DNA of 64,000 nt from Tomocerus qinae (lineage: Eukaryota; Arthropoda; Collembola; Entomobryomorpha; Tomoceridae): assembly GCA_020055645.1 (NCBI GenBank), contig CM034546.1, positions 15,934,001-15,998,000 of the forward strand, given 5' to 3'. Below, piece by piece: positions 1 to 64,000 of the stretch (position 1 is the first letter of the stretch; each line of letters begins with the position of its first letter). The notes under the pieces were generated by a model, which was not told the origin of the DNA, searched no databases, and was given only the letters and a program-made list of their open reading frames with translations. Both the position numbers and the translations under genes were made by a program.

Positions 1-490
1 AATAAGACGACTTTAGTTTTCTGGACCACTTTAAGTCCAATTTTAGGGTTCTTTCGTAAATGTTGTTGCATAATACTGCTTGCTCAAAAAGAAAAGGCAA
101 AACTGAAAGACAGGTTACATTTCGCCAAAATTTGGATGACAATTTCGGTGACAATAAAGAACAGATTAACCGTAATTGGATTTTATTATAAAAAGTTTAG
201 TTAATGTATGTTATCTGTAATAGTTGAATTCAGGCGTTAGCATTATATCGGTAAGGGATTCGATGGCTCGCTTACGAATGATTTGCCTGGATGAAAGCTG
301 CGAGAAATTTTAATGCCTGAATATTTTTGTTCTTTTTTGATGAACGATTAATGACTTTTACAATCTGCAAATTAATTTCTCTTTTTTATTTTGGTGTGGC
401 ACAAATTATCGGATAGTTAACATATCAAAGATTATATTGTGATACAAATATTTTCTTTGGCACAAGAAACGAAAATAAAAGAATCAAACA

Positions 491-747
491 ACTGTTATTA
501 TCATATTCAGCTAACTTTTCCAGTTCATTTTTAATTTTATCAATTGGTCTTTTGTTCTTGGCTGGCAGAGCAGTGAGCTGCGAAGAAATCGTGATTGAGT
601 ATCAATAGACCACCCACAAAGCTAATTGGGTGGCTTATTCTTCTTCAGTCACAATTCCTTCAGAGCTCACTGCTTCGCCAGCCAAGAACAAAAGATACAT
701 TAATGGGATTAAAAATGAGCTGGAAAAGTTATCTGAATAGGGTAACA
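491..747. repeat. Imperfect 250-bp hairpin, MITE-like
   Basis: The two halves are reverse complements with scattered mismatches: the left arm contains tcttttgttcttggctgg and the right arm its complement ccagccaagaacaaaaga. The match extends outward through cttttccag/ctggaaaag to about 491 and 747. The loop near 610-633 holds a smaller palindrome (ccaccc ... gggtgg). No coding potential is seen. It is most likely a small foldback or MITE copy; I could not find a convincing target-site duplication. The flanks (1-490 and 748-1388) show nothing I can name. Confidence 0.6.
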
Positions 748-1388
748 CAATAAAACGAAGGAATGATGGAATAGAATATTTCTAGTGTAGGTTTTCCAAG
801 TGTGAACAATTATGCTTATCGTTTCTAAATCCTTAATCTACACAAAGTATTTACAATAGTTGCATACTTAATACACTTTACAGTACGAATTTGAAGTGAT
901 TGGAATATATATTGGAGACCGTGGTACTATAACCACTTACTTTTAAAATATTCGTAAAAGGCTTAACTTGCCATCTCAATTATTGAAAGAAGTGGCAATT
1001 GTTGCTGTTAAAGGATCATGCAGCATCTTATAACACCATTTATACAATTCTCAATCATGATGTTAAAAAAATCTTTCATTTGTTTCTGTTTTTTGTATTT
1101 TTTGTTATCATTATCCATTGAATCATTTTACTGTGTCTAACCGCAATCTCGATTTGAGACAGCAAAGTAAAATTATTTTGTTTAATTATTAGTTAAATTT
1201 AAATTACCATAAACTTATTGCCTTTCCTTCAGTTTTCTTGCAATCTGTGAAATCAAGAGAAATTAATTAATTCAGAAACAAATTGATAATGTCTTAGTGA
1301 CCTATAAATGTACATTAAAAAAAGAAATTGACACCCTTTCTTGTTAGGAAATTAAAAGCGTTTCAAGTGTCGTAATTATGAAATCAGT

Positions 1389-1655
1389 TTATCGGCGGCA
1401 CGGAGTCTGGCAACAGTAACATCTTCCTCCCATTTTACTTCCGAAACTGTATCTGCAGTTGTAGTTACCATTTCTCCCGCACCAGCTATCTCTAAATCCG
1501 TGCCTATTGTGCCAGCAACGGGACCTCTCACAGTCCGGATTTTCCCTATCACAGGTCAAAATGCCACCACACTTTTTAGGTTTCCTTTCTTCTGCAGTCG
1601 TCAGACAAATGTAAGCAATAAGTATGCTTACTGTTATTAAAATTTTCGTGTTCAT
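1389..1655 (-). CDS. Small secreted cysteine-rich peptide (10 Cys), defensin-like in general form
   Basis: A single-exon 88-residue protein. Residues 1-21 form a typical signal peptide (MNTKILITVSILIAYICLTT, then A/EE). The mature part of about 67 residues is basic and contains ten cysteines, including a C-terminal CYCC pair and a final PCRR. Ten cysteines in a short secreted basic peptide suggest a disulfide-stabilised antimicrobial or signalling peptide, but I do not recognise the family and the spacing is not a standard insect defensin pattern. The first ATG is chosen because the signal peptide follows directly. A TATA-like box lies about 86 bp upstream at 1741-1748. No paralogue is seen in the window. 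Confidence 0.65.
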   Translation of the reverse strand: MNTKILITVSILIAYICLTTAEERKPKKCGGILTCDRENPDCERSRCWHNRHGFRDSWCGRNGNYNCRYSFGSKMGGRCYCCQTPCRR

Positions 1656-1740
1656 TTTGAATGGTTTTAAATGAAATTGAAATTATTTCCACCCTGTTAA
1701 TGATACTTTGGAATTGTGTTGTCTAAAAAATCTCAATTTG

Positions 1741-1748
1741 AATTTATA
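1741..1748 (-). promoter_or_regulatory. Candidate TATA box of the cysteine-rich peptide gene
   Basis: Minus-strand tataaatt, about 86 bp upstream of the ATG at 1655. Several Kazal genes in the window have a TATA box 80-120 bp from the ATG, so the position is plausible. The surroundings are AT-rich, so chance cannot be excluded. Confidence 0.35.
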
Positions 1749-1895
1749 TGCAATTTTTTATCAAAGCTAACCCACAACAATCGCAAAATAAACAGTAATA
1801 CTTTGAAATGTTCTTAATTTCTGCTGTATTATCTACCATAATCTAATTTGGGTTTCCACTACATAATTAATTATTGTTTAATTTAATGCAGTAGA

Positions 1896-1992
1896 GGGGC
1901 GTTTATTTGTGATTTAGTTTATTTTAGGGGTTTTTATTTGTGATTTAGGTTATTTTAGGGGTGTTTATTTGTGATTTAGTTTATTTTGGGGG
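1896..1992. repeat. Short tandem repeat, about 31-bp unit, three copies
   Basis: The start motif gggg recurs at 1896, 1927, 1958 and 1988, each time followed by a version of gtttatttgtgatttag. Units differ by a few bases. More degenerate relatives (gtttatt...tgatttag) continue to about 2160. The rest of 1993-3197 holds only duplicated intergenic sequence. Confidence 0.7.
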
Positions 1993-3197
1993 CACTCGTT
2001 TGCATTAGTTAGCTCATGAAGTGACGTTTATTGATTTAGTTCCTTGATGTGGCATTTATTAGCGTTATTTAGTTCATTTATTTGGCGGATGGTGTTCGAT
2101 TGCGTTATTTTGTTTATTGAAGAAGCATTAATTGATACAGTGTGCTAGTAGATGTTTATTACTTATCAGGAAAACTACGAAAGGTTCATCTTTGGTATTT
2201 CCTCTGTGGAAGTGTGGAGTACCAATGACGCTGTCATGTTAGATATAAATGTAAAATGTCATTTTAAACTTTTATACTGTTATTTTATCAGATTTAATCT
2301 CTAAATATACATAACAAACAGTGAATTTTTGAAGTAGTCATATTTTGCAAATTCTGTTGAAACATCTGTCCTAGTTTGCATTATTGCATTGGCCAACCAC
2401 TCTACAAATATAAATTATTTGTATAATTTAATACGGTGAAGGGGCGTTTATTTCTGTTATTTGGTTCATTGACTTGGCATTTATTACCGTTATTTAAATT
2501 TCGTAGCTGAAAGTAGCTAGTATGTTAAAAGAAATATGTATATATGTAATTCTGGGTGCAACGATGTGCTCTTAAAAACGGATGTAGTGTATGTATGTGT
2601 AGTGCGCAATCGATGATTTTTACAATCTACACATGGATTTGCCAAATACATGCAAGAAATGCAGGTTTTTTTGAAGTCATGCTTTAAAACTTTTTCGCCT
2701 GTGGGCCGTATAAGTTTTCTAGTAATTATATAAATTACTGATGTTATTTTAAAGGTGTTTTAAGGCAAGAAATGTTGATTCGAATAGCTTGTATTTAGTC
2801 TATGCATTATGCATTATGTTTTATGTATTGCTATTGTTACTACAAACAAACAGCTATGAAAAATAGGTGCAACTATGTAGTTATTTATGTTAGCTTGACA
2901 AACTAAACAAACATTATTTAAAGAAATATTTCAACATTTGTCCTACACACCGCTCGAAATTGCATTCTTATGCAGTATGCAATGCGTGATTAGAGGTCTG
3001 TGTTTGTTTATCGTTGTTTGAAACACTAGTAGGAACCAAATCTAATTAATTCAATTTTGGGTAGAAAATGAAGGAAATTTTTTTGATCTCAGTTCTGCAC
3101 AAACCAAAATGAAAATCCTAGAATGAAATATGCACATAAAATTAAAATTTTGCAGATTTTATTTCGTAAGTTATGATGTCCGGCGTTCTTTATGCTT

Positions 3198-3460
3198 TCA
3201 TTTTGCATTTAGTTGCATATCAGGATTGTAATCGATTTGCTCTTTCCAATAAGAGAGAAGTCCTTTCTCCTCCATCCGTTTGAAAAACGCGTGAAAATTG
3301 TCATGGTAGCAACCAAAAGTAATTATTGTGCTGTTTTGCCGTTCTGCCTTTGGTTTTTTTCTGTTTTTGGTTGTCATACAAAGTGATCCAGTTGACAATA
3401 ATTTGGGTATCCTGCAGGATCCTGGCCACAGACCATTCACGTATCCAGACGTTTGGTCAA
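3198..3460 (-). pseudogene. Relic of the C-terminal end of an IR-like gene (copy a)
   Basis: Minus-strand translation gives ITFGCYHDNFHAFFKRMEEK followed by GLLSYWKEQIDYNPDMQ and a stop at 3198. A run of F..F..R..E.GL..YW is typical of the segment before the last membrane helix of ionotropic-receptor-like proteins. There is no preceding channel domain in frame and no following transmembrane helix, so this is a fragment. Related fragments occur at 10.9 kb and 23.0 kb on the same strand, so it was carried by the block duplications. Confidence 0.5.
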
Positions 3461-4743
3461 CGGGGGAAATGAAACCAAATGGAAAACCAAAAATGATGTT
3501 AAATTTGGGAAATATTCACGCAAAGAGCGAAAAATTTTGGCATATTTATATAATATATTTATCAAATCTATTACTCTTCTGTTTGTCTTTCACTCATAAT
3601 AACCTTTAATTATTTTCGACGAGATCCTCGAAGTCCTTGAATATTTTCCTGTCTGGACGTGCAATGACTTCACTTGTTAGTTGTTACCCAATTTCTATTG
3701 AGAGTAGTAATTGCGAATACTATGATTGCTACAACCAAGAACATTCTTTTTCTGTAGTAAATAATCCTCTGATCTAAAAGAACGTCAGCAAAGGAGATCA
3801 GCATCCATCCAAGCTTCTTAGCTGGGGAGGAAGTTGCGTGTTTGTAGTATAATAAAATGCTTAATAATAACTATTTGTACATCTAACATATTATTGTCAT
3901 AAGGGCAGCCATTTACACATATCTGAAATAATACCACAGTAAAATACATTTTGTGTGTGCGTGATTCCAATACACAAATGAGCTTATACAAAGAAAAATC
4001 ATTCTTAAATTATTCATTATTTACATATACATAGCAATGGCTTGTATTGAATCAATATCTGCCTCTTTTAAATAATTTAGATACATTAAGCCGGAGCTTG
4101 TTTGTCCTTCCATTACACACACTCCATCAAATCTCTCCTTTTTCATGTTTATTCCGTGGTAAGGGTTTCCAGATGTTTGAAACAGTAAAATGGAAGTTTA
4201 ATATATAATTATCTATTTTTATGGTTGATTATGGTATTATTGTATAACATATGAAAAACATTTTGATTAGCAATTCAAAATCACTTTTACATGTCTAGAA
4301 TACCTTTTATGATTAAAAATTCCGTTCTTAATTTCCCAATTTGAATTCCCATGCACTTACAATAAATAACATAATTACATTTACTACGATCGAAATTCAA
4401 AAACTATAGATTGACACTCAGAAAATTGGAAAATTGTAAAAATTTTGGGGTACATTGCCATCACAATCGAAAATAAAACCATATAATAAACATTACAAAA
4501 TTGTATTAAATAATTGACAATGTCTCAAATTTAACTTACAATAATGTATACGAACAAAAAATTTTAAATCTAAAAATTTCTACCATAGTTATTATTTTTG
4601 ACCGGTTCCAAAAACGATACGGAGTATTAAATATATAAAACGAAAACGAAGGTATAAATTACCATTTCCCAACCTCCAACCAAATAACATTTATCAATAT
4701 AAACTTGAATTTGGGCTTTATTAATTCCACCCATTCTATAATA

Positions 4744-5240
4744 TAATCGCACTAATACCTGACTATCTATGTCTTGGTACGACCGCCTAGGAAACCTGCA
4801 TATATTACGTAACGTAAAACCCCCTTTCTCAAGTGTAGCGCAAGTGCTAGCTATAACTCTTTTGGGCATCGCTTCCTCCCATCAACTATCAACGTAATAT
4901 ATGCACGTTCCTTAAAAGCACAAAAGTAAAATGCACATGCCCCTCCCTCTAAACCAACGAATTGAGTTGTTTCATATTATTATAACATCAGAACAATAAT
5001 ACGAATTCACATAAGATGATTATTGGTGATTGAATGGAAATAATTAGCTAAAGAAGGCAATTCGTTTTCCAAAATCCCGGAATCATATTTTTCTGATTTT
5101 AAAGGGGAACATTCTGGGGTGTTTAATAAAAATAATGTTTTATTATTCCCCATTTGAACCGGAATTGTTTTTATTACTGTGTGATGGGTTGCCTGCTTAA
5201 TTTCTCTTGAGTGCCAGGTTCGCCCCTTAGCTGGGTTCAA
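4744..5240. mobile_element. Unclassified 497-bp insertion with an 8-bp direct repeat
   Basis: The paralogous blocks at 9.3 kb and 12.95 kb run straight through this point (ccacccataatatactac), while copy 1 carries about 500 extra bases. The insert is flanked by ctataata at 4736-4743 and 5241-5248, which looks like an 8-bp target-site duplication. I see no clear terminal inverted repeats. The inside has an imperfect palindrome near 5120-5150 (ggggtgtttaat / attattcccc). The two minus-strand open frames here look accidental. Confidence 0.45.
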
Positions 5241-5579
5241 CTATAATAGACTAAAAGTCTTAACTAATGGTTATGAAAGTATGTCAGCCACTCAAATGTT
5301 AACACACAAATTTTTTGTTCTATCGATGAAAAGGTTACATTATATAAACAAAATGTATAGCATGACTTATATATGGTCATATGATTCATCAGACAACTTC
5401 TACGAACATCACGAACTCACTATATGCCAGAAGACTCTATCCCATAGAATCTGTGTGCTCCGTAGATATGTTTACATTGTGCTTGTTAGTGAAAAGTAGA
5501 ATATCAATACTGAACAATTTTGGAGTATCCTTGATAAATTTATTTTGATCACCACCCACTTTTAACAAGACGAAAAAAA

Positions 5580-7955
5580 ATGTCTATTACTTTACTGTAC
5601 ATTTTTGCAGCAGTTAAATTGTCTTTCGGGTGGAGATTAATAGATGTAGTACATCTTGAAAAAGACTGTTACATCAATTTGATTATCCAACCGAAATCAA
5701 ATAAATTTCCGTCAGAAGAACTATCAGGTGGACAATTACATGAAATTGACATTCCTTACACATTTACAAAGTTAAAATTTGACGAGAAAGAAAAAGAGTG
5801 TAATTTGAAGCTATTATTAATTAAAAATCGAAAAATGGAACCGAAATATTTTGCCAGGTGTAAGAGACACATCAATAGAAAAGAATTTTTAAGGCTATCA
5901 TCTCCGTGGAATATAGGTGGCAGCCGCTTAGTTTGTATTGTGCATATTGCAATTAATTTGGATCCAACTTTAACTTTAGATACTTTATTAATTAATTATT
6001 TAAGTTCTGCAAAACAACCACATATAACTTCAGGTTACCCTATGGATTGTAAATTTTGCATTGACAGAAATTACAATTTGGCCGAACATTCTGCAGTGTA
6101 CATGCTCGTTGACAAAGAAAAGTTTGAGCTCGCTAATTCGTATTCAAATTACGACAAATACAATTATTTTTTTACAAAAACTTGGTTTGTGCTGTCATTA
6201 TTTGAAGAAGATAATCAAAATGTGTATCTGATTTGGCCAAAACGTAATACGAGTGAATATCATTCCCGATCATTATTTGCAATGTTGTCAATATGTCCAA
6301 ATAAACGTTGCTTAATTGACCGCCCATTGCGCGAAATAGTTTTTTATGATGTCATGGAGAAGAGCAGCTTGGTGAAAAAATATGTAGGTATCCTTTCTAT
6401 ACAAGAAACAGTAACTTACAAAAGATATTGTGGACCACCGCTACTCAATATGTATGTAAAAGCCTATAGTTTTAACGAATATCCTGGAATTTCACTTCCG
6501 ATTGTTTCTTTTGTTTTTGAAAGATCTTCAAATACCACCTTGTTTATGGACAATAACGACAAAAGTTGTGTTTCTGATAATGCTGTTCGATTTGTTGAAC
6601 AGTTCAGTGTTCCCGAACTCTTTTCTTCAATGAGAACTGGATTTCTTGCTTCTAACCCTTCCTTTGTCATGGTTAGAATTAAGAATGACTACTTCAACTT
6701 TATTTCCTGTGTCATTTTGGAAGATGAGAGTCTCTCTTTCTATGGATATATTCGACCTTTCCAACCTTTTGCTTGGCTTGGTATTATTGTGACAAATTTC
6801 GTCGTTGTTGGCTTCGTTCATGGCATAGTACTTTTGAAAAGAGAAGATAGGATTCCATTTCTAATGATCTGTTATGCATATATATTGGAGGTCAGTTATT
6901 CTCTCTCAGCCAAAGCCAATAAAATACTCTGGCTCAAGTTGGTCATTGGTCCGTTGTTGCTGATGTTCATTGTATTAACCAACGGATACAAAGGAATCGT
7001 TATTACGGATTTATTACAGCCGCCACCAGTGCAAACAATTGAATCCATTGAGCAAATTGCAAATCTGTCAGATGTTACTGCTTTTGGGGAAATTTTGGGC
7101 GCAAATGTATTCAATCCTACTGAAATTCCTTTGTTACTTCAACCCTCTATACTAAAACGGTATTCCCAAAATTGTTCGAAAGTGAATAAGGGCAAAAATC
7201 CGTTCAATCCTTCTTCCTGCAATAAATATGGGCTGCATAACTTCGAGTTTGAAGATGTTTTTCAAAATCTTAATAATGAATGGATAGATAATCTTTTCAT
7301 ATTTCGATTCATGGCAAATACAATTGTAGAGTCCGCCAAACCGTCCCAGTCGAATCATATCAGAATGATCTTACAGCTTAAGGAAAAAATTAAATTTCCA
7401 CCGAAATATCCTTTCACCTTCAGTACTCAAAAGTGGGTTTCAAAATGTAACAATTCAGTCATGATAGTGCGGAACTCTATGTTGCATCGGCTTCTGAACG
7501 ACTCTTACTGGAATCCTCATAATGGTGGAGTTAAACCAGTTCATCATTTATATCATGGATGGAAAGAAAATTCTTTTTTGTCCATCCCTACTTTTTACGG
7601 GTTCAATTCTGAAGACTTTCCTATGTACAATCCTTTTCTTAGAAAAAATCTGCATATTTTAACCCATTCAGGAATTTATAATTTATGGCTTAAATATTAC
7701 CGGAGATGGAATTTCACCGTTTGCAAAACATGCTATGAACGAAGTCCCATTCGTGCTCTCACATTTTACAACTGCAATATTTCAACAATATTTTATATCT
7801 GCTGTATTCTTGCATTTGTATTTACATTGACTTTTCTCTTAGAAAACAGAAAAGTTATAAAAGAAAAATGTGTTGTTTTTATTTTGTATTCACTTAGAGC
7901 AGTCATGCATAGAGTTCTACTCTACATTCATTATTCTATGTTGTATCGTGAATAA
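5580..7955 (+). CDS. Divergent ionotropic-receptor-like protein, intact, intronless
   Basis: A 791-residue single-exon protein with a signal peptide (residues 1-17, MSITLLYIFAAVKLSFG). A long cysteine-containing extracellular N-terminal region precedes the channel core. The first membrane helix is at about 396-416 (WLGIIVTNFVVVGFVHG), a hydrophobic pore-loop region at about 423-442, and the second helix at about 450-470 ending in GYKGIVITDLL with a following PPP. A second extracellular lobe leads to the last helix at about 735-755 (STIFYICCILAFVFTLTFLL) and a short basic cytoplasmic tail. This order is that of insect-type ionotropic receptors and ionotropic glutamate receptors, though the sequence is very divergent. 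The role is inferred to be ligand-gated signalling, possibly chemosensory. The frameshifted paralogue is at 13348-15734. Confidence 0.8.
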   Translation: MSITLLYIFAAVKLSFGWRLIDVVHLEKDCYINLIIQPKSNKFPSEELSGGQLHEIDIPYTFTKLKFDEKEKECNLKLLLIKNRKMEPKYFARCKRHINRKEFLRLSSPWNIGGSRLVCIVHIAINLDPTLTLDTLLINYLSSAKQPHITSGYPMDCKFCIDRNYNLAEHSAVYMLVDKEKFELANSYSNYDKYNYFFTKTWFVLSLFEEDNQNVYLIWPKRNTSEYHSRSLFAMLSICPNKRCLIDRPLREIVFYDVMEKSSLVKKYVGILSIQETVTYKRYCGPPLLNMYVKAYSFNEYPGISLPIVSFVFERSSNTTLFMDNNDKSCVSDNAVRFVEQFSVPELFSSMRTGFLASNPSFVMVRIKNDYFNFISCVILEDESLSFYGYIRPFQPFAWLGIIVTNFVVVGFVHGIVLLKREDRIPFLMICYAYILEVSYSLSAKANKILWLKLVIGPLLLMFIVLTNGYKGIVITDLLQPPPVQTIESIEQIANLSDVTAFGEILGANVFNPTEIPLLLQPSILKRYSQNCSKVNKGKNPFNPSSCNKYGLHNFEFEDVFQNLNNEWIDNLFIFRFMANTIVESAKPSQSNHIRMILQLKEKIKFPPKYPFTFSTQKWVSKCNNSVMIVRNSMLHRLLNDSYWNPHNGGVKPVHHLYHGWKENSFLSIPTFYGFNSEDFPMYNPFLRKNLHILTHSGIYNLWLKYYRRWNFTVCKTCYERSPIRALTFYNCNISTIFYICCILAFVFTLTFLLENRKVIKEKCVVFILYSLRAVMHRVLLYIHYSMLYRE

Positions 7956-8053
7956 AACCATTTGTAGGGAAAATTAAATTCTGTTTTTGGATAATCTCCA
8001 TATTACAATAACAGACCTGAAAAACATTTTAATCTATGTGTGTTTCTACCTAT

Positions 8054-8762
8054 CAGGGTTACCAGGTATACTTAAATGGCAAGTATAATACTTAAATTGG
8101 GCCCTATACTTGAAATACTTGAAAGTATTTTAAAATACTTAAAAGCATTTTAAAATACTTAAATTATACTTAAATATACTTAAATCAGCTAAAATCGGAA
8201 ACAGTGAAATAACTTGAAGTCCTTTAATATTAGAACACACTTTGTTATCGTTCAGATACGATGACTAATTGAAAATTTCTCACGCTTCGCGCGAATTTAG
8301 GTATTTACTGTTTTTAAATCCAGTTTATAAGTCAAAATTGTCTTCCAATTTCTAAGGAAATATATTAATAACTTATCAGTGGGGTATAAAAAACAAACCT
8401 TTATTCCTCAACTATGTCACTAAATCGTTAAAGCTAAATTACTCAAAATTCGTTAGGTCTTTATTGATCAGTTTTGAAGTTGAACTTCAAAAATTTCTCG
8501 CGCTTCGCGCGAATCCGTATTTTCTCTTGATTTATTCTTTTATATAAGTAATATGCAAGAATATTTATTTCAAGATACGTAATTTACTTATTTTTGCTTC
8601 ATTTTCATCCAAAAACCGTAATTTCGTTAGCTGCTCTCATATGGTAGCGCCAAATACGACATTTGAAAGGATGTACCAAGACGCGCCCGAAGGCCGCGTG
8701 TTGGTAATTGGCTATTGTTGGCCAGAATACTTAAATTCGTTGAAGAAAATCTGGTAACCCTG
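8054..8762. mobile_element. Non-autonomous hAT-like DNA transposon, 709 bp
   Basis: The ends are perfect 12-bp inverted repeats, cagggttaccag and ctggtaaccctg. The element is flanked by the 8-bp direct repeat ctacctat (8046-8053 and 8763-8770). The paralogous block at about 15824-15840 has a single ctacctat and no insert, so it is an empty site. The CAGGG end and the 8-bp duplication are hAT hallmarks. The inside has no open frame; it holds repeated aatacttaaa motifs and two copies of cgcttcgcgcgaat (near 8284 and 8501). It lies 99 bp after the stop codon of the intact IR-like gene. Confidence 0.9.
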
Positions 8763-9351
8763 CTACCTATATACAAGTGATAAATAAAGCCAAAAAAATG
8801 CGTAAGCGCTTATGCGATGCATATATAGCATAAAAAATGAACTACATGAACTTTTTTTGAATTCTATATACCTTTTCGTTTGTTGAAAAGCAGTAGAATA
8901 CAGCAACATTTGCCAAAGAGCCGTAAAGTTGGCCTTAATAGACAAACACACTTGTGTACTACTATTACCAGATTGTAGGGTGAGTTTAAAATTCAACTTG
9001 CAGTCAAGTAAATCCTAATTTTTCAAATTTTAATAAAAAATTATATATTTGAAAAAAAAACCAAAAGAAATTGTAATAACAGCAGAGAATAGAGCGAAAG
9101 TTGAGAATATTTACCTTATAACATTGATGATTAGCTTGCCGTGAAATGGCACAAAAATTTACCGACACCTACTAATACGTCGGAGAAAGTCCGATATTTA
9201 TATCTTAGAGAGATCGGAGTATTAAACATATGAAACGAAGACGAAGGTATAAATATTACCATTTCCCAACCTCCAACCAAATATTTATTAATATAAACTT
9301 GATGGTGAGCTTTATTAGTTCCACTTTTAAAAGACTACTAAAGTCTTAACT

Positions 9352-9409
9352 ATTTATTTATTTATTTATTTAATGATGACGCTCCCTACGGGCATTTTGC
9401 CCATGGAGC
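9352..9409 (-). mobile_element. Extremely 5'-truncated LINE 3' end (58 bp)
   Basis: Read on the minus strand, the insert is a hairpin (gctccatgggcaaaatgccc then gtagggagc) followed by a (taaa)n tail. It is flanked by a 17-bp direct repeat starting ctactaaagtc (9335-9351 and 9410-9426). The empty site is present near 12975-12990. The same hairpin with paired base changes ends the LINE insert at 50058-51590, so both come from one family. Confidence 0.85.
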
Positions 9410-9426
9410 CTACTAAAGTCTTAACT

Positions 9427-10847
9427 AATGGTTATGAAAGTATGCAAGCCATTCTAATTTTGACACGCAAATACTTGTGTTTTTTCTATCGATGACAAAT
9501 TTACATTATATGAACAAAATGTATAGCATAACTTATATATGTTCATGATAAATCACAGACAATTTATACGAACATTTTAAATCCACATGCATCATGCATT
9601 AATATCTGTGTTTACATTAGGCTGGTGAGCAATTTGTTAGTGAAAATAGAAATACTAGATTAATTTTAAATTATTTGGAGTTTATGAGCGTTATTTAATT
9701 TTTGTAGCTGAAAGTAGCTAGCATGTTAAAAGGAATATGTATGTAGAAGCTTTGTCTAGTATATGTATAATACGTAATTCTGGGTGCAACCATGTGTTGT
9801 AAAATCTACACATGGATTAACCAAATGCATGCAAGAATTTCATTTTTATTCTTTCAAGTCATGCTTTACATCATTTTTCATTGTAGGACGTTTAAGTTTA
9901 CTAGTAGTTATGTATATTACTGATGTTATTTAACAGGCCCTTTAAGGCAAGCATTGCTGATTCAAATATCTTGTATTTAGTCTATGTATTACCTATTGTT
10001 ATTGTTACTATTACAAACAGCTATGAAAAAAATAGATGCAATTATAAATAAATAGTTATTTATGTTATAGCTTGATTATCTAAACATTATATTTTTATGT
10101 TTGCAATGATGTTACCCAATTTCTATAGAGAGAATGCCATGATTGCTGCAACCAAGAACTTGCTCCTTTTTCTGTAGTAAACAATTCACTGATCTAAAAG
10201 AACATTAGCCAAGGAGATGAAAATACATCCAAGCTTCGTGGCTGGGGAGATATTTGTAGTAATAAAATGCTTAACAATAACTATTTGTACCTCTACATGT
10301 TATTGTCAAAAAGCCAGCCATTTACACATATCTGAAATAATAAATATGTATATAGAAATGCAGTTATCATTCAAGTCGTGCTTTGCAACATTTTCCCCTG
10401 TGCCGTATAAGTTTTCTAGTAATTATGTAAATTACTGATGTTATTAAAAAGGCCTTTTAAGGCAAGAAATGTTGATTCGAATAGCTTGTATTTAGTCTAT
10501 GCATTATGTATTGTTATTGTTACTACAAACAAACAGCTATGAAAAAATAGGTGCAACTAAGTAGTTATTTATGTTAGCTTGACAATCTAAACAAACATTA
10601 TTTAAAGAAATATTTCAACATTTGTCCTACACACCGCTCAAAATTGCAATCTTATGCAGTATGCAATGCGTGATTAGACGTCTGAGTTTGTTTATCGTTG
10701 TTTGAAACACTAGTAGGAACTAAATCTAATTAATTCAATTTGGGTTAGAAAATGAAGGATTTTTTTAAAATCTCAAAACAGTTTTGCACAAACAAAAATG
10801 AAAATCCTAGAATGAAATATGCACACAAAATCAAAATTTTGTAGATT
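9427..10847. other. Duplicated intergenic sequence without a gene
   Basis: This stretch is a patchwork of the intergenic parts of the IR block. Bases 9430-9660 resemble 5250-5515, 9700-10080 resemble 2500-2940, 10100-10350 resemble 3680-3940 and 10380-10840 resemble 2690-3150. I see no coding frame with support. Confidence 0.6.
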
Positions 10848-11227
10848 TTATTTCGTAAGTTGATGCTGCCGGCGTTCATTATACTTGGTTTCTGCATTTA
10901 ATTGCATGTCAAGGAGATTCTCATTGTAATCGATTTGCTCTTTCCAATAAGAGAGAAGTCTTTCCTCCCGCATCCGTTTGAAAAACGCGTGAAAATTGCT
11001 ATGGTAGCAACAAAAAGGAATTATTTTACTGCTTTGCCGTTCTGTCTATGACGTCTGTGGTTGTCATACAAAGTAATCCAGTTGACAATAAATTGGGTAT
11101 CTTGGCCACAGGCCAGTGCAGTCACGTATCCACCAGACATTTGGTCAACGGGGGTGGCAACCAAAAATGATGTTAAATTAGGGACATATTTACCCAAAGA
11201 GCAAAAATGTTTTGAAATTTTTGGCAT
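10848..11227 (-). pseudogene. Relic of the C-terminal end of an IR-like gene (copy b)
   Basis: Minus-strand translation of 10848-11020 reads CCYHSNFHAFFKRMREERLL, SYWKEQIDYNEN, then LLDMQLNAETKYNERRQHQL TK and a stop at 10848. The upstream segment (to about 11227) gives PVDQMSGGYVTALACGQ and INWITLYDN in another frame. It keeps a longer C-terminus than the 3.2 kb copy. No channel helices remain. Confidence 0.5.
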
Positions 11228-11779
11228 ATTTTGGAAAAAAACTTCTCTTTTTCTCAGATTTAGAGGGGCGCTACGCCCCTACTGGATACGTGCTTGATCC
11301 TGGACATATTATTATATTGGCCATATTCTTTTCTGATGATGATGCCAAAAATTTGTAGGGATTTGGTCAGCAATCAGCAAGCCCAACCTATAAAAAACCC
11401 GACCCACAACCCTGGCGTGAGTCCAATACATAAATGAGCTTATGGAATGAAAAATAATCCTTAAATTATTCATTATTTACATAAACATAGCAATAGCTGG
11501 CATTGAAGCGTAGAGAGTAGTAATTGCGAATACCGTGATTGCTACAACCAACAACATGCTCTTTTTTCTGTAGTAAGCAATTCTCTGATCTTCAACCAAG
11601 GGAAAATATCAACCAAGAAGATCAAAATTCATCCAAGCTTCTTGACTGGAGAGGAAATCTGTATCGTAAAAATGTAACTTTAAAGTTGTTTGTTTGTAGT
11701 AATAAAATCCTTAAGAATAACTATTTGAACATCTAACGTGTTATTGTCATGAGGGCATCCATTTACACTTATCTGAAAT

Positions 11780-12039
11780 CAGAGTTCAACTAGCCGGTGG
11801 GTAGTGGCTAGGGGGCAAAAGTGGCTAGTGGGCGGGTAAATTGATAGGTGGCTAGTGGGCAAAAGGGGCAAAAGTGGGCAAAAGTCAAAATGGGGCTAAT
11901 AGATGCACCAAAGGATGTAAAAATTGGCGCAAAATTTTGGATATTAGGTACTTTTGCCCCTTTTGCCCACTACCCACTTTGCCCCTTTTACCCGGGTGGG
12001 TGGGCAAATGTAGTTTTAGCCGGCTAAAACTGAACTCTG
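11780..12039. mobile_element. hAT-type MITE, copy 1 (260 bp)
   Basis: Ends cagagttcaactagccgg and ccggctaaaactgaactctg are imperfect inverted repeats. The flanking 8-bp direct repeat is tctgaaat (11772-11779 and 12040-12047). The paralogous block at about 3920 has one copy of the target (tatctgaaataatacc) and no insert. The inside is G-rich with repeated gggcaaaag and its complement. A near-identical second copy is at 54186-54452. Confidence 0.92.
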
Positions 12040-13347
12040 TCTGAAATATTACCAATGTAAAATACATTTTGTGTTTGCGTGATTCCAATACAATAATGAG
12101 CTTATACAAGGAAACATAATCCACAAATTATTTAGTAAATACATGTACATATCTGGCACGTATCTAGCTGGCATTGAATCAATATCTGCTTCTTTTAAAT
12201 AATTTAGATCCAGTAAGCCGAAGCGTGTGGGTTCTCCATCAAATGTCCCCTTTTCATGTTTATTCCGTGGTAAGGGTTTCCAGATGTTTGAAACAGTAAA
12301 ATGGAAGTTACAGTAATATATAATTATCTATTTTCATGGTAGATTATGGTATTATTGTATAACAATTGGAATACATTTTCATCAGCAATTCAAAATTACT
12401 TACATGTCTGGACCACTTTTTGTGATTGATTGTTCCGTTCTCAATTTCCTAAGAGTTCGGGAATTTGATCATCTACATTTACTGCAAATAACATTTCCTA
12501 CTCATCGGAATTTCAAAGTCTGAAGCTTCATGTACGGAAATTGGGAAAATTGTAAAAATTAAAAATTTAAATTGAACAATTTTGGGGTGCATTGCTATCA
12601 CAATCAAAAATAAAACATAAATACATTGGAAAATGGTATTTAATAATTGAATTTTCTCAAACTCGACGTCACATGCATGAATGCTTAATTTGCAAAATAT
12701 TCTACAGCAACTGTAATTACTTGCCCCAAACTAATTAATTTAATTTTTATCTGCAAAAATTTTCATTAGTATTAAAGAACACAAGTTTTAAATCTAAAAA
12801 TTTCTACCATGATTATTGTTCTCGACCAGTACAAAACATATTTCCTTCTTAGAGAGTAACGAGTATTAAACACAGAAAACAAAAGCAAAAGTTACCATTT
12901 CCCTACCTCCAACCAAATAACATTTATCAATATAAACTTGATTTGTGAGCTTTATTAGTTTCACCCATAATATACTACTAAAGTCTAACTAATGGTTATT
13001 AGAGTATGCCAGCCACTCAAATGTTGACACGCAAATCCTGGTGTTTGTTCTATCTATGACAAGGTTACATTAAATAAACAAAATGTATAGCATGACTTAT
13101 GTATGGTCATGATTACTCAGAGACAATTTATACGAACATCACGAACTCACTATATAATACAAGACTTTATCCCATAGATTCGGTGTGCTCCGAGAAAATT
13201 TTAAATCCATGCAGCATGCATTAGTACCTGTAGTAGTATTTGTTCACATAGAAATACAAAATAAATACTGAGCAATTTTGGAGTTTTCTCACTGAATAAT
13301 TTATTTTGATCACCACACACTTTCAACAAGACGAATTAAAAAATAAA

Positions 13348-15734
13348 ATGTCTGTTACTTTATTGTGCATTTTTGGAGCATTTAAATTGTCTTTCTGTTG
13401 GAGATTGACAGATGTAGTTCAGCTTGAAAGAGATTGTTACATCAATTTGATTGTCCAACCAAAATCTAATAAACTTCCGTCAGAAGATCTATCAGATGGA
13501 GAATTACAAGAAATTGACATTCCTTACGCATTTACAAAGTTAAATTTTGACGAGAAAGAAACAGAGTGTAATTTGAAGCAATTATTAATTAAAAATCCAA
13601 ATTTGAAATGGGAATGGAAATATGTTGCCAAGTGTAAAAGACATTTTAATAGAAAAGATCTTTTAAGGCTATCATCTCCGCGGAATATAGGTAGCAACCG
13701 CTTAGTTTGTATTGCGCATATTACAATTAATTTGGATCCAACTTTTACTTCAGATACTTTATTAATTAATTATCTAAGTTCTGAGAAACTATCAGGTATA
13801 ACTTCAGCTTACCATATGAACTGTAAATTTTGCAAGACTATAGGTTACAATTTGGCGGAACATTCTGCAGTATACATGCTCGTTGACAGAGAAAAGTTTA
13901 AGCTCGCCAATTCTTATTCCAATTACGATAATAGTTACATTTATTTTTTTACAAAAACTTGGTTTGTATTGTCATTATCCGATAAATATAAACAAAATGT
14001 GCATCTGATTTGGCCACAAATTGATGCGAAGGATGATCGTCGATCAGTATTTGCAATGTTGCCAATATGTACACATAAACATGGCTTAATTGGCCGTCCA
14101 TTGCGCGAAATAGTGTTATATGATGTCATAGGGAAGAGCAGCTTGGTGAAAAAATATGTCGGTATCTACTCTGTACATGAAACAAATACTTACAAAAGAT
14201 ATTGTGGACCACCGCTACCCAATTTGTATGTAAAAACCTATAGTTTTAACAAATATCCTGGAATTTCACTTCCGATTGTTTCTTTTGTGTTTGAAAGATC
14301 TTCAAATATACCACCTTGTTTATGGACAATAACGACAAAAGTTGTGTTTCTGATGAGGCTGTTCAATTTATTGAACAGTTCAGTGTTCCCGAACTCTTTA
14401 CCTCAATGAGCACTCAGTTTCTCCATTCTAATCCTTACTTTGTCATGGTTCGAATTAAGGATGACTACTTCAACTTTATTTCCTGCGTCATTTTGGAAGA
14501 TGAGAGTCTCTCTTTCTATGGATACATTCGACCTTTCCAACCTTTTGCTTGGCTGGGTATTATTGTAACAAATTTCGTCGTTGTTGGTTTCGTTCATGTC
14601 GTAGTACTATTGAAAAGAGAAGAAACTATTCCTTTTCTAATGATCTGCTATGCATATGTATTGGAGGTCAGTTATTCTCTTTCAGCCAAGGCCAATAAAA
14701 TGCTTTGGCTCAAGTTGGTCATCGGTCCGTTGTTACTCATGTTCATTGTAATAACCAACGGGTACAAAGGAATCGTCATTACGGATTTATTAAAGCCGCC
14801 ACCAGTGCAAATAATTGAATCCATGGAACAAATAGCAAATCTGTCAGATGTTACTGCTTTTGGGGAAATTTTGGGCGCAAATGTATTCAATCCTACTGAA
14901 ATTCCTTTAGAATTTCAACGCTTAATACTAAATCGTTATTTCCGAAATTGTTCGAAACTGAATACTAGTCCGTTCAATGCATCTTCCTGCAGTGAATATG
15001 GACTGCATAACTTCGAATTTGAAGGTGTTTTTCAAAACCTTAATAATAATTGGCTAGATAACCTTTTCATATTTAGATTCATGGCAAATACAATTGTAGA
15101 GTCCGCCAAACCGTCCCAGTCGAATCATATCAGAATGATCTTACAGCTTAAGGAAAAAATTAAATTTCCACCGAAATATCCTTTCACCGTCACTACTCAA
15201 AAGTGGATTTCAAAATGTAACAATTCAGTCATTGTAGTGCGGAACTCCTTGTTGCATCGCCTTCTGAACGACTCTTACTGGAATCCTCATAATGGTGGAG
15301 TTAAACCAAATCATTATTTATATCATGGACAGGAAGAAAATCCTATTTTATCCATCCCTACTTTTTACGGGTTCAATTCTAAAGAGTATCCTGTGTACAC
15401 TCCTTTTCTTAGAAAAAATCTGCATATTTTATGGCATTCAGGAATTTATAACTTATGGCTAGAATATTACAGGAGATGGAATTTTACCGATTGCAAAACA
15501 TGCTATGGACGAAGTCCCATTCGTGCTCTTACATTTTACAACTGCAATATTTCAACAATATTTTATATCTGCTGTTTACTTGCATTCGTATTTACATTAA
15601 CTTTTCTGTTAGAAAACAGAAAACGTTTGAAAGAAAAATGTCTTTTTTTAATTTTAAATTTATTTAGAGCACTTAGAACAGTCATACATAGAGTTCTAGT
15701 CTACATTCATTATTCTATGTTGCACCGCGAATAA
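13348..15734 (+). pseudogene. IR-like gene, second copy, with one frameshift
   Basis: The sequence matches the intact gene at 5580-7955 from start (MSVTLLCIFGAFKLSFCW) to the C-terminal tail (YIHYSMLHRE). Relative to that gene it has two extra bases near 14308 (aaatataccacc against aaataccacc), which shifts the frame at about residue 320. Downstream the frame is open to the stop at 15734 and still encodes all three membrane helices. Bases 13306-13347 also offer an in-frame upstream ATG, but homology supports 13348. A single break with little other decay suggests recent inactivation, an allele difference or an assembly error. Confidence 0.8.
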
Positions 15735-16519
15735 AACCATTTGTAGGGAAAGTTAAATGCGGGTTTTGGAAAATCTCTGTAATAAAATAATAGGCTTGTA
15801 AAACGTTTCATTCTATGTATGTTTCTACCTATATAAATGTGATAGCTGAAGCCAACAAAATGCGTAAGCGGTTATGCGATGCACATTGCATAAAACAATG
15901 AACAACAAAAGTTTCTTTCAATTCTGCTTTTTCGTTTGGCAGGGAAATGATCCAGTGTCAGGTGCTTTCATCCCCACTAACAAATACGCCCGGCAACGAA
16001 CGGCGAGGAAAATGACAACCACGAAAATTGTTCCGTCAGTAGTAAGAGGATGCCTCTCATCTCACTACTTCCAAATCAAACTTAATGTCTGAAATCGTTC
16101 CCAATGCAATTGAGTAAAACATTAAAACATTTCTATTGTGAAAGTAATGAACTTCATGTTATATACTTAATCAATTAAACGGGGATTAAATAGTTAAAAT
16201 ACTAATCAAAATTAACAAAAATTATTAGTGTCGTGGCGTTATTTATTCACTGCAAGGTGCATTTTGAAAGTTTAAAATCATGTATTAAAATTCAGATATA
16301 CAAAGTGCCATGTAGATCTATAGATACATTATGTTTAGATATCAGAAAGACATACATGTGAACTCATTTATATTTAGGATTGGTTAACAAATGCTATGAA
16401 ATATTTAGAATGCAGTCTGCCGTGTTTCTCATGAGTAATTTCGTTCTTTTATTTTAAAACTTGAAATCCTTTAAAATGATAAGAAATTTTAAATTTTCGT
16501 CGATTGGTCGGGCGAATAT

Positions 16520-16827
16520 TTATTCCTCAAAATTACATGGTCTTCCATAGCATGGTCCCAGGTGGCACACTTTCAAATCTGGATCTAAAAATGTCGGTCC
16601 GTGAAAGTAAAGTAATCCATACTTTACAGTAAAATCAGAATTTCTAATTAAAATAGATTTGTTTCACCTGATGTTGCCCATCGTTGGCAGATCAAATGTC
16701 CCCCATTACGATAAGTTTGTCCATCGGTTCCACAAACAGGCTCGTCTTCATTGCTGGGTCTGCAACCGTTACTGAGGTCAATTAACGTAGCGGTGCATAA
16801 TACAAGGAGCAGAAGTATTTTACCCAT
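16520..16827 (-). CDS. Atypical Kazal-type inhibitor, two exons
   Basis: Exon 1 is 16668-16827 and exon 2 is 16520-16584, with an 83-bp GT-AG phase-1 intron. The signal peptide MGKILLLLVLCTATLIDLSNG is followed by a mature peptide of about 53 residues. The Kazal signature PVCGTDGQTYRN is intact. Six cysteines remain, but the one expected in Y-x-N-x-C is replaced by glycine, and the C-terminus adds CHLGPCYGRPC. An in-frame ATG at 16899 exists, but paralogues support the start at MGK. The predicted role is inhibition of a secreted serine protease; the target is unknown. The TATA box is at 16936-16943. Confidence 0.85.
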
Positions 16828-16935
16828 GATGGTTGTGTAGATGTTAAAATGGAAGTAATAAATGTTTTCTGATAAGGGATATATCGCAGTGAGATTCAAA
16901 GAGAATATGAAATATTAACAGCCATAAGAGAAGAT

Positions 16936-16943
16936 GTTTTATA
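16936..16943 (-). promoter_or_regulatory. TATA box of the Kazal gene at 16.5 kb
   Basis: Minus-strand tataaaac about 110 bp upstream of the ATG. The equivalent box recurs upstream of other family members as tataaaag (19851-19858, 47724-47731, 51673-51680, 60175-60182). Confidence 0.6.
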
Positions 16944-17040
16944 CAACTACGGATTCGCATAAGCAGTTCATAATCCGTTTAATAAGTAGTTCGTCATACA
17001 ACGTTTTTATTACATGATAATATAGGCATTTTACTGTGGT

Positions 17041-17095
17041 TATTAATAATTCCGCGAAATGAGGCATTATGTTAATAATTATTGGTTTATCATAT
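17041..17095 (-). promoter_or_regulatory. Conserved upstream element shared by the Kazal genes
   Basis: The plus-strand string attccgcgaaatgaggcatt followed by atgttaataattattggttt recurs with small changes about 200-250 bp upstream of the Kazal starts: near 19955, 47835, 51785, 60280, 61375 and 62615. The core on the minus strand is aatgcgtcatttc. Its conservation could come from recent duplication or from function, but the more diverged genes at 60-62 kb also keep the tgcgtcat-like core. Confidence 0.45.
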
Positions 17096-17697
17096 TATAA
17101 GGTTCGCATATCTACTGTTTTCATTTGGTATTAAAGTCTTGGCTTTTCATAATAATGTAGTCATAATAATATTTATAATATTGTTATACCCTTCCATTAA
17201 GTGTTACAACTGTGACGTAATTTGAACATTTTTATGCTACCACAGCACTCTCCGTTATTCTTACTTGGTTTCTGATTAATTCCTAGCAACTATGAATAAG
17301 TTGTTATTCCCCCTTTTGAGTAGATAGGCATGGGATCCTGTGTAGGTGAAATATCTGCATATACCATTAATACTATCAAGAATGTATTAAATACAAATAT
17401 TATAATGATTATGGTTTGAATTACATTGGCATAATATTTTGTTATCAAACCAATAAGCTGCATTTAGAGTCGAATATAATAGTAAACAGTATTTACGATT
17501 ACACGAAGGAAATATTTTTAATTTATATAGTTATTACCTTATTAACATAACATTTTTGGACATTTCAGTAATTATTTTATGTACTAGAAACAATAATTCC
17601 GCGCGGAATTATTTCGATTATTTTACGGTAGTCTATATTTTTGTTTATTTTTTGTCGCCCCCCCGAACTTTTTTTCTGGCTGCGGCCGTGCAATGAC

Positions 17698-18493
17698 CAG
17701 GGTTGTGGGTCGGGTTTTTTATGGGTTGGGGTTTTTTGGGTTTGTTGGCAAAAAACCCACCCCACTTTGCTTAAAAAACCTTGGGTTTATTGGGTTTTAT
17801 GGGTTTTTTACAAAACATACAATAATCTGCACTAAAGCTCCATCTAGATAAGTAAAAACATACTAATTTTCTCATATTTCTAATTCAAAAATGTAAACAA
17901 ATATACAATCAGGTGGAAACAAATTGTAGCTTCTACACTTTTACGTGCAAAAAATGCATCGTATCGAGATGACGAGGTTAGCTATAAATTAATTTTAAGT
18001 TTGTAAGTTTTAATCTTTGTCGAAGATTATATTGTTGTATACATAATTATGCTCAATTTTAATTAACTCCTTGCATTTTCCATTCATTGCTGTACTACTT
18101 CACTATTAAAGCTCCAAATTAATGAAGGAATTTCATGAAGTCAATGTAATCAGTAAATATTATGTTGAATAGTTATTCAGTAGTTGTTATCTAAGAGTAA
18201 TAATAGTACAGATGCTCAAAAAATTGCATTTTTGCTGCGTTAAAATATGTTAACAATAAAACTTTTTGTGTTTTAATTTTTGTTTTTATATGCGTAAGTA
18301 ATAGCAGTTGCAAGATTACACTATGATGTTGTTATTGTCAGCTGTACTGTAGTTTTTATATATAGTATAGTATAGGCTTACATTTATGCCTATATTTATA
18401 TAAAAAACCCTTAAACTCAAAAAACTCTAAAAAACCCAAAAAACCCGGGGTCGTGGGTTTTTTCATAAAATACCCGGGTTTTTCGATACCTTG
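17698..18493. mobile_element. Probable hAT-like element, about 800 bp
   Basis: The insert is bounded by gcaatgac at 17690-17697 and 18494-18501, an 8-bp direct repeat. The left end begins cagggttgtgggtcgggttt, and the right end read inward begins caaggtatcg and carries related gggtttttt runs, so the ends are only partly inverted. A fragment with the same end (aaaacccgacccacaaccctg) lies near 11390-11411, pointing to a repeat family. The AT-rich middle has no reading frame. The right flank is IR pseudogene sequence, but the left flank does not match the IR gene. Confidence 0.55.
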
Positions 18494-18749
18494 GCAATGA
18501 CATATGTTTGGAAACTCTGATAGGATTATACTTTTGTAATTGACAAAGTTATGGGACGTTGGACTTTTCAAATTTTGGTTTAGGATTCGGTTCAATCTAC
18601 AACTGAGAGGGAAGGAAAAAAACTTAGCTGAGCCTGAGTAGCGTCACATTTCTGGGAGAATTGCAAGAATTTTCATTCTAAATTTATTAGCCTTCTTTGG
18701 CTGCATTTTATGCTTCGTTGCGGAAACTACATGGAAGGTCCGATATTGA
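18494..18749 (+). pseudogene. 3' fragment of a type-2 IR-like gene
   Basis: The sequence matches the last 270 bp of the IR-like genes ending at 46423 and 58899, including the last membrane helix (tttggctgcattttatgctt) and the terminal TGA at 18747. It lacks 13 bases after ttttggt and so is out of frame, with extra stops. Everything upstream of the hAT-like element is missing. It marks the left end of a block that continues to about 21490 and is duplicated at 46170-49330. Confidence 0.85.
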
Positions 18750-19369
18750 CAGTCAAAGAAAAAAATAATAATTTAGCGTCCTATCACTAAATTAAAATTT
18801 GCAATATATATGTTATGATGATTTATATGTAATTCCTTAAAAGTAGTATGTATCACCAATTGCCATTTACCATAATAATCTTAGCTGATCAGTTCAAGAG
18901 ATCTATAGATTGCATTTTATTCTAGCTGAAAGAAATTTATGTTGGCGTACAATCATTGTGGTTATTTGACTAGGCATGCAGAGTACCAAATAGGCAGCTT
19001 TTCTCCTTTTTGGTAAAATTAATTAAAATAAATTGCATTTTTTATGTTAAAAATTATTGCAAAAGCTATAGAAAATGTCAAATGAAAAAAAGAATCGACT
19101 CCCAATAAAGCTTGTCATGTACTGAATACCATTATAGCAAGAGCCAATTTTTTAATGATCTGACCTACATGATGTTTTCGTAAATTTAATTAAAATCAAA
19201 ATGGTTGAAAAGATTCGTTCCGGCGGATTAGGTTTTTATGCATATTATTTGCAACTAAGACGTACTGATTTATTCAGGATTGGCCGACAAACAAAGGTGT
19301 AATGATAGGTTTAAAACTTGGTCATCCTATAAAATGAGCCAAAGGTTAGTTTTCCATGTTTGTAATCAG
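18750..19369. repeat. Duplicated intergenic sequence (partner 46424-47251)
   Basis: This is nearly co-linear with 46424-47251. The partner contains an extra hairpin MITE at 46617-46800 that is absent here (near 18935). No gene is seen. Confidence 0.75.
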
Positions 19370-19739
19370 TCAAGAGAGTTTTTGAACTGAAAATAATTTA
19401 TTCCTCAAAATCACATGGGCGGCCATCACATGGTCCCATATTTCCACTGGTCCTAAAATAATAGTATAGAATACGAGGCAATTGTAAAGTATGATAGATA
19501 TTGGAATAATGGGAAAGTAAATACAGTGAATACTTAATTTAGATTTAAATGTAGAAAAATATAAACTAACGTGGATAGCCTGGTGGTACCAAAGCGGCGC
19601 AAAATAACCATGACCTATTACGATACGTTTTTCCGTTAGTGCCACAAACAGGATCTTCTTCGCCGAAGGGTCTGCAACAGCTGCTGATGCTAATTAATAG
19701 AGCGGCGCACAGCACAATGAAAAGAAGTATTTTACCCAT
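19370..19739 (-). pseudogene. Kazal-type gene with a frameshift in exon 2
   Basis: Exon 1 (19571-19739) is intact and almost identical to the 47.4 kb gene: MGKILLFIVLCAALLISISS then CCRPFGEEDPVCGTNGKTY. The donor and acceptor sites (19570 and 19453) are kept. Exon 2 lacks 7 bases found in the 47.3 kb copy (catatttcc against catatggcatatttcc). The frame then shifts, the last three cysteines are lost, and reading continues to a stop at 19370. It may still be transcribed, but it should not make a properly folded inhibitor. Confidence 0.8.
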
Positions 19740-19999
19740 GACCGTTGTGCAGTGAAGATATTGAAATGGAATTATGTTTTCTGATAATTGATTATATATG
19801 CTGCAATGAGAGTCGAACTGAAAATGAAACATAAGCACCAAGGGGAAATTCTTTTATACAATTTGCATTTCGCAATAGCAGTAATAATCCGTGACAAAAT
19901 TAGAACGGCGTAATACGATTTATTGAGAAAATATACAAATTTTATAATGGGTTTTAATAATTCCATGAAATGACGCATTATGTTAATAATTATTGGTTT

Positions 20000-21490
20000 A
20001 CCATGTTATCATTAGATGCGCATATGAATAGTAACTGTTTTAGTTTGGCATTAAAATGCAGAAGTTGACATTGATATTATCAAGAAGTAAATCCACTTTT
20101 TTACCTGAATTGATAGCAGGTTGCAATGACGAGTACGTGTGTGAGAAAAATGATTAACACCAGATGATAAAGGTAACCTGTATTATGATTTGATATCGTT
20201 AACGGTGAATCTATGTTTATGGGTGTTTCATAAATGCTTGGGGTTTTGTATTCATGGTCGTCTTTCAAAGAAGATTTAATTTTTGCGGGTTGTTGCTTCC
20301 CTCATTCTAAGAATGCTATAAATATATTACTCCCATGATTCAGTTTATATATACACCTGTTACTAACTACTCACTAGTAACTACCAATGGCCAAGGGTGA
20401 CGGTAATTCTAAACCAATAGGGAAGGAGGATAGTAAATTGTCTGCTGCAGCTGTATTTCAATTAGCTTTAGCAGTCTTATAATACAGAGACATGTTATTG
20501 TAGTTTTTTGGACGTTTTTAAACTAAAAGAGTATCCAAGAATCCCTAATATGTAATTGATTTAAAGTAATCACCAATATTTTTATTTGTCATTGACTAAT
20601 TATCTTATTTTTCAAACACGCGTATTTTAAATTTGGCATTAGTCAATGAAATGGTAGTATATTTTTGTCGTTAAACTTAATGTCCTAAAATCAAACATTT
20701 TTTAGACGCTTGAACAATGTAAACGGTAATTCTATGTAGTGAAATGTATTTCTAAACCATCCAGTATTGATCATTTTTCGGCTGTCTTTTAACATATTAA
20801 CTTCGAGTTCCAGTACCGGTCTACATCAAGAGAATAACATAATCTCAATTTTGCTTGTTTGAAAGTACACGGTTTGTCATCGCACCGACCTTCTAATATG
20901 GTATACTTTCAAACTTTGAACTAATAGATAAAGTAGGTACATATGAAAAGTAATTAAACCGACACACATTTAAACGGATGACGACATTAAATGTGATGTT
21001 TAAAGTTTGATGAATTTGGGCCTAGATAGACTCTATAGATATGTCTAAAAGTAGGCCTAAAAATATTTTACAAATTTAATTGACGCGTATCCCCCACATC
21101 GGGGTTTTTAATTAAAATAGTTTAGAAAGGTTGTTGGACAAATTATAACGTCGGATGTTGGAATTAGTATGGTTGAAAAGTTTCTTTTCTGAAAATATTT
21201 TTATGAATTTTATGATTTTACGTTTAAAATTTAATAATTTGAAAATGGGGAAGAAGGGGGACAAGTTACTTTGGCAGGGAAATAGTCCAGTGTCAGGTGC
21301 ATCCATCCCCAACTAACACCTAAGCCCGGCAACGAACGGCATGGAAAAAATCAAACTGTGGAATGTATGACCACCACGAAAATAGTTCCGTCAGTAGTCA
21401 GTAGTAAGAGGATGACAGCCTCATCTCACTAATTCCAAATCAAACTTATATGAAATCGTTCTCAATGCAATTGATTAAAACATCCCAACA
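20000..21490. repeat. Duplicated intergenic sequence (partner about 47880-49330)
   Basis: This is a long near-identical match to the sequence upstream of the 47.3 kb Kazal gene, including gataggtaacctgtattatg-like stretches and cggcaacgaacggc (21320 and 49146; also 15990). No gene is seen. Minus-strand frames here are broken in the paralogues. Confidence 0.75.
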
Positions 21491-21496
21491 TCTCTA

Positions 21497-22260
21497 ATGT
21501 CGATTTACCCCATCCAACATATGTTATCGTTGGAAAATAGAAAAACAGTTATAAACGCTTATTTATTACCTATTATCAGATACATGTGTATAATATGGGG
21601 TACAGCTACTAAAAATAGATTAGGAAAAGTAGAAAATTTAATTCGCCGAGCAGGTAGATACGTATTAGGATTAAGGAAGTATGATAGTGTAAAATTAGAA
21701 ATAACTACGTCGCTAAAATGGTTCCTACCATCATTTTTATATAAATACGAACTCTCTAAATTAGTTTATCTAATTTTAACAAAAAACTGTCCAAACTACT
21801 TTTACGATTATATTGATCCAAGTGATTATTGCACCCGGGTCACCAGATATGCAACTAAAAGTTACATTGTATTAGATGGTACCATAAATAATTTCAGAAA
21901 AAGATCGTTTTCAGTTCAATCACGAATGGAATGGTGTACTGTACCAGAAAATATTAAAAATTGTACTACTATAAGCAATTTCTGTACTAAACAAAAAACT
22001 TCTATCTTAATTATGCAGAAAAATGAATGTTCTCATCAGGATGTTGAAAACACATGCGACTACTCTTGTATCTTTTCCGTAGCTAGTAATATAAGTAACT
22101 AAACTAAATTGTAAAAATTACTCGCTTATGAAAATTGTATTCCAAAAGTTTTTGTACTCTTTTATAAACTGATCGTTTTAATCAAACAATAAAGTGGAAT
22201 TGGCAGTCCAAACACCTCCACAAAGAGGCAACTGTCAATTACCATAATAATAATAATAAT
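21497..22260 (+). mobile_element. 5'-truncated LINE (C-terminal end of ORF2)
   Basis: An open frame (about 21497-22102) encodes a region that matches the C-terminal part of the LINE at 52.1-53.4 kb: NAYLLPIIRYMCIIWGTA and RRAGRYVLGLRKYDSVK. This is the region after the reverse transcriptase domain in CR1/Jockey-like LINEs. The 3' end is a hairpin-bearing UTR (gcctctttgtgga partner near 22215-22235) and a (ataa)n tail at 22243-22260. Paralogous blocks at 16125 and 49320 lack the insert. It is a dead, severely 5'-truncated copy; only about 200 codons remain. Confidence 0.8.
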
Positions 22261-22636
22261 GCGAAAGTAATGAACTTCATGTTATATAATTAATCAATTA
22301 ACCGGGGATTAAATAGACTACTAATCAAAATTAACTAGATCTAATAGTGCCGTGGTATTATTTATTCACTGCAAGGTGCATTTTAAAAGTTTAAAATGAG
22401 TATTCAGATTAACAAAATGCCATGTTGGTGTATAGATACATTATATTATTTAGATATCAGAAAGATATACATGTGTATTCATTTGTGTTTTTAGGAAGCT
22501 GTTTAAATATGGAATATTTAGAATGCAGTCTGCCGTGTTTCTCATGCGTAATTGTTTTTTATTTTAAAACTTAAAATATTTTTTTAAATGATAAAAAATG
22601 TTATTTTTTTCGTTTTTACACCAGTCGAGCAGATAT

Positions 22637-22915
22637 TTATTCCTCAAAATTACATGGTCTTCCATCGCATGGTCCCAGGTGGCACACTTTCAAATCTGGA
22701 TCTAAAAATGTCAGTCCGTGAAAGTAAAGTAATCCACACTTTACAGTCAAGTTAGAATTTGTAATAAAAATAGACTTGTTGTACCTGACGTTGCCCATCC
22801 TTGACAGAACAAATGTCCCCCATTACGATAAGTTTGTCCATCGGTTCCACAAACAGGCGCGTCTTCATTGCTGGGTCTGCAACCGCTACTGATGTCAATT
22901 ACCGTAGCGGTGCAT
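22637..22915 (-). pseudogene. Kazal-type gene truncated at the 5' end
   Basis: Exon 2 (22637-22701) and most of exon 1 (22785-22915) match the 49.7 kb gene, including PVCGTDGQTYRNGGHLFC and the C-terminal CNFEE. Homology stops near 22915, inside the signal peptide after CTA. Upstream lies unrelated IR-like relic sequence with an in-frame stop, so the start codon and the first ten residues are gone. The promoter is also missing. Confidence 0.8.
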
Positions 22916-22945
22916 ATGCGGATAGGAATTTAGGTGGACAGGATG

Positions 22946-23460
22946 AGCTAATAGGTACATAACTCATAACATCTCTCTTCATCTTTTCCACTGATATAGA
23001 GAAGTCTCTTCTCCTGCATTCGTTTGAAAAACCCTTGGAAATTGTGACGGTGGCAACCGGTAAATGCATAAGAAAATGGAACTATGTTTACTATATCTTT
23101 GGTCGTCTTGCGTTGCCCTTTGAATGAAACTACGTTGGGTATCCTTTGAACCGCATCCTGCGCAAAGCCCTTAGTAGCCAAGTCGAAAATTTTCATAGAA
23201 TAATTGGTCAGCAGTTTGAAACTCATTTGATTATGCTTCACGGTCTATGACTCTCGGACACTAATTGAGACTTGCCCGGGCACTAAATGTAATTTTGTTT
23301 CGAGCATTTGACTATATCTGATATTAGTGATATTACATTTTCCCAATATGTCTCCAAAAATTATTGTACACAAAGTGGGCTGCCTGGAAGTTTCTATAGA
23401 CCGTAGTCTATCGAACAGGAAATGAAACAACAAACACATGTCTAATTCGAGAATATTCAA
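22946..23460 (-). pseudogene. Relic of the C-terminal end of an IR-like gene (copy c)
   Basis: Minus-strand frames include VPFSYAFTGCHRHNFQGFF then KRMQEKRLLYISGKDEERC, which parallels the CYHDNFHAFFKRMEEKGLL relics at 3.2 and 10.9 kb. A second frame further upstream (23245-23460) begins MNILELDMCLLFHFLFDRL and may be a more N-terminal piece, but this is weak. The fragment is fused to the truncated Kazal gene at about 22916. Confidence 0.45.
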
Positions 23461-23543
23461 GTCCGAGTGTCGTCAGTTTTAGGCAACAGAATATATTATG
23501 TAGAACTTCGAGTATTCGTCTTTAGGTATTCTTTGTACATATA

Positions 23544-24567
23544 GTGGTGATTAACGGACTCTTGTAGGACTTTTAAAGGACGGACTTCTTATCGGACGGA
23601 CTCTTAACGGACGCGGACCCTTAACGGACGGACTCTTAACGGACGCGGACCCTTAACGGACGGACTCTTAACGGACGCGGACCCTTAACGGACGGACTCT
23701 TAACGGACGCGGACCCTTAACGGACGGACTCTTAACGGACGCGGACCCTTAACGGACGGACTCTTAACGGACGCGGACCCTTAACGGACGGACTCTTAAC
23801 GGACGCGGACCCTTAACGGACGGACTCTTAACGGACGCGGACCCTTAACGGACGGACTCTTAACGGACGCGAACCCTTTTACTTTTGCACTAATACATGG
23901 AACTCCCTCAGTCATACTCTTAAGTCCAAGGGTGAATCATTTAAAAATTTTTGTAAACTGTTAAACAACTATCTAATTATACAGCGTAAAGATCTATTTG
24001 TACATTAGGTTAAAATACTCTGTTACTAATTATTACTAAAATATAAGGCCATAGGTTAATGTTTTGTGACTTGTCACATTGAAATTATTTGTAAATATTT
24101 GACTATCGATTATCAAATGGGTACGACTCGGATATGATTGAGGGAGTAAGACAACTAAACTGGCTTGTCTTCGGTGCTGATTGTTGTTAAAACAAATTCA
24201 TCCTGTATGATTTGAACTTTTTGGCACTTAAATAAACTTTGAATTGAATTGAATTGAATTAACGGACGAACTCTTAACGGACGCGGACCCTTAACAGACG
24301 GACTCTTAACGGACGTGGACCCTTAACGGACGGACTCTTAACGGACAATGGCAATGGAATTGTAATCCCCACAGATGGTAATTTTGGGGCATGAGTTAAT
24401 TTTGGTCACAAATTTTAAGTTTTGTACCACGGTGCATGAGGTTGAGTTTGGCGGACTCATAGTGGACTGTGTCGTTAGGGTCCGTCCGTTAGGTGTCGGT
24501 CCGCTAAGAGTCCGTCCGATAAGAAGTCCGTCCTTTAAAAGTCCTACAAGAGTCCGTTAATCACCAC
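23544..24567. mobile_element. Foldback element FB1 with a 32-bp minisatellite
   Basis: The terminal inverted repeats are about 67 bp and nearly perfect, beginning gtggtgattaacggactctt and ending with its complement. They are flanked by the dinucleotide TA (23542-23543 and 24568-24569), the duplication size of Tc1/mariner-type elements. The inside of the left arm expands into about nine head-to-tail copies of a 32-bp unit (ttaacggacggactc plus ttaacggacgcggaccc). About two and a half more units lie at 24260-24345. The units resemble the terminal repeat itself (cggacggactcttaacgg). No transposase frame is present. A LINE 3' end is nested at 23875-24258. Confidence 0.85.
23875..24258 (+). mobile_element. 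LINE 3' end nested inside the FB1 minisatellite
   Basis: The first 130 bp encode the end of a LINE ORF2 (TWNSLSHTLKSKGESFKNFC), with a stop near 24008. A 3' UTR follows and ends in a (gaatt)n tail at about 24238-24258. Minisatellite units resume directly on the right (aacggacgaactcttaacgg). Microsatellite-type tails are usual in CR1-like LINEs. Confidence 0.8.
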
Positions 24568-25217
24568 TAGTACATAATCATACTTCTGAAAAGCAAGCAA
24601 ATATTTCATGGTTTCATTCCATGAGTAGATAGTAGTGTAGTTTTGTTTGATTCCTTGCCTTTATTCATTAACTACTTTCGTGATGCGTGGCTGTTTTTGC
24701 TTGCCATTCCAACTTCCGCAAAATATCAAGAAATGAAAGCCAAACTAAAATACAAGGAAAGTCGGAGCCATGTCATGTCAGTTTTATTTTGTAGTAAGTA
24801 TTCTTTGCAAGTAATGTACTTTTGTTGAAAAAACAATTTTTTTAAAACAATACAAAAGAGTGTAAATTATATATGAGGGCATTTAAATATGATAAACATG
24901 AAAGACTATAGCCATTTGTGTTAAAGTAACAGTCAAACATAAATAAAATGTTAATTTGTATTCTCCTCAATTTGTGGTCTTTTTGTAAAAATACAACGTA
25001 TCTTTGATTAAAACATCGCAATATCACTAGCAAGCATCAGTAGCTTGGCTAGTAGAGCGTTCGGAGCTCCAGGCCACTGCTGTTCGGACTCTCGGGTTCG
25101 ATCCCTGCCATTGTCAAGGCTGTTTATAGGGTTTGCTTGCTGGGTGACATTTCGGCTCGGTGGAAGTACGGGGTTGTCATCCGTGGGAGGGGTGGATTAA
25201 TTTCCTTAAATGCCGTA

Positions 25218-26071
25218 TTAGGATATTCATTTTAGTTTTCTGAATAGACCTCGAGAACAATAGGATTAAAAGATAACAACACAATGAAAGCTCTCGCTCG
25301 ACTCGGCTCACCGAGGTATATGCGTACCTAGTGAAAGAGTGCACACTGTGTCTAATCAAGTGGACTAGCGGACATAATGGCGCAATGTATTAAGTAATGA
25401 CTAAGGACTAGGAGATGGTTGAAGAGCATGAATTAAACATTGTAAAGTAGCACACAAATAAATAAAACACAAAACACTCAAAAATTAAACATTTAAAATT
25501 TATTTTTAAACCAACAGTCTTAAAACTTATAAAAGCGATTTGCTTCGACAAACTTGAAAAAAACGACCTTTTCGTATAACTGCGAGTTGCGTCGACAAAC
25601 TCGCACAAAAATGAAATTTTCGTATAACTGCGAGTTGCTTCGACAAACTAGCACTAAAAACTGACATTTTCGTATAAGTGCGAGTTGCGTCGACAAACTC
25701 GCACTTAATATTGACATTTTCGTGTAAGTGCGAATTGCTTTGACGCAACTCGCACTTATACGAAAATGTCATTTCATCATAAAAAATAAATTTTAATTGT
25801 TTAATTTTCGAGTGTTTTGTGTTTTATTTATTTGTGTGCTACTTTACAATGTTTAATTCATGCTCTTCAACCATCTCCTAGTCCTTAGTCATTACTCAAT
25901 ACATTGCGCCATTATGTCCGCTAGTCCACTTGATTAGACACAGTGTGCACTCTTTCACTAAGTACGCATATACCTCGGTGAGCCGAGTCGAGCGAGAGCT
26001 TTCATTGTGTTGTTATCTTTTAATCCTATTGTTCTCGAGGTCTATTCAGAAAACTAAAATGAATATCCTAA
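25218..26071. mobile_element. Foldback element FB2, 854 bp, with about 290-bp inverted ends
   Basis: The left arm begins ttaggatattcattttag and the right arm is its near-perfect complement. The flanking dinucleotide TA is duplicated (25216-25217 and 26072-26073). The centre (about 25537-25770) has four to five tandem units of about 50 bp. Each unit contains its own small inverted repeat, aagtgcgagtt ... aactcgcactt, around gtcgac. No transposase frame is seen; the overlapping minus-strand frames are by-products of the repeats. Confidence 0.85.
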
Positions 26072-26377
26072 TAAAAAGCTGCCTCGTTCCTAAAGTGCCT
26101 CACAAAGTAAATACGCAACACTCTACTGGCATGAGTGTATATATGTCGTAGACTGGGAGGGAAAGGTGACTGGGAGGGATATAATATCCCTCTCCGACTA
26201 GACTGGGTGAGATAGCTCTGTACCGCTAGCGGTACCGAACCATGAGGTTTCCGACTGGGAGGGATAGGTTGTAAAGGATTGATATGAATGATCCTATGTG
26301 TATAAGTGCCACAACTATCGCAGATTTTAGGTTACTCTTACATGTTTTATTCATTGTAATCATTATTTTCTATAATA

Positions 26378-26505
26378 TCCAAGTAAAAAATGTCCCTGTA
26401 GCTAGGAGTTCAATTATCTAAATTTTTGCAGGAACTGCTGCTGCCGTTGTGGTATTTAGTACCACAGTGAATATTATTCTTTTTACAGGGACATTTTAAC
26501 TTGGA
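26378..26505. mobile_element. Small MITE nested in FB3 (128 bp)
   Basis: The inverted ends are about 22 bp: tccaagtaaaaaatgtccct on the left and agggacattttaacttgga on the right. An inner palindrome ggtatttagtacc lies near 26450. It sits exactly where the outer FB3 arm homology ends. Confidence 0.55.
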
Positions 26506-26934
26506 CAGTTACCCTTGCACTTGCAAATGGATTGAGAGGTGTATGATGTTACAGATAGCAATGCAGTTATGTACTTCGGCCATACAATTGTGTCGATTTC
26601 AGCGGTCCATCGACCGACATTTACTTCACTTACCATACATTCAATGATCCCCTTGGCACATTGAATGTATGCTTAGTAAATAGTGGTAACTCCTAGCTTC
26701 GGAAAAAAACCATTAATAAATATAATAGCTACTTAATTAATAAATTAATAAATACTTAACTACTTGACTGTCAATCTTGACTTAATAATTTATGATTTAA
26801 TTATGACTGATACAAAAAGGGCAATATACTTAATATTTATAAATATTATAGAAAATAATGATTGCAATGAATAAAAAATGTAAGAGTAACCTAAAATCTG
26901 CGATAATAATAATTTATGATTTAATTATGACCAG

Positions 26935-28341
26935 ACGTCGGAATTTTATTTAAGTAAAATTTTTACAGTCTTCTCATAGAGTTCTGAGACTTCGTATCTA
27001 CACGAATCATGCACTGAGGATTTCAAAAATATAAAAGTGTTAGTAAACTTTTTTACACTTTTGAGTTATAAAAAATTTAAAGTTTTAGTAAAATTTTTTT
27101 ATATAAAAAAAGTTTACATAAAATTTTCGTCATAAAAAAATCTTAAGAAAATATTTTGGCAATTTCCAGAATATTGTATGTTCAAAATTTATTTTCAAAA
27201 TTCTCAAAATGAAACTGTTACAATAAAATAAATGCATTTGCATAAATTATCTTTTCAATAAGCCTACAGTGACAAGATTATCCAAGGTTAAGCGGGGCTT
27301 TCAAACATTACATTTTAGTGTCGTTGTAGTTAGAGTTGAATTACAAGAAAAATTGCAATATATATGCAGAAAGTAAAACTGGCAATTTCCGTCTTTATTT
27401 CTTGTCGATTGAATATTTTCTATTATACCATTATTGTTATAATGTTTTAGTATGCACAAGGCATTTTTGACTCCACGGCGACAAAACATGAGTATGTAAA
27501 ATGTTGAAATCCCAATGGTTTTACCTTATTATTTAACCATATGATTTTGCCATTGGTGTAATTTTGCCCGTTTTGTTGACTTTATTTAATTTCAACTTTA
27601 AAAATTTAATTTAAGATTTAAGATAATAAGGACGATATTACGTTTGGATTGAATTTTAACGTATTATATAATATCCGATTTTAAATTGGTCTGGAATTTT
27701 AGAAGTTAAGATTCGATATTAAGTTTAGATTAAATTTTAATATTAAAATTTATATGATTTTAAGATGGCAAGCTTGGACTACATTTTAATATTGCAATAT
27801 ATATGTTTTAAGATGTTAAGTTTGGATTAAGTTTTTATATTATTGAAATGTGTATGATTTTAAGATGGTAAGTTTGGATTTTAAAATTGAAGATTAAATG
27901 TACAATAATGAAATGGTATAATACATGCAGTTCTATATTTATCACCTGATTTTTTAGGTACAGTTTCTGGCTTTTGATTTTTTAATGTTATATTATAGAT
28001 AATATTTTTGCCGGAATCAAAAAAAACTGTTTAGAGAAAATTCTTGCCATGGTAAATTTTTATAAAAAATGTTTTGCCATTTTTGGTAAAATTTTATGAA
28101 AAATTTTTACCATTTTTTGGTAAAATTTTATGAAAAATTTTTACCATTTTTTGGTAAAATTTTATGAAAAATTTTTACCATTTTTTGGTAAAATTTTATG
28201 AAAAATTTTTACCATTTTTTGGTAAAATTTTATGAAAAATTTTTACCATTTTTTGGTAAAATTTTATGAAAAATTTTTACCATTTTTTGGTAAATTTTCG
28301 TGTAAATTTTTTGCGATTTTAAATAAATAAAATTCCGACGT
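26935..28341. mobile_element. Inner inverted-repeat element nested in FB3 (about 1.4 kb)
   Basis: The ends acgtcggaattttattta and taaataaaattccgacgt are perfect inverted repeats of 18 bp. Flanks share ttatgac-like sequence. The AT-rich middle has degenerate tandem repeats at 27580-27950 (ttttaagatggtaagtttgg-like) and an exact 34-bp array near the right end. No open frame of note. Confidence 0.6.
28075..28300. repeat. 34-bp tandem repeat, six to seven copies
   Basis: The unit is ggtaaaattttatgaaaaat plus ttttaccatttttt. It contains the palindrome ttttacca/tggtaaaa across the unit junction, so each repeat can form a hairpin. Copies are nearly identical, with more divergent units at the left edge. 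Confidence 0.9.
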
Positions 28342-29086
28342 ATGATTATGACTGATGCAAACTGTGCAATATACTTAACCTTTATGAATATTATAGAAAA
28401 TAATGATTACAATGAATAAAACATGTAAGAGTAACCTAAAATCTGCGATAGTTGTGGCACTTATACACATAGAATCATTCATATCAATCCTTTACAACCT
28501 ATCCCTCCCAGTCGGAAACCTCATGGTTCGGTACCGCTAGCGGTACAGAGCTATCTCACCCAGTCTAGTCGGAGAGGGATATTATATCCCTCCCAGTCAC
28601 CTTTCCCTCCCAGTCTACGACATATACATCCTTGGAAAGGCGGGTGGGGAAATCTTAACTGAGGCACCATACACCTGTTAAAACTGGATACAAATTCACC
28701 TTTCCTTAATCTGCCTAGCAGAAGGACTAGAAACTTACGAGTGAGCTACTGATTCAGTACCGTGGTGTCTGATGGGCCCATATTGACTATATAAAGTTGT
28801 ACTTTACTTTACTTTACTATTGCAAAAGTATTGGACTTCATGTTTCTTATTAATCAATCAATTTGTGATTAAATAGTTATATGGTGTTGGACATTAAAAA
28901 ACAGTTAACTAAACTCTTGTTATAATGATGTTATTGGTGTGGTACATATTATTTATTCACTACAATGTACATTTTTAAAGTTTAAAAATAAGTGTAGTTA
29001 GATAACATGTAATATACTGATGTATCATAATTTGCTTGGATAGATTTAAATTATGTTACTTTACTGCCTTTAATACTGAATTACAT

Positions 29087-29399
29087 TTATTTCGGATTTA
29101 TTGAATTGCATGGTTGGCCATTGCACTTTCCTTTGTGGCAGACTTTCAAATTTGGTTCTAAAAGTTATAAGAAAGTTTATTGTACAGCTTGAATATATCA
29201 AAACATGAGTATTTAATACGATATACTTACTTGGATTAGCTGGTGTTGCCATTGTAGCGCAAAATAAATGTCCGCTATTACGATAGGTTTGTCCGTCGGT
29301 TCCACAAACTGGATCGTCTTCGCCTGACGGTTTGCAAGCGTTACAGTTGTCAAAAATTATAGCGCTACACAATCCAAGAAACAAAATAATTTTACCCAT
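29087..29399 (-). CDS. Atypical Kazal-type inhibitor, two exons
   Basis: Exon 1 is 29231-29399 and exon 2 is 29087-29157, with a 73-bp phase-1 intron. The signal peptide is MGKIILFLGLCSAIIFDNCN, then ACKPSGEDDPVCGTDGQTY. Exon 2 gives KPNLKVCHKGKCNGQPC and the longer tail NSINPK. It is more basic at the C-terminus than the other paralogues and is closest to the 55.1 kb gene, its counterpart in the duplicated block. An ATG five codons upstream (29414) is possible, but MGK is the family start. Confidence 0.85.
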
Positions 29400-29419
29400 G
29401 ATCTTAACTTTCACGTTAC

Positions 29420-30560
29420 GATGGAAATAAAACCTATCTATTTACTACAAAATTCTTTACGTCCGCTATGTTGTCGGAAAGGGTCTAAGAAACTATAAAA
29501 ATAAAATAGATAATTTGAACATTTGAAACTTAGCCACACAGAGGAAGCCTTTTACTGAAATGTCATTGGCTTAGTGGATATTAATTTAGAAGTGATATTG
29601 CTCTCTATCTGTAATCTGGGTCGTTTAATTGTGCATTTTCATACTTTACTATGGTTTCATTCGTAGTATAAAATTTGAAAAGTTATGTAGAGGAAGAGGA
29701 AGTCTTTTATTTATAGGCGAACTATTTGATTCGCTAAATAATAACCAAGGTGTCATGAAATGTTTAATCTCGTGCAAAACTTTATAGGAATTGAATGGAT
29801 ATTAATCCATTTTACATATAAGTATTTAGTCAAGGGTCATTTATCTCTCGTATGGCATCATGTAGCATTTAAAAGTTGTAGTTCATGTTGCGATATAACG
29901 GAAGTGTTTAAGTTACATGCCAGCCTGACGTCATTATTGTACCTGTAATAGAACATTGATATTTACTGCCGCAATTTTAAAGTTATATAGGTATGCGTAA
30001 TGAAGTTTATTAGTAGTTGGTGGCTTTATCAATTGCCTCTAAGACTCTTTGTTACCTTTGCCATGATATCGTGCTTTCAAACTATTCCAGTGTCGTGTCA
30101 TTTCTCATGAATCATGATAATTCATCTTGTAAATACCCAGATAGGTATTTATTTTTACTACATACAGTGGATATTATTTAATGTAAAATATCGGAAGTGA
30201 GTAAGCAGAAATTTTAGTACTATGTTGCATGCAGTGATACATATTAATATTGTATAACAAATTACTGTCCTTTTTGCCACAATGTTTATGATGATGTGCA
30301 TAAAATGTGTTATGTGTTATCCAATAAACAGGATAATTCGTCACACAAAATATACCTTATTATTTTTATTTGACAATACAAATTGCAAGCCTTTATTAAG
30401 AGGTTTGGTGTTTAATAATCTTTACAAATATTGACTACAATTCTTTCTGCAAATCTAGGCTTTTAATGCGCTTCAAATATTTCTTTCTTTGTCTACAGAT
30501 TTTGTCTTAGATTAATATGGCGTCCGTCTTTAAACCCCATTGATTTAAGAGGCTATAAAA
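29420..30560. other. Upstream region between a Kazal gene and an IR 5' relic
   Basis: This is duplicated intergenic DNA shared with 55450-57000 and, from about 29980, with 33120-34980. It should hold the promoter of the minus-strand Kazal gene. No coding frame is conserved between the copies. Confidence 0.6.
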
Positions 30561-30578
30561 AACAAAGTGTTAGCTATA

Positions 30579-30735
30579 ATGATTTTTCATAATTTGTAGT
30601 AATCATACTATCAAAACCATTGAAATCTTTTCGTCTTAAATTTTTTGAGTTTCCTGATTGCACTGTTCATTTTAATTGTGAAGTTCAATTTAAAACATTC
30701 GTGTATTCGTGTCCAATTTACAAAAATATCCAATT
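30579..30735 (+). pseudogene. 5' fragment of a type-2 IR-like gene
   Basis: Bases from the ATG at 30579 match the start of the 57016 gene (tcaaaaccattgaaatcttt, then tttcctgattgcactgttca). The frame is disturbed after the signal peptide, and homology ends near 30735 at ccaattgca. It keeps the segment encoding PDCTVHFNCEVQFKTF that the 35.0 kb copy has lost. Confidence 0.8.
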
Positions 30736-30861
30736 GCATAGCAATATAGCTTATATGATGACTATTGATAACCAAAAAATTGCTACATGATTTCGAGAGT
30801 GTTTCTAAAATTGAAGAAGCCAACCTCAGAGGAAATTATCTATTAGATTACCAGGGGTTCT

Positions 30862-31654
30862 TCAAGTATCGTTTCGCGTCCATCCTCGCTTTTGAAAAGG
30901 AAGTTTAGAGTCTGCAACTTCCTGTCTTATCCAAACTCGTCCTCCGTGGTCCAAACTGTCTTTAAGACCCATTCTAATCATTCTTCTTGTACTATTATAA
31001 TCAATTCCTTTAAGCTCTTCTTGAACATTGACTTGTGCCACTGAAGAAGGAAATTTTTTACCATTTACTTGCAGTTGGAAATTAACATACGAACGACCAT
31101 TTTCTTTAAATGTTTCTGAAAAAAGATCCCAGATTGCAAATATAAACGTTACTGTGCCTTTAAATATTCTAATATTAAATAACACAAACCTTGACGATCC
31201 AATCTGATTCCATTATTTGTCTGTTCAGTAGAGCTACTAGTTTTCTGATCCGAAGGTCTACCGTTAACCCAGTTATCAAGAACCAAATACGACGCCTTGC
31301 GTTCCTTGTTACTCGGTTTTATTAGCACGGTAGGATTAGCAGCTTCCACTACAATTGTCGTAACATACTGAATATTTTCCAATTGTTGGTAGCTTCTGTC
31401 TAGTTCTTGCTGTCCTAGAAAATATGCGATTATTAGCTGATATTACTTAAAAATCCATTTTATTTATGATTCTATAATAACTAATTCTGAATGTAGATAT
31501 TTTATAACATTGTGAATTAAGTAGACGATACAATATTTTATAAAAGCAATAGACAATAGAAGCAATTTTTGGTAAAGATAATCTTCAAAAATTTACCATA
31601 AACAGCATTAGAACCAAGAAGAAGTAATGAACACAGGTACACGGGCAGCATCAT
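30862..31654 (-). CDS. Secreted protein of unknown family, three exons
   Basis: Exons are 31597-31654, 31190-31414 and 30862-31115, all with GT-AG borders and phase-1 introns of 182 and 74 bp. They join into 178 residues. The first exon is almost exactly a signal peptide (MMLPVYLCSLLLLGSNAVYG). The mature protein is hydrophilic and starts QQELDRSYQQLENIQYV, with a later stretch RSYVNFQLQVNGKKFPSSVA and LKGIDYNSTRRMIRMGLKD. It has one possible N-glycosylation site (NST) and no cysteine in the mature part, which fits an extracellular or venom/saliva-type protein but proves nothing. I do not recognise a domain. It has no paralogue in the window although it lies between duplicated blocks. Confidence 0.65.
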
Positions 31655-31699
31655 ACGTCCTAACCGAAACTAAGATCGGTGTAAAAAGATCTTGATCGA

Positions 31700-33110
31700 A
31701 CGAATGACCGTTTTTAGGTGAGTTACTTGCTAAAAATTAAAATAGAATTTAGAAAAATTGTGAATGTGAAATGGTATTTAAATAAAAACCAGATTATAAA
31801 ACTACGATTTTTAAATGAGTTTTATTAGATCTTTGTTGGCGATACTTAGGAGTTGTATTGGTCGTAAAATCTGAGGTTTCATTTATATACAGCTCCTTAT
31901 CACAGTTATTCTCTAAAATTGTATAATAAACAAGGATTGTTAAATTAGTCATAAAGTCATAATCTGCCATTTTTCTGAATTATTCATATAAACTAGATTA
32001 GACATCCATTTCTACACTCACCCATTTTATTGCCTAATTTCATATTGTGCACAAATGTTGTGAAAAGTACTGCGTTATTTTCCATAAGGCCATTCACAAA
32101 TAGAAGATAAATTTATTGTAAATAAATGTTTATATGTTATCCTGGATAGATAATTTGTTTTCTATTTGCATGGTAAACAAATGATATTATATTGCATGCT
32201 TGCATTGTTGCATTAACCATTTAGATTTGCTTAATACGTATTAAGGATTGAAAATATGGTAAACAACTTAAATACAAATAATAGTGGTTCATCCTCGTAA
32301 ATACCTTTGTTTTGGACTTTAATCAACACTATATGGGAAATTCACGGTTTTTTTACTTTTTAACTACATGATCAATATAAATAAGTATTTATTTGGATTG
32401 TATAATAAATATGGTCTTTTACTGCAGGACTCCAGAAGGAATTACAGTTACCTGTACTGAACTAGGTTTGTAGAGCAGATATGATTTCGTGGTTGTTTTA
32501 ACTTTATCATTATAAACCCTTTTTGATTACAGATAAAGTAAACAAAAGCACTCACAAATCAACCGATATAAATAAAACAGCTTTATGTAACCCAATCCAG
32601 TAATCATTACATACTTTACAAGTTTGAATATTTGGGTTAAAATTAAATCATGGATTCTTGGATTTACACAATAGCGATAGTATCTATCACTATGTTTTTG
32701 CATGTAACGTTTAATCCAACGTAAGTAAACTGCATTTGAATGCATACTTTTTAAATCAACTTGATTGTTAATATTTAATTGTATATTGTAGCGAAAACCA
32801 ATAAAGTTATAATAACTTACACAAAGGTTGTCGGGCGGTTATTTGAAAGCATGAAAATAGATTAATACTGACTATCAAGATCAATAAAGTATCTAAATAT
32901 ATTAATACAAACTCAATACAAAATAAGCTGCGTTAGAAAGGTGAGCTAAAAAGTAGAAGTTTCAAAATCAACAGAAAATAAAAGTAGATTATTATAAAAT
33001 ATCAACTTCAACATAAAACCAAAGTATAATAATAGGTAACTATGAAATTAAAAAACTGATTTTGATCTAAAATTAAATTTTCGGCGCTTATCGATGTTAG
33101 TGTCTGTACT
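31700..33110. other. AT-rich intergenic region, nothing recognised
   Basis: This unique sequence lies between the secreted-protein gene and the next duplicated block. The longest frame (72 codons, minus, near 32.6 kb) has no supporting features. Confidence 0.5.
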
Positions 33111-33475
33111 ATAAAACTGTCGCAATTTTAAAGTTAGGTATGCGTTATGAAGTTTATTAGTAGTTGGCAGTTGGTAGCTTTATCAATTGCCTCTAAGACT
33201 CGTTGTTACCTTTGCCATGATATCGTGCTTTCAAACTATTCCAGTGTCGTGTCATTTCTCATGAATCATGACAATTCATCTTGTAAATACCTAGATAGGT
33301 ATCTATTTCTACTACATACAGTGGATATTATTTAATGTAAAATATCGGAAATAAGTATGCAGAAATTTTAGTACTATGTTACATGCAGTGATACATAAAT
33401 ATTGTATTACAAAGTACTGTCCTTTTTGCCACAATGTTTATGATGATGTGCATAAAATGTGTTATGTGTTATCCA

Positions 33476-34321
33476 AGGTTTCGGGTGGGAAATCAAAAAG
33501 TGGAATCTTCCCATTTTCCCAGTGGGAAAAGTGGGAATCAAAATGGCTTAGTGGGTGGGAAAATGGGAAATGAAAAAAATGACTGGGAAATGAAACATTA
33601 GTACACAAAAGGTATAAATACTGCTCCCTAGCAGTCTCATATGAGACGAGACTTCCTTAGTGCTCTTCAAGTCATCCTTGCTAGTTTACATTTCGTAAGT
33701 TACTAAGAGTTGTTTGTAGATGTAATAAAAATTTTGCATTGAAGTTTTTTTCTTTAACGTAAGTAAACGTAATAATAATTACAATAATTTAGGGCTTTTA
33801 ATCAGCGGGATATCGTTACCTGTGTTGCCTTATGCAATGAATATGCAACAGATTAATGTATATTAAAATAAAAACACTGCGCACTGTGCTTCAGATACAG
33901 TGACGTTATTCCGCTGTATAAATTCATAGCCCAAATTACAAAATGTGATTATTAAATCAAAATACTTGTATTACTCACTTCACATGTCAATACTAATGCA
34001 ACTGCCGAGTATTCCAAATTTTTATTCACTTTGTCATAATTTACGTGATCGTAATAAGTAGAAAATAAACCAAAGTAAAATTTAGAGTATGGAATTGGCA
34101 GTCCTTGTCATCTGGATTGTGGAGTTACAAAATTATTTACTTTTGTTTTTGGTTGGTAATTTGTAGCATAAAAGAACAGCCGCCCTAGGTTACCGCAGCG
34201 AATCATATCATTTCACGTGACTTTTTTTCATTTCCCAGAAATTTCCCACTTTTCCCGTATTTCCCACTTTTCCCAACTGGCTATCAAAATGAGGTGGGAA
34301 ATGGGAAAATCCGAAACTATG
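33476..34321. mobile_element. hAT-like non-autonomous element, about 846 bp
   Basis: The element is flanked by gtgttatcca (33466-33475 and 34322-34331). The paralogue at about 30314-30325 has a single copy followed directly by ataaacagg, an empty site. Ends are imperfect inverted repeats (aggtttcgggtgggaaatc against ccgaaactat read inward). Subterminal regions are rich in gtgggaaa on the left and ttcccac on the right. No reading frame is seen. Confidence 0.8.
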
Positions 34322-35006
34322 GTGTTATCCAATAAACAGGATAATTCGTCACACAAAATATACCTTATTATTTTCATTTGACAATACAAATTGCAAGCCA
34401 TTATCAAGAGGCCTGGTGTTTAATAATCTACAGAAGTTTCACGGCTATTGTACTTAACTTGAACATAAGGAACAACAAAATTATGAGGAATCAATTTTCA
34501 ACATTTTTAAACCTATAATCAAATAACTTTGTACTAATATGCAACTGTTAATGTTGGTTTTCAATTTTGTGTAAGTGCAAGTGCGATAATGTATAGCCAC
34601 ATTTCAATTATCCTGACCAACACAAAGACATGCATGGGCAAATTAACAATGAAATAAACATAATACATTACAAAGTAATTCTGTTTTTATCCCATCCCAG
34701 AAAAGGAAGTTTTAAGCTAAAAGTTCCCCGTTTAATAAATGCTTTATATTATAATATTTGTAAAATATTTTGCAGAAACAGGAAAAAGGAAATGACACAA
34801 AATGGTTGTACAAAAAAGATACATTAGTGGTACTTACAAATGTTGCCTAACTTTTTACAAATGACTTAAATGCTTTCTTTAACTCTAGGCTTTTAATGCG
34901 CAGCAAGTTGTGCTTTCTTTGCCTACAGATTTTGTCTTAGATTAATTGGCGTCCGTCTTTAAACCCATTGATTTAAGAGGCATTACAAAAGAAAGTGTTA
35001 GTCATA

Positions 35007-35943
35007 ATGATTTCTCATAGATTGAGGTATTTAATATTTGTAGTAATCATACTTTCAAAACCATTAAAATCTTTTCGTATTGAATTTTTGGAAGATCCCA
35101 TTGCAGAGACTCAAGGGCTAAATTTGTGGAGAGTAAGTGTAATTAACGCATCGGAAGAGATCAGATTTCCCCTTGAGCTTCGTAGCAATGAAATGTGTCA
35201 AGTTCATATATTCTTTTGGAAAGAATCCTTACAACTGCCAGTACTAAGAATAAAATCCTTTTCAAAAGTAATACTTGTTTTCATCTGCGAATCTTTATGC
35301 AATATAAATGATCTATTGCGTTTAAGAAATCGTCTAATGGTGAAAAACGCTTTCGGTTCAAAAATAGTTCTCATTTATCAGTTGAAGTCAACTACAATGA
35401 GATCAGAAGATCAACCAGAATTACAAAGAATTACAATTACTCATTTGAAGATATTTCAAAAGAGAGATTCCACTATTCATAGCTTCATTCAACAGGCTTA
35501 GGGAGAAAATGGTGTGGCTTTATTGTGAACCAAATCAGGTACAGAAAATTTCATTTGACTATTCTATTTGGCTGGAGCCTTTTGACAAATTTTGTTGGAG
35601 GTCTCTAATTGTGCTTCTATGGGGATGCGCTTTGTTGAATGTCTTAAGGCTAAAGGGAGATACGACGTTTGTTCAAAGATTTCTCCGACTGGCGCCTCGG
35701 GATTTCTCTGAGACACATTTGTGGATTTTGTTGGGAATGAGTGTAGTTTTATTTGGTAGTTACGAGGGAGTTATTACAAGTCTCGTAATTTCACCGCCAG
35801 CTCCAAAAAGCATTTCCAACTTTATTGAGCTGACAAATAACGGCTACAAATTGCATTTTGGTTTCCGATGTACTCAGACCGGAATATATTATAATCTCCT
35901 AATGCGCCTTGACGTAGAAGCAGAATATTTTGTAAGCAAAAAT
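35007..35943 (+). pseudogene. Type-2 IR-like gene, 5' part, broken by FB4
   Basis: The start MISHRLRYLIFVVIILSK matches the intact gene at 57016. Two internal losses are visible against that gene: about 24 codons after the signal peptide (in frame), and about 350 bp in the extracellular region before TATTCATAGCTTCATTCAAC, where the frame is also lost. The first two membrane segments are still recognisable (CWRSLIVLLWGCALLNVL and LWILLGMSVVLFGSYEGVI). Homology stops at the FB4 border and resumes at 45881. Confidence 0.9.
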
Positions 35944-36033
35944 CAGGGATTTTACAAAATGCAGAGAGTTGCTACAGTTCAACAGTGCAACAGTAGCACT
36001 TACAGGGCCATTCATAAGCCATAAACTACTATA

Positions 36034-39000
36034 GCACTGTTGCATACAGATTGCAACTGTAGCACTGTTGCATACAGATTGCAACTGTAGCACTGTTGCA
36101 TACAGATTGCAACTGTAGCACTGTTGCATACAGATTGCAACTGTAGCACTGTTGCATACAGATTGCAACTGTAGCACTGTTGCATACAGATTGCAACTGT
36201 AGCACTGTTGCATACAGATTGCAACTGTAGCACTGTTGCATACAGATTGCAACTGTAGCACTGTTGCATACAAATTTCAACTGTACCACTGTTGCATAAA
36301 GATTGCAACTGTAGCACTGTTGCATACAGATTGCAACTGTAGCACTGTTGCATACAGATTGCAACTGTAGCACTGTTGCATACAGATTGCAACTGTAGCA
36401 CTGTTGCATACAGATTGCAACTGTAGCACTGTTGCATACAGATTGCAACTGTAGCACTGTTGCATACAGACTGCAACTGTAGCACTGTTGCATACAGATT
36501 GCAACTGTAGCACTGTTGCATACAGATTGCAACTGTAGCACTGTTGCATACAGATTGCAACTGTACCACTGTTGCATACAGATTGCAACTGTAGCACTGT
36601 TGCATACAGATTGCAACTGTAGCACTGTTGCATACAGATTGCAACTGTAGCACTGTTGCATACAGATTGCAACTGTAGCACTGTTGCATACAGATTGCAA
36701 CTGTACCACTGTTGCATACAAATTTCAACTGTACCACTGTTGCATAAAGATTGCAACTGTAGCACTGTTGCATACAGATTGCAACTGTAGCACTGTTGCA
36801 TACAGATTGCAACTGTAGCACTGTTGCATACAGACTGCAACTGTAGCACTGTTGCATACAGATTGCAACTGTAGCACTGTTGCATACAGATTGCAACTGT
36901 AGCACTGTTGCATACAGACTGCAACTGTAGCACTGTTGCATACAGATTGCAACTGTAGCACTGTTGCATACAGATTGCAACTGTAGCACTGTTGCATACA
37001 GATTGCAACTGTACCACTGTTGCATACAGATTGCAACTGTAGCACTGTTGCATACAGATTGCAACTGTAGCACTGTTGCATACAGATTGCAACTGTTGCA
37101 TACAGATTGCAACTTTAGCACTGTTGCATACAGATTGCAACTAAATCACTGTTGCATACAGATTGCAACTGTAGCACTGTTGCATACAGATTGCAACTGT
37201 AGCACTGTTGCATACAGATTGCAACTGTAGCACTGTTGCATACAGATTTCAACTGTAGCACTGTTGCATACAGATTGCAACTGTAGCACTGTTGCATACA
37301 GATTTCAACTGTAGCACTGTTGCATACAGATTTCAACTGTAGCACTGTTGCATACAGATTGCAACTAAATCACTGTTGCATACAGATTGCAACTAAATCA
37401 CTGTTGCATACAGATTGCAACTGTAGCACTGTTGCATACAGATTGCAACTGTAGCACTGTTGCATACAGATTGCAACTGTAGCACTGTTGCATACAGATT
37501 GCAACTGTAGCACTGTTGCATACAGATTTCAACTGTAGCACTGTTGCATACAGATTGCAACTAAATCACTGTTGCATACAGATTGCAACTGTAGCACTGT
37601 TGCATACAGATTGCAACTGTAGCACTGTTGCATACAGATTGCAACTAAATCACTGTTGCATACAGATTGCAACTGTAGCACTGTTGCATACAGATTGCAA
37701 CTGTAGCACTGTTGCATACAGATTGCAACTAAATCACTGTTGCATACAGATTGCAACTGTAGCACTGTTGCATACAGATTGCAACTGTAGCACTGTTGCA
37801 TACAGATTGCAACTAAATCACTGTTGCATACAGATTGCAACTGTAGCACTGTTGCATACAGATTGCAACTGTAGCACTGTTGCATACAGATTGCCACTAA
37901 ATCACTGTTGCATACAGATTGCAACTGTAGCACTGTTGCATACAGATTGCAACTGTAGCACTGTTGCATACAGATTGCAACTGTAGCACTGTTGCATACA
38001 GATTGCAACTGTAGCACTGTTGCATACAGATTTCAACTGTAGCACTGTTGCATACAGATTGCAACTGTAGCACTGTTGCATACAGATTTCAACTGTAGCA
38101 CTGTTGCATACAGATTTCAAATGTAGCACTGTTGCATACAGATTGCAACTGTAGCACTGTTGCATACAGACTGCAACTGTAGCACTGTTGCATACAGATT
38201 GCAACTGTAGCACTGTTGCATACAGATTGCAACTGTAGCACTGTTGCATACAGATTGCAACTGTAGCACTGTTGCATACAGATTGCAACTGTAGCACTGT
38301 TGCATACAGATTGCAACTGTAGCACTGTTGCATACAGATTGCAACTGTAGCACTGTTGCATACAGATTTCAACTGTAGCACTGTTGCATACAGATTGCAA
38401 CTGTAGCACTGTTGCATACAGTTTGCAACTGTAGCACTGTTGCATACAGACTGCAACTGTAGCACTGTTGCATACAGATTGCAACTGTAGCACTGTTGCA
38501 TACAGATTGCAACTGTAGCACTGTTGCATACAGATTGCAACTTTAGCACTGTTGCATACAGATTGCAACTAAATCACTGTTGCATACAGATTGCAACTGT
38601 AGCACTGTTGCATACAGATTGCAACTGTAGCACTGTTGCATACAGATTGCAACTGTAGCACTGTTGCATACAGATTTCAACTGTAGCACTGTTGCATACA
38701 GATTGCAACTGTAGCACTGTTGCATACAGATTTCAACTGTAGCACTGTTGCATACAGATTTCAACTGTAGCACTGTTGCATACAGATTGCAACTAAATCA
38801 CTGTTGCATACAGATTGCAACTGTAGCACTGTTGCATACAGATTGCAACTAAATCACTGTTGCATACAGATTGCAACTGTAGCACTGTTGCATACAGATT
38901 GCAACTGTAGCACTGTTGCATACAGATTGCAACTGTAGCACTGTTGCATACAGATTGCAACTGTAGCACTGTTGCATACAGATTTCAACTGTAGCACTGT

Positions 39001-42000
39001 TGCATACAGATTGCAACTGTAGCACTGTTGCATACAGATTGCAACTGTAGCACTGTTGCATACAGATTGCAACTGTAGCACTGTTGCATACAGATTTCAA
39101 CTGTAGCACTGTTGCATACAGATTGCAACTGTAGCACTGTTGCATACAGATTGCAACTGTAGCACTGTTGCATACAGATTTCAACTGTAGCACTGTTGCA
39201 TACAGATTTCAACTGTAGCACTGTTGCATACAGATTTCAACTGTAGCACTGTTGCATACAGATTGCAACTGTAGCACTGTTGCATACAGATTTCAACTGT
39301 AGCACTGTTGCATACAGATTGCAACTAAATCACTGTTGCATACAGATTGCAACTGTAGCACTGTTGCATACAGATTGCAACTAAATCACTGTTGCATACA
39401 GATTGCAACTGTAGCACTGTTGCATACAGATTGCAACTGTAGCACTGTTGCATACAGATTGCAACTGTAGCACTGTTGCATACAGATTGCAACTGTAGCA
39501 CTGTTGCATACAGATTTCAACTGTAGCACTGTTGCATACAGATTGCAACTGTAGCACTGTTGCATACAGATTGCAACTGTAGCACTGTTGCATACAGATT
39601 GCAACTGTAGCACTGTTGCATACAGATTTCAACTGTAGCACTGTTGCATACAGATTGCAACTGTAGCACTGTTGCATACAGATTTCAACTGTAGCACTGT
39701 TGCATACAGATTTCAACTGTAGCACTGTTGCATACAGATTGCAACTAAATCACTGTTGCATACAGATTGCAACTGTAGCACTGTTGCATACAGATTGCAA
39801 CTAAATCACTGTTGCATACAGATTGCAACTGTAGCACTGTTGCATACAGATTGCAACTGTAGCACTGTTGCATACAGATTGCAACTGTAGCACTGTTGCA
39901 TACAGATTGCAACTGTAGCACTGTTGCATACAGATTGCAACTGTAGCACTGTTGCATACAGATTTCAACTGTAGCACTGTTGCATACAGATTGCAACCAA
40001 ATCACTGTTGCATACAGATTGCAACTGTAGCACTGTTGCATACAGATTGCAACTGTAGCACTGTTGCATACAGATTGCAACTAAATCACTGTTGCATACA
40101 GATTGCAACTGTAGCACTGTTGCATACAGATTGCAACTGTAGCACTGTTGCATACAGATTGCAACTGTAGCACTGTTGCATACAGATTGCAACTGTAGCA
40201 CTGTTGCATACAGATTGCAACTGTAGCACTGTTGCATACAGATTTCAACTGTAGCACTGTTGCATACAGATTGCAACTGTAGCACTGTTGCATACAGATT
40301 TCAACTGTAGCACTGTTGCATACAGATTTCAAATGTAGCACTGTTGCATACAGATTGCAACTAAATCACTGTTGCATACAGATTGCAACTGTAGCACTGT
40401 TGCATACAGATTGCAACTGTAGCACTGTTGCATACAGATTGCAACTGTAGCACTGTTGCATACAGATTGCAACTGTAGCACTGTTGCATACAGATTTCAA
40501 CTGTAGCACTGTTGCATACAGATTGCAACTGTAGCACTGTTGCATACAGATTGCAACTAAATCACTGTTGCATACAGATTGCAACTGTAGCACTGTTGCA
40601 TACAGATTGCAACTGTAGCACTGTTGCAGACAGATTGCAACTGTAGCACTGTTGCATACAGATTGCAACTGTAGCACTGTTGCATACAGATTTCAACTGT
40701 AGCACTGTTGCATACAGATTGCAACTGTAGCACTGTTGCATACAGATACCAACTGTAGCAGTGTTGCATACAGATACCAACTGTAGCAGTGTTGCATACA
40801 GATTGCAACTGAAGCATTGTTGCATACAGACTGCAACTGTAGCACTGTTGCATACAGATTGCAACTGTAGCACTGTTGCATACAGATTGCAACTGTAGCA
40901 CTGTTGCATACAGACTGCAACTGTAGCACTGTTGCATACAGATTGCAACTGTAGCACTGTTGCATACAAATTTCAACTGTACCACTGTTGCATACAGATT
41001 GCAACTGTAGCACTGTTGCATACAGATTGCAACTGTAGCACTGTTGCATACAAATTTCAACTGTACCACTGTTGCATACAGATTGCAACTGTACCACTGT
41101 TGCATACAGATTGCAACTGTAGCACTGTTGCATACAGATTGCAACTGTAGCACTGTTGCATACAGATTGCAACTGTAGCACTGTTGCATACAGATTGCAA
41201 CTGTAGCACTGTTGCATACAGATTGCAACTGTAGCACTGTTGCATACAGATTTCAACTGTAGCACTGTTGCATACAGATTGCAACTGTAGCACTGTTGCA
41301 TACAGTTTGCATCTGTAGCACTGTTGCATACAGACTGCAACTGTAGCACTGTTGCATACAGATTGCAACTGTAGCACTGTTGCATACAGATTGCAACTGT
41401 AGCACTGTTGCATACAGACTGCAACTGTAGCACTGTTGCATACAGATTGCAAATGTAGCACTGTTGCATACAGATTGCAACTGTAGCACTGTTGCATACA
41501 GATTGCCACTAAATCACTGTTGCATACAGATTGCAACTGTAGCACTGTTGCATACAGATTGCAACTGTAGCACTGTTGCATTCAGATTTCAACTGTAGCA
41601 CTGTTGCATACAGATTGCAACTGTAGCACTGTTGCATACAGATTTCAACTGTAGCACTGTTGCATACAGATTTCAACTGTAGCACTGTTGCATACAGATT
41701 GCAACTAAATCACTGTTGCATACAGATTGCAACTGTAGCACTGTTGCATACAGATTGCAACTGTAGCACTGTTGCATACAGATTGCAACTAAATCACTGT
41801 TGCATACAGATTGCAACTGTAGCACTGTTGCATACAGATTGCAACTGTAGCACTGTTGCATACAGATTGCAACTGTAGCACTGTTGCATACAGATTGCAA
41901 ATGTAGCACTGTTGCATACAGATTGCAACTGTAGCACTGTTGCATACAGATTTCAACTGTAGCACTGTTGCATACAGATTGCAACTGTAGCACTGTTGCA

Positions 42001-43420
42001 TACAGATATCAACTGTAGCACTGTTGCATACAGATTGCAACTGTAGCACTGTTGCATATGGATTGCTACTGTAGCACTGTTGCATATGAATTGCTACTGT
42101 AGCACTGTTGCATACAGATTGCAACTGTAGCACTGTTGCGTATGGATTGCTACTGTAGTACTGTTGCATATGGATTGCTACTGTAGCACTGTTGCATACA
42201 GATTGCAACTGTAGCACTGTTGCATATGGATTGCTACTGTAGTACTGTTGCATATGGATTGCTACTGTAGCACTGTTGCTTACAGATTGCTACTGTAGCA
42301 CTGTTGCATACAGATTGCAACTGTAGCACTGTTGCATACAGATTGCAACTGTAGCACTGTTGCATACAGATTTCAACTGTAGCACTGTTGCATACAGATT
42401 GCAACTGTAGCACTGTTGCATACAGATATCAACTGTAGCACTGTTGCATACAGATTGCAACTGTAGCACTGTTGCATATGGATTGCTACTGTAGCACTGT
42501 TGCATATGAATTGCTACTGTAGCACTGTTGCATACAGATTGCAACTGTAGCACTGTTGCGTATGGATTGCTACTGTAGTACTGTTGCATATGGATTGCTA
42601 CTGTAGCACTGTTGCATACAGATTGCAACTGTAGCACTGTTGCATATGGATTGCTACTGTAGTACTGTTGCATATGGATTGCTACTGTAGCACTGTTGCT
42701 TACAGATTGCTACTGTAGCACTGTTGCGTATGGATTGCTACTGTAGTACTGTTGCATACAGATTGCTACTGTAGCACTGTTGCATACAGATTGCAACTGT
42801 AGCACTGTTGCATATGGATTGCTACTGTAGTACTGTTGCATATGGATTGCTACTGTAGCACTGTTGCTTACAGATTGCTACTGTAGCACTGTTGCATATG
42901 GATTGCTACTGTAGTACTGTTGCATATGGATTGCTACTGTAGTACTGTTGCATATGGATTGCTACTGTAGCACTGTTGCATACAGATTGCAACTGTAGCA
43001 CTGTTGCATATGGATTGCTACTGTAGTACTGTTGCATACAGATTTCAACTGTAGCACTGTTGCATATGGATTGCTACTGTAGTACTGTTGCATACAGATT
43101 TCAACTGTAGCACTGTTGCATACAGATTGCAACTGTAGCACTGTTGCATACAGATTGCAACTGTAGCACTGTTGCATACAGATTGCAACTGTAGCACTGT
43201 TGCATACAGATTGCAACTGTAGCACTGTTGCATACAGATTGCAACTGTAGCACTGTTGCATACAGATTGCAACTGTAGCACTGTTGCATATGGATTGCTA
43301 CTGTATTACTGTTGCATATGGATTGCTTCTGTAGCACTGTTGCTTACAGATTGCTACTGTAGCACTGTTGCTTACAGATTGCTACTGTAGCACACATTTG
43401 AACTGTAGCACTGTTGCATA
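36034..43420. repeat. 28-bp minisatellite, left arm, roughly 260 units
   Basis: The main unit is cagattgcaactgtagcact plus gttgcata. Variants include gatttcaac, gactgcaac and taaatcact units, and from about 42050 a catatggattgctac type dominates. Higher-order structure is present: about 360 bp starting at 41941 recur identically 420 bp (15 units) later, and other segments repeat at 532 bp (19 units), 1428 bp (51 units) and 1708 bp (61 units). Because 28 is not a multiple of 3 and the unit has no stop on one strand, long spurious frames appear. Confidence 0.97.
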
Positions 43421-43437
43421 TACGCTTGCACTGTTGC

Positions 43438-43610
43438 CAGGGTTGCGGTGGATGATATATGATGGATGGTGGAAACTGGACAAAATCAATTTCTTCCTGG
43501 ATAAAATTGATTTTGTCCAGGAATAAAGTGGACAAAATTAATTTTGTCCATGGACAAAACTGGTTTCATCCAGTGCAATTTTCATTTCGTCCGGACAATA
43601 TACAACCTTG
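43438..43610. mobile_element. Small hAT-like MITE in the FB4 centre
   Basis: Ends cagggttgcgg and tacaaccttg are imperfect inverted repeats. The flanks actgttgc (43430-43437) and actgtagc (43611-43618) are a near-match 8-bp duplication drawn from the array sequence. The inside repeats acaaaattaattttgtcca palindromes. It therefore jumped into the edge of the left array. Confidence 0.65.
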
Positions 43611-43618
43611 ACTGTAGC

Positions 43619-44090
43619 TGTTTTAATTATTGTTTTCGTTCCAATTGTGATCAATTGTATCAACAGTAAATCAATAATAACTATAAGCTAACAATCATTG
43701 ATATGATTTACTATTAATTATTGTATCAAATCAAATCAAAAGTAATCAAAATAAATCTAACTCCATTAATTATTCCACCTAAAATGTGCACACGGTTCTC
43801 TTTATTCAGGAGAGCTACTGAAGCGGCTCGCACTAGGTCTTTTGTATATTTTATGTAAATATAAGATTATTTTATGATTCATCATACATTATTAACTTTT
43901 AATTACAAACCGCGAAGGAATGCCTGACGTTACATAATTAAAAAGAATAGTAATATTATTATTAACCTGAATTTATTTTAATAATTTTTTTAAGTAAATT
44001 TATTCAGTAAATTACCAAATTAATATGGGTGTAATAATAGTTTGGTTTTTGTGGTAAATCATCATGTTCAGAATTAAATGCCTCTGCAAC
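43619..44090. other. Unique AT-rich centre of FB4
   Basis: Non-repetitive spacer between the two inverted arrays. No reading frame or known motif seen. Confidence 0.6.
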
Positions 44091-44094
44091 TGTA

Positions 44095-45790
44095 TGCAAC
44101 AGTGCTACTGATGAACTGTATGCAACAGTGCTACTGATGAACTGTATGCAACAGTGCTACTGATGAACTGTATGCAACATTGCTACTGATGAAGTGTATG
44201 CAACAGTGCTACTGATGAACTGTATGCAACAGTGCTACTGATGAACTGTATGCAACAGTGCTACTGATGAACTGTATGCAACAGTGCTACTGATGAACTG
44301 TATGCAACAGTGCTACTGATGAACTGTATGCAACAGTGCTACTGATGAACTGTATGCAACAGTGCTACTGATTAACTGTATGTAACAATGCTACAGTTGC
44401 AATCTGTATGCAAAAATGCTACAGTTGCAATCTGTATGCAACAGTGCTACAGTTGCAATCTGTATGCAACAGTGCTACAGCAGAAATCTGTATGCAACAG
44501 TGCTACAGTTGAAATCTGTATGCAACAGTGCTACAGTTGCAATCTGTATGCAACAGTGCTACAGTTGCAATCTGTATGCAACAGTGATACAGTTGCAATC
44601 TGTATGCAACAGTGCTACAGTTGCAATCTGTATGCAACAGAGCTACAGTTGCAATCTGTATGCAACAGTGCTACAGTTGCAATCTGTATGCAACAGTGCT
44701 ACAGTTGCAATCTGTATGCAACAGTGCTACAGTTGCAATCTGTATGCAACAGTGCTACAGTTGCAATCTGTATGCAACAGTGCTACAGTTGCATTCTGTA
44801 TGCAACAGTGCTACAGTTGCAATCTGTATGCAACAGTGCTACAGTTGCAATCTGTATGCAACAGTGCTACAGTTGCAATCTGTATGCAACAGTGCTACAG
44901 TTGCAATCTGTATGCAACAGTGCTACAGTTGCAATCTGTATGCAACAGTGCTACAGTTGCAATCTGTATGCAACAGTGATTTAGTTGCAATCTGTATGCA
45001 ACAGTGCTACAGTTGCAATCTGTATGCAACAGTGCTACAGTTGCAATCTGTATGCAACAGTGCTACAGTTGCAATCTGTATGCAACAGTGCTACAGTTGC
45101 AATCTGTATGCAACAGTGCTACAGTTGCAATCTGTATGCAACAGTGCCACAGTTGCAATCTGTATGCAACAGTGCTACAGTTGCAATCTGTATGCAACAG
45201 TGCTACAGTTGCAATCTGTATGCAACAGTGCTACAGTTGCAATCTGTATGCAACAGTGCTACAGTTGCAATCTGTATGCAACAGTGCTACAGTTGCAATC
45301 TGTATGCAACAGTGCTACAGTTGCAATCTGTATGCAACAGTGCTACAGTTGCAATCTGTATGCAACAGTGCCACAGTTGCAATCTGTATGCAACAGTGCT
45401 ACAGTTGCAATCTGTATGCAACAGTGCTACAGTTGCAATCTGTATGCAACAGTGATACAGTTGCAATCTGTATGCAACAGTGATACAGTTGCAATCTGTA
45501 TGCAACAGTGATACAGTTGCAATCTGTATGCAACAGTGATACAGTTGCAATCTGTATGCAACAGTGCTACAGTTGCAATCTGTATGCAACAGTGCTACAG
45601 TTGCAATCTGTATGCAACAGTGCTACAGTTGCAATATGTATGCAACAGTGCTACAGTTGCAATCTGTATGCAACAGTGCTACAGTTGCATTCTGTATGCA
45701 ACAGTGCTACAGTTGCAATCTGTATGCAACAGTGCTACAGTTGCATTCTGTATGCAACAGTGCTACAGTTGCAATCTGTATGCAACAGTG
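44095..45790. repeat. Right arm of FB4: 26-bp then 28-bp units, inverted
   Basis: The first 275 bp are about eleven copies of a 26-bp unit (ctactgatgaactgtatgca plus acagtg). From about 44380 the unit becomes 28 bp (ctacagttgcaatctgtatg plus caacagtg), the exact complement of the left-arm unit, about 50 copies. This arm is more uniform than the left arm. Confidence 0.95.
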
Positions 45791-45880
45791 CTATTGTAGT
45801 TTATGGCTTATGAATGGCCCTGTAAGTGCTACTGTTGCACTGTTGAACTGTAGCAACTGTCTGCATTTTGTAAAATCCCC

Positions 45881-46423
45881 AAAAATCACCCGTTAGCCAA
45901 TTACAGTTCTATGGATAGTACAATCAGGTTTTGTGAAGATTTTAGTAAATTAGAACAAGAAGATTTATTCCACAAATCCATTGATGATTTTAAGATATGG
46001 AGTCATGAAAATTTGAGCTCATTCATGTTGGAATATAAAATCGGCTTGTTGTACAGCTTGGAAGAAATTGAATCAAAAGTTCTGCTGTTAACCGCTGAAA
46101 GTAATGGAAAGGCGAATTGCCGTGCCACAGAAGAGGTTTTTATGGAAACAGAATTACAATGGCATATGTTTGGAAACTCTGATAAGATTATACTTTCGTC
46201 ATTGACAAAGTTATGGGACGTTGGACTTTTCAAGTTTTGGTATGATTCCTACAATAGGATTCGGTTCAATCTACAACTGAGAGAGAAGGAAGAAAATGTA
46301 GATGAGCCTGAGCAGCTTCGCATTTCTGGGAGAATTGCAAACATTTTCATTCTAAGTTTATTAGCTTTGTTTGGCTGCATTTTATGCTTCATTGCGGAAA
46401 CTACATGGAAGGTCCAATATTGA
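45881..46423 (+). pseudogene. Type-2 IR-like gene, 3' part, after FB4
   Basis: Resumes the gene broken at 35943, from NHPLANYSSMDSTIRFCED to the stop at 46423. The frame is open through the second extracellular lobe (WHMFGNSDKIILSSLTKLW) and the last membrane helix (ANIFILSLLALFGCILCFIA). It is about 95 percent like the 58.3-58.9 kb segment by eye. The continued openness suggests that the FB4 insertion is fairly young. Confidence 0.9.
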
Positions 46424-46616
46424 CAGTCACAGAAATAATAAGAATTTAGCGTCCTATCACTAAATTAAAATTTGCAATATATATGTAATGATTAATGATG
46501 ATGATTTATGTGTAATTCCTTAAATGTAGCATGTAGCACCAGTTGTCATTTACCATAATAATTTTAGCTGATCAGTTCAAAAGATTTTAAGATTGCATTG
46601 CATGCTAGCTGAAAGA

Positions 46617-46800
46617 TATATATCGTCTGCTTAATATTACAAGGTAACAAGCCATTTTATCATGACTGCGACAAGGTAACAAACCACTGTATCAAGCGAT
46701 GTGGTTTGTTACCTTGTCGCTGCCATGATAAAATGGTTTGTTACTTTGTAGCAGCCATGATAAAATGGCTTGTTACCTTGTAATATTAAGCAGACGATAT
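46617..46800. mobile_element. Hairpin MITE, about 184 bp
   Basis: The arms tatcgtctgcttaatattac and gtaatattaagcagacgata are perfect complements. The match continues through aaggtaacaagccattttat, about 45 bp in all, with inner repeats of gataaaatgg. The paralogue near 18935 (gaaagaaatttatgttggc) lacks it. The duplication at the border is short (AT-type) and cannot be fixed exactly. Confidence 0.8.
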
Positions 46801-47251
46801 GTTGGCATACATCAATGTGGTTATTTAACTAGGCATGCAGAGCACCAAATAGGCGGCTTTTTCCTTTTTGGTAAAATTAATTAAAATAAATTGCATCTTT
46901 TATGTAAAAAAATTATAGTAAGCTATAGAAAATGTCAAATGAAAAGAAAATTCGGATCACAATAAAGCTTGTCATGTACTGAATACCATTATAGCAGGAG
47001 CCAATTTTTTTAATGCTCTGACCTACATTATGTTTTCATGAATGTAAATTAAAATAAAAATGGTTGAAAAGATTCGTTTCGGCGGATAAGGTTTTTTATG
47101 CATTTTATTTGCAACTAAGACGTACTGATTTATTCAGGATTGGCTGACAAACACTACAGTAATGGTAGGTTTAAAACTTAGTCATTTCATATAAAATGAG
47201 CCAAAGGTTAGATTTGTAATCAGTCAAGAGAGTCTTTGAAGTGAAAATTAT

Positions 47252-47604
47252 TTATTCCCCAAAATCACATGGGCGGCCATCGCATGGTCCCATATGGCAT
47301 ATTTCCACTGGTCCTAAAATAATTGTATAGAATACGAGGCAATTAATTGTAAAGTATGATAGATATTGGAATAATGGGAAAGTAAATACAGTGAATACTT
47401 AATTTAGATTTAAATGTAGAAAAATATAAACTAACGTGGATAGCCTGGTGGTACCAAAGCGGCGCAAAATAACCATGACCTATTACGATACGTTTTTCCG
47501 TTAGTGCCACAAACAGGATCTTCTTCGCCGAAGGGTCTGCAACAGCTGCTGATGCGAATTAATAGAGCGGCGCACAGCACAATGAAAAGAAGTATTTTAC
47601 CCAT
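47252..47604 (-). CDS. Atypical Kazal-type inhibitor, two exons
   Basis: Exon 1 is 47436-47604 and exon 2 is 47252-47313, with a 122-bp phase-1 intron. The start is MGKILLFIVLCAALLIRISS, then CCRPFGEEDPVCGTNGKTY and RNRSWLFCAALVPPGYP. Exon 2 gives RPVEICHMGPCDGRPCDFGE. It has an extra cysteine at the mature N-terminus (CC). It is the intact counterpart of the frameshifted 19.4 kb copy and lies tail to tail with the broken IR-like gene. A TATA box (tataaaag) is at 47724-47731. Confidence 0.85.
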
Positions 47605-49713
47605 GACCGTTGTGCAGTGAAGATATTGAAATGGAATTATGTTTTCTGATAAGATAATTGATTATATAATATGCTGCAATGAGAGTCGAACTGAAAATGA
47701 AACATAAGCACCAAGGGGAAATTCTTTTATACAATTTGCATTTCGCAATAGCAGTAATAATCCGTGACAAAAGTAGAACGGCCTAATACGATTTATTAAG
47801 AAAATATACAAATTTTATAATGGGTTTTAATAATTCCATGAAATGACGCATTATGTTAATAATTATTGGTTTACCATGTTATCATTAGATGCGCATATGA
47901 ATAGTAACTGTTTTAGTTTGGCACAAAAATGCAGAAGTTGACATTGATATTATCAAGAAGTAAATCCACTTTTTTACCTGAATTGATAGCAGGTTGCAAT
48001 GACGACTGTGTGTATGAGAAAAATGATTAAAACCAGATGATATAGGTAACCTGTATTATGATTTGATATCGTTAACGGTGAATCTATGTTTGTGGGTATT
48101 TCATAAATGCTTGGGGTTTTGTAATCATGGTCGTCTTTCAAAGAAGATTTAATTTTTGCGGGTTGTCGCTTCCCTTATTCTAAGAATGCTATAAATATAT
48201 TACTCCCATGATTCAGTTTATATATATACGTGTTACTAACTACTCACTAGTAACTACCAATGGCCAAGGGTGACGGTAATTCTAAACCAATTGAGAAGGA
48301 GGATAGTTGATTGTATGCTGCAGCTGTATTTCAATTAGCTTAAGCAGTCTTATAATACAGAGACATGTTATTGTAGTCTTTGGACGTCTTTAAACTAAAA
48401 GAGTATCCAAGAATCTCTAATATGTAATTGATTTAAAATAATGACCAATATTTTTATTTGTCATTGACTAATTATATCTTATTTTTCAAACACGCGCATT
48501 TTAAATTCGGCTAAAGTCGATGAAATGGTTGTATATATATTTTTGTATATAAACAAACATTTTTTGGATGCTTGAACAACGTAAACGGTTATTCTATGTA
48601 GTGAAATGTATTTGTAAACCAACCAGAATTGATCATTTTTCGGCTGTCTTTTAACATATTATTAACTTCGAGTTCCAGTACCAGTCTACATCAAGAGAAT
48701 AACATATTCTCAATTTTGGTTGTTTGAAAGTACACGGGTTGTCAGCACACCGACCTTCTAATGTGGTATACTTTCAAATTTTGAACTAATAGATAAAGTA
48801 GGTATACATGAAAAGTAATTAAACCGACGCACATTTAAACGGATGACGACATTAAATGTGATGTTTATAGTTTGGGCCTAGATAGACTCTTTAGTACCTA
48901 AAAGGAGGCCTAAAAATATTTTAAACATTTATTTGACCCGTATTCCCGAATTCGGGGTTTCAATTGAAAGGCAAATAGCTGGGTCAGAGGTTAACGTAGG
49001 ATGTTGAAATTTGTATAGTTAAAAAGGTTCTTTTTCTGAAAATATTTTTATGAATTTTATGGAAAACGAGGAGGAAGAGGGACGAGTTCCGTGGCAGGGA
49101 AATGGACCAGTGTCAGGTGCATCCATCTTTACTAACACCTAAGCCCGGCAACGAACGGCGTAGGAAAAAAAACTTTGGAATGTATGACAGCCACGATAAT
49201 TGTTCCGTCAGCAGTGAGTACAGTCAGTAGTAAGAGGATGTCTCATCTTTACTTCCAAATCAAACTTAATGTCTGAAATCGTTCCCAATGCAATTGATTA
49301 AAACATTCCAACATCTCCATTGCGAAAGTAATGAACTTCATGTTATAAAATTAATCAATTAACCGGGGATTAAATAGTTAGAATACTAATCAAAATTAAC
49401 TAAAATGATTAGTGCCGTGGTATTATTTATTCACTACAAGATGCATTTTAAAAGTTTTAAATGAGTACTCAAATGTACAAAGTGCGATGTAGGTGTATAG
49501 ATACATGATATTATTTATATGTCAGGAAGATATACATATGTGAATTCATTTTTATTTAGGATTAATTAACAAATGCTATTTAAATATGGAAAATTTAGAA
49601 TACAGTCTGCCGTGTTTCTCATGCGTAATTGTTCTTTTATTTGAAAACTTGAAATCCTTTTTTAAAATGATAAGAAATGTTTTTTTTTGTTTTTACACCG
49701 GTCAAGCGGATAT

Positions 49714-50021
49714 TTATTCCTCAAAATTACATGGTCTTCCATCGCATGGTCCCAGGTGGCACACTTTCAAATCTGGATCTAAAAATGTCGGTCCGTGAAA
49801 GTAAAGTAATCCACACTTTACAGTAAAATTAGAATTTCTAATAAAAATAGACTTGTTGTACCTGATGTTGCCCATCCTTGGCAGAACAAATGTCCCCCAT
49901 TACGATAAGTTTGTCCATCAGTTCCACAAACAGGCGCGTCTTCATTGCTGGGTCTGCAACCACTACTGATGTCCATTAACGTAGCGGTGCATAATACAAG
50001 GAGTAGAAGTATTTTACCCAT
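49714..50021 (-). CDS. Atypical Kazal-type inhibitor with a LINE in its 5' leader
   Basis: Exon 1 is 49862-50021 and exon 2 is 49714-49778, with an 83-bp phase-1 intron. Signal peptide MGKILLLLVLCTATLMDISSG, then CRPSNEDAPVCGTDGQTY, and the tail CHLGPCDGRPCNFEE. Only about 37 bp upstream of the ATG the normal leader is interrupted by a LINE-derived insert (50058-51590); the family TATA box now lies at 51673-51680. The reading frame is intact, but expression is probably altered. Confidence 0.85.
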
Positions 50022-50057
50022 GATGGTTGTGTAGATGTTAAAATGGAAGTAATAAAT

Positions 50058-51590
50058 ATAATTTTTTATTTTATTTATTTTTATTTATTACTGACGGTCC
50101 CTACGGGCTCGCGCCCATGGACCCAGGACAATTTACAATTACAATGTATATTGTTATGCTTGACATTTGTTTGTTATATTTTATAGGCTAGTTTATTATA
50201 TACTATATCTCTGCTCTATATACTATACCTATTTTTAGATTAATACAAGTTTTTGTTTCTTATAGTGTTATGTACTAATAAAATTATTACAATAATATTA
50301 GTACAAGTTGCATATTCCTCGTTAAATAATGCTTATGATGACACATTCACATAATTTCATACTTTATATCTCTAGTTGACCTGGTACTGTAAATATACAT
50401 ACAATTTATTTTTTCCATTAGCAAATTCTTATTATGCACTCACTCAATGAAAATAATTTTGCTGACACATATCCTCACATATTCTACCAACACTGGAACT
50501 ATTTCCCTTTCTCTGTCATGTCCAACTCATCCACATCCACATCATCCAGAATTCCTTACTTATTTGACCCACTTAATTTAAGGCTGTTACCAATAATTAA
50601 TTCTGCACATAGTTTTTACTGTTTTACCATTAATCTTTACGTTTTTAAAACAAAATAAAATTACACTCTTTTAGCAATGTCCACTCTTATTTGCTGCTTT
50701 TCCTATCCTGATTAAAACACATTCACATTTGTTCGTAACCGCCTGCTGGGTATACTGCAGTCAGTCCATTTTTTCAACATGCCCATCCTTATTGACTCGG
50801 TATTTTTCCTCATTCCCGTTAATTTCCACCGTAAGTGTACCGCCCTTTATTTGTGTTTTTATGCCAGTGTTCCTGTCTTTCCAGATTTTTGCAGTGTCGC
50901 GTAATAGTTTGTCTTCTTTAGCCTGCTTTGCTGTTTTTTCTGGATCAATGAAAATGTATTTCATGTCTTCTTTTTCCCTTAATAATTTCTTTGCCATCAG
51001 GATTCTGTTCTTGTCTTTTTTCTTTGTCACTTTTACTATTATTGGTCTAGGTTTTTCCGTTTTTCTGCCAACTCTTCTAGTGTCCGCTATGTTCACAGAT
51101 TTTACTGCGATCTTGTCTAACAGTGCCACTACTTTTTTCTCAGTTTCGTCAGGATTTTCGTTTTCATCTTCATCAATTCCCGTAATACGGATGTTCATCT
51201 GTATCGCTTCACGTCTAAGAAATTTGTTTTCGTTTTCCATATCATCTATTCTTCTTTCTAACCCCTCAATGTCACTTTTTATTTCCTTAAATATTTTCTT
51301 CACAGCCAAATTATCATCCTTCAGCTCACATATACATATGTACAGTTTAATCATTTTGTCCTCTTTCGATAGTTTTCTAAATTCACTCTCCATTGCTTGC
51401 ACATTATTAACGTTTGCACTTTGTTTTCTGTCACTGGAAAATTTTCTGTTCATCTCGTCTAGTAACGAGCCTCTAAACAAGATCACTATTGCTTGGTGTG
51501 CGATTATACTGTGCAGTGCTCTAGCTGAAGAGCTAACTAGGTCAACGACTTGCTCTGGTGCTGTCTCAAATGCTACTCCTTAATAATAAA
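50058..51590 (-). mobile_element. LINE-derived insert carrying ORF1 only
   Basis: The insert splits aatggaagtaataaatataa, which is continuous in the 16.5 kb paralogue. The flanks repeat taataaatataat on both sides, a 12-13 bp target-site duplication. On the minus strand it carries an ORF1-like frame, then about 650 bp of untranslated sequence, a terminal hairpin (ggtccatgggcgcgagcccg then tagggacc) and an A-rich (aataaa) tail at the left border. There is no reverse transcriptase frame, so it looks internally deleted or ORF1-only. The ORF1 frame is open up to the right border, so the 5' end is also truncated. Confidence 0.8.
50761..51453 (-). CDS. LINE ORF1-like protein (coiled coil plus RNA-binding region)
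   Basis: From the first ATG (51453) the frame gives about 230 residues. Residues about 40-90 form a charged coiled coil (LERRIDDMENENKFLRREAI). A region with NIRITGIDEDENENPDE and RPIIVKVTKKKDKNRILMA follows, the pattern of the RNA-recognition part of L1-type ORF1 proteins. A basic C-terminal part contains AKQAKEDKLLRDTAKIWKDR. The frame continues upstream of the ATG to about 51580 without a start, so the true N-terminus is lost. It is probably not expressed as a working protein. Confidence 0.7.
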   Translation of the reverse strand: MNRKFSSDRKQSANVNNVQAMESEFRKLSKEDKMIKLYICICELKDDNLAVKKIFKEIKSDIEGLERRIDDMENENKFLRREAIQMNIRITGIDEDENENPDETEKKVVALLDKIAVKSVNIADTRRVGRKTEKPRPIIVKVTKKKDKNRILMAKKLLREKEDMKYIFIDPEKTAKQAKEDKLLRDTAKIWKDRNTGIKTQIKGGTLTVEINGNEEKYRVNKDGHVEKMD

Positions 51591-51672
51591 TATAATGTAT
51601 GTTTTCTGATCGCGATATGTCGCAGTGAGATTCAAAGAGAATATGATTATATAAACAGCCATTAGAAAAGAT

Positions 51673-51680
51673 CTTTTATA
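51673..51680 (-). promoter_or_regulatory. Displaced TATA box of the Kazal gene at 49.7 kb
   Basis: Minus-strand tataaaag in the same context (agatcttttatacacctacg) as the box of the 16.5 kb paralogue. It is 1.65 kb from the ATG instead of about 110 bp because of the LINE insert. Confidence 0.6.
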
Positions 51681-52118
51681 CACCTACGAATTCGCATAAG
51701 CAGTACATAATCCGTTTAATAAGTAGTTCGTCATAAACCGTTTTTTATTACTTGATAATATATACATTTTATAGTGGATATTAATAATAATTCCGCGAAA
51801 TGACGCATTATGTTAATAATTATTGGTTTATCATGTTATAAGGTTCGCATATGTTTATCTACAGTTTTCATTTGTTATTAAAGTCCTGGCTTTTCATAAT
51901 GTAGTAATGGTAATGAGATGGATAATTATTGTTATACCCTCCCATTTAGTTTTGCAACTGTAGGCTGTGACCTAATTTGAACATTTTTATGCTACCACAG
52001 CACTCTCCGTTATTCTTACTTGGTTTTTAATAATTCATATCAACTATGAATAAGCTGTTATTTCCCCTTTTGAGTAGATAGGCATGGGATCCTGTGTAGG
52101 TGGAATATCTGCATATTA

Positions 52119-53397
52119 TTATACTTATATTATTATATTATTGGTAGAGGTCACTTTACGTATGTAAATGAAAATAATGTTTCAGATGTAGAAAACATAA
52201 ATCTCTCAGTCCCCCAGGGGTCAATACTTGGACCATTATTATTTACTTTAATGATAAATGACCTTCCGTATCATGTAAAGCAATCTCTAATGTTTTTATT
52301 TGCAGACGATAACACTATTATTGTAAGTGGTAGACCAGATGACATTTATGTACTTAAAGAAAAATTAGAGTCCGATATTAATAGTATATTAGATTGGATG
52401 AAGTCAAATTATATGGAAATTAATGCAGATAAGACTGTAATGATGATAGCGGGTAGACCTTGTGCTGTTGAGAGTCTCAAAAACTTTACTGTGAATGTTG
52501 GTAGTGAACAAATAACTCCTTCAGATAGTATAAAAGTTTTGGGTTTACATATTGATTCCAATTTAAAATTTGGTTTACAGATAACTAATATGAAATCTAA
52601 GTGTAATCCTATCATAATATCACTGTACCCTTTTAGATATTTACTAACGGAGCAAAATCGACTTCTCATTATGAATGCATACGTCCAACCTATTATTAAC
52701 TATATGTCCATCATTTGGGGCACGGCTTCAAATGAAAACATTAAGTGTGTTGAAAGAATAGTAAGACTAGCTGGTAGATTTGTTTTATTGGCCCAAAAGT
52801 TTGAAAGTGTGAAAGAACAAATAACAATTAAGCTAAAATGGTTATTCCCTAAATACCAATATAAGTATGAATTGTGCAAACTAATATATAGCATTATGAT
52901 TAATGAATGTCCCCCGTACTTTAAAAACTACTTGTCGTTTGATATATCTAATACTATGACTACTAGAAGTAAGACCTATGTTAAATTGCATGTGGATGGG
53001 AATGTTGATGCATTCGGTAAACGTAGTTTTACAGAACAGGCTTATAAGTATTGGCACAGTATCCCAGTTGATATTAGAAATTGTAATTCAAGTAAACTAT
53101 TTAAAAGAAAGTTAAAAACATTTTTGTTAGAAGAGCAACTTAAAGAGACTGATCTTCCATTATCAGTCGTACCTTGTGATCTTACTTGCATTGATTCTGT
53201 TTGTAACAATTTGAATGACTAATTTTATTGTAATTAACTACAACAATTTCGTTTGCTAACCGTGTAATTTTGTAACTTAGAGGGTTTTCTTTTTCCTGTC
53301 GAAAAATTATATTCTAAATTAATACAAGTGTTTTTTGACAGCTGTACAATTGCCTCCGTGTGAGGAAGCAGTATGATTCGAAATAAATAAATAAAAT
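52119..53397 (+). mobile_element. 5'-truncated CR1/Jockey-like LINE
   Basis: The paralogue at 17367-17385 is continuous, so this is an insertion. The frame is open from about 52143 to 53222. It encodes the last part of a reverse transcriptase, with LSVPQGSILGPLLF and the catalytic FADD box (LMFLFADDNTII). The usual C-terminal domain follows (MNAYVQPIINYMSIIWGTA and KYWHSIPVDIRN). A 170-bp 3' UTR ends in (aaat)n at about 53380-53397. No endonuclease or ORF1 is present, so it cannot move by itself. The 21.5 kb fragment is a related copy. Confidence 0.9.
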
Positions 53398-54185
53398 AAT
53401 ACTATCAACAATATATTAAATACAAATATTATAATGGTTATGTTTTGAATGACTTGGCATAATATTTTGTTATCAAACCAATAAGCTGCAGTTAGAGTCG
53501 AATATAATTAATAATAAACAGTACTAACGATTACACTCAGAAAATATTTTAATTTATAGAGTTATTACCTTAATTATCATACCAAATAATCCGCCTCATT
53601 AAATCGCCTTTGTTAAAGTTTAATTGTGAATTTTCGTTCATTTTATAATGAGTTGTTAATTAATTCCATGAATTATGTACCTGAATGACGCATTCTGAAA
53701 TTGTTTGTATGTCTAACAGCTATTTACAAAGTTTTTCTCGTTATTATATACATGAATATCCGTATGTTGAACCAAAGTATGGTTCGTAGCTCTATGATGG
53801 GCAAAATTGATTGAAATAATCAGTTTTTGTGATATTGTTATCTTAATAAGCAGTTCGGAGAAAAAATTAGTTACTTAATAAACGAAATTAGCTTTCAAAA
53901 CCACAAATTGGTATCCTAATCTGCAGTATAGTTCGCCAATATCTACGTTTGCTTATTCCTACTTTAAATGAGTCTAAAACTAAAATGACCTACAACTCAA
54001 TTTGTGATGTAAAAGAGACACAATTTTATCCCAAAAATTTTTTACAAGAATAGAACTAAAGAAATCTAAACTGAAATTTCTCCTTAAAATAAAAATTGTA
54101 AAAAATTTCATTTTGTGCGGAATCAAGTTGATGGCCACGAGTCGTCGAGTTTTTTCATTTAAATGATTGATAGTAGTGTAGTTTT
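53398..54185. other. Intergenic, nothing recognised
   Basis: The first part continues the block shared with 17.4-17.5 kb; the rest is unique. An attccatgaattatg motif near 53665 with a following aatgacgcattc resembles the upstream element of the Kazal genes, although no Kazal gene follows within range. Confidence 0.5.
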
Positions 54186-54452
54186 CAGAGTTCAACTAGC
54201 CGGTGGGTAGGGGCTAGGTGGCTAGGGGCAAAAGTGGCTAGTGGGCGGGTAAATTGATAGGTGGCTAGTGGGCAAAAGGGGCAAAAGTGGGCAAAAGTCA
54301 AAATGGGGCTAATAGTTACACTAAAGGATGTAAAAATTGGCGCAAAATTTTGAATATTAGGTACTTTTGCCCCTTTTGCCCACTACCCACTTTGCCCCTT
54401 TTACCCGGGTGGGTGGGCAAATGTAGTTTTAGCCGGCTAAAACTGAACTCTG
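54186..54452. mobile_element. hAT-type MITE, copy 2 (267 bp)
   Basis: Same family as 11780-12039. The 8-bp flanking repeat is gtagtttt (54178-54185 and 54453-54460). The paralogous block at 24636-24643 has one gtagtttt and no insert. Sequence identity with copy 1 is very high by eye, with one small indel near the left end. Confidence 0.93.
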
Positions 54453-55121
54453 GTAGTTTTGTTTGATTCCTTGCCTTTGTTCATTAACTACTTTCTTGAT
54501 GCGTGGCTGTTTTTGCTTGCCATTCTAACTTTCTGCAAAATACCAAGAAATGAAAGCCAAACTAAACTACCAAGAAAATCGGAGCCATGTCATGTCAGTT
54601 TTACTTAGTAGAACTTTCGAGTCCGGCAGTAAGTATTCTTTGCAAGTAATGATACTTTTGTTGAACAAAAATGCTTTTTAGAGATAGAATACAAAAAAAA
54701 ATTATTATTTAAACATAATAGACATGAAAGAATATAGTCATTTCTGTTAAAGTACAAGTCAAACATAAATAAAATGTTAATTTGCATTCTCTTCAAATTG
54801 TGGTCCTTTTGTCAAAAATAACGTATCATTGATTAAAGCATGGCAATATCACTATTACTAAAGTATTGGCATTCATGTTTCTTATTAATCAATTAATTTG
54901 TGATTAAATAGTTATGCTGCTGTTGGATAATATAAAAAGCCGTAACTAAACTCTTTGTGTATGATGTTATTGGTGTTGTATATTATTATTTATTTACTAG
55001 AATGTGCATTGTCAAAGTTTAAAAAGAAGTTTTGTTAGATAACATGTAATAATAATGTATCCTAAGTTGCTTGAATAGTTTTAAATGATGTTACGTTACT
55101 GCCTTTAATACTGAATTGCAT

Positions 55122-55434
55122 TTATTTCGGATTTGTTGAATTGCATGGTTGTCCATTGCACTTTCCTTTGTGGCAGACTTTCAAATTTGGTTCTAAAAGT
55201 TACAAGAAAGTTTATTGTGCAGCTGAAATGTATCAAAACAGCGGTATTGAATACGATAAACTTACTTGGATTAGCTGATGTTGCCATTGTAGCACAAAAT
55301 AAATGTCCGCTGTTACGATACGTTTGTCCATCAGTTCCACAAACTGGATCGTCTTCGCCTGAGGGTTTGCAAGCGTTACAGTTGTCAAAAATTACAGCGA
55401 TACACAATCCAAGAAGCAAAATAATTTTTCCCAT
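55122..55434 (-). CDS. Atypical Kazal-type inhibitor, two exons
   Basis: Exon 1 is 55266-55434 and exon 2 is 55122-55192, with a 73-bp phase-1 intron. The start is MGKIILLLGLCIAVIFDNCN, then ACKPSGEDDPVCGTDGQTY. Exon 2 gives KPNLKVCHKGKCNGQPC with a longer tail ending PK. It is nearly identical to the 29.1 kb gene. It is divergently arranged with the intact IR-like gene starting at 57016, so the 1.6-kb space should contain both promoters. Confidence 0.87.
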
Positions 55435-57015
55435 GGTCTTAGCTTTTACGTTACGATGGAAAATAAAACCTATCTATTTAATACAAAATACTTTACGCCC
55501 GGCCCGCTGTGTTGTCGCAAAGAGTTGAAGAGACTATATAAATAAAATAGATAATTTGAACAGCAAACTCAGCCAGACAGAGGAAGCCTTTTACTGAAAT
55601 GTCATTAGCTTAGTTGATAATAATTTAGAAGTGGTATTGCTCTCTATCTGTAATCTGGGTCGTTTAGTGCATTTTCATACTTTTCTATGGTTTCATTCAT
55701 AGCATGAAATTGGAAAAGTTATGTGTAGAGGAAGTGGAAGTCTTTTATTAATAGGCGATCCATTTGATTCGCTAAATAATAAGCAATGTGTTGTGAATTG
55801 TTTAATCTCGTGCATAACTTTACAGCAAGAATGGATATTAATCCATTCTACTTATAAGTTTAGTCAAGCGATGCTATAAAAAATTAGCAAATTTTTATAT
55901 TGTGTTTCTGTATTAACTTTTAACTATTGTTAAATTGCTAACCTCCTATACGGCTTACGGATAAATATTGTATGCCGATAGTATGTGAATTCAAATTCAT
56001 TCTTTCTATTTATCTCTCTTATTCATCATAACAGTTAAAAGTTGTAGTTTATGTTACGATAACGGAAGTGTTTAAGTTACATGCCAACCTGACGCCATTA
56101 TTGTACCTGTAGTATAGAACTTGATATTTACTGTCGTAATTTAAAAGTTAGGTATGCGTGATGAAGTTAATTAGCAGTTGGTAGTTTTATCAATTGCCCC
56201 TAAGCATCGTTAATATAGGCATTGCCATGATATCGTGTTTTATGCTTTCAAACTATTCCAGTGTCATTTCTCATGAATCATGATAATTCACCTTCAGAAT
56301 ACCCAGAGAGGTATATATTTTTACTATACAGTGGATATTATATATTGTAAAATATCGGAAATAAGTAAGCAGAAATTTCAGTACTATGTTGCATGCAGTG
56401 ATACACATTAATATTGGATTACAAATAACTGTCTCTTTTGTTACAATGCATGTTTATGATGATATGTATAAAATGTGTAATCCATTCTCGTGACACAAAA
56501 AAAAACTTTATTATATTCAATTAAAAATACAAATTGCAAACCATTATCAAAATGTTTGGTGTTTAATAATCTACAGAAGTTGCACGGCTATTGTACTTAA
56601 CTTAAATATAAAAAACAACAAAAATATGAGGAACCAATATTCAACATTTTTAAAAGTATAAACAACTTTGTATCAACATGCAACTGTTAATGTTGGTAAT
56701 TAATTTTAATAACAGTTCAATCATCCTGATCAACACAAAGACATGAAATATTAACAATAAAATAAGCATAATATGGGTGTAGCCTAAACCATAACAAAGT
56801 AATTCTGTTTTTATCCCAGACCAGAAAAAGAAGTTCTAAGCACTATTGTTCCCAGTTTAATAAATACATAATATTATGTTTGTATAATATTTTGCAGAAA
56901 CAGGAAAAAGGAAATGAGACACTTACAAATGTTGCCTTAGATTAATATTATGGCATACGTCTTTGAAGATTAAACCCCCTTGATTTAAGAGGTACTAGAA
57001 AACAAAGTGTAAGCC

Positions 57016-58899
57016 ATGATGACTTCTCATCGATTGGGGTATTTTATATTTGTAGTAATGTTAATCATTCTTTCAAAACCATTAAAATCTTTTCGTCTTG
57101 AATTTTTGGAAGAATTTCCTGATTGCACTGTTCATTTTAATTGTGAAGTTCAATTTAAAACATTCTTGTCTAATTTAAAAAAAGATCCAATTGCAGAGTC
57201 TCAAGGGCTAAATTTGTGGAGAGTAAGTGTAATTAACGCATCAGAAGAGATCAGATTTTCCCTTGAGCTTCGTAGCAATGAAATGTGTCAAGTTCATATA
57301 TTATTTTGGAAAGAATCTTTACAACTGCCAGTACTAAGAATAAAATCCTTTTCAAAAGTAATTCTCGTTTTCATCTGCGAATCTTTATGCAATATAAATG
57401 ATCTATTGCGTTTAAGAAATCGTCTAATAGTGAAAAACGCATTCGGCTCAAAAATAGTTCTCGTTTATCAGTTGAACTCAACTACGCTGAGATCAGCAGA
57501 GCAACCAGAGTTACAATTACTTGGTCATTTGAATCCAACTGGGGAGAAAGCACTGAATGCATTAGAATGTCTCAACTCAGACGTTATAACACAGATTAAA
57601 AAGGAAAGAAATAATTTCCATCATGAATTTATTATAGCATCATCTCCTGCAAATTTTCATGGACATCAACAAGGTCAAAATTATCCAATCGACAAAAATA
57701 AATTCCCGAAATTTTGTCAGTCGGATTTAAAAAATCTACTAAAAACTTGTTTGCCACATGAAGTGGTTTTGCAAAAATTGTCTGAAATGCATAACGCGAC
57801 TGTCTTTTCGCTAACGGCGGGTACAAAGGCAGATATTGGTAGACTTTCCATTCGTGCAAGTATTGATGCTGATATCTTCAAAAGAGGGATTCCATTATTC
57901 ATAGCTTCATTCAACAGGCTTAGGGAGAAAAGGTTGTGGCTTTATTGTGAACCAAATCAGCTGCAGATATATTCATTTGAATATTCTATTTGGCTGGAGC
58001 CTTTTGACAAATTTTGTTGGAGTTCTCTAATTGTGCTTCTTTGGGGCTGCGCTTTGTTGAATGTCTTAAGGCTAAAGGGAGATACATCGTTAGTTCAAAG
58101 ATTTCTTCGACTGACGCCTCGGGATTTCTCTGACACACATTTGTGGATTTTTTTGGCCATGAGTGTAGTGTTATTTGGTAGTTACGAGGGAGTTATTACA
58201 AGTCTAGTAATTTCACCACCAGCCCCAAAAAGCATTTCCAACTTTATTGATCTGACAAATAACGGTTACAAACTGCATCTTAGTTTCCGATGTACTCAGA
58301 CCGGAATATTTAATCTCCTAATGCACCTTGACTTACAAGCAGAATATTTCGTAAGAAAAAATCACCCGTTAGCCAATTACAGTTCTATGGATAGTACAAT
58401 CAGGTTTTGTGAAGATTTTAGTAAATTAGAACAAGAAGATTTATTCCACAAATCCCTTGATGATTTTAAGATATGGAGTCATGAAAATTTGAGCTCATTC
58501 ATGGCGCGATATAAAATTGCCTTGTTGTACAGCTTGGAAGAAATTGAATCAAAGGTTCTACTATTAACCGCTGCAAGTAATGGAAAGGCGAATTGCCGTG
58601 CTACAGAAGAGGTGTTTATGGAAACAGAATTACAATGGCATATGTTTGGAAACTCAGATAAGATTATACTTTCGTCATTGACAAAGTTATGGGACGTTGG
58701 ACTTTTTAAATTCTGGTATGATTCCTACAATTGGATTCGGTTCAATCTGCAAGTGAGAGTGAAAGAAAAAGATGGAGGCAGACCTGAGCAGCTTCAAATT
58801 TCTGGGAAAATTGCAAGCATCTTCATTTTAAGTTTAATAGCTTTGTTTGGCTGCATTTTATGCTTCATTGCCGAAATTACATGGAAGGTCCGTTATTGA
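57016..58899 (+). CDS. Type-2 IR-like membrane protein, intact, intronless
   Basis: A 627-residue single-exon protein. Signal peptide at residues 1-26 (MTSHRLGYFIFVVMLIILSK). The extracellular part of about 300 residues contains several cysteines (PDCTVHFNCEVQF). First membrane helix about 333-352 (WSSLIVLLWGCALLNVL), second about 375-396 (LWIFLAMSVVLFGSYEGVI) ending in TSLVISPPAP, and last about 598-620 (IFILSLIALFGCILCFIAE). The stretch between the first two helices is only about 20 residues, so the pore loop is short or lost. It is diverged from the 791-residue type, but the helix-PP-lobe-helix plan is the same. Presumed ligand-gated receptor; ligand unknown. Broken paralogues lie at 18.5, 30.6 and 35.0-46.4 kb. 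Confidence 0.8.
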   Translation: MMTSHRLGYFIFVVMLIILSKPLKSFRLEFLEEFPDCTVHFNCEVQFKTFLSNLKKDPIAESQGLNLWRVSVINASEEIRFSLELRSNEMCQVHILFWKESLQLPVLRIKSFSKVILVFICESLCNINDLLRLRNRLIVKNAFGSKIVLVYQLNSTTLRSAEQPELQLLGHLNPTGEKALNALECLNSDVITQIKKERNNFHHEFIIASSPANFHGHQQGQNYPIDKNKFPKFCQSDLKNLLKTCLPHEVVLQKLSEMHNATVFSLTAGTKADIGRLSIRASIDADIFKRGIPLFIASFNRLREKRLWLYCEPNQLQIYSFEYSIWLEPFDKFCWSSLIVLLWGCALLNVLRLKGDTSLVQRFLRLTPRDFSDTHLWIFLAMSVVLFGSYEGVITSLVISPPAPKSISNFIDLTNNGYKLHLSFRCTQTGIFNLLMHLDLQAEYFVRKNHPLANYSSMDSTIRFCEDFSKLEQEDLFHKSLDDFKIWSHENLSSFMARYKIALLYSLEEIESKVLLLTAASNGKANCRATEEVFMETELQWHMFGNSDKIILSSLTKLWDVGLFKFWYDSYNWIRFNLQVRVKEKDGGRPEQLQISGKIASIFILSLIALFGCILCFIAEITWKVRY

Positions 58900-59731
58900 A
58901 AGTGGCAGATGGATATAACAAAAGTTGGACTGTGCCACTCTGTTCATATTTACAAAATGTTACAATGATATTTATTTGTAGTAGTAACAATTGTTAAATA
59001 TAACCAAGTTTTATTTCTCATAGGTATATTAATTACTAGTTAAAACCTAGCACATTAAGTGTGCTAGAAAATTGGGTATTGGCCCGTATTTCATAAACCC
59101 TTGATTTATTAGTGGACCAATTTTTTATTAAAACAGAATCAGAACTGGTAATATTACAAAATAATACGGACACACATACAACCTTCAATTACAAAACAAT
59201 ACGGAGATACGTACAACGATCAACCGTACGTTTATGTAGTCATAAAGATTAACTGCATTGAATATGCACGGTACGGTACCATATAGGCCTTTGTAGATAT
59301 ATTATATATTATTCATCATATATCAGAAAGATATACACAGGTATGTGGTGTGTGATTGAAATACTAGGTAGGTATTTACCATTTAGCACTTATATACGCG
59401 TTCAGATTCATTGATTCATAAACGATAAATTACACTTCATAAAAGTCACGAGAAACTGAAAATGATCTGATCGTAAATCGAAAGAGAATCAAAAATGGTC
59501 AGAAAAGACGATTTTGGTGACGACGTGAAGTTTCATTTTGGAAATGTTTTGTATTTTAAAACTTTATTCAAATTTATATTCAAGATTGGTTTACAAATAT
59601 TGTTTTAAATGCAGTCTCTTGGTTCTCTAGTATGAAATTGTAGCTTTACAGCTTAGCAATTTTTAAAAATGAGCCAAAACAAATTTCCGTGTCTTTACCA
59701 GCCAAGAGTTCCTCAAAACCCTGAAAAGCAT
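58900..59731. other. Intergenic, with one small hairpin
   Basis: No gene is seen. A perfect 8-bp stem ctagcaca/tgtgctag with a 5-base loop lies at 59047-59067, about 150 bp after the receptor stop codon; its role, if any, is unknown. Confidence 0.5.
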
Positions 59732-60086
59732 TTATTCCTCAAAATTACATGGACTGCCATCGCACGGTCCCAAATGACATACTTTCAAATCGGGATCTAA
59801 AGTAAAATAAATTAAAATGATTTGATATTAACATTTAAATTTAATAAATAATGAAACAACATGGAAGTAAAACGCTAATTAAATTTAGAATTGAATGCGT
59901 AATAAAAATTAACTGACTTGGATTGCTTGATGTTTCCCATCCAGAGCAGATTAAATGACCTCTATTGCGGTAAGTTTGCCCGTCAGTTCCACAAACAGGT
60001 GCGTCTTCATTGGTAGGTCTGCAACCGTTGCTGATGTCAATTAACAAAGCGGTACATAGTACAAGGAGGAGAAGGATTTTACCCAT
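59732..60086 (-). CDS. Atypical Kazal-type inhibitor, two exons
   Basis: Exon 1 is 59918-60086 and exon 2 is 59732-59796, with a 121-bp phase-1 intron. The start is MGKILLLLVLCTALLIDISN, then GCRPTNEDAPVCGTDGQTY and RNRGHLICSGWETSSNP. Exon 2 gives NPDLKVCHLGPCDGSPCNF. An in-frame upstream ATG exists, but family alignment supports 60086. TATA box at 60175-60182. Confidence 0.87.
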
Positions 60087-60174
60087 GGTGTTTGTGTGGA
60101 TAATAAAATGAAATGACGATAATGCTGCAATGAGAGTCGAAGCGAATGTGAAATATAAACAGCCAACAGAAATT

Positions 60175-60182
60175 CTTTTATA
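60175..60182 (-). promoter_or_regulatory. TATA box of the Kazal gene at 59.7 kb
   Basis: Minus-strand tataaaag, 89 bp upstream of the ATG, in the context attcttttatacaatttgca that is shared with the 19.4 and 47.3 kb paralogues. Confidence 0.65.
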
Positions 60183-60852
60183 CAATTTGCATTTCGCATA
60201 GTCAGTTTATAATCCATCTAAGTAGTAGGTCGTAAAATGTTTTAGAGAGGGCATATATATTTTACAATGGGCTTAAATAATTCCATGAAATGACGCATGT
60301 TAAATAAGTATTGGGTTACCTTGTTATCATTAGATGCGCATAATATGCATAATTACAGTTTTCATTTGGCATTAAGTCATGTTTTTTGTAATGTAATTCA
60401 TGCTAATAACATCTGTAATATTGTTATGACGCTCTCGTTTACGAACTATAATCCATTGTCCTTGAAGATGGAAGACAAGACCTATATAGAGTTATATCGT
60501 AGTAGTGGGTATAAGAAATATTATGTTTTCCTTGTGCAGAACTTGACGTTGATATTGGCAAGAGGGGAATCCACTCTTTTTACTTGCATTGATTACAGGT
60601 TAAAGAACACGTGTAGATTTGTTGTAAAAATGATCAGAATATATATTATGATAGATGAGTACATGAACATATTGGTAAGCACATTTTTATTTGATTAGCG
60701 TTCTACAGTAAATATTGGTTGGTTTTTTCCATGAATATTTAGGATTTTGTCTTGTTGGACGTCGTAAAACTATATAGAGCACCCAAGAAGGCTTATTGGG
60801 CAATTTAAAACATTCACCAATGTTTATACTTAATGTAGACTAAATATTTATT

Positions 60853-61160
60853 TTACTTAAAAGTACACGGGTGGCCATGGCACGGACCAAGGTGGCATAC
60901 TTCCAAATTTGGAACTGAAAGATAAGATACAATAAGTAATTAAAACTATAATAAATACCAGCATCTGCAATAAAAAAAATTAACAGACTTGGATTTCCTG
61001 ACGTTGGGGATGCAGCGCAAATTAAAAACATCATAATATTTTGATAAGTCTGTCCGTCGGTGCCACAAACAGGTGCAACTGCAGCAGAAGGTCGGCAACC
61101 GCTACACATATCAAAAGTTAAAACAATGCACAAACCAACAAGTAAAAATGTTTTACCCAT
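60853..61160 (-). CDS. Diverged Kazal-type inhibitor, two exons
   Basis: Exon 1 is 60989-61160 and exon 2 is 60853-60914, with a 74-bp phase-1 intron. The start is MGKTFLLVGLCIVLTFDMCS, then GCRPSAAVAPVCGTDGQTY and QNIMMFLICAASPTSGNP, one residue longer than the others. Exon 2 gives IPNLEVCHLGPCHGHPCTFK. It is the most diverged intact member: it has lost the acidic residues after CRPS and gained a hydrophobic IMMF stretch next to the reactive-site region. Confidence 0.85.
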
Positions 61161-62080
61161 TATGGTTTTATAAATGTTACGGTGGAAAGTGTTAAAATAT
61201 TGTATGCTTCTTCTGTTATTATGCGAAGATTGCAGAGTAGAAGAGAATATGAAATATTTGCAACTAGGGAAGCTAATTATTTATATACCATTAGCTAATT
61301 CGCATAACAAATAATCTTGCTTTTGTTTACGTTTAATTATGAATATTTATAAATTTTCTAATGAGTTTTAGATATTCCATGAATTATGATTTTCGAACGA
61401 CGCATTAGTTTAGTATTGGTTAATATTGGTTGGTGTTCTCTACTATTATGTATTAAGTATTTGGTATTACATTCATGTTTTCATCATGTTATCATAATTT
61501 GCTTCGGATGAACTTTTCTTTGTTTAACAATTAATTATCACGTATAATAATTCATATATAATATATCGTCTCTGTTTAATTCCTAACAGCTATATACAAC
61601 ATTTTACTGATTGCTGTAAGTATTCGTGTGTGGGTCCACGAATTTCTGCCACTTCTATCTATCAGCCATGTTTACTGTACTCTACCACCTGCGTGAATAC
61701 AGGACAATAAAATTTTAATGCCATGCCATCATGTCAAGTACTTAGTCCATATACAATAATACAGAAACTTTTCACAAAATATGTGCAATATGTTTGCTAT
61801 TTGCTCTATACAAGTTCTTTCATACAATGCAAATGACTGTTTTCCAAAATATGTGTGATGGGAGGTACCTCGCCAAAAATGATGTTCAAAAAATCAAAAA
61901 TTCTGGTAGCCCATGTTTGGGTTCTGTTGAATAAGTTTTCTATTTTGTATGCAAATATTTATTCTGTACTCCAAAATCTTGACAAATTTTACTGTAGTAT
62001 TCAATATGAGAAATTTAGAAATTTCAGGGAGTGATCCTTCATAACTAATGGCTGTCTTGTGAAATGTTAACCGAAACCAT

Positions 62081-62384
62081 TCAAGTACACGGACTGCCGT
62101 CGCATGGTCCAACGTGGCATACTTTCAAATTTGGATCTGAAATGAACGAGCAAAGTATAATTACACTGCTTTAAATAATAAAATTAAAATTGAATGTACA
62201 ATGAAATAAACTAACTTGGATTTCCTGATGTTTCGGATCCAGCGCAGAATAAATGTCCCGCATTACGATAAGTTTGTCCGTCGGTTCCACAAACAGGTGC
62301 ATCTTCACCGGTTGGTTTGCAACCGCTACTGATGTCGAACAATACAGCGGTGCACAATACAAGAAACAGAAGTGTCTTAAACAT
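62081..62384 (-). CDS. Kazal-type inhibitor with a shortened C-terminus, two exons
   Basis: Exon 1 is 62216-62384 and exon 2 is 62081-62136, with a 79-bp phase-1 intron. The start is MFKTLLFLVLCTAVLFDISS, then GCKPTGEDAPVCGTDGQTY and RNAGHLFCAGSETSGNP. Exon 2 gives NPNLKVCHVGPCDGSPCT and then a TGA, three residues earlier than in most paralogues; all six cysteines are kept. A cataaaag box lies at 62505-62512. This gene is easily missed because neither exon forms a long open frame by itself. Confidence 0.85.
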
Positions 62385-62599
62385 GACGGTTGGTTGTCAG
62401 ATGAAAGAAAATTATTATTAATTAATTGAATGTTTGCAGATAAACGAACAGTGATTATGCTGCAATGAGAGTTGAAGTCAGTATGAAATACAATTAGAGA
62501 AAATCTTTTATGCACTATGCCCATTCGCTTATAAAAGAAACAGCCTCATGAATATGAACAGTACGTACAGCTTTTTATTGAGTGTTTATAAATTTTATA

Positions 62600-64000
62600 A
62601 TGAGTCTTAATAATTCCATGAATTATATTTGCAAATGACGCATTATGTTAATATTGGTTTAATACGTTATCATACTGAGTGCTCATACTCATGTTTACTG
62701 CTGTCATTTGGCATTACAATAATGTTTATATCCATAATAATATGATCATAGTTATATCTGTAATATTTACTGAACGGCCTTCAATGGTTTGTTTAACAAT
62801 CGTGATGTAATTAAAAAGACTTTATGCACCTATTACCGTAAATCATCTAATTATGCTTAGAAGCCTGCCATGCTATACAATTTCGTAATTTAAAATATAT
62901 TACACAATTAAATTTAGTGAAACGAAATTAATATTATCAATTAAACGACGAGCGAAAAACTAAAATGATATTTATATAGTCATCGGGGTCCTACTACACA
63001 AACTTATGAACTGCTGAAAATAAATCAGCGGCAGTACAAGACCTAGCAATAATGGAATACGCAGTGTGCTCAGAGAATTTACGGTATGTTATCTCAGTAT
63101 GGTTCTACCTTCTTCACGTCATTTGTGATTAATTCCTAACAGCTTTGCGCAAGCTGTTTATCCTTTTTAATAGTTTTGAACGTGTCGAACATTTACCAGA
63201 TTAGTCAGTGTAGTCAGGTACACTGGATTATAATTGGAATTACAATGGATAATCTTTATCTTTACAACATGCCACTGAATGCTATTGTAAAATTTATGCA
63301 ATAGCGTGCAAGGTATATACCCAGGTAGTTATTTTCTCAGAACATATTTAGGTGTACATTTACAGAATCTGCGAGATATTATAAAAACTGATCATTATAT
63401 TGGTATACTAATAATTTACAAGTACAGACACTGAAATAATAGAATGAAAAACATAGATTCAACGCCAGTCAACGTCCCTAGTTAGAGCAGAGCAATTTTG
63501 TCGATTTTGTTCTTTAATCAAGCTACATTGCTATAACATGCTTGAGTGAATTGCCAAACTTTACGTTAAACAAAATTAATTAATGCTATTCATAAGTTCA
63601 AATAAAACTTATAATTCCCAGTTAATACAACGAAAGTGGGTTATACAAATGATTATTTTCAAACAAATTTAGACAGAGTATGCTTTTGATTAAATAAAAA
63701 TAAAATCGGTGACTAACAAATTAAATTGTAAAAATTTTAAAATATAAATAGGAAAATCGTACATTCGGTTCTGCAAAAATACCAAAAGTCTCAGTTTTCC
63801 TTCTTGACTCATTCCAACTCTTTGCAAAAGGGTAGCTGCATCATCTTTAGAGATACCGGATTGAGAGTTAAGTGACAGTTCAAGTATACTGGGAATATTG
63901 ATGATGATAGATGGGCATAGTTCAAATTAGACGCATTATATTTAAACGAAGCATAAATAATATACATCTTTATGTATACCTACATTTGGCTAAGAAGGGC
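62600..64000. other. AT-rich region, nothing recognised after the Kazal upstream element
   Basis: The conserved Kazal upstream element is present near 62610-62660. From there to the end I see no gene, repeat or transposon end that I can support. Confidence 0.5.

Follow-up and report, generated by a model that had tools for sequence, protein, structure and literature searches.

What kind of element places two opposed arrays of one 28-bp unit inside a receptor-like gene copy, and do such arrays move as a unit? We addressed this question in a window (the whole 64,000-nucleotide stretch of DNA analyzed) located on contig C1, which at 140 Mb makes up 42% of the 334-Mb genome assembly, and followed the element from its borders in the window to its relatives elsewhere in the same genome.

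Structure of the window element

The element, here called E1, occupies positions 35946 to 45879 (9,934 bp); alone among the boundary choices listed, this border puts the two ends in register from the first base. The inverted ends start with GGGATTTTACAAAATG and are identical over 20 bases from the tip and at 88 of 90 positions overall, which agrees with the near-identical 90-bp ends described in an earlier note on this DNA. They are flanked flush by a perfect 9-bp target duplication, CAAAAATCA (35937 to 35945 and 45880 to 45888), where that note had read 7 to 8 bp. The 20-mer at the tip occurs twice in the window, in opposed orientation, compared to 0.01 occurrences expected in shuffles.

Inward of the left terminal inverted repeat (35946 to 36027, plus strand), which carries three consecutive octamers (CTGTTGCA-CTGTTGAA-CTGTAGCA; 35970 to 35993, minus strand), Tandem Repeats Finder recognized a 28-bp array at 36028 to 43393 (plus strand) in two stretches of about 38 and 225 copies; this left arm thus comprises about 263 units in two phases. 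The right arm (44085 to 45793, minus strand) is a second 28-bp array of about 62 units in the opposite orientation, with a 26-bp variant adjoining the core, and leads into the right terminal inverted repeat (45794 to 45879, minus strand). The opposed 7.4-kb and 1.7-kb arrays that had been claimed are therefore present, their lengths being as assembled. Over 1.8 kb, the arms pair as inverted repeats that are 93.8% identical, and their outermost eleven 100-bp blocks (1.1 kb) are 94 to 99% identical. The left arm contains unit variants and higher-order duplications of groups of units, for example one of 420 bp, as expected of unequal exchange. Between the arms lies a core of ∼0.7 kb (43394 to 44084, plus strand) without a long open frame; described earlier as unique, it is so within the window, but four other genome copies (L011, L012, L013, and L025) contain the same core at 92 to 97% identity.

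As a single strand, two units fold better than shuffles do (z = −2.5; 5 of 200 shuffles as good), and the end folds more weakly (z = −1.3; 22 of 200 as good). Rfam gave no match at gathering scores. Exact scans of viral contigs found neither the 28-mer nor the end 20-mer; in the genome contig collection the 28-mer was also absent, and the end 20-mer had two bacterial matches (L001 and L002), which we take as chance.

Four inverted-repeat elements with internal tandem arrays, E1 to E4, lie in this one window. E2 (23542 to 24569) has inverted repeats and 32-bp arrays and shows a perfect duplication of 7 bp, GTACATA; by eye, its interior resembles the 3′ end of a LINE. E3 (25216 to 26073) consists of 292-bp inverted repeats (99% identical) around a 50-bp tandem array and showed no clear target duplication beyond 2 bp, and E4 (26140 to 28626) consists of 242-bp inverted repeats (99% identical) around a 34-bp tandem array.

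Insertion site and the interrupted receptor copy

E1 separates the 5′ part (34959 to 35945, plus strand) from the 3′ part (45880 to 46427, plus strand) of a receptor pseudogene. As the earlier note had claimed, the uninterrupted target is available for comparison: a paralogue at 57016 to 58899 (plus strand), a channel-like open frame of about 627 amino acids, runs unbroken across the E1 site, and the flanks of E1 continue each other there, as at an empty site. The nine target bases in the paralogue (motif at 58357) are AAAAAATCA, the same as CAAAAATCA at 8 of 9 positions, and the aligned parts of the interrupted copy are 85 to 95% identical to it. The interrupted copy also has an internal deletion of its own, in which 23 bases (35427 to 35449) stand in place of 354 in the paralogue (57517 to 57870) with a change of frame. 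Because of this replacement, it is a pseudogene independent of the E1 insertion, whichever came first; E1 does sit in a receptor-like copy, but one that would be a pseudogene regardless.

The sole Pfam match to the paralogue was Lig_chan (E = 0.1); on this weak match, together with features known from insect ionotropic receptors, we tentatively take the copies to be receptor genes. A protein search with the paralogue gave no match among 7,999 candidates scored, a PDB sequence search likewise gave none, and the model of its structure, with a mean pLDDT of 34, could not be used. Related receptor copies, their flanks duplicated as well, lie in the window at 18495 to 21494, 34959 to 35945, 45880 to 49317, and 56970 to 58903, and there is a reverse transcriptase frame at 52074 to 53222.

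Copies of the element across the genome

The genome search with the terminal sequence that the earlier note had proposed yielded further copies: the 83-bp E1 end had at least 41 matches (40 of 63 candidates scored), and a 19-mer from the end occurred exactly 51 times, compared to 0 for its reversed control (77 compared to 2 when up to two mismatches were allowed). We examined 23 end pairs, labeled L with a number, among them the coding copy described below. A flush, perfect 9-bp duplication borders 18 of these 23 pairs, or 16 of 20 distinct insertions when duplicates, judged by common flanks, are counted once (L011/L013, L021/L022, and L025/L031; the left flank of L031 was compared via L024, at the same place). 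Four duplications among the 17 pairs examined first can also be read as 10 bp if the border is shifted by one base. The five pairs without a flush 9-bp duplication are L015, L023, L025, L031, and L064; matches between the flanks of different copies, sought as a sign of recombination behind the missing duplications, revealed just duplicates of one insertion.

Lengths within the family range from 660 to 11,719 bp. In the 15 copies aligned, the ends are near-identical over their first 74 bases. Arrays built of the 28-bp unit, or of its 26-bp or 18-bp variants, are present in all 23 copies, on both sides in 22 and on one side in L065; by our criterion, L022, L023, and L028 lack a middle domain. 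Five single ends had no partner within the 10 kb retrieved (L032, L034, L036, L037, and L039), and for L035, on contig C68, both arms are present in the sequence retrieved, which stops before the right end. The idea of a mobile foldback unit that carries a minisatellite thus holds beyond the window, since other copies share its ends, arrays, and 9-bp duplications.

Assemblies are prone to errors in long, near-identical tandem repeats, so one might suspect that no transposon exists here and that the locus reflects local satellite expansion and inversion inside a gene, or an assembly artifact. We consider this very improbable: the same ends occur at many sites with differing flanks and target duplications, and the empty paralogous site is continuous. 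We reject local expansion in view of the target duplications together with the coding copy, the length of the arrays still resting on the assembly.

Duplicates of one insertion, which have the target duplication in common, show that arms also change after insertion, since their interiors are not the same. L021 and L022 share their target duplication and have flanks that are 99% identical, yet an alignment of their interiors has 204 mismatches and 233 gap columns; L022 contains inverted stretches, with the caveat that alignments of arrays are rough.

A coding copy with a MULE transposase

In the genome, 59 matches to the Pfam MULE model were found, one of which (C1:51545949-51546233) falls within a family copy at C1:51540878-51551264. 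This copy is 10,387 bp long, its ends are identical at 89 of 90 positions, it is flanked by the duplication GGCTAAAAT, and it carries 28-bp arrays on both sides of the MULE match. We joined its open frames by our own splice calls; the gene is therefore a prediction, with uncertain N-terminal exons. The spliced product exceeds the Pfam cutoffs for MULE (34.9 bits; cutoff, 27.6), SWIM (21.8 bits; cutoff, 19.6), and Ulp1-type Peptidase_C48 (31.5 bits; cutoff, 20.7). Its MULE-SWIM part matched seven proteins in a public collection (best E = 2.5e−32), and aligning it with six of the seven homologues (all but the weakest, P0007) showed no variation at residues D91, D156, E271, C177, and H180. A FLYWCH finger, which marks the N terminus of Phantom-clade transposases, was not seen in the eight open frames scanned, for which the N-terminal exons are uncertain. 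An opposed pair of 32-bp minisatellite arrays lies beside the coding copy (C1:51538340-51538577), and a short array of similar appearance occurs in the window at 46702 to 46782; this minisatellite is perhaps another foldback family.

On these grounds, E1 is very probably a nonautonomous cut-and-paste transposon of the Mutator superfamily (MULE) and of foldback type. Mutator elements make target duplications of 8 to 11 bp, commonly 9 (PMC6446971 and PMC3169594), and the E1 family shows this size. A MULE domain with DDE residues lies between the same ends in the sister copy, not in the window copy. Most arthropod MULEs have G or C in the first three terminal bases (PMC13359780), as does the E1 family. 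The foldback description, long inverted arms of tandem repeats in variable number around a middle domain, fits as well, except that the three copies named above lack the middle.

The earlier note had instead assigned the ends to the hAT type. hAT elements make 8-bp target duplications and have ends that start with CA(G/A)NG, and a left border placed at CAGGGATTTT would indeed give a hAT-like start, flanked on its outer side by a 7-bp match. That border, however, leaves the ends mismatched from the first base, whereas the ends that match start with GGGATT and flush 9-bp duplications border 18 of the 23 end pairs. The autonomous hAT relative that the note had suggested looking for turned out to be a coding relative in the same genome, as anticipated, but with a MULE transposase between the same ends. 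A nonautonomous hAT element with 7- to 8-bp duplications therefore has virtually no likelihood, and we regard hAT as ruled out by 9-bp duplications at independent sites and by the coding copy. The P superfamily is ruled out by the same two features: long arms with internal tandem repeats make E1 look like a Galileo-type foldback element, but 9-bp duplications and a transposase of MULE rather than P type leave that reading next to no probability.

Within the broader group, a closer question is whether the family belongs to Rehavkus rather than to Mutator in the strict sense. We think this unlikely, though far less remote than the alternatives above. Its 9-bp duplications and arrays adjoining both ends would suit Rehavkus, as would a PHD-like cysteine/histidine motif (C4HC2H) that we noticed by eye toward the 3′ end of the coding copy, within an open frame; this finger, however, scores below every Pfam cutoff. 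The minisatellite adjoining the 3′ inverted repeat, a mark of Rehavkus, is found in the E1 family, but on both sides. Moreover, the coding copy has a SWIM finger, a domain absent from the Rehavkus entry in the table of PMC6446971.

Core groups and origin of the 28-bp unit

Five of 14 cores (L017, L018, L020, L029, and 56 bases of L021) match the coding-copy interior at 91 to 100%, as deletion derivatives would; the other nine, including that of the window, have no match to it. By sequence comparison, the cores fall into group A (window, L011, L012, L013, and L025), group B (L014, L015, L016, and L019), and group C (L017, L020, and L029, with L018 and L021 linked more loosely); groups A and B have common pieces at 76 to 91% identity. 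With the window core among the nine, we did not identify the coding parent of E1 itself; this, like the five end pairs that lack a flush 9-bp duplication, weighs against the Mutator reading. Since the ends are near-identical, we infer that one transposase could serve all copies.

The end contains three octamers (CTGTWGMA) at 8-bp spacing, and the 28-bp unit contains two at the same spacing. None of 5,000 shuffles of the end had three, for a motif that was picked after looking. Local alignment of end and unit scored 31, compared to 14.5 (standard deviation, 2.6) for shuffles, of which 1 in 2,000 scored as high. Most likely, the octamer run in the tip gave rise to the 28-bp unit, and the likeness fits arms grown out of the element's own end, as proposed for Tetris.

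We envision that the MULE transposase, or that of a sister subfamily, would recognize the GGGATTTTACAAAATG tip and the repeated octamers, which are candidate binding sites after the Galileo model. Acting in trans, it would excise the element and insert it at a 9-bp stagger, with the arms carried along. The 28-bp arrays may grow by unequal exchange, slippage, or gap repair, so that arm length would come to differ from copy to copy; the window copy would have entered the receptor copy once the latter and its paralogue had diverged. A single genome displays every step between a Mutator element that codes for transposase and derivatives consisting almost entirely of minisatellite. The target duplications indicate that kilobase arrays travel as a unit, so that satellite-like DNA is moved about a chromosome by a transposon.

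Chromosomal distribution

The surprise in the E1 family is its distribution. Allowing no more than one mismatch, we found 64 ends, 61 on C1 and one each on the small contigs C18, C28, and C68. A further 13 ends have two mismatches (nine on C1, three on C2, and one on C3); some of these are chance matches, since the reversed control gives 2. The 61 ends on C1 form 37 of the family's 40 clusters, for which the binomial probability is 2e−11 if clusters were spread by length. From 80.3 to 132.7 Mb, C1 has a 52-Mb gap (probability, 3e−8) that holds no cluster and no end with fewer than two mismatches; one two-mismatch end falls in it. Both figures come from a crude chance model, as the insertions may depend on one another.

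As a control, we used the E4 end, which occurs 192 times in the genome. Of the first 100 matches listed, 98 are on C1 (at least 51% of all 192), and 30 of these 98 fall inside the 80.3- to 132.7-Mb gap. As a point against E1 being a special case, C1 is somewhat rich in transposons generally (P = 0.007 for E4; 41 of the 59 MULE matches), and the E1 family is narrower in spread than E4. That this is a satellite-carrying Mutator family whose spread is limited to a single block of one chromosome is a tentative reading, to which we give less than even weight. If true, the confinement could reflect strictly local transposition; alternatively, it could mark a chromosome with a separate history (sex chromosome, fusion, or introgression) that was given its own satellite by a transposon. 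Confinement to part of C1 lets one ask whether transposons can provide one chromosome with its own satellite.

Comparison with known systems

We found no description of the E1 family in the literature listings and paper passages searched. The earlier note had called the arrangement unusual, which is partly right: tandem-repeat arms are documented in foldback and Mutator elements, but the arms in those accounts fall far short of several kilobases.

Muta1 and other MULEs of Aedes aegypti have subterminal tandem repeats and have been called type 2 foldback elements (PMC5225508). Like the E1 family, Muta1 has a MULE transposase, 8- to 9-bp duplications, and many nonautonomous derivatives with varied interiors (PMC5225508); unlike Muta1, with its 145-bp ends and nine 12-bp repeats, the E1 family has arms of up to hundreds of 28-bp units, and its coding copy adds a Ulp1-type protease domain. 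Such domains in MULEs are documented in plants (PMC2528002). Tm1 of root-knot nematodes is likewise a Mutator/foldback element with 9-bp duplications, ends of tandem repeats in variable number, and three groups, one of which encodes transposase (PMC3169594). Its unit is 13 to 15 bp and its outermost motifs are asymmetric, whereas E1 ends match from the first base.

In Rehavkus, target duplications are 9 bp long, the transposase has a PHD finger, and a minisatellite precedes the 3′ end (PMC6446971). By description alone, the E1 family resembles Rehavkus and the aphid element Phantom in having 9-bp (8- to 10-bp) duplications and a minisatellite inside the element (PMC6446971), but theirs is on one side, while E1 has inverted arrays on both.

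Tetris, of Drosophila virilis, is a foldback element whose arm repeats resemble part of its end, as in E1, and can become satellite DNA (PMC4079207). It differs in its 220-bp unit and in that a coding copy was not found by its authors (PMC4079207). Galileo shares long arms with E1 but has a transposase of the P superfamily; its repeated transposase-binding sites provide a model for what the arms of the E1 family may do (PMC3688188).
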